NCBI GenBank assembly: GCA_015057715.1
Contig: SVDS01000045.1
Span: 1-33,216, forward strand
Direction of reading: 5' to 3'
Source: Paenibacillaceae bacterium
Lineage (GTDB): Bacteria; Bacillota; Clostridia; Lachnospirales; Lachnospiraceae
DNA: 33,216 nucleotides
Made by a program: the position numbers and the translations under genes. This document shows positions 1 to 33,216 of this stretch, one piece after another. The notes beneath the pieces were generated by a model, which did no database searches, was not told where the DNA came from, and saw nothing but the letters and a program-made list of their open reading frames with translations. Each line of letters opens with the position of its first letter. Within the stretch, counting starts at the first letter, position 1.

Positions 1-115
1 ATTTTTCCGGTATATTATTAATTACAAAGAGGCTAATAACCCTTTCATATAAATACTTTTTCATACTTCAGCCGGTAAGATCCCGCCAATCTTACCGGCT
101 CCTCCCTTTTCCGGG
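1..115 (+). repeat. Dispersed ~110-bp non-coding element, copy A (with hairpin)
   Basis: This stretch aligns over its whole length with 2705-2815 (roughly 80% by eye). It contains a 12-bp stem, AGCCGGTAAGAT at 70-81 pairing with ATCTTACCGGCT at 89-100, followed by a pyrimidine-rich run in the + direction. The second copy keeps the stem although the bases differ. It could be a transcription terminator for a gene left of the window, or a mobile or structured-RNA repeat. The left edge is cut by the window, so its true length is not known. Confidence 0.6.
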
Positions 116-162
116 GTTTATTAAGCCTGCCAATGTCATCCAAGGCAGCGCGACAAAATTGA

Positions 163-191
163 TTGTAATCTGTTCCTGTTTCATTTATAAT
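163..191 (+). promoter_or_regulatory. Sigma-A-type promoter of the secreted wall-binding protein
   Basis: TTGTAA at 163-168 and TATAAT at 186-191 are separated by 17 bp. The start codon lies 30 bp downstream behind an AGGGGG ribosome site at 211-216. ATTGTAA at 162-168 is also the inverse of TTACAAT at 204-210, so the leader could fold back on the -35 sequence; this is an observation only. Confidence 0.55.
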
Positions 192-221
192 AAATAAAAA
201 CAGTTACAATAGGGGGAACAT

Positions 222-914
222 ATGAAAAAAGCAAAAATTCTATTATTAACAGCATGTCTGTCATCTATTTTCACCATTCAATCGTTTGCCGGCTGGATAC
301 AGCAGGATAATGGTCAGTGGAGATACGATCAGAACGGTATACCAGCTGTCAGCCAGTGGATTGAGGATCAGGGTAACTGGTATTATTTTGATGATAATGG
401 TGTAATGTTAGCAAACACCACACAAAATATCAATGGTGTAAATTATACCTTTGACGCTTCCGGAAAATGGCTTGATACAAATGCCGACAATAAAAAGACT
501 TCCAATACATATAAAAATACAGAATTTGGGTACTCTCTTGAGATTCCCACAGATGTGACCACAACTGCTTTTGATGGTAATTCTCAAACATTCGATATAA
601 CGAATGACAATATGTTAATTTCATTTGACAATGAAACAATTCCCGAATATCTTGATCCTCAAGTATATGCCAATGCATTTGAATTGGGTTTTGTTAATGC
701 ATTAAAGGATAAAGTGACTTTCATTGATCGTACCAACACTCAGCTGGGGGAATTTGCAGCAATAAAAACCAGATATATCTATAAGGATGCAATTAATTTG
801 GATTATTATGCTTGTATCCGAGGAAATAAAACAATATTTGTTTTCTCATTATATATACCAGATACCCAGGGTAAAGCCCAGGAAATATTAAACACATTAA
901 AATTACTAAAATAA
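222..914 (+). CDS. Secreted protein with cell-wall-binding (choline-binding-like) repeats
   Basis: A 230-residue exported protein. Residues 1-23 form a signal peptide (charged start MKKAK, hydrophobic core, cleavage probably after the SFA at 21-23). Residues ~24-85 hold aromatic repeats of the cell-wall/choline-binding kind: GWIQQDNGQWRYDQNG, then QWIEDQGNWYYFDDNGVM, then a weaker third copy. Residues ~95-230 form a domain I do not recognise by name; it contains NTEFGYSLEIP and resembles small surface beta-sheet modules. The family role would be non-covalent attachment to the wall; no catalytic residues are visible. The start is set by AGGGGG six bases upstream. It is a monocistron as far as can be seen, and the next gene has its own ribosome site. 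Confidence 0.75.
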   Translation: MKKAKILLLTACLSSIFTIQSFAGWIQQDNGQWRYDQNGIPAVSQWIEDQGNWYYFDDNGVMLANTTQNINGVNYTFDASGKWLDTNADNKKTSNTYKNTEFGYSLEIPTDVTTTAFDGNSQTFDITNDNMLISFDNETIPEYLDPQVYANAFELGFVNALKDKVTFIDRTNTQLGEFAAIKTRYIYKDAINLDYYACIRGNKTIFVFSLYIPDTQGKAQEILNTLKLLK

Positions 915-942
915 AAAATGCGAAAAGGAAGAAGTGAATATT

Positions 943-1551
943 ATGTATTTTTGTGCTTCCTGTAAAATTCATTCCTGCAGTTCAGGTGATTTTTCAAATG
1001 CTCCCAAAGGCTGCCCAAGTCTCTCAAATGATATGGTGAATCTGTCATCTATGTATCAGGATGAAGAGAATTTAAAGATCTCCAGAGCTTCTGCAATCGT
1101 GGTTAGTGACAGGTATGGTAGTAAAACCAGATTGGAAGAAACCATGGACTTTGCCAGAGAATGTGAATACAAAAATCTGGGGCTGGCATTTTGTATTGGA
1201 CTTACAGATGAAGCAGAAATATTGCGTAAGGTGCTTGTAAGCAATGGTTTTCAGGTGGAATCCATATTATGTAAAACCGGACACCTCTCCAGGGAGCTGA
1301 TTGGAATTCATGATAATCCGGTCGCTATGTGTAATCCAATTGCACAGGCCCATTTTCTAAATGAAGCAAAAACGGATTTAAACATTGTACTTGGTCTTTG
1401 TGTCGGACACGATTCTCTGTTTATAAAGTATTCCCAGGCTCCTGTCACCGTATTTGCAGTTAAAGACCGTGTATTGTGTCATAATCCTTTGGGTGCGATT
1501 TATCAGGCCAATGCGTATTATCACGATAAGCTTTTTCCTACAAAGGACTAA
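943..1551 (+). CDS. DUF1847 family protein (cysteine-rich, putative metal-binding)
   Basis: About 202 residues, starting MYFCASCKIHSCSSGDF. The N-terminal CxxCxxxxC pattern (C4, C7, C12) and later cysteines, including the CKTGHLSRE segment, match my recollection of the clostridial DUF1847 family, whose function is unknown; the cysteines suggest a metal site. A GTG nine bases earlier (934) is in frame, but the GGAAG ribosome site lies almost on top of it and fits the ATG at 943. The gene is followed by a strong bidirectional hairpin. It sits 28 bp after the preceding gene with no terminator between them, so the two could be co-transcribed. Confidence 0.7.
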   Translation: MYFCASCKIHSCSSGDFSNAPKGCPSLSNDMVNLSSMYQDEENLKISRASAIVVSDRYGSKTRLEETMDFARECEYKNLGLAFCIGLTDEAEILRKVLVSNGFQVESILCKTGHLSRELIGIHDNPVAMCNPIAQAHFLNEAKTDLNIVLGLCVGHDSLFIKYSQAPVTVFAVKDRVLCHNPLGAIYQANAYYHDKLFPTKD

Positions 1552-1587
1552 GCCCCATATGAAATCAAATGTTTAATATTAGATAAG

Positions 1588-1624
1588 AAGGCTGCTAACG
1601 CTCATTCTGGGGGTTAGCAGCCTT
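1588..1624. terminator. Bidirectional rho-independent terminator
   Basis: A perfect 12-bp stem, AAGGCTGCTAAC (1588-1599) with GTTAGCAGCCTT (1613-1624), lies between converging genes. A T-rich tail follows on the + side and an A-rich stretch precedes it, so it can serve both strands. Confidence 0.85.
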
Positions 1625-1635
1625 CCTGTTTATAT

Positions 1636-2025
1636 TTATTGATTAAATGAGCCAATTTCGATCAAATTACCTTCCGGATCTGCTATATAGCAGGTACGCT
1701 GCCCCCAGGGCTCCGTGTTCGGTTCCATAACCGGAGTTGCTCCTTTAGAAACAACATCCTGGAAAGCTAAATCTACGGCATTAAAATTTCCCACGCTTAA
1801 CGCTATTTCATAATGCCCATTGATAGCCTTTGCATAATGAAATCCCCGGTTTGTCATCTTCTCAAAATCACTTCTCCGATACAGCAAGAACAAGGTACCA
1901 TCTTTCTCCAGATAAACATTCGATGTATCTTCATCTTCCTTTATGTCAAATCCCAGTACATCACGATAAAACCGTACCATTACTGCCATATCCTCTACAA
2001 AAATGCCAAATCCGTCTAATTTCAT
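1636..2025 (-). CDS. VOC-family (glyoxalase/bleomycin-resistance fold) protein
   Basis: 129 residues with one vicinal-oxygen-chelate module pair. The N-terminal half starts MKLDGFGIFVEDMAVMVRFY with the usual FYRDVLGF pattern; the C-terminal half ends with WGQRTCYIADPEGNLIEI, the typical DPdGN-xxE ending with a putative metal-ligand glutamate. Family members include glyoxalases, ring-cleavage dioxygenases and antibiotic-binding proteins; this short single-domain form cannot be assigned a substrate. AGGAGG (complement of 2037-2043) is well spaced before the ATG. The gene appears to stand alone and shares the bidirectional terminator at 1588-1624. Confidence 0.85.
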   Translation of the reverse strand: MKLDGFGIFVEDMAVMVRFYRDVLGFDIKEDEDTSNVYLEKDGTLFLLYRRSDFEKMTNRGFHYAKAINGHYEIALSVGNFNAVDLAFQDVVSKGATPVMEPNTEPWGQRTCYIADPEGNLIEIGSFNQ

Positions 2026-2103
2026 TTCTTAGTCATACCTCCTGTTTTTTACTATCATACTACATATAACAGGACAACTGTCTGTCACCTATTAATTATG
2101 TCA

Positions 2104-2649
2104 TCAGATAGATTTAATATCCGAGGATATGATACCATAGTAACTAACATCACGGTAATTATTTTCATGCCTGTTAAAGTGCCTTAAAATACCTTCACAT
2201 TTAAAACCACATTTTTCCATCACTCTGCATGATGCTTTATTATCTGAAAGAACCAAAGCTTCTACTCTCTCAAATTTCAAATCATTAATCGCATGTATTA
2301 CCAACTTCGCGGCAATCTCAGTCGCAAATCCCTGATTCCAAAATTCGGGCAGTAGATTATATCCAATCTCACATCGATTCGCATTTCTGTTTATTGAGAT
2401 AATTCCTGCCTCTCCGATATATTGGTTATTATCTCTTTGATATAAAGGCATAAATCCCCCATTGTTTCGTTTCCTGGAAACAATCTGCTCATTCAATAAA
2501 TGTTCTGCTTCCCATATATTCTGCACAGGAATAAATGTTGAATAAGTCCACACAAATGGGCTTGATTTCAGCTTATAATAATCATTAATACAACTCTTAT
2601 CATATTCCTTTAAACACAGACGCTCCGTTAAAATCTCCATTGCTCTCAT
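2104..2649 (-). CDS. GNAT acetyltransferase, RimJ/RimL-like
   Basis: About 181 residues starting MRAMEILTERLCLKEY. The opening ILTERLCLKEY, the acetyl-CoA-binding segment NQGFATEIAAKLV and the late KCGFKCEGILRHF (usually EKxGFxxEG) are classic for the GNAT_3 family that acetylates protein N-termini or small amines. The target is unknown. The frame is open 18 codons further upstream, but the GGGGAGGA ribosome site sits five bases before the ATG at 2649, so I use that start. Repeat copy B lies directly upstream. Confidence 0.8.
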   Translation of the reverse strand: MRAMEILTERLCLKEYDKSCINDYYKLKSSPFVWTYSTFIPVQNIWEAEHLLNEQIVSRKRNNGGFMPLYQRDNNQYIGEAGIISINRNANRCEIGYNLLPEFWNQGFATEIAAKLVIHAINDLKFERVEALVLSDNKASCRVMEKCGFKCEGILRHFNRHENNYRDVSYYGIISSDIKSI

Positions 2650-2704
2650 AAATCCTCCCCTGTATTTCACAAACTCTTCACAGTTACAACAAACTCCTAT
2701 CACA

Positions 2705-2815
2705 ATTTCCCGGTATAGTAATAAATGTAAAGAGGCCAGTAACCTTTTAGAATATACTTTTTTTCATACTTTAGCCGGCAGGATCCCCCCTCTTGCCGGC
2801 TCCTTCCTTTTATAG
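2705..2815 (+). repeat. Dispersed ~110-bp non-coding element, copy B
   Basis: Second copy of the element at 1-115. The hairpin is AGCCGGCAGGA (2773-2783) with TCTTGCCGGCT (2791-2801). Relative to copy A a T:A pair has become C:G and an A:T pair has become G:T, so pairing is kept while sequence drifts. It lies between the upstream region of the acetyltransferase and the 3' end of the nitrogenase-like operon, with no + strand gene before it, so a simple terminator role is not obvious here. Between 2816 and 2895 I see no gene. Confidence 0.65.
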
Positions 2816-2895
2816 TGTCACATTGCAAATTTTAAGCTTACTAATAATCTTAAATGTACAATAAAAAGTAGGATAAAGGAAGATTTTTCTGTAAA

Positions 2896-4047
2896 TCACT
2901 GAAATTCCCTGTCCGTTATGTATTGGTGCCACAGACCACATAAATTTAAGGCTCCCCGAAATCCCATAAATGGAAGTTCATAAGGGTTAATACTCTGAGA
3001 AAGGATGCTGCGTCTGATTTCAATGGAAAACGCTCCGGGATTGTCCCTAAGTTCTACGCCATCGGACATATGAATCCCACCCTCAGCAAATGTAAATCCA
3101 ATCTCGTCCGTAGCAAATGTGCTGATTCCTTTGGCTAATTCATCTTCTCCCCTAATCCATATGTTTGCCCGCTCTTTATGAAGCCTGGTATAAAGCTGGC
3201 AGATATGTTTAGCATGGGCGGCCTCTTCCTGCTCCTTTATAAGGAAAGATTGTTCTGCGTTTTTACCAAGAAGAGTCTCCAGTTCCTTTATCCATTGGAG
3301 AGTTCCGTCAAATCCATAGGGTGCCAGATAGAGGTAGGGAATGCCGTTCTGTTTATAAAGAAGCTTAGCTGCTTTAAGGCCTTCTTTACGAATAACCAGC
3401 GTTATTTTTGCCTTTGTCATTTGGCTGATCTGATCCATACTGCAGGATGATCCCAGTATTGCGGCTGGTTCCATGTTAAAGCCATTCCTCATCATGCGGC
3501 AGATCTCTGCTGTGTCTGCCTGAAAACGTGACCAGTCGCAGGAGATTCCAAATACATTAAAAAAATCCTTTTTTAATGTATCAATTCCTTCATCGTCTTT
3601 TTCTGACAAGTAACGGACGAGTTTTTCATAAGCTTCCTCCATCCCCTGCTCTCTTGAAGCCTTAAAATTTCCTGCTTTAAATGAAATAATAGGGAGGCCC
3701 GGATATGTCGCTGACAACTCTTCTCCAATGGATTCCAGATCGGTTCCAATCATCTCCGGCACACTTGATGGAATCAAAAAGATCGCTTTGGCACGACCAA
3801 GCTTTACCACTTCTTCTACACATTCTTCCAGTCTTCTTGTAATTCCCAATGCAATATCCTTTTCGGATAAATGAGTAGATATTAATTCCCCAAATTTTAT
3901 TAGTCCTGTCTGACTCATCCATTTTTGGGCATACAGCATATGTCCCATAGAACCATATTCAATGACAGCACTATCATAGATCGTGGCAAGCGTCCATATT
4001 TGTCCCATTCTTCCCGATGGCTCCAGTACGTTTTTATAAAGCGGCAT
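2896..4047 (-). CDS. Nitrogenase component-1-like subunit, NifK-type, lacking cluster cysteines
   Basis: 383 residues of the oxidoreductase/nitrogenase component 1 fold. The fold shows in the 28-39 segment (VIEYGSMGHMLY, where the family normally has HGPxGC), the 91-103 segment (LIPSSVPEMIGTD, where the family has TTCPxxxIGxD) and the ending LPFMGFRGALNLCGLW (family LPxxGxxGA). All three positions that carry metal-cluster cysteines in NifK are other residues here (H36 and S95 at two of them), and the only cysteine in the first ~100 residues is C76. It should pair with the preceding D-like protein. It overlaps that gene by 14 bp and has its own GGAGGATCCCT ribosome site, implying coupled translation. 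Last gene of the operon. Substrate unknown; not a dinitrogenase by these features. Confidence 0.85.
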   Translation of the reverse strand: MPLYKNVLEPSGRMGQIWTLATIYDSAVIEYGSMGHMLYAQKWMSQTGLIKFGELISTHLSEKDIALGITRRLEECVEEVVKLGRAKAIFLIPSSVPEMIGTDLESIGEELSATYPGLPIISFKAGNFKASREQGMEEAYEKLVRYLSEKDDEGIDTLKKDFFNVFGISCDWSRFQADTAEICRMMRNGFNMEPAAILGSSCSMDQISQMTKAKITLVIRKEGLKAAKLLYKQNGIPYLYLAPYGFDGTLQWIKELETLLGKNAEQSFLIKEQEEAAHAKHICQLYTRLHKERANIWIRGEDELAKGISTFATDEIGFTFAEGGIHMSDGVELRDNPGAFSIEIRRSILSQSINPYELPFMGFRGALNLCGLWHQYITDREFQ

Positions 4048-5311
4048 AGGGATCCTCCTTTCTTAAAAGCCCGTCAAGAAGTTTAAGAAGGGCAAAGGTT
4101 CTCTCATATCCAATGAGCGGCGGCAAAAAGCTTCTTCCAGCTTTCAGACAACCGATCTCCTCTCCAATCTCTTTTCCAATGACAAATCGATAACTTCCTG
4201 GCTTCTCAAAACCAAGCTCCTTAAATCCGTCTTCTGTCATGCTATCTTCTACAAGAAAAGCAGTCAAAGGATTGATACCGTAGGACAATATCTTTTTTTT
4301 CCATTCTTTCATAAACTGCTGATATTCTTCCAGATGAAGAAAACAGGGAGTCATAGAGAGGGAACAAAGATACTCGGTTAAAATCAGGGCATCCGGAATG
4401 TTTGCTGTGAGGAGAAAGCGGCTTCCCTCTAACCGTTCTCTCACCCTGGCTTCTAACTTAGCGGTCTCTTGCAAATGGGAAAAGACCGGAGTCTCTCTTA
4501 ACAAAAGGGAGGTTCCGATTTTCTTATATGCCTCCTGAATACCATCTCTTCCATAAGATTCTCCCAGAAAAACATAAGGAATATCATAGATTGCTTCTAA
4601 TCGCTTTGCTAACGGAAGAAAATGAATATTTGTGACAATATTAAAGCAGGAGCTGCTGATTTTAGTGAACTGACTTAATTCTAAGACATCTTCCATTATA
4701 ACAATGTCATAGGAAGAAGATCCTGTACGCAGCCATCCACATAATTCCTTCCCCTCTTGTGACTGCGCTCCGCCTAAAAGAAAAACCACATTTTCCTTCT
4801 TTGATGCATCACAAAATTCCGCCAGTGCCAGATAACTCTCATAATAACCAGCTTCATAACCATTGCGTTTATAATGGGCCAGGTCCATGGCAGCTGCCCT
4901 GGCTCTGTGCCCCGCACCAAAGCTTTCCGTAATTTCCTGAATGTCTTCTCCAATCAGCGCTGGGACGCAGGTCATTATGACCGCAATTGCATCTGCTCCG
5001 TCTCGTTCCATTTCTTCCAGTGCTTTTAGTAATCCTTCCCGGCATCCAAATACCACTTCATTGGCATCTAGCACATACGTATAGTGAAGTTCTCCATTAG
5101 GACCTTTTGGTGTCTCCATTACATATCTGCTGTAAAATCCGCACTCCGGCATTCCCACGACAAGTGTGGAAACCCTGCTTACCCCTTGAAGTGTCGCCAG
5201 AGCCGTATGCATGGGACAATGATGCCCCACGGTCGGGACTGCATGGGAAAAAGGGATTCCCTGATTGCTTTCTATTTCAGATAACCGACAGGCCTTAAGC
5301 TGTTGATTCAT
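4034..5311 (-). CDS. Nitrogenase component-1-like subunit, NifD-type, with four candidate Fe-S cysteines
   Basis: 425 residues, nitrogenase component 1 superfamily (NifD/NifE/BchN/CfbD relatives). Cysteines sit at C32 (HHCPMHTALAT), C57 (GMPECGFYS, the GPxGC position), C90 (VVFGCREGL) and C115 (VIMTCVPALIGEDI, the TTCPxxxIGxD position). C32, C57 and C115 match by motif and spacing the three P-cluster ligands of NifD; C90 is an extra cysteine in the FGG region. The C-terminal area that holds the FeMo-cofactor histidine in NifD reads GRSFLPPLIGYERTFALL, with no histidine. So electron entry through one Fe-S cluster is likely, while a FeMo-type cofactor is not supported. Start set by GAGGAG, 35 bp after the NifH-like gene. 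Confidence 0.87.
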   Translation of the reverse strand: MNQQLKACRLSEIESNQGIPFSHAVPTVGHHCPMHTALATLQGVSRVSTLVVGMPECGFYSRYVMETPKGPNGELHYTYVLDANEVVFGCREGLLKALEEMERDGADAIAVIMTCVPALIGEDIQEITESFGAGHRARAAAMDLAHYKRNGYEAGYYESYLALAEFCDASKKENVVFLLGGAQSQEGKELCGWLRTGSSSYDIVIMEDVLELSQFTKISSSCFNIVTNIHFLPLAKRLEAIYDIPYVFLGESYGRDGIQEAYKKIGTSLLLRETPVFSHLQETAKLEARVRERLEGSRFLLTANIPDALILTEYLCSLSMTPCFLHLEEYQQFMKEWKKKILSYGINPLTAFLVEDSMTEDGFKELGFEKPGSYRFVIGKEIGEEIGCLKAGRSFLPPLIGYERTFALLKLLDGLLRKEDPYAAL

Positions 5312-5328
5312 AAAAATCTCCTCTTCAG

Positions 5329-5353
5329 TTAGTTAAATAACTGGCTTAACTAA
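5329..5353. promoter_or_regulatory. AT-rich inverted repeat spanning the NifH-like stop codon
   Basis: TTAGTTAA (5329-5336) and TTAACTAA (5346-5353) are perfect inverted copies 9 bp apart, between the NifH-like and NifD-like genes; the right arm includes the NifH-like stop codon. It could be a weak mRNA hairpin affecting relative expression of Fe protein and component 1, or a protein site. No promoter elements are evident. Confidence 0.35.
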
Positions 5354-6086
5354 AAATCAAATCGCCAAGTTTCTCATAGTTTTTTGCCATCTCACTATCC
5401 GGGAATGCACTGACCACGGTTTTTCCTTGTGCTTCTGCCTGCTGTATTAGGGGATTTCTTGGTATCTGAAAGACCACCTGAGTCTCAATTTCCCTGGCCG
5501 CCTGTTCCACCAGCGCTTCTTCATTTTCAATGTTTTTGCTGTTTAAAATGATTCCCCGAAGAGAGGCATATTTTCTTTTTCCAAACATCTTAACAGCCGA
5601 TGCAATGTTATTTGCTGCATACAAGGACATCATCTCACCGGAAGATACGATGTAGACTTCCTCTGCATAACCGCCTCGTATGGGCATGGCAAATCCGCCG
5701 CATACTACATCTCCCAGGACATCATAGATTACAATATCCGGCTGGTATACTGAAAATGCATCTAACTCTTCCAGCTTTTCAAATGCCGTAATAATTCCAC
5801 GCCCAGCACAGCCAACTCCTGGAACCGGTCCTCCGGCTTCCACACATAATACACCTTGATCTCCCTCATGCACCAGATCCTTAAGGACCAGATTTTCTTT
5901 ATCCCGTAACAGCTCCAGTACCGTTGGGATTTTCTTTCCTCCGGTCAGGTTGCGGGTGGAATCTGCTTTGGGGTCACACCCGATCTGCATCACTTTATAT
6001 CCTTTAGCAGCCAGTGCTGCAGACAGATTGGATACTGTAGTGGATTTTCCAATGCCGCCTTTTCCGTATATTGCTATTTTTTTCAT
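5346..6086 (-). CDS. NifH-like Fe protein (dinitrogenase-reductase family ATPase)
   Basis: 246 residues, shorter than true NifH (about 275-296). The P-loop [10 protein letters not shown] is at 8-17 and the switch-I-like CDPKADSTR at 37-45. The two [4Fe-4S] ligands of a homodimeric Fe protein are C93 (GVGCAGRG) and C129 ([12 protein letters not shown]). R96 matches the arginine ADP-ribosylated in some nitrogenases. In the family this protein uses ATP hydrolysis to pass low-potential electrons to its component-1 partner, here the two downstream proteins. Conservation of both cluster and nucleotide sites indicates a working electron donor. BchL/CfbC-type Fe proteins look similar, so the partner, not this protein, defines the reaction. 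A GGAGG ribosome site precedes the ATG; the gap to the ATPase gene is 18 bp. Confidence 0.9.
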
Positions 6087-6104
6087 ATTTTACCGACCTC
6101 CATT

Positions 6105-6935
6105 TTACTGCACGATTGCTGATTCTACCACCGCTGTGTCCTGTTCCATGTGACGACAAAGCCGACAGGACATGCAAACCGGCTTTTTACTGTAATCTTC
6201 TATCATAATATCCGCCTCAATCTGATAGACCTCCCGGAGTAACTCCCTGGTAATCACCTGATGGGGCGTACCCTTTCCTATTACTTTTCCTTTTTTTAAT
6301 GCTATGAGATAGTCAGCATACCTTGAGGCCATATTGATGTCATGAAGCACCATTACAATGGTACACCCCTGAGTTTTATTGAGATTTTCTAACAGTTCCA
6401 ATATCTCAAGCTGATAGGCCACATCCAAATAAGTCGTTGGCTCATCAAGTAAAATTATATCTGCCTGCTGTGCTAAAGCCATGGCAATCCACACCCTCTG
6501 CCTTTGTCCTCCCGACATATGATCAATACTTCTTTTGCCAAGTGCTGAAAGACTAGTGACTTCAAGCGCCCATTTAATTATCTCCCCGTCATTTTCGCTT
6601 TGTTTTCCAAATCCCTTTTGATGGGCATAGCGTCCATAAGATACCAGTTCTTCTGCTGTCAGACCATCTGGTGCAAGAGGGCTCTGGGGAAGTATTGCAA
6701 GTTTCCTGGCAAATTCTTTGCCGGATAACTCATAAATGTCTGTGTCATCCAGATACACCACTCCCTTTTTTGCTTTCATAAGCCTTCCAATGGTTTTTAA
6801 CAGAGTGGATTTGCCGCATCCATTGGGACCTATGATGGTGGTGATTTTACCAGAAGGTATCTCTAAGCTTAAGTTTTCAATAATAACATTTTCCCCATAA
6901 GCTACTCTCACCTGCTCCGTTCTCAATTCTCTCAT
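6105..6935 (-). CDS. Iron-siderophore/cobalamin-type ABC importer ATPase with Cys-rich tail
   Basis: 276 residues of the FepC/FhuC/BtuD family. Walker A GPNGCGKST at 36-44, signature MSGGQRQR, Walker B ADIILLDEPT, and the switch histidine in VMVLHDINMASRYADY. It energises the two FecCD permeases encoded just upstream. The unusual part is the C-terminus: CMSCRLCRH places C254, C257, C260 and H262 in a row, where FhuC relatives usually have a single Cys in a PxCxP-type segment. That could bind a metal or Fe-S cluster. The frame is open 65 codons further upstream, but that part overlaps the permease gene, and the ATG at 6935 follows GGGAGGAACC, so I use it. Confidence 0.88.
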   Translation of the reverse strand: MRELRTEQVRVAYGENVIIENLSLEIPSGKITTIIGPNGCGKSTLLKTIGRLMKAKKGVVYLDDTDIYELSGKEFARKLAILPQSPLAPDGLTAEELVSYGRYAHQKGFGKQSENDGEIIKWALEVTSLSALGKRSIDHMSGGQRQRVWIAMALAQQADIILLDEPTTYLDVAYQLEILELLENLNKTQGCTIVMVLHDINMASRYADYLIALKKGKVIGKGTPHQVITRELLREVYQIEADIMIEDYSKKPVCMSCRLCRHMEQDTAVVESAIVQ

Positions 6936-6955
6936 CCTGGTTCCTCCCAAATGTT

Positions 6956-7996
6956 TTAAATTCCTGCATTTTCTTTTCTTCCAGCACGGCTGTTCGTGAC
7001 CAAAAGAAATAAAAAATAAGGTGCACCTAAAATTGCAGCTACAATTCCAGCCGGAATCTCCGATGGCTCTATTATAATCCTGCCTATGGTGTCCGCTGCC
7101 AGTACCAGAATTGCCCCGGTCACGGCACAAAATGGAAGAAGAATCCTGTGTCTGGAGCCAACAAATCTTCTTGCCATATGAGGCCCCAAGAGACCCACAA
7201 AATGCAGGCTCCCACTTACTGATACTGAAGCGGCCGCTAATGCCACCGCCATAAACAGCAGTATTTTTTTCTCTTTTTGGACTGATACTCCCACTCCGGC
7301 AGAAAGTTCGTCGCCAACCATCAAAATATCCAGCTCCTTAGCTCTCAGACACAAATATCCCATTGCGGTAAAAATCCAGGGAACCAGACTGACAACCATC
7401 TTCCAATTGGAATTATGAATACTTCCCGCTTGCCAGACAGCCAGGGTATTGTACTGAGTGTCATCTAATTTAAGGACAAGTATGGTCATCAGAGCATTGA
7501 TACCAGCCTGAATGGCAATTCCGTTGAGAATCAATCGGGCAGTATTGAGTCCCCGCCCTTTTTGTACCGAGATGGCATATAGCATTCCACTGGTCAACAG
7601 TGCTCCAAGCAAGGAGAGAAATGGAAGGCTCAAAACACCCCCCATACTAAGAGTCCCGGATAATGTCATAAAGATCAAAACCACGATTCCTGCCCCGGAG
7701 TTAATACCCAGAAGCCCCGGATCTGCCAACGGATTCCTTGTAATGCCCTGCAGCACACAGCCTGACAGGGAAAATCCCACGCCCACTAATATTGCAACCA
7801 CGATACGAGGAAGGCGAAAGTCAAATACAATCATGTTCTCTCCTCCATCTCCTCCACCGCTTAGAATACGCAGCATATCTCTTATTCCAATGGGAGTATA
7901 ACCGGCGTTAATACTCACAAAAAAAAGTACGATTAAGAGCAGTAATGACAATACCAGTAAACGGATAAAGCGGGACTGTTTCCATAGGATCCTCAT
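6956..7996 (-). CDS. FecCD-family ABC importer permease (second)
   Basis: 346 residues, about nine to ten membrane helices. Family landmarks: GCVLQGITRNPLADPGLLG near residue 90, GLLGPHMARRFVG near 270 and the ending region IPAGIVAAILGAPYFLFLL. Proteins of this family form the channel for ferric siderophores, heme or vitamin B12. The ATG follows immediately on the stop codon of the preceding permease, so the two are translationally coupled and probably make a heterodimer. The gene is 20 bp before the ATPase start. Which ligand is carried cannot be read from the sequence. Confidence 0.9.
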   Translation of the reverse strand: MRILWKQSRFIRLLVLSLLLLIVLFFVSINAGYTPIGIRDMLRILSGGGDGGENMIVFDFRLPRIVVAILVGVGFSLSGCVLQGITRNPLADPGLLGINSGAGIVVLIFMTLSGTLSMGGVLSLPFLSLLGALLTSGMLYAISVQKGRGLNTARLILNGIAIQAGINALMTILVLKLDDTQYNTLAVWQAGSIHNSNWKMVVSLVPWIFTAMGYLCLRAKELDILMVGDELSAGVGVSVQKEKKILLFMAVALAAASVSVSGSLHFVGLLGPHMARRFVGSRHRILLPFCAVTGAILVLAADTIGRIIIEPSEIPAGIVAAILGAPYFLFLLVTNSRAGRKENAGI

Positions 7997-8995
7997 CTAA
8001 TCTCTCCCCCTTTCTTTGCTTGCATAATAAAGAAAGATTGGCACACCAATTACTGCGATTACCGCTCCCAGGGGAATCTCAGCCGGAGCATTCAGTGTCT
8101 TTGAAAACACATCTGCCACCACCACCAAAACGGCTCCCTGTAAGGCGCTGACAGGGATAATGAGCCGATAATCCGGCCCGACCAAAAATCTCACAAAATG
8201 AGGAATCATCATTCCTACAAAGGTAATACTTCCGCAAAGAGCAAAGGAGGTTCCCGAAAGCAGTACAACAAGAATCGTTCCCAGTCTCCTGGTCTGTCCG
8301 GTGTTTACTCCTACCCCCCTTGCGGCCTCCTCTCCCATATTCAAGATAGAAATTCTCTTTGATAAACCAATTCCAGCTACAATGCTGGCGGCTATTACCG
8401 GGCCTCCGATTCTTAACTGGGACCAGGTGACTCCAGAAGCGTTTCCCATGGTCCAGAACATAATACTTTGAGAAGCATTGGTGTAGATGGCAATGGCCTG
8501 GCTGATTGCAGAAAATAGTGTGCTTACCGTTGCACCTGCAAGCACCAGCTTCATGGATTCATTTCCCCCGGGAACTAAAATGCTAATCAGATGCACACTC
8601 CCTGCGCCAAAGGCGGCTCCAAGAAAGGTCATTCCAATAATTCCGGAATAACTCATTCCCTTTAAAAATATCAGGGAAACAGCTAAGAATAATCCTGCAC
8701 CTGCACTTAGTCCCATAAGACCGGAGTCTGCCAGTGGATTTCTGGTCATCCCCTGCATCATTGCTCCTGCCACAGCAAGTGCAGCTCCGATTAAGGCACC
8801 AGAGATTGCTCTTGGTACTCTCATATCCCGAACCAGCAGATGATTTGAGTCGTCTGCATGAAACGAAAAAAATGAGTCACTCACCACTTGAATAGTGAGA
8901 TTAGCGGCACCCGTCATAATAGATATGAAAATCGCCGCACAGAGCACCAAGAGGCTTCCTGAAATCACGATTATAACCCGGTTCCTGTATTTCAT
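7997..8995 (-). CDS. FecCD-family ABC importer permease (first)
   Basis: 332 residues with the same architecture as the next gene: an N-terminal helix, GAMMQGMTRNPLADSGLMG near 85, GMMIPHFVRFLVGPDYR near 265, and IPLGAVIAVIGVPIFLYY at the end. Two different permease subunits in tandem are the rule for iron-chelate importers in Firmicutes. AAGGAGTAAGA precedes the ATG and lies within the end of the exporter gene, which stops two bases before this start. Confidence 0.9.
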   Translation of the reverse strand: MKYRNRVIIVISGSLLVLCAAIFISIMTGAANLTIQVVSDSFFSFHADDSNHLLVRDMRVPRAISGALIGAALAVAGAMMQGMTRNPLADSGLMGLSAGAGLFLAVSLIFLKGMSYSGIIGMTFLGAAFGAGSVHLISILVPGGNESMKLVLAGATVSTLFSAISQAIAIYTNASQSIMFWTMGNASGVTWSQLRIGGPVIAASIVAGIGLSKRISILNMGEEAARGVGVNTGQTRRLGTILVVLLSGTSFALCGSITFVGMMIPHFVRFLVGPDYRLIIPVSALQGAVLVVVADVFSKTLNAPAEIPLGAVIAVIGVPIFLYYASKERGRD

Positions 8996-8997
8996 TC

Positions 8998-10743
8998 TTA
9001 CTCCTTCCCACCCACTCTGTCATTTGTAAGTGCATTCTGTTGTAATTCATATAACTTTTTATAGATCCCATTGCCTTCCATAAGTTCCTCATGAGATCCT
9101 TCCTGAATTGTTCCGCCTGGCTCCACCACAATAATACGGCTGGCATCTTTTATAGTAGAAAAACGATGGGCAATTAAAAGTGTGGTCCTTCCTTTGGAAA
9201 GTTCTCGTAAGGAGCGGTGGATTTCCATCTCATTTTCTGCATCAAGAGCTGAGGTTGCCTCATCAAGAATCAGAATTGAAGGATTTTTTAAAAACATTCT
9301 TGCAATGGAAAGCCTTTGCTTTTGCCCACCGGATAGCTTGATCCCCCGCTCCCCGATCATGGTTTTCATTCCTTTGGGCTGTTCTTTGATAAAATCATAA
9401 AGATTTGCCTGCTCTGCCGCTTTCCACAGCTCTTCATTACTTGCGTCCGGTTTCCCCACCCGGATATTTTCCTCTATTGTACCGGAGAAAAGAAATACAT
9501 CTTGTGCTACTACACCGATATGCTGTCTCAAGGATTTTAAACGGATGTCCTGAATGTTCTTTCCTTCAATCTCAATGGAGCCTTTGGTGATTTCATAGAA
9601 TCTTGGGATCAAGCCGCAGATCGTACTTTTTCCAGAACCAGAGTTTCCTACAAAAGCTACCGTCTCTCCTTCCTTTATAGTAAGAGACAGATTTTTAAGA
9701 ACCGGCTTTCCTGCTTCATAAGAAAAGCTTACATCCTTAAATACAATCTCGCCCTTTGGCTGTTCCAGTTCCACTGCATCCTCACCATCCTTAATATCTG
9801 GCTCCATTTTCATGAGTTCCACGAAATTTTGAAATCCAGCGATCCCTTTTGGGTAACGTGCAGCAAAATTACTTAGCATCTCAACCGGCTTTAGCAGCAA
9901 ATTGATAAGCAGAATAAAGCTAAAGAATTGACCCTCACTGATCCTTCCATGGAGTGCCAGCCAGCCACCGGCCAGTATAATTAACACCGGAAGAAGTTTT
10001 GTCACAAAATAGGTAATTCCATTGCAGGCTGCTATTCGAAGAAAACCCTCCTGCTGCCGTTTACAGTAACGCTCCGTGGTTTTTTGGAATGTCTCTCTTT
10101 GATGCGCTTCGCAGCAATAAGCCTGTACCACACGAATTCCGGCAAAATTCTCTTCCAGTTCTGCTGATATCTCTCCCACATTGCCAAACAATCTCCGTGA
10201 AATATTTACCATGACCTTTGTAAAATTAATATTGATCGCTAAAAGCAGCCCTACATTCATTACAATCAGACAGGCAAGAAACTTGCTGATGGATAGCATG
10301 ATGATTACTGTGGTTACTAACATAGAACCGGCAACCAGAAACTGTTCCGGCGCATAATGAGCAACCGTTCCTATCTGATGCAGATCGTTGGAGACCTTTG
10401 CAATTAGCTGTCCGGTTTTATTATTATCAAAGAACTGATAAGACATCTTCTGCAAATGGGAAAAGAGGTCATTACGGAGGTCATTTTCAATATACATCCC
10501 CAGCTTTTCACCCCAATAATCAATGACCATATATAAAAAAGTATTAAAAAAATAGGCAAGCACCAGCAAAAGACTGATCTTCACCATCTCATCCCATTTT
10601 CCCAGGGGAAGCAGGTCGTCAACAATATGACTGATGGCATAAGGAAATAATAATTCGATTACAGCGACCGCCACTGCACAGAGTAAATCGATTAAAAATA
10701 GAACTTTATAGGGTTTATAATACTTCATTGCCTGTTTTAACAT
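8998..10743 (-). CDS. ABC exporter (fused permease and ATPase) inside the importer operon
   Basis: About 581 residues. The N-terminal ~320 residues have six membrane helices of the type I exporter fold (LLFPYAISHIVDDLLP, then MSYQFFDNNKTGQLIAKVSND, the coupling region). The C-terminal ATPase has Walker A GNSGSGKST, signature LSGGQKQR, Walker B SILILDEATSALD and H-loop LLIAHRFSTI. Such proteins move lipids, peptides, drugs or siderophores outward. Placement between the binding protein and the permeases suggests the same regulon, perhaps export of a metallophore or of a by-product. The start is uncertain: the frame runs on to an ATG at 10821, but the segment 10768-10810 is a strong hairpin, so I chose the ATG at 10743 (MLKQAMKYY). 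10755 is also possible. Confidence 0.8.
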   Translation of the reverse strand: MLKQAMKYYKPYKVLFLIDLLCAVAVAVIELLFPYAISHIVDDLLPLGKWDEMVKISLLLVLAYFFNTFLYMVIDYWGEKLGMYIENDLRNDLFSHLQKMSYQFFDNNKTGQLIAKVSNDLHQIGTVAHYAPEQFLVAGSMLVTTVIIMLSISKFLACLIVMNVGLLLAININFTKVMVNISRRLFGNVGEISAELEENFAGIRVVQAYCCEAHQRETFQKTTERYCKRQQEGFLRIAACNGITYFVTKLLPVLIILAGGWLALHGRISEGQFFSFILLINLLLKPVEMLSNFAARYPKGIAGFQNFVELMKMEPDIKDGEDAVELEQPKGEIVFKDVSFSYEAGKPVLKNLSLTIKEGETVAFVGNSGSGKSTICGLIPRFYEITKGSIEIEGKNIQDIRLKSLRQHIGVVAQDVFLFSGTIEENIRVGKPDASNEELWKAAEQANLYDFIKEQPKGMKTMIGERGIKLSGGQKQRLSIARMFLKNPSILILDEATSALDAENEMEIHRSLRELSKGRTTLLIAHRFSTIKDASRIIVVEPGGTIQEGSHEELMEGNGIYKKLYELQQNALTNDRVGGKE

Positions 10744-10767
10744 CGTTTCTCTCATTTCTAAAGAATG

Positions 10768-10810
10768 AAACAGGCAGATACATTCGTAACGACATCGTAT
10801 CTGCCTGTTT
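10768..10810 (-). terminator. Intercistronic hairpin, possible attenuator or processing site
   Basis: AAACAGGCAGATAC (10768-10781) and GTATCTGCCTGTTT (10797-10810) form a perfect 14-bp stem with a 15-base loop, between the binding-protein gene and the exporter gene. Downstream on the minus strand the sequence is CATTCTTTAG, only weakly U-rich, so partial termination or mRNA stabilisation is more likely than full stop. It would give more lipoprotein than membrane components, as in many binding-protein operons. Confidence 0.6.
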
Positions 10811-10842
10811 GAAAATACCATTTATCCTTAAGTTTTTGCAGT

Positions 10843-11832
10843 TTATTCTGCCGTTAATTTATCTGTAATGAAATTTACGGTATATAAGGTTGCAAGGGGA
10901 CTGGCTGCATGTCCGCTTCCATCAATCTGGTATATATGTTCATTCTTTACAGCCTTTAATGACCTCCACACAGAGTTGTTCTCAAGTTCTTCCAATAATG
11001 GCTCATCTCCGTCAAATACATTGACAAAGATGTAATCGGGGTTCATCTTAACAAGTGCTTCCATGGAAATCTGCTCATAAGTCTCTGACTGAGTAAAGCC
11101 TTCGGGAACATTTAATCCCAGTCCTTTCTCCTTATCATATAGATCAGGGCGGTATGCAACGTAATATTTATCTTTTCCCATGAGTGAAAACTGAACTACG
11201 GTCTGGTCTTTATATTTTTCTGCCAGCTTTTCTCTGTCCGCTTCCAGCTTTTCATCCAGATCTTTAATAACTTCTTCTGCCTTGTCCTGTTTATTCACTA
11301 TTTTTGCAACTTCTCTCAGGCTAAGCCGCCAATCCATTTTCGTATCATTTCCGAATACAGCGACTGGTCCGATTTTCTCCAGGTTTCCAATCTCCAGATT
11401 TTTCATATCATAACTCTGGTTCAGTATCAAATCCGGTTTTAACTGCGCCAGCAATTCCAGGTTAAGCTCACTGGTACCAAGATCCTTTACTCCACTTACA
11501 TCGTAACCCTGAAAGGCATCCCAGGTCTTTATGTAATTATCTGCACCAGAAACAGCAACCGGCTTAACCCCCAGAAGAATCAGGGTTTCCCATAAAGGAA
11601 GATAATTGGTCACTATCGACTGTGGTTCTTTTTCAATGACAATGGTTCTTTCTGCTGCATCTGTGTATTCATATGGATAGACTATCCCGGATTCAGTAAC
11701 TGAAACAGCTGATTCAGTCATATCTGTTAAGTCCTTTGCATCTGCAGTCGTCTTTTGACTGTTGCTTTGACAGCCCGAAAGCAATGACAATGATAATGCT
11801 GTAACGGTTACTATGGATAAAATTTTTTTCAT
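10843..11832 (-). CDS. FecB/BtuF-type substrate-binding lipoprotein
   Basis: 329 residues. A lipoprotein signal with lipobox LLSGC (C21) anchors it to the outer face of the membrane; a Ser/Thr-rich linker follows. The periplasmic-binding-protein class III fold shows in the opening ERTIVIEKEPQSIVTNYLPLWETLILLGVKPVAV, the middle LNLELLAQLKPDLIL and the late MEALVKMNPDYIFVNVF. The family binds ferric siderophores, heme or cobalamin between two lobes joined by a rigid helix. First structural gene after the regulator; its own promoter lies at 11871-11899 and an AAAGGAGATTGT ribosome site precedes the ATG. Ligand not determinable. Confidence 0.9.
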   Translation of the reverse strand: MKKILSIVTVTALSLSLLSGCQSNSQKTTADAKDLTDMTESAVSVTESGIVYPYEYTDAAERTIVIEKEPQSIVTNYLPLWETLILLGVKPVAVSGADNYIKTWDAFQGYDVSGVKDLGTSELNLELLAQLKPDLILNQSYDMKNLEIGNLEKIGPVAVFGNDTKMDWRLSLREVAKIVNKQDKAEEVIKDLDEKLEADREKLAEKYKDQTVVQFSLMGKDKYYVAYRPDLYDKEKGLGLNVPEGFTQSETYEQISMEALVKMNPDYIFVNVFDGDEPLLEELENNSVWRSLKAVKNEHIYQIDGSGHAASPLATLYTVNFITDKLTAE

Positions 11833-11870
11833 ACAATCTCCTTTTTACTTAATCTTTCCTTTTAAAGGAG

Positions 11871-11899
11871 AATATAGCATAAGAAAACAGGAAAATGAA
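11871..11899 (-). promoter_or_regulatory. Extended -10 promoter of the transporter/reductase operon
   Basis: On the minus strand the -10 is TATATT (complement of 11871-11876) with a TGC extension directly upstream. The best -35 is TTCATT (11894-11899), 17 bp away, a poor match to TTGACA. A weak -35 with a strong extended -10 is typical of activator-dependent promoters, fitting control by the adjacent AraC protein. CTTATGCTATA is shared with the araC promoter. Confidence 0.5.
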
Positions 11900-11915
11900 T
11901 GGACTTTTTCCAAAA

Positions 11916-12746
11916 TTAATATGGATTTTTTCCAAAATGGCGATGAAACACACTGGGTGCTATGCCTGTGCTCCGCTTGAACATCCGGCTAAAATGAAGT
12001 GCATCCTCATAACCAATCCGTCTGGAAATCTCTGCAATGCTTAAACTGCTTTCTGACAATAGCTCTTTGGCTTTTTTTAGCTGGACTTCCATAATATATC
12101 TCTTTGGCGGGAGCCCTATCTTTTTCTGAAAGGAATAGGAAAATTGCTTCCCACCCATTTTAAAATGTTCTGCAATCTCGGATACAGATAAATTATCTTC
12201 CAAATGTTCATGGATGTATAAAAGCACCTCCTCAATCCAATCCTTTGGCTTTTTTTCCAGACTCTTTTCGGAAAAGGCAAAGAGTTTCTCTATCAGCTCA
12301 TATAATAAAATTTTTGTGGATAATAGATATCTCGTTTCATATCGCTTCTGCTGGTCCATGATGTAATCTATAATTTTCATGATTTCCTCACTCTGACTGG
12401 GAAATAGATTTATTATATAATGCATATTCAAAAGAGAATCTATCCTTTCTTCCTCTTGTAATACCCTGTAGTGGAGCAATATGAACTCCCACTCTTCCTC
12501 TCCAATTACTTCCTTACTTAAGTTCATATCCGGGCCTGCATGGAGGATGGTTCCTCTTTTCAGTTCATAGTTTTCATTACACACTTTAAATAAAGCTTTG
12601 CCATGGATGGGAATTACAAATCCGCAGACCCCCTGCATGGTCGTCACAGCATCTACCCTGCTGCCGGGAGGAACGCATATATGGTATGCTTCGTCCATTT
12701 CTAAATTTGCTTTTGCATATTTCAACACTAAATTGTTTTGATTCAT
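11916..12746 (-). CDS. AraC-family transcriptional regulator
   Basis: 276 residues. The N-terminal ~130 residues are a cupin-like sensor region (ICVPPGSRVDAV, IPIHGKALFKV, LKRGTILHAGPDM). The C-terminal ~100 residues carry the two helix-turn-helix units of AraC proteins: LSVSEIAEHFKMGGKQFSYSF and LSIAEISRRIGYEDALHFSRMF followed by the KRSTGIAPSVFHRH signature. It is probably the activator of the downstream operon, sensing the imported ligand, as YbtA- and PchR-type regulators do for siderophores (inference by analogy). An ATG 30 bp further upstream is in frame, but GAGGAAAGA fits the ATG at 12746. Its own promoter has a metal-regulator-like box (see 12784-12802). Confidence 0.87.
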   Translation of the reverse strand: MNQNNLVLKYAKANLEMDEAYHICVPPGSRVDAVTTMQGVCGFVIPIHGKALFKVCNENYELKRGTILHAGPDMNLSKEVIGEEEWEFILLHYRVLQEEERIDSLLNMHYIINLFPSQSEEIMKIIDYIMDQQKRYETRYLLSTKILLYELIEKLFAFSEKSLEKKPKDWIEEVLLYIHEHLEDNLSVSEIAEHFKMGGKQFSYSFQKKIGLPPKRYIMEVQLKKAKELLSESSLSIAEISRRIGYEDALHFSRMFKRSTGIAPSVFHRHFGKNPY

Positions 12747-12783
12747 TTGTCTTTCCTCTTTAATATGAAGCATCACAGCTATT

Positions 12784-12802
12784 AAGTTAGTTTATGCTAA
12801 CC
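12784..12802 (-). promoter_or_regulatory. Operator-like box in the araC leader, shared with the ZIP gene
   Basis: On the minus strand this reads GGTTAGCATAAACTAACTT, an inverted repeat GTTAG-N6-CTAAC. The ZIP transporter leader has GGTTAGCATTTGCTAACTT at 22251-22269, identical at 16 of 19 positions, and both boxes lie just downstream of the predicted transcription start. The half-sites resemble those of DtxR/IdeR-type metal repressors (GGTTAG/CTAACC), but the spacing is wider, so the regulator is not identified. Confidence 0.55.
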
Positions 12803-12812
12803 GCTTTAGTAT

Positions 12813-12841
12813 ACTATAGCATAAGTTCTTGAAATAGGCAA
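12813..12841 (-). promoter_or_regulatory. Promoter of the araC gene
   Basis: On the minus strand, TTGCCT (complement of 12836-12841), 17 bp, then TATAGT (complement of 12813-12818) with a TGC extension. TAGTATACTA at 12807-12816 is a perfect palindrome overlapping the -10, and TTATGCTA (12792-12799) and TAGCATAA (12817-12824) form a second inverted pair. Confidence 0.7.
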
Positions 12842-12895
12842 TTTGTTTGCCATTATCAGTAGATTGCATTTTCATTATCATAAACAACTATTAAA

Positions 12896-12937
12896 AATGC
12901 AGGATAAAGGAAGAATTAAATTCCCTCACCCTGCATT
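12896..12937 (-). terminator. Terminator of the LysM-GH18 gene
   Basis: Minus-strand AATGCAGG (complement of 12930-12937) pairs with CCTGCATT (complement of 12896-12903) and runs into TTTTTA. It sits nine bases after the stop codon at 12946 and separates this gene from the araC operon. Confidence 0.65.
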
Positions 12938-12945
12938 CACTCTAT

Positions 12946-14091
12946 CTAATCTCCAACCTTCCTTGCCACAAACATCTGGCTCAGCACCAGCCAGTTGGCC
13001 CGGAAGAACTGCATGATCTGCCAATATCCTGCTCCTGTTAATCCATACTCTTTTATTAGGTCAAATTTAGCCTTATAACTCCTCACATCTTCAAACCAGA
13101 CTTCATGTTCAACTCCATACTTCCAATAACGGAAAAATGGGGACATGGCCTCTTCATCAAACTCAATTTCTGCACCATTATCGATTGCAATCTGAACCGC
13201 TTCCAAATTGCTTACAGTTTCCGCCCTGGTGACCCCCCTCTCGTACGGGAGCGGCCAGTCATATCCGTAATTCGGGATTCCCAGACTGATCTTATATAAT
13301 GGAATTTCAGTTATTGCGTAATCTACCACTTTTCTAACCATGTTAATGGGTGCTACTGCCATGGGTGGGCCGTATGTATACCCCCACTCATAAGTCATAA
13401 GCAAAACCCTGTTCGCCGCTTCCCCCAAAAGCCTGTAATCTACGCCCTCATATAACAGCCCGCTCTGATCGGCCGATGTTTTGGGGGCAAGTGCTACCGT
13501 TACCTGATAGCCAAACTGATTCATGATCTGGGTGATCCGTTTTACAAAGTCCGCATAAGCCTGACGGTCATCTGCCATAATGTACTCAAAGTCAATATCC
13601 AGACCGCCAAACCGTTTCTCCTGCATAATCTTACCAAGATTCCATATCAGACGCTGCTGTATCTGTGGGTTGTGTACCAGGTTTGTTACAAGGTTATTAT
13701 TAAACCGGCCGTCGGGTCCAAAGGGCGTTAAAGTCAAAATCGGGCGCACTCCGGCCTCCAATGCACGATCGATCATCCAGTCATCCGGGCTCTGAGGCGG
13801 AACTAAATCTCCCTCTAACGTAAATCCATAGGAAAAAACGTAAAGATCTGTGAGAAATGGAAGGGTTTCATCCAGATTATCCGGATTAATGAAGGGATAT
13901 GCATAGCCAAACACATATAGTGGAATCCTGTCTTCGGGAGGACTGTCACCCCTGATATAAAGTGCCTGACCGACTGCCAGGCGGTATGGAGGATAAATCT
14001 GATTGTCATATGTCAAAGCTTCTACCGGAACGTTTTGGGACGCGGCAATGGAATCTACACTGTCACCCGGCTGTACTACATATATGTTCAT
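12946..14091 (-). CDS. LysM + glycosyl hydrolase family 18 protein (spore-cortex-lytic type)
   Basis: 381 residues. A LysM peptidoglycan-binding module occupies residues 1-47 (IYVVQPGDSVDSIAASQNV to GQALYI). The rest is a GH18 TIM barrel with the active-site strand GGLDIDFEY; D165, D167 and catalytic E169 are all present. No signal peptide is visible, as in SleL/YaaH-type enzymes that are made in the mother cell and cleave N-acetylglucosaminyl bonds in spore cortex. Bacillus SleL usually carries two LysM modules; here there is one. A role in germination or spore coat is inferred from family. The ribosome site is AAAGGGTG; two tiny open frames lie immediately upstream. Confidence 0.85.
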   Translation of the reverse strand: MNIYVVQPGDSVDSIAASQNVPVEALTYDNQIYPPYRLAVGQALYIRGDSPPEDRIPLYVFGYAYPFINPDNLDETLPFLTDLYVFSYGFTLEGDLVPPQSPDDWMIDRALEAGVRPILTLTPFGPDGRFNNNLVTNLVHNPQIQQRLIWNLGKIMQEKRFGGLDIDFEYIMADDRQAYADFVKRITQIMNQFGYQVTVALAPKTSADQSGLLYEGVDYRLLGEAANRVLLMTYEWGYTYGPPMAVAPINMVRKVVDYAITEIPLYKISLGIPNYGYDWPLPYERGVTRAETVSNLEAVQIAIDNGAEIEFDEEAMSPFFRYWKYGVEHEVWFEDVRSYKAKFDLIKEYGLTGAGYWQIMQFFRANWLVLSQMFVARKVGD

Positions 14092-14103
14092 AGCAGCACC
14101 CTT

Positions 14104-14178
14104 TTACCTGAATTGGTAAAGCATATGAAAAATCAGCTGGAAACATGATAGAAACTGCTCCATTTTCCTTCTCTTCAT
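14104..14178 (-). CDS. Possible 24-codon small ORF before the GH18 gene
   Basis: ATG at 14178 overlaps the stop of the preceding 21-codon frame in an ATGA tetranucleotide; the product would be MKRRKMEQFLSCFQLIFHML plus four residues. It ends 12 bp before the GH18 start. I do not recognise it. Either a coupled leader peptide or the shifted second half of one broken short gene. Confidence 0.25.
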   Translation of the reverse strand: MKRRKMEQFLSCFQLIFHMLYQFR

Positions 14179-14196
14179 AAAAATGTAATGTGCTTT
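14173..14196 (+). repeat. 24-bp direct repeat, left copy (possible att relic)
   Basis: CTTCATAAAAATGTAATGTG plus CTTT recurs at 16186-16209 with one mismatch (T to A at position 12). The repeats bracket about 2.0 kb containing the SOD gene, phage-like debris and an integrase remnant. The left copy overlaps the two small minus-strand frames. Confidence 0.6.
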
Positions 14197-14240
14197 ATCG
14201 ATTGGGAGACCGGCAGACCCTCTTTTGATGATTTTCTCAA
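14175..14240 (-). CDS. Possible 21-codon small ORF with strong ribosome site
   Basis: A TTG start at 14240 lies behind AAAGGAGGG (complement of 14246-14254) with correct spacing; the product would be MRKSSKEGLPVSQSIKHITF plus L. The last codons, KHITFL-stop, fall in the 24-bp repeat and are also encoded in the right copy. No family recognised. The good ribosome site is the main support. Confidence 0.3.
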   Translation of the reverse strand: MRKSSKEGLPVSQSIKHITFL

Positions 14241-14253
14241 TGTATCCCTCCTT

Positions 14254-14444
14254 TCACTCCCCGCAACAACTTGTTCGCATTTTATCTAAATCATATATAC
14301 TATTATTGAACAGATCGTCAAACGGGGAAGACTCTTCAAACTCCTGTAATCCACCCTTTTGTCTCTGTTGCGGATTGATGTTCTAAAATTTTTTTGATCG
14401 CAATTGCGTTGTCTGCCTCTGGGGTGAAGATCGTAGATTTTCAC
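14254..14444 (-). pseudogene. Broken small gene (two overlapping frames) before the GH18 gene
   Basis: Behind AAAGGAGGAGTG (complement of 14443-14454) two frames join into a protein-like sequence. One (14336-14440) reads TPEADNAIAIKKILEHQSAT then TETKG. The other ends LFNNSIYDLDKMRTSCCGE at 14254. Dropping one base in the AAAAGGG run (complement of 14354-14360) fuses them, and the GTG at 14444 would be brought into frame by a second one-base loss in an A run. So this is a short gene broken at homopolymers, or sequence error. The product is not recognised; the CC near the C-terminus is notable. It lies between the divergent SOD gene and the GH18 gene. Confidence 0.35.
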
Positions 14445-14549
14445 TCCTCCTTTAAAGTTAAATTTAAGTTTAAGGTTAGCTCTTATTCTTCTCATACAAA
14501 CAAATACCTTGAATATAGATATATAAATAAAATAGCTGGTAGTAACTAT

Positions 14550-15182
14550 ATGAATGAACATTATCCATTTGCGAATCCTCCGCTTCCATATACGTATGAT
14601 GCACTGGAGCCCTATGTCAATATACAAACTCTATATCAACACCACAATAGAATTTTGCAGCAATATGTAGCAAATCTAAACAATATTCTAAAAGACTACC
14701 CTGAATTACAAACTTTATCCTTAGAAGAATTGCTCACTAGCGCAGAAAATCTTCCACCAGAGATCCGTCAGTCTGTTATTGATAGTGCGGGCGGGATATA
14801 TAATCATATGATCTACTTTTACGGTATGGCAAACCCCTCCGCATACTTCCAAACTGCATATTTATCCCCTGCAATCATTAGAGATTTTGGAACCGGCGAA
14901 AACTTTTTTAATGAATACAAAAAGTATGCCATGTCTATATTTGGACCTGGCTATGCTTGGTTGGTCGCGGATTCAGATGGCAAACTACGATTTATAACAA
15001 CGTCCTACGAAGACTCACCTATTTTGTACAATTTATGTATCGTTGCAGGTATAGACGTATGGGAGCATTCATACTATTCGCCATATTTTACAAACCGATC
15101 TGCATACATTGAAGACTGGTTTCATGTTTTAAATTGGGAGATAATGGAGAGACGTTATAAAAACTGTATCAACGTTGAGTAA
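14550..15182 (+). CDS. Divergent Fe/Mn-family superoxide dismutase
   Basis: 210 residues starting MNEHYPFANPPLPYTYDALE, the usual SOD opening. The four metal ligands are kept: H31 (LYQHHNR), H86 (GGIYNHMIYF), D169 and H173 (GIDVWEHSYY). The surroundings deviate: the usual HHxKHH is HHNRIL, losing the outer-sphere histidine; NHSxFW has become NHMIYFYG; the GWAWLV tryptophan is Y135. Y39, the gateway tyrosine, is present. The family converts superoxide to peroxide and O2; activity is plausible but the altered second sphere could change metal preference or rate. The reading frame extends 52 codons further upstream, but that part has no SOD similarity, so the start is 14550; the ribosome site is weak. 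Confidence 0.85.
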   Translation: MNEHYPFANPPLPYTYDALEPYVNIQTLYQHHNRILQQYVANLNNILKDYPELQTLSLEELLTSAENLPPEIRQSVIDSAGGIYNHMIYFYGMANPSAYFQTAYLSPAIIRDFGTGENFFNEYKKYAMSIFGPGYAWLVADSDGKLRFITTSYEDSPILYNLCIVAGIDVWEHSYYSPYFTNRSAYIEDWFHVLNWEIMERRYKNCINVE

Positions 15183-15184
15183 GT

Positions 15185-15646
15185 TACTTCTCATGATCCT
15201 CGTCAGACATTTCATGCCGGTACTGTTTCCTGATCCGCGTTGATAACACATAAGGCTATTCTCAATCTGCACGCCTTTCAGCCTGATAGCCATTCCTGCC
15301 AGTGATTCCAGAAGACGATTCCAGTTACGGGCTGCATAAGCCGCTTTTCTGTCAGACGAAAACCATGCCTCTGCATGGATCTGACTGCAAAGAACCAGCC
15401 TGCTCCACCGGTGACTGCTGCTCCTTTGTAAAGGATTCATCATACACCTGCCTGGAATAAAGAGTATATGTAAGCCAGTCCTGCAGCTCCTGATGTCTTA
15501 CGGTAGGGGATCTTTTTCATTGGCATAAAAAATTCAGTCACCATGATAGTCAACTCCCTTCCATGTTTCTGTTTCAGGATTGTATTTAATTCAGCCCAAT
15601 TCCTCAGATCCCTTTGCGATTGCTTGATAGACCATAAATATTGCAA
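15185..15646 (-). pseudogene. Phage-derived debris including a RusA-like Holliday-junction resolvase start
   Basis: From an ATG at 15544 behind a GGGAG site the frame reads MVTEFFMPMKKIP; one frame over, it continues PTVRHQEL. Together these match the way I recall Clostridium-phage RusA-family proteins beginning (FFMPMKKIPTVTHQE). The frame switch falls in a C4 run (complement of 15506-15509). Further on all three frames carry stops. Near the other end a frame ending RIRKQYRHEMSDEDHEK (stop at 15185) looks like another phage gene tail. The upstream part (15545-15646) may be the end of a further gene. Degenerate, no working product expected. 15647-15829 shows nothing I can name. Confidence 0.45.
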
Positions 15647-15829
15647 TATGACTTAAACTCCCTATCCACCGGTATAAATTGTATTTCATCTTCCAAGGCT
15701 TACTCTTGTCAACTATTTGAGGAGGCATCTCTCTCATATGTAATAAAAACCTATCCGTAATCTCTATTATTATTTCGCTTTACCCCATTAATTTTTTAAT
15801 GTGTAGAATTGTTCTTGTGAAAATTTTTA

Positions 15830-16144
15830 TTTGTCAAAGGACAGGGGAAGGAAGGAAGGTGGGCAGCGCTTAAGGATTCCGAATGGACGCAGGATAAGTT
15901 AATGAAAATAGAAGAATATAAGAAATTGGACTGCTGTTTACAGGAATACATAAAAACAACAGCCGGAAAGCGATTTATTCCTATCCCCAGCCCTCTGCTT
16001 CCTATTTTACTTGAATATAACTCTGCACAATACCTCTTAGGACACGATGATATAAAGACAAACCTGGACACTTATACTCATTTTGGATACGCGGATGTGA
16101 AAGTGGATAAACTTGAATCATATTACAATGCAGTCAAACAATAA
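15830..16144 (+). pseudogene. Tyrosine recombinase (phage integrase) remnant
   Basis: The C-terminal part contains QYLLGHDDIKTNLDTYTHFG, the strongly conserved LGH and catalytic-tyrosine region of tyrosine integrases. Before it, TAGKRFIPIPSPLLPILLEY is the KR-xIPI-xxL segment. In an intact enzyme about 60-80 residues with the catalytic Arg and HxLRHT box lie between these; here they are joined directly, so the core is deleted. The frame is open back to 15830 (FVKGQGKEGRWAALKDSEW), resembling the region before the core. The ATG at 15902 is only internal. It sits just inside the right 24-bp repeat, where an integrase would be relative to its attachment site. Confidence 0.75.
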
Positions 16145-16185
16145 TATAATACCTCTCAAACACGCATCAATAAAGGGTTTTAAAG

Positions 16186-16209
16186 CTTCATAAAAAAGTA
16201 ATGTGCTTT
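16186..16209 (+). repeat. 24-bp direct repeat, right copy (possible att relic)
   Basis: Matches 14173-14196 at 23 of 24 positions. It lies 41 bp after the integrase remnant and just before the -10 of the response-regulator gene, so it may also contribute to that promoter region. Confidence 0.6.
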
Positions 16210-16225
16210 TTTACTGCCTTCGTTG

Positions 16226-16231
16226 TATAAT
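16226..16231 (+). promoter_or_regulatory. Probable -10 of the two-component operon
   Basis: A perfect TATAAT 22 bp before the response-regulator ATG. No good -35 is seen at 16-18 bp spacing (GTGCTT at best), so the promoter may need an activator, possibly the response regulator itself. Confidence 0.4.
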
Positions 16232-16253
16232 ATTGAAAAAAGGAGGTTATCAA

Positions 16254-16949
16254 ATGCAAAATATCTTAGTATGTGACGATGACAAGCAAATTGTTGAAGC
16301 GATTGATATATATCTGACCGGAGAAGGCTTCCATGTAATAAAAGCCTACGATGGCTTTGAAGCTCTGGAACTACTGGCGGAGAATGAAGTGGATCTTATG
16401 ATTCTGGACGTAATGATGCCTGGTCTTGACGGTATCCGCACTACCTTAAAAGTACGGGAAACCAGCAGCATTCCCATCATCATTCTTTCAGCCAAATCGG
16501 AGGACACCGATAAGATTCTAGGCTTAAATATCGGGGCAGATGACTACATTACCAAGCCATTTAACCCACTGGAACTTGTGGCAAGAGTCAAATCACAGAT
16601 GCGCCGCTATACCCAGCTTGGAAATATGAATCAGCAGCCTGCCGGACAGATTTATAAATGCGGTGGACTTGCCATTAATGATGATAATAAAGAGGTTACA
16701 GTTGATGATGAAGTCATTAAGCTGACTCCTATTGAATATAACATCCTTTTACTTCTTGTAAAAAACGAAGGAAAGGTCTTTTCCATTGATGAGATCTATG
16801 AGCAGATCTGGAATGAGGAGGCAATTGGCGCCGATAACACAGTTGCTGTTCATATCCGCCATATCCGGGAAAAAATAGAGATCAATCCCAGAGAGCCGCG
16901 ATATTTAAAAGTGGTCTGGGGCGTTGGGTATAAGATCGAAAAGCAATAG
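16254..16949 (+). CDS. OmpR/PhoB-family response regulator
   Basis: 231 residues. The receiver domain is residues 1-115: acidic pocket D8-D10, phospho-acceptor D52 in LMILDVMMPG, S79 and K101. A winged-helix DNA-binding domain (about 130-228) ends with the usual RGVGYK-like VVWGVGYKIE. Phosphorylation by the kinase encoded eight bases downstream should control its DNA binding. Targets are not known. The frame is open 17 codons further, but AAAGGAGGTTATCAA fits the ATG at 16254. Confidence 0.92.
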   Translation: MQNILVCDDDKQIVEAIDIYLTGEGFHVIKAYDGFEALELLAENEVDLMILDVMMPGLDGIRTTLKVRETSSIPIIILSAKSEDTDKILGLNIGADDYITKPFNPLELVARVKSQMRRYTQLGNMNQQPAGQIYKCGGLAINDDNKEVTVDDEVIKLTPIEYNILLLLVKNEGKVFSIDEIYEQIWNEEAIGADNTVAVHIRHIREKIEINPREPRYLKVVWGVGYKIEKQ

Positions 16950-16957
16950 GAGCCATT

Positions 16958-19228
16958 ATGAAAAAAAGAAAAGATAAGGCCATTCTGGCCCATCTCCTGT
17001 TCTCCCTTCTGGTAGTGATCGGTGTCTCTGTCATGTACAACAACACCCATTATGGAGAAGGTATCGGATGGATTGCCAACGAAAGTTATGAAAATACTCC
17101 TGAATTTGCAGGCCAGTTAAAATCTGATATCGATGATATTTTTAACTATGTAAAGTACAAGGAAGTATTTGAGACCAACGGAAAACTGGATTACTCCAAA
17201 TTTATCATACGAGTTGCTGATGGGCCGGGAACTACGAAAGATTTTACATTAGATGAGATGATCCGCCATGCCAAGTCACAGGGTTATTATTTAAATGAAC
17301 AGTTTAAAGTAAGCGGCGGTCACCCCAATAATAAAACAGGTGAAGAATTAAATTATCAGGTCGTTTACCGGGCCTACGAACCGGACTTTAAGGCCGCTGA
17401 ACCGGGTGACTCCTTTCAGTCCATTGATCAGCTCTCCTATGAGGTTCTCTCTCATTTGGGGAACTATTACCGGTTCTATTACCGGTTTATCCAGAATCCA
17501 GGGAACATAAAGTTTGAAATTCAGTATCAGAATACAGACAAGGATTATAAACTCTATACCAATTTTCCAGGTAAAACCCTTAATGAGTTTAAATCGCTGG
17601 GCAAATATTTATACGTTACAGGTGAGGCACTCTATGTAGACTCCAACTTAACATCTGTTCCAAAGAACGTTTCGCCTGAACTTGAAAAGATGAATCCCTA
17701 TAACAATGGGAATTATCACATGTCTGTGGCTGTCGATACTTCCTATCCTTACAAAGACGCCTATTATCAGGCGGCTGAATCCTATGATCAGATGCGACTG
17801 TTTTTCATCATTGGTATGATCTGCCTTGCTCTTGGAATCTTAGGATGTGCCGCAACACTCTATATGATGGTTCTACTCACCGGTGCTCCGGAAGAACAAA
17901 ATCCTTCTCCCCTCATGCAGAGAATGGATCGGCTTCCTGCGGAGATAAGTCTTGTTTTATACCTGGCTGCTTTCGGTATTGCACTGTTGGTTTCACAGCT
18001 CATATTTTTTAAGATTATCCATCTGTTCCTTTCTACTGAGGATTGGTACTATGGCGAGCTGGTTTTAAAAGTTCTCATCTTATATGTGACAGGAGTTTCT
18101 GCAGTATTAAACCTCTTAAAACAGTATAAGTCCGGAGTTTTATGGAAGAACAGCCTGCTAAATAAAGGGGTTAGAACCCTTTTACTCTATTTTAAACATC
18201 ACCGTTTTACAACCAGAATCATGATAACCTATTCTTTGTTTCTGATTTTTAATGTTGTGATGATTATGGCATTTTCATTTTTACTCTTTACCTATAACGA
18301 TTTGGAATCCCGAATTCTTATGGGAGCGGTAGCTGTGCTGTTTCTTCTCCTGGATCTTTGGGTATTCCATCAGATGTATAAAAATGCCTGGCAGACGGAT
18401 CAGATCAACCAGGCCCTGTTAAACATCTCCAACGGAAATACCACATATAAGATTGATACCAAACTATTTTATGGGAAAGAGCGGGAACTGGCAGAAAATA
18501 TCAATCATATCAGCACAGGACTTGAAACTGCGCTGCAGGAAAAGGTTCGCAGTGAGCGGCTGAAAGCTGATCTGATCACCAACGTATCCCACGACATAAA
18601 AACACCTCTTACGTCGATTATCAATTATGTGGATTTAATTAAAAGGGAGAAAATACAGGACCCACGAATCCAGAGTTACCTTGAGGTTCTGGAACAGAAA
18701 TCCCAGCGACTGAAGACATTGACGGAAGATCTGGTGGAGGCTTCCAAAGCAAGTTCCGGTAATTTAAAACTGGATATGACAAGCATTGATTTCGTTGAAC
18801 TGATTTACCAGACAAACGGAGAATTTGAAGAAAAGTTTGCACTGAGGCATTTAGAGCTGGTGTCTACGCTTCCAGATGATACCATGTTGATTGAGGCAGA
18901 CGGGAGGTACCTATGGAGAGTCCTTGAAAACCTTTACAACAATGCATTCAAATATGCAATGGAACACAGCCGTGTTTATGTAGACATTACGAAAGAAGAA
19001 GATAAGATCTTATTTACCATTAAAAATATTTCTGAGAATCCGTTAAACATCCAGGCGGACGAACTGACAGAGAGGTTCGTCCGCGGTGATGTTGCAAGAA
19101 CTACCGAAGGAAGCGGTCTGGGAATCTCCATTGCGAAGAGCCTGACAGAGCTTCAGGGAGGGCAGTTCCAGCTTTATATTGACGGAGATTTGTTTAAAGC
19201 AACTGTTGCATTTCCCCTTAAGAAATAA
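16958..19228 (+). CDS. Large membrane sensor histidine kinase
   Basis: 756 residues. TM1 is at ~9-27, an extracytoplasmic domain of about 250 residues follows, then five more membrane helices (roughly 280-308, 329-354, 369-388, 423-447, 452-473), a linker, and the kinase core. The core has the H-box NVSHDIKTPLTS with phospho-accepting H545, the N-box ENLYNNAFKYA and the G-box GSGLGISIAKSL. The sensory domain is not one I recognise; tandem membrane helices after it may also sense the membrane. It is co-transcribed with the regulator. The last 11 bp overlap the 3' end of the convergent MATE gene, with no terminator between. Confidence 0.9.
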   Translation: MKKRKDKAILAHLLFSLLVVIGVSVMYNNTHYGEGIGWIANESYENTPEFAGQLKSDIDDIFNYVKYKEVFETNGKLDYSKFIIRVADGPGTTKDFTLDEMIRHAKSQGYYLNEQFKVSGGHPNNKTGEELNYQVVYRAYEPDFKAAEPGDSFQSIDQLSYEVLSHLGNYYRFYYRFIQNPGNIKFEIQYQNTDKDYKLYTNFPGKTLNEFKSLGKYLYVTGEALYVDSNLTSVPKNVSPELEKMNPYNNGNYHMSVAVDTSYPYKDAYYQAAESYDQMRLFFIIGMICLALGILGCAATLYMMVLLTGAPEEQNPSPLMQRMDRLPAEISLVLYLAAFGIALLVSQLIFFKIIHLFLSTEDWYYGELVLKVLILYVTGVSAVLNLLKQYKSGVLWKNSLLNKGVRTLLLYFKHHRFTTRIMITYSLFLIFNVVMIMAFSFLLFTYNDLESRILMGAVAVLFLLLDLWVFHQMYKNAWQTDQINQALLNISNGNTTYKIDTKLFYGKERELAENINHISTGLETALQEKVRSERLKADLITNVSHDIKTPLTSIINYVDLIKREKIQDPRIQSYLEVLEQKSQRLKTLTEDLVEASKASSGNLKLDMTSIDFVELIYQTNGEFEEKFALRHLELVSTLPDDTMLIEADGRYLWRVLENLYNNAFKYAMEHSRVYVDITKEEDKILFTIKNISENPLNIQADELTERFVRGDVARTTEGSGLGISIAKSLTELQGGQFQLYIDGDLFKATVAFPLKK

Positions 19229-20579
19229 GGTGAATTCGCTCCCACTTCCCGGTGAGATAGCGGATCAGTGAAATGATGTAATTAGCGGTCCAGCCGATGG
19301 GTACTGCAAACCATACGGCCTGGACCCCGATTACAGGCGCAAGCAAAGCCGCTCCTGACACACGGATAGCCAGATTCACCAGATTGGCGGCCGTAAACAC
19401 CACCACATCTCCTGCACCTCTTAAAAGCCCGTCTGTTATTGCCTTTAACCCAATAAAAATATAAAAGAACGATATGAAATGAACATAGCTGATTCCAGTA
19501 GCAAACGCTTCACTGGCACTGCTTTCATTTAGAAAACTTCTGATAAATATCTCTCCAAAGCCCTCCATTATGATGCAGATAATCACTGCGAATACTGCTG
19601 CCATCATGCAACAGACACCATAGCCCTTCTTAATACGATCTGTTTTTTTAGCTCCCATATTCTGAGCGGTATACGTAGACATGGCATTTCCAAGCGCAAG
19701 CATTGGCACGATGCAGATGGATTCAATCCTGGTTCCTGCTGCAAACCCTGCCATAACCGCAGATCCAAACCCATTGACAACCGACTGAACCAATAGCATC
19801 CCAATGTGCACAATGGATTGCTGAAGCGTGGAAGGAATGGCTACCCGCATCATGTGGGCGGTCATCTTCCAGTCATAGATATGGAATAATTCTGTGGTTT
19901 CGTAAGATTTAAGCCGCCTGATCAGAACGAAAAATGATAGAACGGCAGACAGTCCCTGTGCAATTAAAGTGGCTACTGCGACACCAGAGACTCCTTTATG
20001 GAACTGTGTTACAAACACCAGGTCCAGCACAATATTTAATAACGAAGAAAAAAGCAGAAGATAAAGCGGTGTTTTAGAGTCTCCCAGAGACTGAAACACC
20101 GCCGCCTGCACATTATACATAAACAGAAATGGCAGACCAATAAAATAAATACTTAGATATACCGCTGCCTGTTCAAAAACATTGGAGGGTGTATTCATAA
20201 GAAATAGAATCCGGTCATTAAAAACCAGACCAAGACCACCCAGAATCACACCAATCGTCAGGAAATTAATCAGCGTTGTGGAAATGGCTGTCTTCATATT
20301 CCCTGTCTGCTTTGCTCCAAGAAACTGTGACACCACCACGGAACTTCCTATTCCTCCGCCTACCGCTATGGCAATAAATACATTAGTAATAGAGAAAGAT
20401 GCCCCCACAGAAGCAAGGGCTTCTTCCCCAACAAAACGTCCTACCACAACAGAATCAATAATATTATAAAACTGCTGAAATAAATTACCAAGGATCATGG
20501 GAAGTGCAAAAAGGAGAAGCGACCTTCCCGGATGATCCGTAATCATATTAATTTCTTTTCTCTGTTTTTTCATACCCAT
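19218..20579 (-). CDS. MATE-family multidrug/metabolite efflux transporter
   Basis: 453 residues with 12 membrane helices in two halves. The family start ALPMILGNLFQQFYNIIDSVVVGRFVGEEALASVG is very clear, and the second half opens with VAIPSTLQQSIVHIGMLLVQ. Members export cationic drugs or metabolites using Na+ or H+; this subtype (DinF/NorM-like of clostridia) has no assigned substrate. The start is uncertain between 20579 and the internal ATG of MKKQRK (two codons on); ribosome sites are weak at both. No promoter is obvious in the 15 bp to the NlpC/P60 gene, so it is probably co-transcribed with it. Confidence 0.9.
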   Translation of the reverse strand: MGMKKQRKEINMITDHPGRSLLLFALPMILGNLFQQFYNIIDSVVVGRFVGEEALASVGASFSITNVFIAIAVGGGIGSSVVVSQFLGAKQTGNMKTAISTTLINFLTIGVILGGLGLVFNDRILFLMNTPSNVFEQAAVYLSIYFIGLPFLFMYNVQAAVFQSLGDSKTPLYLLLFSSLLNIVLDLVFVTQFHKGVSGVAVATLIAQGLSAVLSFFVLIRRLKSYETTELFHIYDWKMTAHMMRVAIPSTLQQSIVHIGMLLVQSVVNGFGSAVMAGFAAGTRIESICIVPMLALGNAMSTYTAQNMGAKKTDRIKKGYGVCCMMAAVFAVIICIIMEGFGEIFIRSFLNESSASEAFATGISYVHFISFFYIFIGLKAITDGLLRGAGDVVVFTAANLVNLAIRVSGAALLAPVIGVQAVWFAVPIGWTANYIISLIRYLTGKWERIHLIS

Positions 20580-20594
20580 TATTCTAAACCGTTC

Positions 20595-22127
20595 CTATCC
20601 AAATATACGCCAGCCGCAGATAAAGTTGTTGCTCCACCAGGAACTTAAAGACCGTTCTACCACACGTCCGTTACTGGAAGAAGCATCAATTACCTTTCCG
20701 CCGCCAGCCACGATTCCCACATGACCGCTAACCACGATAATATCTCCTGCCTGCAGACTGCCAAAGCTTGATATCTTCGTATATTTACCAACGCTCCTCC
20801 AACCGGAAGAGGTAATATAACTCTGACGGACACCAGCCTGATTTAAGGACCAGTATACAAAACCGGAACAGTCAAAAGAGCCTGATCCTTTTGCGCCCCA
20901 CACATAAGGGCTTCCCAGTTTGGATCTTGCAATGGAAAGGAGTCCGCTTACGCCAGAACCTCCCTTGACAGTTCCTCCCTTTCCAGTATTACCTCCTGAT
21001 CCTCCGGAACTACCGGCAGACTTTACACCGCTTCCCGATAATTTGCTTAAGGTCATCTGACCTACAGCACCATCGGAAGAAAGTCCGTTTCTGCTTTGGA
21101 ATTCTTTGACGGCTTTTTCTGTTGCTTCTCCGTAATAGCCGGTTATGTTGCCTTTTGCCAGATATCCGTATTTATTTAAGAGCTGTTGAATTCTGGTTAC
21201 AGAATCTCCCTGTTCTCCAAGTCCCATACCATTGGGCTGTGCCTCTGAGCTGTTTAACGCAACTCTGGTTGAGGGCCCCAGGTAACCATCTACAACAAGG
21301 TCATTGCGTGACTGGAACTGCTTCACAGCAGTTACTGTATCATTTCCATAGGCGCCATCCGGTTCCGTCATCAGATATCCAAGTGTCTTTAAGCGCTGCT
21401 GGCTGGCAAGCACTACGTCACTTTTTTCTCCATAGGTCAGATAATTGGGACGGATCTCTTCACTGTAAAGCAGGTTGATCGTCTGGCGTCCAACCTTACC
21501 ATCTACATTAAGACCGTTGACCTCCTGAAGTTTCTGAACCGCTACTTCCGTCTCATCACCAAAGGTTCCCGAAACCTGTCCTGCATTTGCAAGATACCCC
21601 AGTTCATAAAGACGGTTCTGAATCCTGGTAATATCATCTCCCTGAACCCCTTTAGCAACCGCATAATATTTTGCCGAAGGAGACATAATTGAATTTAAGG
21701 TTTCCGGTCCCACAATCCCATCCTGGACCAGTCCGTTTTGTCTTTGGTAAGTCTTTATTGCTGCCTCTGTCACATTTCCGAAATATTTCGTAGGTTCATC
21801 GTTATCCATAAATCCAAGATTCATCAGTCGTTCCTGAAGGCTGGCCACTACCGGATGCTCCACACCATTTCTCAAAAACTCCGGGATAGGATTGTCCTTC
21901 AACACAGGAACGTTATCAATATCTGGAAGTAATAATCCTCCCGGTGTCAGAATGTTAACTGACTGCTCTTTCTTTGCTTCAGAGACGGTTGCTACGGAAG
22001 GTGTGGCAGCCCCTGTTTTCTTGTTAATTCCACTCTCGCTATTGCATGCAGACAGGCAGGCTGCAGTTACTGCGGCCAGTAAAACCGGCCCTGCAAAACG
22101 TCTGTTCCAGTCTTTATCTATGTTCAT
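20595..22127 (-). CDS. NlpC/P60 peptidoglycan endopeptidase lipoprotein with four PG-binding repeats
   Basis: 510 residues. A lipoprotein-like signal (LSAC, C28) is followed by a linker and then four PG_binding_1 repeats, each with the GxxGxxVxxLQxxL and YGxxTxxAVxxFQ pattern (for example GEQGDSVTRIQQLLNKYGY). After a Gly/Ser-rich linker comes an NlpC/P60 domain with catalytic C420 in GSFDCSGFVYWSL and H469 in VVSGHVGIV. The family cleaves the stem peptide between D-Glu and diamino acid. Domain order suggests a surface cell-separation or remodelling enzyme. A TTG directly before the ATG extends the frame by one codon; AAAGGAAA fits the ATG at 22127. Confidence 0.9.
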   Translation of the reverse strand: MNIDKDWNRRFAGPVLLAAVTAACLSACNSESGINKKTGAATPSVATVSEAKKEQSVNILTPGGLLLPDIDNVPVLKDNPIPEFLRNGVEHPVVASLQERLMNLGFMDNDEPTKYFGNVTEAAIKTYQRQNGLVQDGIVGPETLNSIMSPSAKYYAVAKGVQGDDITRIQNRLYELGYLANAGQVSGTFGDETEVAVQKLQEVNGLNVDGKVGRQTINLLYSEEIRPNYLTYGEKSDVVLASQQRLKTLGYLMTEPDGAYGNDTVTAVKQFQSRNDLVVDGYLGPSTRVALNSSEAQPNGMGLGEQGDSVTRIQQLLNKYGYLAKGNITGYYGEATEKAVKEFQSRNGLSSDGAVGQMTLSKLSGSGVKSAGSSGGSGGNTGKGGTVKGGSGVSGLLSIARSKLGSPYVWGAKGSGSFDCSGFVYWSLNQAGVRQSYITSSGWRSVGKYTKISSFGSLQAGDIIVVSGHVGIVAGGGKVIDASSSNGRVVERSLSSWWSNNFICGWRIFG

Positions 22128-22205
22128 CAATCAATTTCCTTTCATATGTAAAATCAGGTCTATTTTAACACAATTTTGTCGTAAATGGAAAGGGAATTTA
22201 TTTCA

Positions 22206-22269
22206 TTGCCACATTTAATGGGTTATGGTATAGTAAATGTAAGAAATACAGGTTAGCATTTGCTAACTT
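22206..22269 (+). promoter_or_regulatory. ZIP-gene promoter with operator-like inverted repeat
   Basis: TTGCCA (22206-22211), 17 bp, TATAGT (22229-22234) with an upstream TGG extension. Downstream of the likely start, 22252-22267 reads GTTAGCATTTGCTAAC, a 7-bp perfect inverted repeat with a 2-bp centre. The same extended box occurs in the araC leader at 12784-12802. Its position favours repression, probably by a metal sensor, given the transporter it precedes. Confidence 0.65.
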
Positions 22270-22293
22270 TTTCTGATAGAAAGGAGGAATTTT

Positions 22294-23100
22294 ATGACAC
22301 CAATATTATGGGCTGCCGGAGGAACCGGCTTTACATTTCTGATGACAACACTGGGAGCTTCGGTTGTATTTTTCTTCCGTAAGGAAGTAAACCAATCAGT
22401 CCAGAGAGTCTTTCTTGGATTTGCGGCAGGCGTTATGATTGCAGCATCTGTCTGGTCTCTGCTCATACCTGCCATAGAAGAGGCGGAAGCAAAGGGCGGC
22501 ATCGGCTGGATTCCTGCTGCCGGTGGATTTTTACTTGGCGTACTGTTTTTAATTGTACTGGATTCCTATCTGCCTCATCTTCATCCAGATATGAGCAGTC
22601 CGGGAATGAATAAAGCGGAAGGCGTTTCGTCTTCCTGGAAGCGTACCACACTGCTAGTAATGGCAGTTACCCTTCATAACATCCCGGAAGGTATGGCAGT
22701 CGGTCTGGCCTTTGCTCTTGCAGCGCAGCACGGAGGTGATCCCGCGCTTTACACCTCAGCCATGGCTCTTGCCATAGGAATTGGTATTCAGAACTTTCCG
22801 GAAGGTGCTGCCATCTCCCTTCCCCTGAGACAGGAAGGGCTCTCTGCAAAAAAGGCATTTATAAAGGGAAGTTTATCCGGAATCGTGGAACCTGTTTTTG
22901 GAATTCTTACGGTTATTGTTGCTGGAAGCATTGCACCACTGATGCCCTGGCTTTTGTCTTTTGCTGCAGGAGCTATGATGTATGTTGTAGTAGAAGAGCT
23001 GATTCCGGAGGCTCACTTAGGCGAGCATTCTAATGTAGGAACACTGGGCGTTATGGCAGGATTTCTTGTTATGATGATACTGGACGTCTCTTTAGGCTAA
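22294..23100 (+). CDS. ZIP-family divalent metal transporter
   Basis: 268 residues, eight predicted membrane helices, with the two ZIP metal-site motifs: HNIPEG (H128-G133) in helix IV and QNFPEG (Q166-G171) in helix V. A histidine-bearing loop (YLPHLHPDM) lies between helices III and IV. ZIP proteins such as ZupT and GufA relatives import Zn2+, Fe2+ or Mn2+; the ion here is not determined. AAAGGAGGAATTTT precedes the ATG. The promoter with inverted repeat at 22206-22269 suggests control by metal status. Confidence 0.92.
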   Translation: MTPILWAAGGTGFTFLMTTLGASVVFFFRKEVNQSVQRVFLGFAAGVMIAASVWSLLIPAIEEAEAKGGIGWIPAAGGFLLGVLFLIVLDSYLPHLHPDMSSPGMNKAEGVSSSWKRTTLLVMAVTLHNIPEGMAVGLAFALAAQHGGDPALYTSAMALAIGIGIQNFPEGAAISLPLRQEGLSAKKAFIKGSLSGIVEPVFGILTVIVAGSIAPLMPWLLSFAAGAMMYVVVEELIPEAHLGEHSNVGTLGVMAGFLVMMILDVSLG

Positions 23101-23143
23101 AAAATGGACCCTGGAAGGTATTACACCAGCCAGGGTCCATTTT
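23101..23143. terminator. Bidirectional terminator between ZIP and chemotaxis genes
   Basis: AAAATGGACCCTGG (23101-23114) and CCAGGGTCCATTTT (23130-23143) form a perfect 14-bp stem with a 15-base loop. It begins at the ZIP stop codon and ends just before the stop of the convergent gene. Confidence 0.9.
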
Positions 23144-23144
23144 A

Positions 23145-24875
23145 TTAACAGGATTCATTTCCCGTTTCGTTTCTGTCGCAGTACAGGTGGAACCGCTCCA
23201 CAAGCTGCTCTAAATATGCCGCCTGACTGGACATCTCCTCACTGGCAGCTGCACTCTCCTCTGCGGTAGCAGAATTGGTCTGTACCACTGCGGCAATCTG
23301 ATTCACCCTGCCGGATACATTCTCAACTGACTCAGCCTGTTTTTCCGATGCCAGGGTGATGCGGTTAACCGTATCCACTACCTGATCCATGGTATCTCTC
23401 ACCACATTCAGTGAGCGGGAGGTCTGCTCTGCAATACCCATTCCCTTTTCCACTGTGCTCACAGAGTTCTCAATTAAAACAGCCGTATTCTTGCTGGCTT
23501 CCGCACTCTTGCTTGCTAAGTTTCTTACTTCATCTGCTACCACTGCAAATCCTTTTCCTGCTTCACCTGCTCTTGCTGCTTCCACTGCAGCATTTAAAGC
23601 AAGAATATTGGTCTGAAATGCAATATCTTCTATTGCTTTCATTATCTTTCCAATTTCCTGGGATGACTGGCTGATCTCCCTCATGGCATCGTTCATGGAT
23701 ACCATGTGATGATTGCTTTCCTCCACTTCTGCCTGCGCTTGTTCCGTAAGAGAATTGGCCTTCTTTGCATAATCTGCATTGTCCCGGATCTGCTCTGAAA
23801 TATGAGAAATCGCCCCTGTCAGATCCTCTAACGCAGTTGCCTGCTCCGTGGCTCCCTGTGACAGCAGCTGAGCCGCATCAGAAACCTGATCAGAACTGAC
23901 ATCAACCTGGGCACTGGCTTCGTGAATATCTCCCAGTGTACTGTTAAAGCTCTTTAATATAGTAACAAAGGAGCTTTTAATTTCTGAAAAATCACCTACA
24001 AAATCAGTAATCTGATCTCGTGGCACTGTTAAATCTCCCTTGGACAACCGTAAAAGAATGGAAGATATTTCTGAAATATAGGCATCCAGAGTCTTCATGG
24101 TAAGGCGGAGGTTATCTGCCAGACCACCCAACTCATCACCAGATTGATATGTAATATAACGGACAGCCTTTAAATCTCCGTTTGCCATCTCCTTTGCCGC
24201 CAGATCCAGTTCTTTTAATGGCTTTAAAATAGATTTGGAGAAAAAAATTGCTGTTACCCCACATAATACAATGGTCAATACCATAACTATGATCCCTACA
24301 GCCAGAAACAGGTTACTGGATTGGTTTGCTGCTTCTACAAAACCCTGCGCATCCTTGGCGACAAGGTCTCCCAGATTCACTGCCTGAGTTCTGACCTCTT
24401 CAAACTTTGGTTCATATGCACTTTTAACAAGACTTCTTGCTTCATCAAGTTTTCCATCTGAAGTCAGCCCCAGCACACTCTCTCTTACCTGGGCTATTTC
24501 TGTAATATCTGACTGTATGGTTGCAAGAATATCCTTTTCTTCCTGAGTTCTTACTTTCTGATTTAAGTCCGCTATGGCTTTATCAATATCTTTGCTGTCC
24601 TGATCCATAACAGCCCTGGCTTCCTCAGTTGCTGAATTAAGCTCTGTTTTTTTTACACTGGTCAGACGGTAAAGGACCATCTGACTATCTAACAGACCTC
24701 GTCGGATCTCCCATGTACCCTGGGCAGCCGAATATGGCTTGTCATATAAATCCTGGGCATTACCTGCTATCTTTTTCATGCCAAATAAAAGGCCGGAAAA
24801 TGCAATTATACCAAATACAATAATGATACCAAAAGCAGCAAAAACCTTTGCTCTTATCTTTAGATTCCTAAACAC
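23145..24875 (-). CDS. Methyl-accepting chemotaxis protein
   Basis: 576 residues. TM1 is at ~10-32; an extracellular four-helix-bundle-type sensor of about 155 residues (4HB_MCP-like) follows; TM2 is at ~190-213, then a HAMP linker ([21 protein letters not shown]), a second HAMP-like stretch and the coiled-coil signalling domain. The hairpin tip that binds CheA/CheW is intact: [20 protein letters not shown]. The ligand is unknown. The start is GTG, with GGAGGAG six bases before it. It stands alone with its own promoter and the shared terminator. The C-terminus lacks the CheR-docking pentapeptide and ends NETGNESC. Confidence 0.92.
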
Positions 24876-24928
24876 TGCGACTCCTCCGTAATCTGTTTAC
24901 CCTGTTATTTACAGGTTTTGCACTGTTT

Positions 24929-24957
24929 ACTATAGCACCAATCAAATACACCGTCAA
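24929..24957 (-). promoter_or_regulatory. Promoter of the chemotaxis gene
   Basis: On the minus strand TTGACG (complement of 24952-24957), 17 bp, TATAGT (complement of 24929-24934) with a TGC extension: a near-ideal housekeeping promoter. Just downstream CCTGT-TATTT-ACAGG (24901-24915) is a small inverted repeat in the leader. Confidence 0.8.
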
Positions 24958-25008
24958 CCGCAGTATTTCCAATAAAAACCATATTTTTGGATAATTTTTC
25001 ATACAAAA

Positions 25009-25051
25009 AAAGATACCCTGCCAGCACGATCTGCCGTTATCGGGTATCTTT
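25009..25051 (-). terminator. Terminator of the ATP synthase operon
   Basis: Minus-strand AAAGATACCC (complement of 25042-25051) pairs with GGGTATCTTT (complement of 25009-25018) and is followed by a T run. It lies 18 bp after the atpC stop. Confidence 0.85.
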
Positions 25052-25068
25052 CTTTTCACTGTAATTTC

Positions 25069-25488
25069 CTATCGGATCTCATATTTATGCTTGGTACGCA
25101 GTCTTGCCAGAGATCTGGCTAAGGATGCTTCAAAATGAGAATGCTCCTGAAGGCTCTTGCCCTGTCTTAACTGTTCCTCTGCTCTCTCCCTGGCTTCTTC
25201 CGCACGGCGTTCGTCAATATCCTGAGGAAGCTCTGCCGTATCCACCAGAAGAGTCACACGGTTGTTAACAATCTGAACAAATCCGTTTCCTACCACGGCG
25301 TGAATCCATTCTCCGTCTTCGTTCATCAGTCTCATCTCTCCGATGGCAACCGCAATTACCATATCTTCGTGATGAGGCAGAACTGCTTTTTCACCATCTG
25401 CAAGAGGAATGATTAACTTCTGGCACGGTCCTTTGTAAAAAACCTTGTCACTGGCAAGCACCTGAAGGAAAAATGTACTTGTACTCAC
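25069..25488 (-). CDS. atpC: ATP synthase F1 epsilon subunit
   Basis: 139 residues. The N-terminal beta-sandwich (FFLQVLASDKVFYKGPCQKLIIPLADG, then LPHHEDMVIAVAIGEM) and the C-terminal helical hairpin (DERRAEEARERAEEQL) are both present. It sits on the central stalk and can inhibit ATP hydrolysis. The frame is open to a TTG at 25503, but GGAGG lies there as the ribosome site, so GTG at 25488 (product starting MSTSTFFLQ) is the better start. Last gene of the operon, 16 bp after atpD. Confidence 0.95.
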   Translation of the reverse strand: MSTSTFFLQVLASDKVFYKGPCQKLIIPLADGEKAVLPHHEDMVIAVAIGEMRLMNEDGEWIHAVVGNGFVQIVNNRVTLLVDTAELPQDIDERRAEEARERAEEQLRQGKSLQEHSHFEASLARSLARLRTKHKYEIR

Positions 25489-25504
25489 TGGCAGCACCTC
25501 CAAG

Positions 25505-26905
<1,401 letters not shown>

Positions 26906-26908
26906 TTA

Positions 26909-26932
26909 CTCACAGTCGTGAGGACTCCTCCT
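26909..26932 (-). promoter_or_regulatory. Structured ribosome-binding region before atpD
   Basis: Minus strand: AGGAGG, then CTCAC-GACT-GTGAG as a hairpin, then nine bases to the ATG. The Shine-Dalgarno is also part of the small palindrome AGGAGTCCT. The hairpin would bring the two closer; the alternative palindrome would hide the ribosome site. Confidence 0.35.
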
Positions 26933-26961
26933 CTCTCAATTTATGGAAAATACGATATAGC

Positions 26962-27858
26962 CTAAGCCTTTTTCTGTTTCTTCTTCTGTGCCTTTGCTCC
27001 GCTGATTACCTCGGTAATTTCCTGGGTAATTGCAGCCTGCCGCACCCGGTTATAGGTAATTGCCAGATCATCAAGCATTTCCTGGGCACTCTTTGTGGCT
27101 GCCTGCATTGCCATCATTCTGGAGTTCTGCTCACTGGAATAGGATTCCACCAGTCCTCCATAAATAAATCCTGCAATATAGTTAGGCACAATCGCGTCAA
27201 TTACTGCCTGGGGAGACGGCTTCATGGTGATTTCCTCTAAATGGACATTTAAAGGAACACTCTGTCCGGTGCGGTTCTTGGGAATTGGCAGAAGCTGCCG
27301 TATTTCGGCTTCCATTTTCATCGCATTGACCATTCTGGTATAGATCATATACACTTCATCAAGTTTCCCTGAAAGAAAATAATCAACAATCTTCTCTTCA
27401 ATAATTCTTGCACGGCTCATATTAGGTTTCTGAACTGTATAACGGAAATCCTGTTCCACCGGTATTCCTTTTTTAGAAAAATACTGCTGTCCCAGATCAC
27501 CTACTACAAACAGGGTGGGATTTCCTCCCTTGTCGATCTGTTCCTGTGCCAGTTTAAAAACGTTGTGATTATAAGCACCTGCAAGACCTTTATCTGCTGT
27601 TACTACGATATATCCGATTTTACGATCCTCTTTTTTAATCTCTGGCCGGGTATCTAAATACTGGTCATCAATGTCGGGCGTATGCCTTATGATTCGGTCA
27701 ATGGTTCTTTGCAGTCCGTAAAAATAAGGCTCCGTATCAGTCAGGGCTTTTCTGGCCCTTTTTAACTTTGACGAGGAAATGGTATACATCGCATTTGTTA
27801 TTTTCATGGTACTCTTGATACTGTTCATCCTGCTTTGTATTTCTCTCGCATTTGCCAT
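26962..27858 (-). CDS. atpG: ATP synthase F1 gamma subunit (central shaft)
   Basis: 298 residues with the terminal coiled-coil helices of the rotor: N-terminal MANAREIQSRMNSIKSTMKI and C-terminal NRVRQAAITQEITEVISGA. The middle carries the Rossmann-like domain (GYIVVTADKGLAGAYNHNVF). Three bases after the atpA stop, with GGGTG as ribosome site. The C-terminus carries an extra lysine-rich tail, KAQKKKQKKA. Confidence 0.96.
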   Translation of the reverse strand: MANAREIQSRMNSIKSTMKITNAMYTISSSKLKRARKALTDTEPYFYGLQRTIDRIIRHTPDIDDQYLDTRPEIKKEDRKIGYIVVTADKGLAGAYNHNVFKLAQEQIDKGGNPTLFVVGDLGQQYFSKKGIPVEQDFRYTVQKPNMSRARIIEEKIVDYFLSGKLDEVYMIYTRMVNAMKMEAEIRQLLPIPKNRTGQSVPLNVHLEEITMKPSPQAVIDAIVPNYIAGFIYGGLVESYSSEQNSRMMAMQAATKSAQEMLDDLAITYNRVRQAAITQEITEVISGAKAQKKKQKKA

Positions 27859-27861
27859 ATC

Positions 27862-29370
27862 TTACACCCGTTTCTGTTTAAATTCTGCAACCCCGTCAAG
27901 AATCTTCTGTTTCAGCTCATCAGACAATGCCTTGGTTTCCTCGATCTCTTTGACGATCTCCGGATGAATACTTTCAAAGAAATCAAGTAAGTTTCTCTGG
28001 AATTCTTTCATCTTTGGAACCTCTACATCAAGTAAAAGGCGGTTATTGGCTGTTAACAGACTGATTACCTGTTCATGAAGGCTTAATGGATGGCATAATG
28101 GCTGCTTTAACAGTTCCGTTAAACCTCTTCCAAACTGAATCTGTTCCTTGGTAGCTGCATCAAGATCGGAACTGAACTGGGTAAATACCTCCATCTCACG
28201 GCACTGTGCCAGATCAATACGAATGCTGCCTGCTGCTTTTTTCATGGCCTTTGTCTGCGCTGCACCGCCTACACGGGATACAGAAAGACCAACGTTAACT
28301 GCAGGTCTCATACCGGAGAAAAAGAGGTCACTCTCTAAGAAGATCTGTCCATCTGTAATAGAAATAACGTTTGTCGGGATATAGGCAGATACGTCTCCAG
28401 CCTGTGTCTCAATAATAGGAAGGGCTGTAATGGATCCGCCTCCCAGTTCTTCCTTTAAGCGGCTGGAACGCTCCAACAGCCTGGAATGAAGATAGAAAAC
28501 ATCACCTGGGTACGCTTCACGTCCTGGAGAACGCTCAAGAAGCAGAGATAGTGCACGGTATGCAACCGCATGCTTGGAAAGATCATCATATACGATCAGT
28601 ACATCTTTGCCCTTATACATGAAATGCTCAGCAAGTGCTGTTCCTGAGTAAGGTGCAATATACTGCAGGGGAGCTGGCTCACTTGCAGTGGAGGACACTA
28701 CAATGGTGTAATCCATGGCGCCGTAATGAGTCAGGGTATTTACCAGCTTGGCAACTGTAGATGCCTTCTGTCCAATTGCCACGTAAACACAGATTACATC
28801 TTTGCCTTTCTGGTTTAAGATAGCGTCTACTGCAATTGATGTTTTACCTGTCTGACGGTCACCGATGATTAACTCTCTCTGACCACGTCCGATTGGGAAC
28901 ATGGAGTCAATGGCAAGAATTCCGGTTTCCATAGGAACGGATACACTTTTTCTGTCGATGATACCAGGTGCCTCATTTTCAATTGGACGGAAATCATCAG
29001 AAGGAATCTCTCCCTTACCATCAATAGGTGCTCCCAGTGCATTTACTACTCTGCCGACAAACTGATCGCCAACCGGAATACCGGCACGTCTTTTTGTCCT
29101 TGTAACCTTGCAGCCTTCCTTTATATCGCGGTCTGAGCCAAAGAGAATACAGCCGATATCTTCTCTTCTGATATCCTGAACCATTCCCTTGACACCGTTA
29201 TCAAATATAACAATTTCACCGTACATTGCATGATCAATTCCGTATACCGTTGCAATGCCGTCTCCTACGCTTAAGACAGTTCCCACTTCCTGGTCTCTGG
29301 CATGAGCGTCATAATCCTTAATTTCACTTCTCAATATAGAAATAATTTCATCTGAATTGATGGAAGCCAC
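27862..29370 (-). CDS. atpA: ATP synthase F1 alpha subunit
   Basis: 502 residues from a GTG at 29370 ([13 protein letters not shown]), preceded by GGAGG with eight-base spacing. An in-frame GTG three codons earlier (29379) overlaps that ribosome site and is less likely. The non-catalytic nucleotide site [11 protein letters not shown] and the family signature [17 protein letters not shown] are present. Length and order are normal. Confidence 0.96.
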
Positions 29371-29375
29371 GTTTT

Positions 29376-29879
29376 TCACCTCCGCATTATATTTTGTTCT
29401 AATTGTCTCAGACGTCCCTTTAAACTCCAGTCAGTCTCCACATCTCCCACACGGAGGATGAAGCCACCGATTAAACCGGGGTCTTCGATCATGCAGAGCC
29501 TTACTTCCTTTTTCTCATATTTCCTGCAAAGCATGGCCTTTATTTCACGGATCTGTTCTTCATCTGGTTCCGTTACATAATAAAGCGTTGCTTCTAAAAT
29601 GCCCGCTTCTTTGCATACTTTGGAACGCCAGGCTTCAAATATTTCATCTGCAAGATCCATATCACGGCGATCAACCAGGACCTTAAAAAAGATTCTGATG
29701 GATTCGTCAAATACCCGCTCAATAACCCGGTGTTTGCTGGTTTTGGGAACCACAGGGCTGTTTAAGACACGCTTAAGCTCCGGCACTGTTTTAAGCGCCA
29801 GAGCCGCATCCTCTATCACCTTCTCGGGAAGGGAGAGTTCATACAGCACCTGCCCGTAATTAATTGCTGCCTGCGTCAT
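29376..29879 (-). CDS. atpH: ATP synthase F1 delta subunit (peripheral stalk)
   Basis: About 167 residues. It starts [17 protein letters not shown] and ends with the delta-family pattern [28 protein letters not shown]. It links the alpha/beta ring to the b-subunit stalk. A GTG at 29888 is in frame, but AGGTGA fits the ATG at 29879. The start overlaps the end of atpF by 20 bp, indicating coupled translation. Confidence 0.93.
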
Positions 29880-30360
29880 GGGAATCACCTGCTTCTGCTA
29901 AAAATGAATCATAAAGAGCCTGATTTGCTTTCGCGTTTGTTTCCTGTCCAACTACCTTGGCTGCTGCCGCAATCACCAGACTTGCAATCTGGGCTTTTGC
30001 TTCCCGCATTGCTTTTTCCTGATCGGCTTCTGTCTTTTTCTGGGCTTCGCTGACCACGCGTCCCGCATCTTCCTGTGCATCCTTTAAGATCCTGTCATAC
30101 TGGGCTTTCGCCTGAAGTTTCGCTTCCTCAATCAGTTTAGCGCCCTCTTCTCCGGAAGCGGCCAGTTTCTCTTCATACTGCTTTTTCAAAACTGATGCCT
30201 GCCCTTCCGAAGATCTTGCATTGCTGATGCTCTGCTCAATCATCGTTTGCCGTTTATTAATGACATTCATAACCGGCTGAATCAGGAAATGCCTCAGCAG
30301 AAAATACAGGACGATGAGATTCACGATATTCCACACAAAGTTCATATCCAGTCTAAGCAT
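29860..30360 (-). CDS. atpF: ATP synthase Fo b subunit
   Basis: 166 residues: one N-terminal membrane helix (WNIVNLIVLYFLLRHFLI) followed by a long charged coiled coil (MIEQSISNARSSEGQASVLK onward), the normal dimeric stator layout. The ribosome site AGGCAGGCGA is modest. Confidence 0.93.
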   Translation of the reverse strand: MLRLDMNFVWNIVNLIVLYFLLRHFLIQPVMNVINKRQTMIEQSISNARSSEGQASVLKKQYEEKLAASGEEGAKLIEEAKLQAKAQYDRILKDAQEDAGRVVSEAQKKTEADQEKAMREAKAQIASLVIAAAAKVVGQETNAKANQALYDSFLAEAGDSHDAGSN

Positions 30361-30414
30361 CTGTATCGCCTGCCTTTCTAATATTTTTTTCCATGTACAT
30401 CCTGTCGGTATAAA

Positions 30415-30633
30415 TTATTTAAGGAATAAAATGATAAGAATGGCTACAACGAAACCATAAATAGCGGTTGCCTCTGCAAGTGCACAACCAAGTAACAGCA
30501 TTTTGCTGATCTTGCCTTCTGCCTCAGGCTGTCTTGCAATAGCGTCTGTTGCTTTTGATGTTGCGATACCGATACCGATTCCTGCTCCTAAACCTGTAAA
30601 TACTGCGATTCCTGCTCCAATTGCTGCAAACAT
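30415..30633 (-). CDS. atpE: ATP synthase Fo c subunit (rotor ring)
   Basis: 72 residues, two membrane helices joined by the polar loop ARQPEAEGK. The ion-carrying glutamate is E54 in LAEATAIYG. In Na+-translocating c rings the first helix has a Gln (Q32 in Ilyobacter) and Glu is followed by Ser; here those positions are I21 and A55. This points to H+ rather than Na+ coupling (inference from known c-ring signatures). Preceded by AAGGAGAAATAATT. Confidence 0.95.
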   Translation of the reverse strand: MFAAIGAGIAVFTGLGAGIGIGIATSKATDAIARQPEAEGKISKMLLLGCALAEATAIYGFVVAILIILFLK

Positions 30634-30661
30634 AATTATTTCTCCTTTTTCATCAATAGTT

Positions 30662-31357
30662 TTATTCTAATGCTTCTTTCATAAATAGACCTGTTAAAAA
30701 TACAAATACGTATGCCTGAATCAATCCGTCAAAAATGTCAAAATACATGGTAAACGGAATTGGTATGATGAAACCCGCCACCTGCTTGATCAGTTCCATT
30801 ACTACGAATGATCCCAAAACATTACCGAATAATCGCATACACAGCGACAATGGTCTGATAAATAGTTCCATGACATTCATGGGGGTCAACAGCGGCATTG
30901 GCTCTGCAAATGCCTTCAGAAAACCTTTTCCCCCTTTTTTACGAAAACCGGAGTATTCGATCAGCACAATGCTCATTACCGCAAGTGCAGCAGTGGAATT
31001 TAAATCCTTTGTGGGAGGCTTAAACCCAATGATGCCAATTAAGTTCGCCACAGCAATATAAATTGCCACAGATATCAGATAAGGGATATAACGTTTCCCT
31101 TCTTCACCGATCAGACTTTCAAAGAAATTGTAAAGCCCGCCGATGGCCATCTCAAGCACCTGCTGTTTCTTTCCAGGGTTCTCAACCTGTAGGTTTCTAA
31201 CCAGGATGATGGAAAGGACAGTCAATGCCAACATGATAACCCATGTCACCACTACGGACTCAGCGATTGGAATGCCGCCGAATATCGGAATGGTAAAGAC
31301 TGTTTCGCAGTTCAGTTCCTCTAATAACTTCTCTGCCAGCTCCTCCGTAATGCTCAC
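30662..31357 (-). CDS. atpB: ATP synthase Fo a subunit
   Basis: 231 residues, five to six membrane helices. The essential stator arginine is in LSLCMRLFGNVLGS, and the last helix has the usual polar run in GLIQAYVFVFLTGLFM. It forms the two half-channels beside the c ring. The start at GTG 31357 has AAAGGA unusually close, so the true start may be slightly different. First gene of the operon; no atpI is visible upstream. Confidence 0.94.
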   Translation of the reverse strand: MSITEELAEKLLEELNCETVFTIPIFGGIPIAESVVVTWVIMLALTVLSIILVRNLQVENPGKKQQVLEMAIGGLYNFFESLIGEEGKRYIPYLISVAIYIAVANLIGIIGFKPPTKDLNSTAALAVMSIVLIEYSGFRKKGGKGFLKAFAEPMPLLTPMNVMELFIRPLSLCMRLFGNVLGSFVVMELIKQVAGFIIPIPFTMYFDIFDGLIQAYVFVFLTGLFMKEALE

Positions 31358-31449
31358 TTCCTTTCTTAGAGACTGTTTTTTCTCCTTTATGGTTCCCGAT
31401 TCACAATATTGTACGCGTAAATATACAATGTTGCTCAGGTATACCGTGT

Positions 31450-31478
31450 ATCATACTTTCATCTGCAAAAATTGTCAA
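31450..31478 (-). promoter_or_regulatory. Promoter of the ATP synthase operon
   Basis: On the minus strand TTGACA (complement of 31473-31478), 17 bp, TATGAT (complement of 31450-31455): a consensus -35 and near-consensus -10. It leaves a leader of about 85 bases before atpB. Confidence 0.85.
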
Positions 31479-32030
31479 CTTTTTGACTGATTCATAACAT
31501 CTTATTAATGCGCACAATTGTTTGAACATTTGGAACAATTTTAACTGCCTAAAATCTAAAATTATTATTAATTTTTTAACCTAAAATGTAAACGAATTGT
31601 AAACTTAATCTCTTTAAAGAAATTTTTCTAGGTTATATGTAGAATTTTTTTCTAATATTTTGTGTAAATTGCCATGTATTTTTTTCGTTTTTTTTAATTC
31701 ATCGTCATAAGTAACGAACGATCGTCCAAATACTGTAATTAAGATGGATAAAAAACCAACTACCATTTTAGCGTGCTAAAGTGACACTATCAAAACACAC
31801 AAATGCTCCCACGTATAGAAATATAATTTTGATTCTCTCTCTTCTTATTAAAATGGATTAGAAATTGGAAGAAACAGGAAAAAGAAAATATAATATGTTT
31901 TTTCTTTCAGAAAGGAGCATCAGCCCTTAAGACAAGTATTACATAATCTTTACTGTAATATGCTTGTTTAAATTTAATTTATCCAATAATATGGATTCAT
32001 AACAATGTGAATGGAATAAGGAGCATTGTT
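31479..32030 (+). other. AT-rich intergenic region with a possible short transcript
   Basis: No convincing gene in about 550 bp. A promoter-like pair, TTGGAA (31865-31870), 18 bp, TATAAT (31889-31894), is followed by AAAGGAG (31911-31917) with no start codon behind it. Then comes a hairpin, ACAAGTATTACA (31932-31943) against TGTAATATGCTTGT (31954-31967), and a T-rich stretch. This could be a small RNA of roughly 70 bases, or the leader of the 40-codon ORF. Weak evidence. Confidence 0.25.
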
Positions 32031-32153
32031 ATGGACGATAAACAACAGCTATTAAACAGAATTTTAGAAGGCCGGCAATTGACTCAAAAAACAGAATGGA
32101 AGCTATTACGAAACAGAATAAATGTAAGACTTCTACTTTCATACACCCTATGA
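32031..32153 (+). CDS. 40-codon small ORF, hypothetical
   Basis: Starts MDDKQQLLNRILEGRQLTQK and ends with LLLSYTL. AAGGAG (32018-32023) is seven bases before the ATG, which is good support for translation. The charged, helical N-terminus looks like the beginning of a longer protein, so it could be a truncated gene; I recognise no family. It precedes the DUF1189 gene by about 65 bp. Confidence 0.4.
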   Translation: MDDKQQLLNRILEGRQLTQKTEWKLLRNRINVRLLLSYTL

Positions 32154-32216
32154 TAAGATAATTAAGTATAAAAACACTTAAGAGAAAGGATACAATACAG
32201 TTACAGGGAAGGGAAA

Positions 32217-32308
32217 ATGAGAATGAATGTATTTAAAGAACTTTTTTATCAATTTATGATTTTAAAATCTATAAGGAATTTATTAAAAACAAACGCAGGA
32301 AAGTATTC
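32217..32308 (+). pseudogene. Out-of-frame 5' part of the DUF1189 gene
   Basis: ATG AGA ATG at 32217-32225 follows GGAAGGGAAA. The frame reads MNVFKELF, and after the T run at 32242-32247 the other frame continues YDFKIYKEFIKNKRRKVFL straight into the downstream protein. Adding one T to the run gives ELFLSIYDFKIYKEF, the expected family N-terminus. So the gene has lost one T, by mutation, phase variation or sequencing error. Confidence 0.6.
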
Positions 32309-33034
32309 TTGGCAGGGTTTGTTCTTATGGTCTTGTATTTTTCACTGACCATGATAATTCCTTTTTTAAGATTTCAGTTTAAAACAGGAGGATTTGTAAA
32401 AATTATAGAAGATTATATTCCTGATTTTAAATTAAGCGAAGGAACGCTTTGGGTTGAGAAGCCGGTTGAATATGAACAAGGCGGTATGTATATATACATA
32501 AACACCTCTCCGGATACCTCTTTTTATGATGCTGATGAGATCGGAGATTATATTTCAGACTATTATCAGGTAATCCTGATGGATTCACAAAAGATTATTG
32601 TAAAGAATAAAGGCGAAATTACAGGAAGATACTTTTCCGATTTTGATTTTACTTTCAGCAGGGAAGAACTCCAGCAGTGGGTACCCAGGGCTTATCTGAT
32701 TGTTATAGCTTTTATGATTCTGGCGTTTATATTCATGACGGGATTGTTTTTCTTCGGTGTACTGGTGGTTGCCCTTATTGGAATGATAGCCGCCTCCTGT
32801 TTGAAGTATCGTCTTACCTTTGGACAGTTGTATCAGATGTCAGTTTATGCCAGAACGCTGCCTTTATTGCTAAAAGCAGTTGTATCCTTCCTGCCGTTTT
32901 CCATACCGATGTTTGGTATCATTAATTTTGGAATATCCGTGCTGTTCCTTGTACTTGCCATTCAGAAGATGAAAGAATCTGATCTGGAAAAACCCATAGA
33001 AATAGTTTCAGAACAGAGTGATTATTTTAGATAA
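32309..33034 (+). CDS. DUF1189 family membrane protein (N-terminus frameshifted)
   Basis: The intact part is 241 residues: TM1 (AGFVLMVLYFSLTMIIPFL), an extracytoplasmic domain of about 100 residues (EGTLWVEKPVEYEQGGMYIY), then three further helices (YLIVIAFMILAFIFMTGLFF and after), in the order seen in DUF1189 (YxxFK... at the N-terminus). Function unknown; membrane integral. The TTG at 32309 is just the first possible start in this frame and lies inside what should be the first helix region. The natural start is probably 32217 or 32223 in another frame. A strong terminator follows. Confidence 0.7.
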   Translation: MAGFVLMVLYFSLTMIIPFLRFQFKTGGFVKIIEDYIPDFKLSEGTLWVEKPVEYEQGGMYIYINTSPDTSFYDADEIGDYISDYYQVILMDSQKIIVKNKGEITGRYFSDFDFTFSREELQQWVPRAYLIVIAFMILAFIFMTGLFFFGVLVVALIGMIAASCLKYRLTFGQLYQMSVYARTLPLLLKAVVSFLPFSIPMFGIINFGISVLFLVLAIQKMKESDLEKPIEIVSEQSDYFR

Positions 33035-33047
33035 AAGCTAAATAAGT

Positions 33048-33077
33048 AAAAGTCCAGGGTGCCTTCCCTGGACTTTT
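33048..33077 (+). terminator. Terminator of the DUF1189 gene
   Basis: AAAAGTCCAGGG (33048-33059) and CCCTGGACTTTT (33066-33077) make a perfect 12-bp stem with a six-base loop, 14 bp after the stop codon. Confidence 0.9.
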
Positions 33078-33087
33078 CTTGTTAGAG

Positions 33088-33216
33088 CTATAAAAACTCA
33101 AATATATGTAGTCCTTCCCAAAGGACAAATAGATTCCCGCCATTATTTTTACACAAAGGAAAAGCACCGACCCCGCAGCTCTCCGTCTGCAAAACCAGTA
33201 CTTTTTTAGTGCGCCT
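33088..33216 (-). other. Open frame running off the right edge, unassigned
   Basis: A minus-strand frame without start (cut by the window) ends at 33088 with NLFVLWEGLHIFEFL. It could be the end of a gene or chance. GTCCTT-CCCA-AAGGAC (33111-33126) is a small hairpin inside it, which argues for non-coding sequence. Not resolved. Confidence 0.2.

Follow-up and report, generated by a model that had tools for sequence, protein, structure and literature searches.

The nine genes at positions 2896 to 12776 of the window (the whole 33,216-nt stretch of DNA analysed here) are probably an iron-acquisition module: from sequence comparisons across relatives, we infer that an ATP-driven, nitrogenase-like reductase frees iron from a chelate brought in by the importer encoded beside it. 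All nine lie on the minus strand with spacings of -14 to +83 bp, D being the penultimate gene and K the final one. The full gene set of the original prediction is present, and its order and single strand are borne out by the open reading frames and Pfam matches:

2896..4047, minus strand: K-like subunit of the nitrogenase-like reductase, 383 aa (Pfam Oxidored_nitro, 4.2e-44)
4034..5311, minus strand: D-like subunit, 425 aa (Pfam Oxidored_nitro, 2.1e-36; alignments)
5346..6086, minus strand: H-like Fe protein, 246 aa (Fer4_NifH, 4.9e-95)
6105..6935, minus strand: FepC/FecE-type importer ATPase (translation; ABC_tran, 1.1e-30; FecE model, 325 bits against a cut-off of 375)
6956..7996, minus strand: FecCD-type permease 2 (PF01032, 6.5e-92)
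7997..8995, minus strand: FecCD-type permease 1 (PF01032, 1.9e-82)
8998..10821, minus strand: ABC exporter half-transporter, MsbA-like (ABC_membrane, 2e-47; ABC_tran, 7e-36)
10843..11832, minus strand: Peripla_BP_2 substrate-binding lipoprotein (SBP) of siderophore-receptor type (PF01497, 4.3e-30)
11916..12776, minus strand: AraC-family regulator (HTH_18, 2.8e-21)

The importer ATPase has an ATG at 6935 in a frame that is open to 7130, and the probable starts of the ABC exporter and the regulator are at 10743 and 12746. The exporter is a candidate for exporting emptied chelator, and the regulator matches the model of the bacillibactin regulator Btr weakly (64.8 bits, cut-off 900). A Pfam scan reported no radical SAM or NifB-like domain in the nine proteins. 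Genes 3' of K differ within the window clade, and clustering of neighbours found no extra gene common to that clade except among its closest strains. Contig C30 of the same genome carries a further, distinct nif cluster.

Alignments place Cys32, Cys57 and Cys115 of the window D protein at P-cluster positions, and in a census of 77 D sequences these cysteines are present in 73, 75 and 77, respectively, the remainder being gaps. The K protein has His36 and Ser95 and no cysteine at P-cluster positions (alignment to NifD of Clostridium pasteurianum), and cysteine is absent from the H36 and S95 positions across 73 K sequences. The arrangement of nitrogenase (NifHDK), with three P-cluster cysteines in D and three in K, is thus not found here, and the profile alignment to C. 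pasteurianum NifD, which stops ahead of the FeMo-co His442 region, puts NIVTNIHFLPLAK, with no cysteine, where the FeMo-co ligand Cys275 would stand. The H protein carries a P-loop and both cluster cysteines (Cys93 and Cys129; H census of 70 sequences), and its nearest solved chain is 9fmg_D, from the methylthio-alkane reductase complex. The predicted structure of D (AlphaFold2, pLDDT 90.5) has the nitrogenase/DPOR fold. Identity to the window proteins runs from 66 to 98% for H (20 sequences) as against 22 to 92% for D (40 sequences); this better conservation of H is as expected if D and K hold the substrate specificity.

In the placement tree, D and K form clades separate from NifDKEN, BchN and CfbD, and the position outside characterized groups that had been proposed holds for the superfamily groups in that tree, which did not include Mar, Isr or BchB. 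Scores fall below the NCBIfam cut-offs for nitrogenase (NifH, 336 against 394.35; NifD, 20.1 against 653.55) and for DPOR, where D, K and H stay under those of BchN, BchB (78.4 against 490.35) and BchL (209.9 against 345.15). The residue pattern, with three cluster cysteines from D and a non-cysteine residue from K, appears DPOR-like, but the set differs from BchLNB in its tree position apart from BchN and in its link to an importer. CfbC is the best NCBIfam match of the window H (350.8 bits, under its cut-off of 402), yet the window D reaches only 26.4 bits with the CfbD model (cut-off 268.4), and there is a separate K subunit here, whereas CfbD is a homodimer without K according to excerpts from PMC11423573; in one archaeal genome (that of L081), a CfbD above cut-off occurs alongside a member of the importer-linked reductase family. 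According to the same excerpts, the D subunit of Isr has a single cluster cysteine and its K subunit three, unlike the three in D and none in K found here. IsrHDK and MarHDK resemble the window set as Group IV systems that reduce small molecules, and isrHDK has ABC transporter genes nearby; by contrast, no radical SAM domain was reported in the window operon. On cysteine pattern, model scores and tree position, we rejected the identities of N2-fixing nitrogenase, DPOR, CfbCD and Isr.

A closer likeness is to a Group IV set described by Dos Santos et al. (2012). Excerpts from that paper (PMC3464626) report NifH-E-N-like genes after an ABC ATPase gene in C. botulinum strains and Alkaliphilus oremlandii, with three cysteines in the NifE-like subunit and none in the NifN-like one, and give no function for them. 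The window likewise has a NifH-like protein, a three-cysteine D, a K with none and an adjacent ABC ATPase gene, a likeness of description, not of sequence, from which the two sets are probably one family. That such genes lie near ABC transporters was thus on record in 2012, without a function; the excerpts deal with a handful of loci and propose that metal is brought in for cofactor assembly, and the present analysis adds the receptor clades, the Fur boxes and the comparison with control loci. Among the open PMC papers listed in our search, none assigned an iron or heme function to these proteins, and none gave them a function after 2012. The iron signature, that is, the Fur boxes and the heme and FeuA-like receptors of related clades, is new.

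The association is long-standing: of 70 related loci, 51 have a FecCD permease no more than 9 kb from D, as do 6 of 6 further loci, as compared to 0 of 11 control loci (L166–L176, nif or other nitrogenase-like; the best-scoring other matches, from 11 of 26 such genomes). Importer permeases were also present in 17 of the 19 loci fetched in a survey of relatives. The linkage goes beyond chance, because FecCD matches are sparse in the window genome (11 in 5.4 Mb), importer and reductase are linked again in relatives with a D of just 24–36% identity, and the controls lack this linkage; a chance neighbourhood is accordingly rejected. Distances among D proteins track those among SBPs (Mantel r 0.72, a value reached in 0 of 2000 permutations; the pairs came from 51 loci with an SBP no more than 7.5 kb from D, thinned to 40). 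Rarity of the pairing would have told against the original prediction; instead, transporter and reductase genes behave as the one unit it had proposed, evolving jointly. The linkage counts keep truncated contigs and include close-strain loci, which are not independent of each other; with an importer-poor clade set aside, 59 loci remain, of which 48 extend 6.5 kb or more upstream of D, and a permease is found within 9 kb in 43 of those 48. The 70 include L122, a match over residues 33–117 only that is left out of the trees, and L157–L159, which repeat L103, L095 and L105, are not counted as new.

The importer-poor clade comprises 11 loci that keep H-D-K, with a permease near only 2 of them, and L045, L046, L072, L075, L079, L114 and L120 have no nearby permease; the reductase can therefore exist without a linked importer. 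Gene arrangement also varies: the importer ATPase does not adjoin the set in several loci (e.g. L064, L066, L067, L089 and L098), no H adjoins D and K in L050, L086 and L101, and in the heme clade H and D are separated by importer genes.

Fur boxes, which point to iron supply, were found in 25 of 75 loci as compared to 1.75 expected. Boxes with 12 or more matches out of 14 occur in 27 of 143 operon gaps and in 6 of 408 other gaps of the same loci (Fisher 5.5e-12). The other 50 of the 75 scanned loci have no Fur box, and none with at least 12 matches was found at the window (best 10/14) or at its five nearest relatives (L053–L057).

IsdE-type receptors occur in 11 related loci; all 11 retain the His position, and the Met is retained in 7 of the 10 that are readable; seven of the 11 were scanned with the IsdE model, and one (L162, 357.7) passes the cut-off of 298.65 while the other six fall below it (225–279). 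In a PDB search, the L118 receptor matched Lmo2184 (3e-53) and IsdE (3.5e-44). A HugZ-like gene follows K in 6 of the 11 IsdE-type loci (the proteins score 131–137, under the HugZ cut-off of 240), and a flavodoxin gene lies 3' of K in L161, L163 and L165. Excerpts from PMC12670364 describe a Fur-regulated heme operon (HutWXZ/ChuW) that sets a HutZ-type protein beside an anaerobic heme-processing enzyme; the heme clade likewise pairs a HugZ-like gene with a reductase, but the enzyme there is a radical SAM enzyme and here it is nitrogenase-like. The HutW model exceeded its cut-off of 400 bits in none of nine genomes searched (seven whose loci in the set are all of the heme clade, G056, which has both receptor types, and the genome of L114), with weaker matches in each, up to 190–216 bits.

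The receptor of L108 matches FeuA (8e-106). The FeuA-like importer of this locus is divergent from H-D-K and outside the same run, so catecholate is not certain for it; that of L050 is inside the run. Genome G056 has two paralogous sets whose receptors differ (FeuA-type in L050, IsdE-type in L052) and whose D and K belong to different clades. Receptor and D clades are mismatched in L070 and L074, which have a FeuA-like divergent importer but a main-group D, and in L088 and L090 the receptors do not cluster with the others of their D clade; two trees disagree about a sister relationship between the heme and FeuA clades. In L086, a FeuA-like importer and an esterase (PF00756) lie beside the family genes, so a hydrolytic route can exist alongside a reductive one.

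The window itself encodes the parts of a ferric siderophore ABC importer, namely the Peripla_BP_2 protein, two FecCD permeases and the FepC-type ATPase. FeuA is the best PDB match of the SBP (4e-21), and the Foldseek list for its predicted structure (AlphaFold2, pLDDT 87.5) is led by YfiY–schizokinen and FeuA. The SBP lineage of the window lacks the motifs of the IsdE Met and His, which we take to be ligand positions, and the IsdE model scores 43.8 against 298.65, so that a heme receptor is rejected for the window; no ligand was identified from the residues conserved in this lineage. Among the substrates originally suggested, an iron chelate fits the Fur boxes and the IsdE- and FeuA-type receptors of relatives as well as the SBP fold, while heme is unsupported for the window but supported for a related clade, and a corrinoid is not upheld for the window.

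Import and reduction of a corrinoid or other non-iron macrocycle is very improbable: the FecCD permeases match BtuC models too, and CfbC is the best model for H, but the SBP reaches only 25.6 bits with BtuF (cut-off 234), no B12 receptor is among its best 50 Foldseek matches listed, tRNAs are the only Rfam matches in the window and 17 related loci, with no riboswitch, and relatives carry Fur boxes. We also give little credence to the proposal, in excerpts from PMC3464626, that the importer provides metal for cofactor assembly of the nitrogenase-like protein itself. This possibility, already in print, agrees with the co-location, but D has no NifD Cys275-type ligand and K no cluster cysteines, and therefore no complex cofactor is evident; the nine proteins lack a reported radical SAM or NifB-like domain, and heme- and catecholate-type receptors are general iron suppliers. 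Fur control could, alternatively, bring unrelated genes together, leaving importer and reductase merely co-regulated by iron, the reductase sparing or replacing some iron-dependent step that has nothing to do with what is imported. The H-D-K clade without an importer and the mismatches of L070 and L074 are in keeping with this, but the pairing of different receptors with different D/K clades in G056 and the heme-clade arrangement, in which importer genes separate H from D, make it improbable.

DPOR, COR and Cfb reduce the ring. The reductase might likewise target the chelator or porphyrin ligand, not the iron, breaking down or saturating the organic moiety as a carbon source, for detoxification or for recycling; excerpts from PMC11423573 have those three enzymes acting on tetrapyrroles, and one clade here combines heme receptors with HugZ-like genes. 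Yet receptor chemistries are diverse (heme, catecholate and others), with iron the common part, and the Fur boxes indicate iron supply; we consider this explanation unlikely.

In the iron-release reading that we prefer, the importer would carry in a ferric chelate, and H, charged by ferredoxin or flavodoxin, would hydrolyse ATP and donate low-potential electrons. Each D/K pair would contain a single 3Cys:1X [4Fe-4S] cluster, through which these electrons would reach the chelate, bound between the two subunits. The iron would be released on its reduction to Fe(II), and the emptied chelator may exit through the ABC exporter. The D/K clades would be specialized by chelate: one on heme (where the receptor is IsdE-type and a HugZ-like or flavodoxin gene is often present), the FeuA-like receptor clade probably on triscatecholate siderophores, and the window clade on a siderophore-like chelate. 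In the heme clade, the macrocycle would be the target, because reducing heme iron alone would hardly need ATP; this version would be an oxygen-independent heme opener using neither heme oxygenase nor radical SAM chemistry, and the triscatecholate version would handle iron too hard to reduce for ordinary reductases. A broader claim, which we hold as a serious possibility short of probable, is that this superfamily branch consists of ATP-driven iron-chelate reductases, whose D and K radiated with the importer receptor onto heme, triscatecholates and further chelates, the chelator being left unbroken and returned by the ABC exporter.

The importer-linked reductase is found in a range of oxygen-avoiding bacteria, and its link to Fur-controlled heme and siderophore import makes function testable, each operon's receptor naming its candidate substrate. 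If the proposal is true, the superfamily would gain a new kind of chemistry, and some metagenomic ‘nifH’ and ‘nifD’ matches would shift from nitrogen fixation to iron nutrition. Anaerobes would have an ATP-driven means of dealing with ferric chelates whose redox potential is very low, and a general route for taking iron from chelates without breaking the chelator.

The window's nitrogenase-like genes lie on contig C19 of a 5.4-Mb genome and belong to an operon of the Group IV H/D/K family, delimited by translation and domain search:

12776 to 2896, minus strand: nine-gene run of AraC regulator, lipoprotein, ABC exporter, two FecCD permeases, FepC-type ATPase, Fe protein H, and NifD- and NifK-like subunits D and K

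Intergenic spacing in the operon ranges from -14 to +83 bp; the importer ATPase begins with the ATG at 6935 and not with the TTG further upstream. The same genome carries a second set, nif-type H, D, K, E and N, on contig C30. The nearest named matches to the window D come from 'Hungatella sp. SA7853_bin5' (98%), a Paenibacillaceae SIG287 bin (93%) and Lacrimispora species (90-92%), which makes a Lacrimispora-like Lachnospiraceae the probable source. A LysM and GH18 protein gene (12946-14091), directly upstream on the same strand and kept there in the nearest relatives, is probably unrelated to the operon; reading of translations also gave F-type ATP synthase genes at 25069-31357 (minus strand).

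The pairing of importer and reductase genes, on which the original prediction was built, recurs in the family. A first survey searched 61 genomes (60 relatives and the window's own) and fetched 19 family loci besides the window (numbered with L here); FecCD permeases are present in 17 and were not found in L045 and L046, and the order AraC-SBP-permease-permease-(ATPase)-H-D-K, the SBP being the lipoprotein substrate receptor, is kept even where D is only 31-36% identical, with no ATPase found between permeases and H in L040-L042 and L047. In a second survey, scanning one genome per species, 70 loci were obtained, with a FecCD permease at most 9 kb from D in 51 and within the same gene run in 41. 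The 9-kb count is 49/59 outside, and 2/11 inside, an importer-poor H-D-K clade (L095, L097, L099, L102, L103, L104, L105, L107, L109, L110 and L113). This clade, in which several loci come from sheep-gut and other metagenome bins and two are labelled Coriobacteriia, may have either the same reductase fed by another substrate supplier or an altered job. A class-level survey gave matches in 37 of 391 genomes (11 above 300 bits); SBP, FecCD and ATPase accompany all six further loci from it (L160-L165), and neither FecCD nor SBP was found at any of 11 control loci that this survey gave for nif or other nitrogenase-like genes.

Gene arrangement varies. Of the 11 loci whose receptor is IsdE-type (heme), eight have the importer genes between H and D (L161 and L162 differ, and the L119 contig is incomplete), and the importer is divergent from the reductase genes in three Pelosinus loci; an exporter lies in the reductase's gene run in six loci and is divergent in three Pelosinus loci. 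One bin from an archaeon, Candidatus Methanoplasma (L081:5290-13526), has family genes and two receptors, with CfbD above cut-off in the same genome. In L086:526-14080 and L101 (Paenibacillus-labelled), D and K without adjoining H are followed by a FeuA-like importer; L086 also contains an esterase gene, placing reductive and hydrolytic systems side by side.

Receptor and reductase vary together: across 40 thinned loci, SBP and D distances give a Mantel r of 0.72, with 0/2000 permutations as high. Shared species descent adds to this correlation, so genome G056 is a cleaner case, carrying one set with a FeuA-type siderophore receptor (L050, whose SBP groups with FeuA in the SBP tree) and another with an IsdE-type receptor (L052), each adjoining its own D/K. 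The D of the heme-type set and the D of L108, L050 and L114 form separate clades (support 100/99 each), and the L108 SBP matches FeuA at 8e-106. As counter-cases, D of L070 and L074 falls within the main group while their importer is FeuA-like and divergent, and L088 and L090 have receptors that group away from the others of their D clade. In L070 and L074, AraC and the FeuA-like importer genes are separated by a gene for a luciferase-like monooxygenase (scanned in L070:6679-7992), near a Fur-type palindrome.

By sequence, the SBP is IsdE-type in 11 loci (L052, L112, L115, L116, L117, L118, L119, L121, L160, L161 and L162). Among seven scanned with the IsdE model, L162 passes the curated cut-off of 298.65 with 357.7, and the other six fall below it at 225-279 (the L160 ORF is short); in the PDB, the L118 SBP matches Lmo2184 (3e-53) and IsdE (3.5e-44). 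Of the two positions that hold the axial heme ligands in IsdE, the His site is His in 11/11 (pattern search; L117 by eye), and the Met site reads Met in seven and Phe in three of 10 readable sequences. A split-barrel gene follows K by 11-187 bp in 6/11 of these loci; the L118 protein, the one searched, matches H. pylori-type heme oxygenase 3gas (7e-19) and HutZ 3tgv (2e-18), and four scanned with the HugZ model reach 131-137 bits, below the cut-off of 240.

The window SBP itself belongs to a lineage of 13 whose loci are those of the window's D clade of 14, in which the L057 SBP is split. By sequence, the closest proteins of known structure are FeuA, FhuD-like and YfmC. Its predicted model (pLDDT 87.5) matches YfiY-schizokinen, FeuA and VatD-Desferal besides further receptors for siderophores, citrate or iron uptake, and the best 50 of 1072 structure matches include neither a heme nor a B12 receptor; the SBP scores 43.8 with the IsdE model and 25.6 with BtuF.

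Regulation was examined by scanning for a 15-base Fur-type palindrome, for which we assumed the consensus TGATAATNATTATCA and counted at least 12/14 matches. Such palindromes occur in 27/143 gaps before family genes versus 6/408 of the remaining gaps in these loci (Fisher 5.5e-12), and in 25/75 loci, where resampling of gaps predicts 1.75; those of L063, L074, L108 and L116 match perfectly. They are found in the window clade (L058, L059, L062-L065 and L068), in the heme clade (L112, L116, L117, L118 and L161) and near L108 and L114. In the window itself and in L053-L057 no palindrome reaches this threshold (window best 10/14), so that iron control of the window operon stays a prediction. Candidate regulator or promoter sites, from sequence, are GGCAA-N5-TTGCC upstream of AraC in the window (12777-12945) and CTTATGCTATA, common in the Lacrimispora group to that region and the AraC-lipoprotein gap (window 11833-11915 and 12777-12945). 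Rfam searches of the window and 14 loci returned no family and so no cobalamin riboswitch; three more loci returned tRNAs only, indicating that the search works.

Profile alignment to C. pasteurianum NifD places D Cys57 and Cys115 on the cluster cysteines of the GCSFY and ATCP motifs, presumably Av Cys88 and Cys154, and K His36 and Ser95 on those same two positions; D Cys32, preceding the aligned stretch, may by its order be the third ligand. A census of 77 D sequences has C32 in 73, C57 in 75 and C115 in 77, the remainder being gaps; in 73 K sequences the His36 position is His in 57 and Thr in 16, and Glu30, Ser94 and Asp103 are invariant. Both cluster cysteines of H are present in 70/70 sequences. 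At the level of residues, this 3Cys-plus-other pattern resembles DPOR and differs from the six-Cys P-cluster, and the alignment places no cysteine of the window D at the FeMo-co Cys275 position.

Our main reading is of an ATP-driven reductase that takes iron from an imported chelate. The chelate would enter through the importer, H and ATP would push electrons through the D/K cluster, and the chelate, held between D and K, would be reduced, releasing Fe(II). Ferric catecholates have redox potentials far below ferredoxin, and for ferric chelates whose potential is very low, transfer driven by ATP makes sense. A Flavodoxin_3 gene directly follows K at L161:7368-7871, L163:11878-12426 and L165:11978-12580, its product being a plausible electron donor; the exporter would suit chelator recycling. 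For a heme substrate, the ring would be a likelier target than the iron, by analogy with DPOR, COR and CfbCD. HutW/ChuW was above cut-off in 0/9 genomes searched (a set without that of L108), with weaker matches to related proteins in each, so the nitrogenase-like enzyme could take HutW's place next to a HutZ-type protein, on the analogy of Vibrio, where HutW stands beside HutZ (PMC12670364).

The association of nitrogenase-like with ABC transporter genes is already known in outline. Dos Santos et al. (2012, PMC3464626) report that NifE/N-like genes follow NifH and an ABC ATPase, one subunit having three cysteines and its partner none; they propose that metal transport is coupled to cofactor assembly. 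Group IV functions reported in PMC11423573 are Cfb, Mar and Isr; Paenibacillus sabinae nifHDK-like genes did not complement nitrogenase mutants, according to PMC4246453; and a term search of a C. difficile Fur-regulon paper (PMC6311696) found neither nifH nor nifD. Searches of open-access PMC papers brought up none that gives these proteins a function in iron, siderophore or heme use. As far as our literature searches reach, the receptor clades, the Fur boxes, the control comparison and the iron-chelate reading of these reductases are new.
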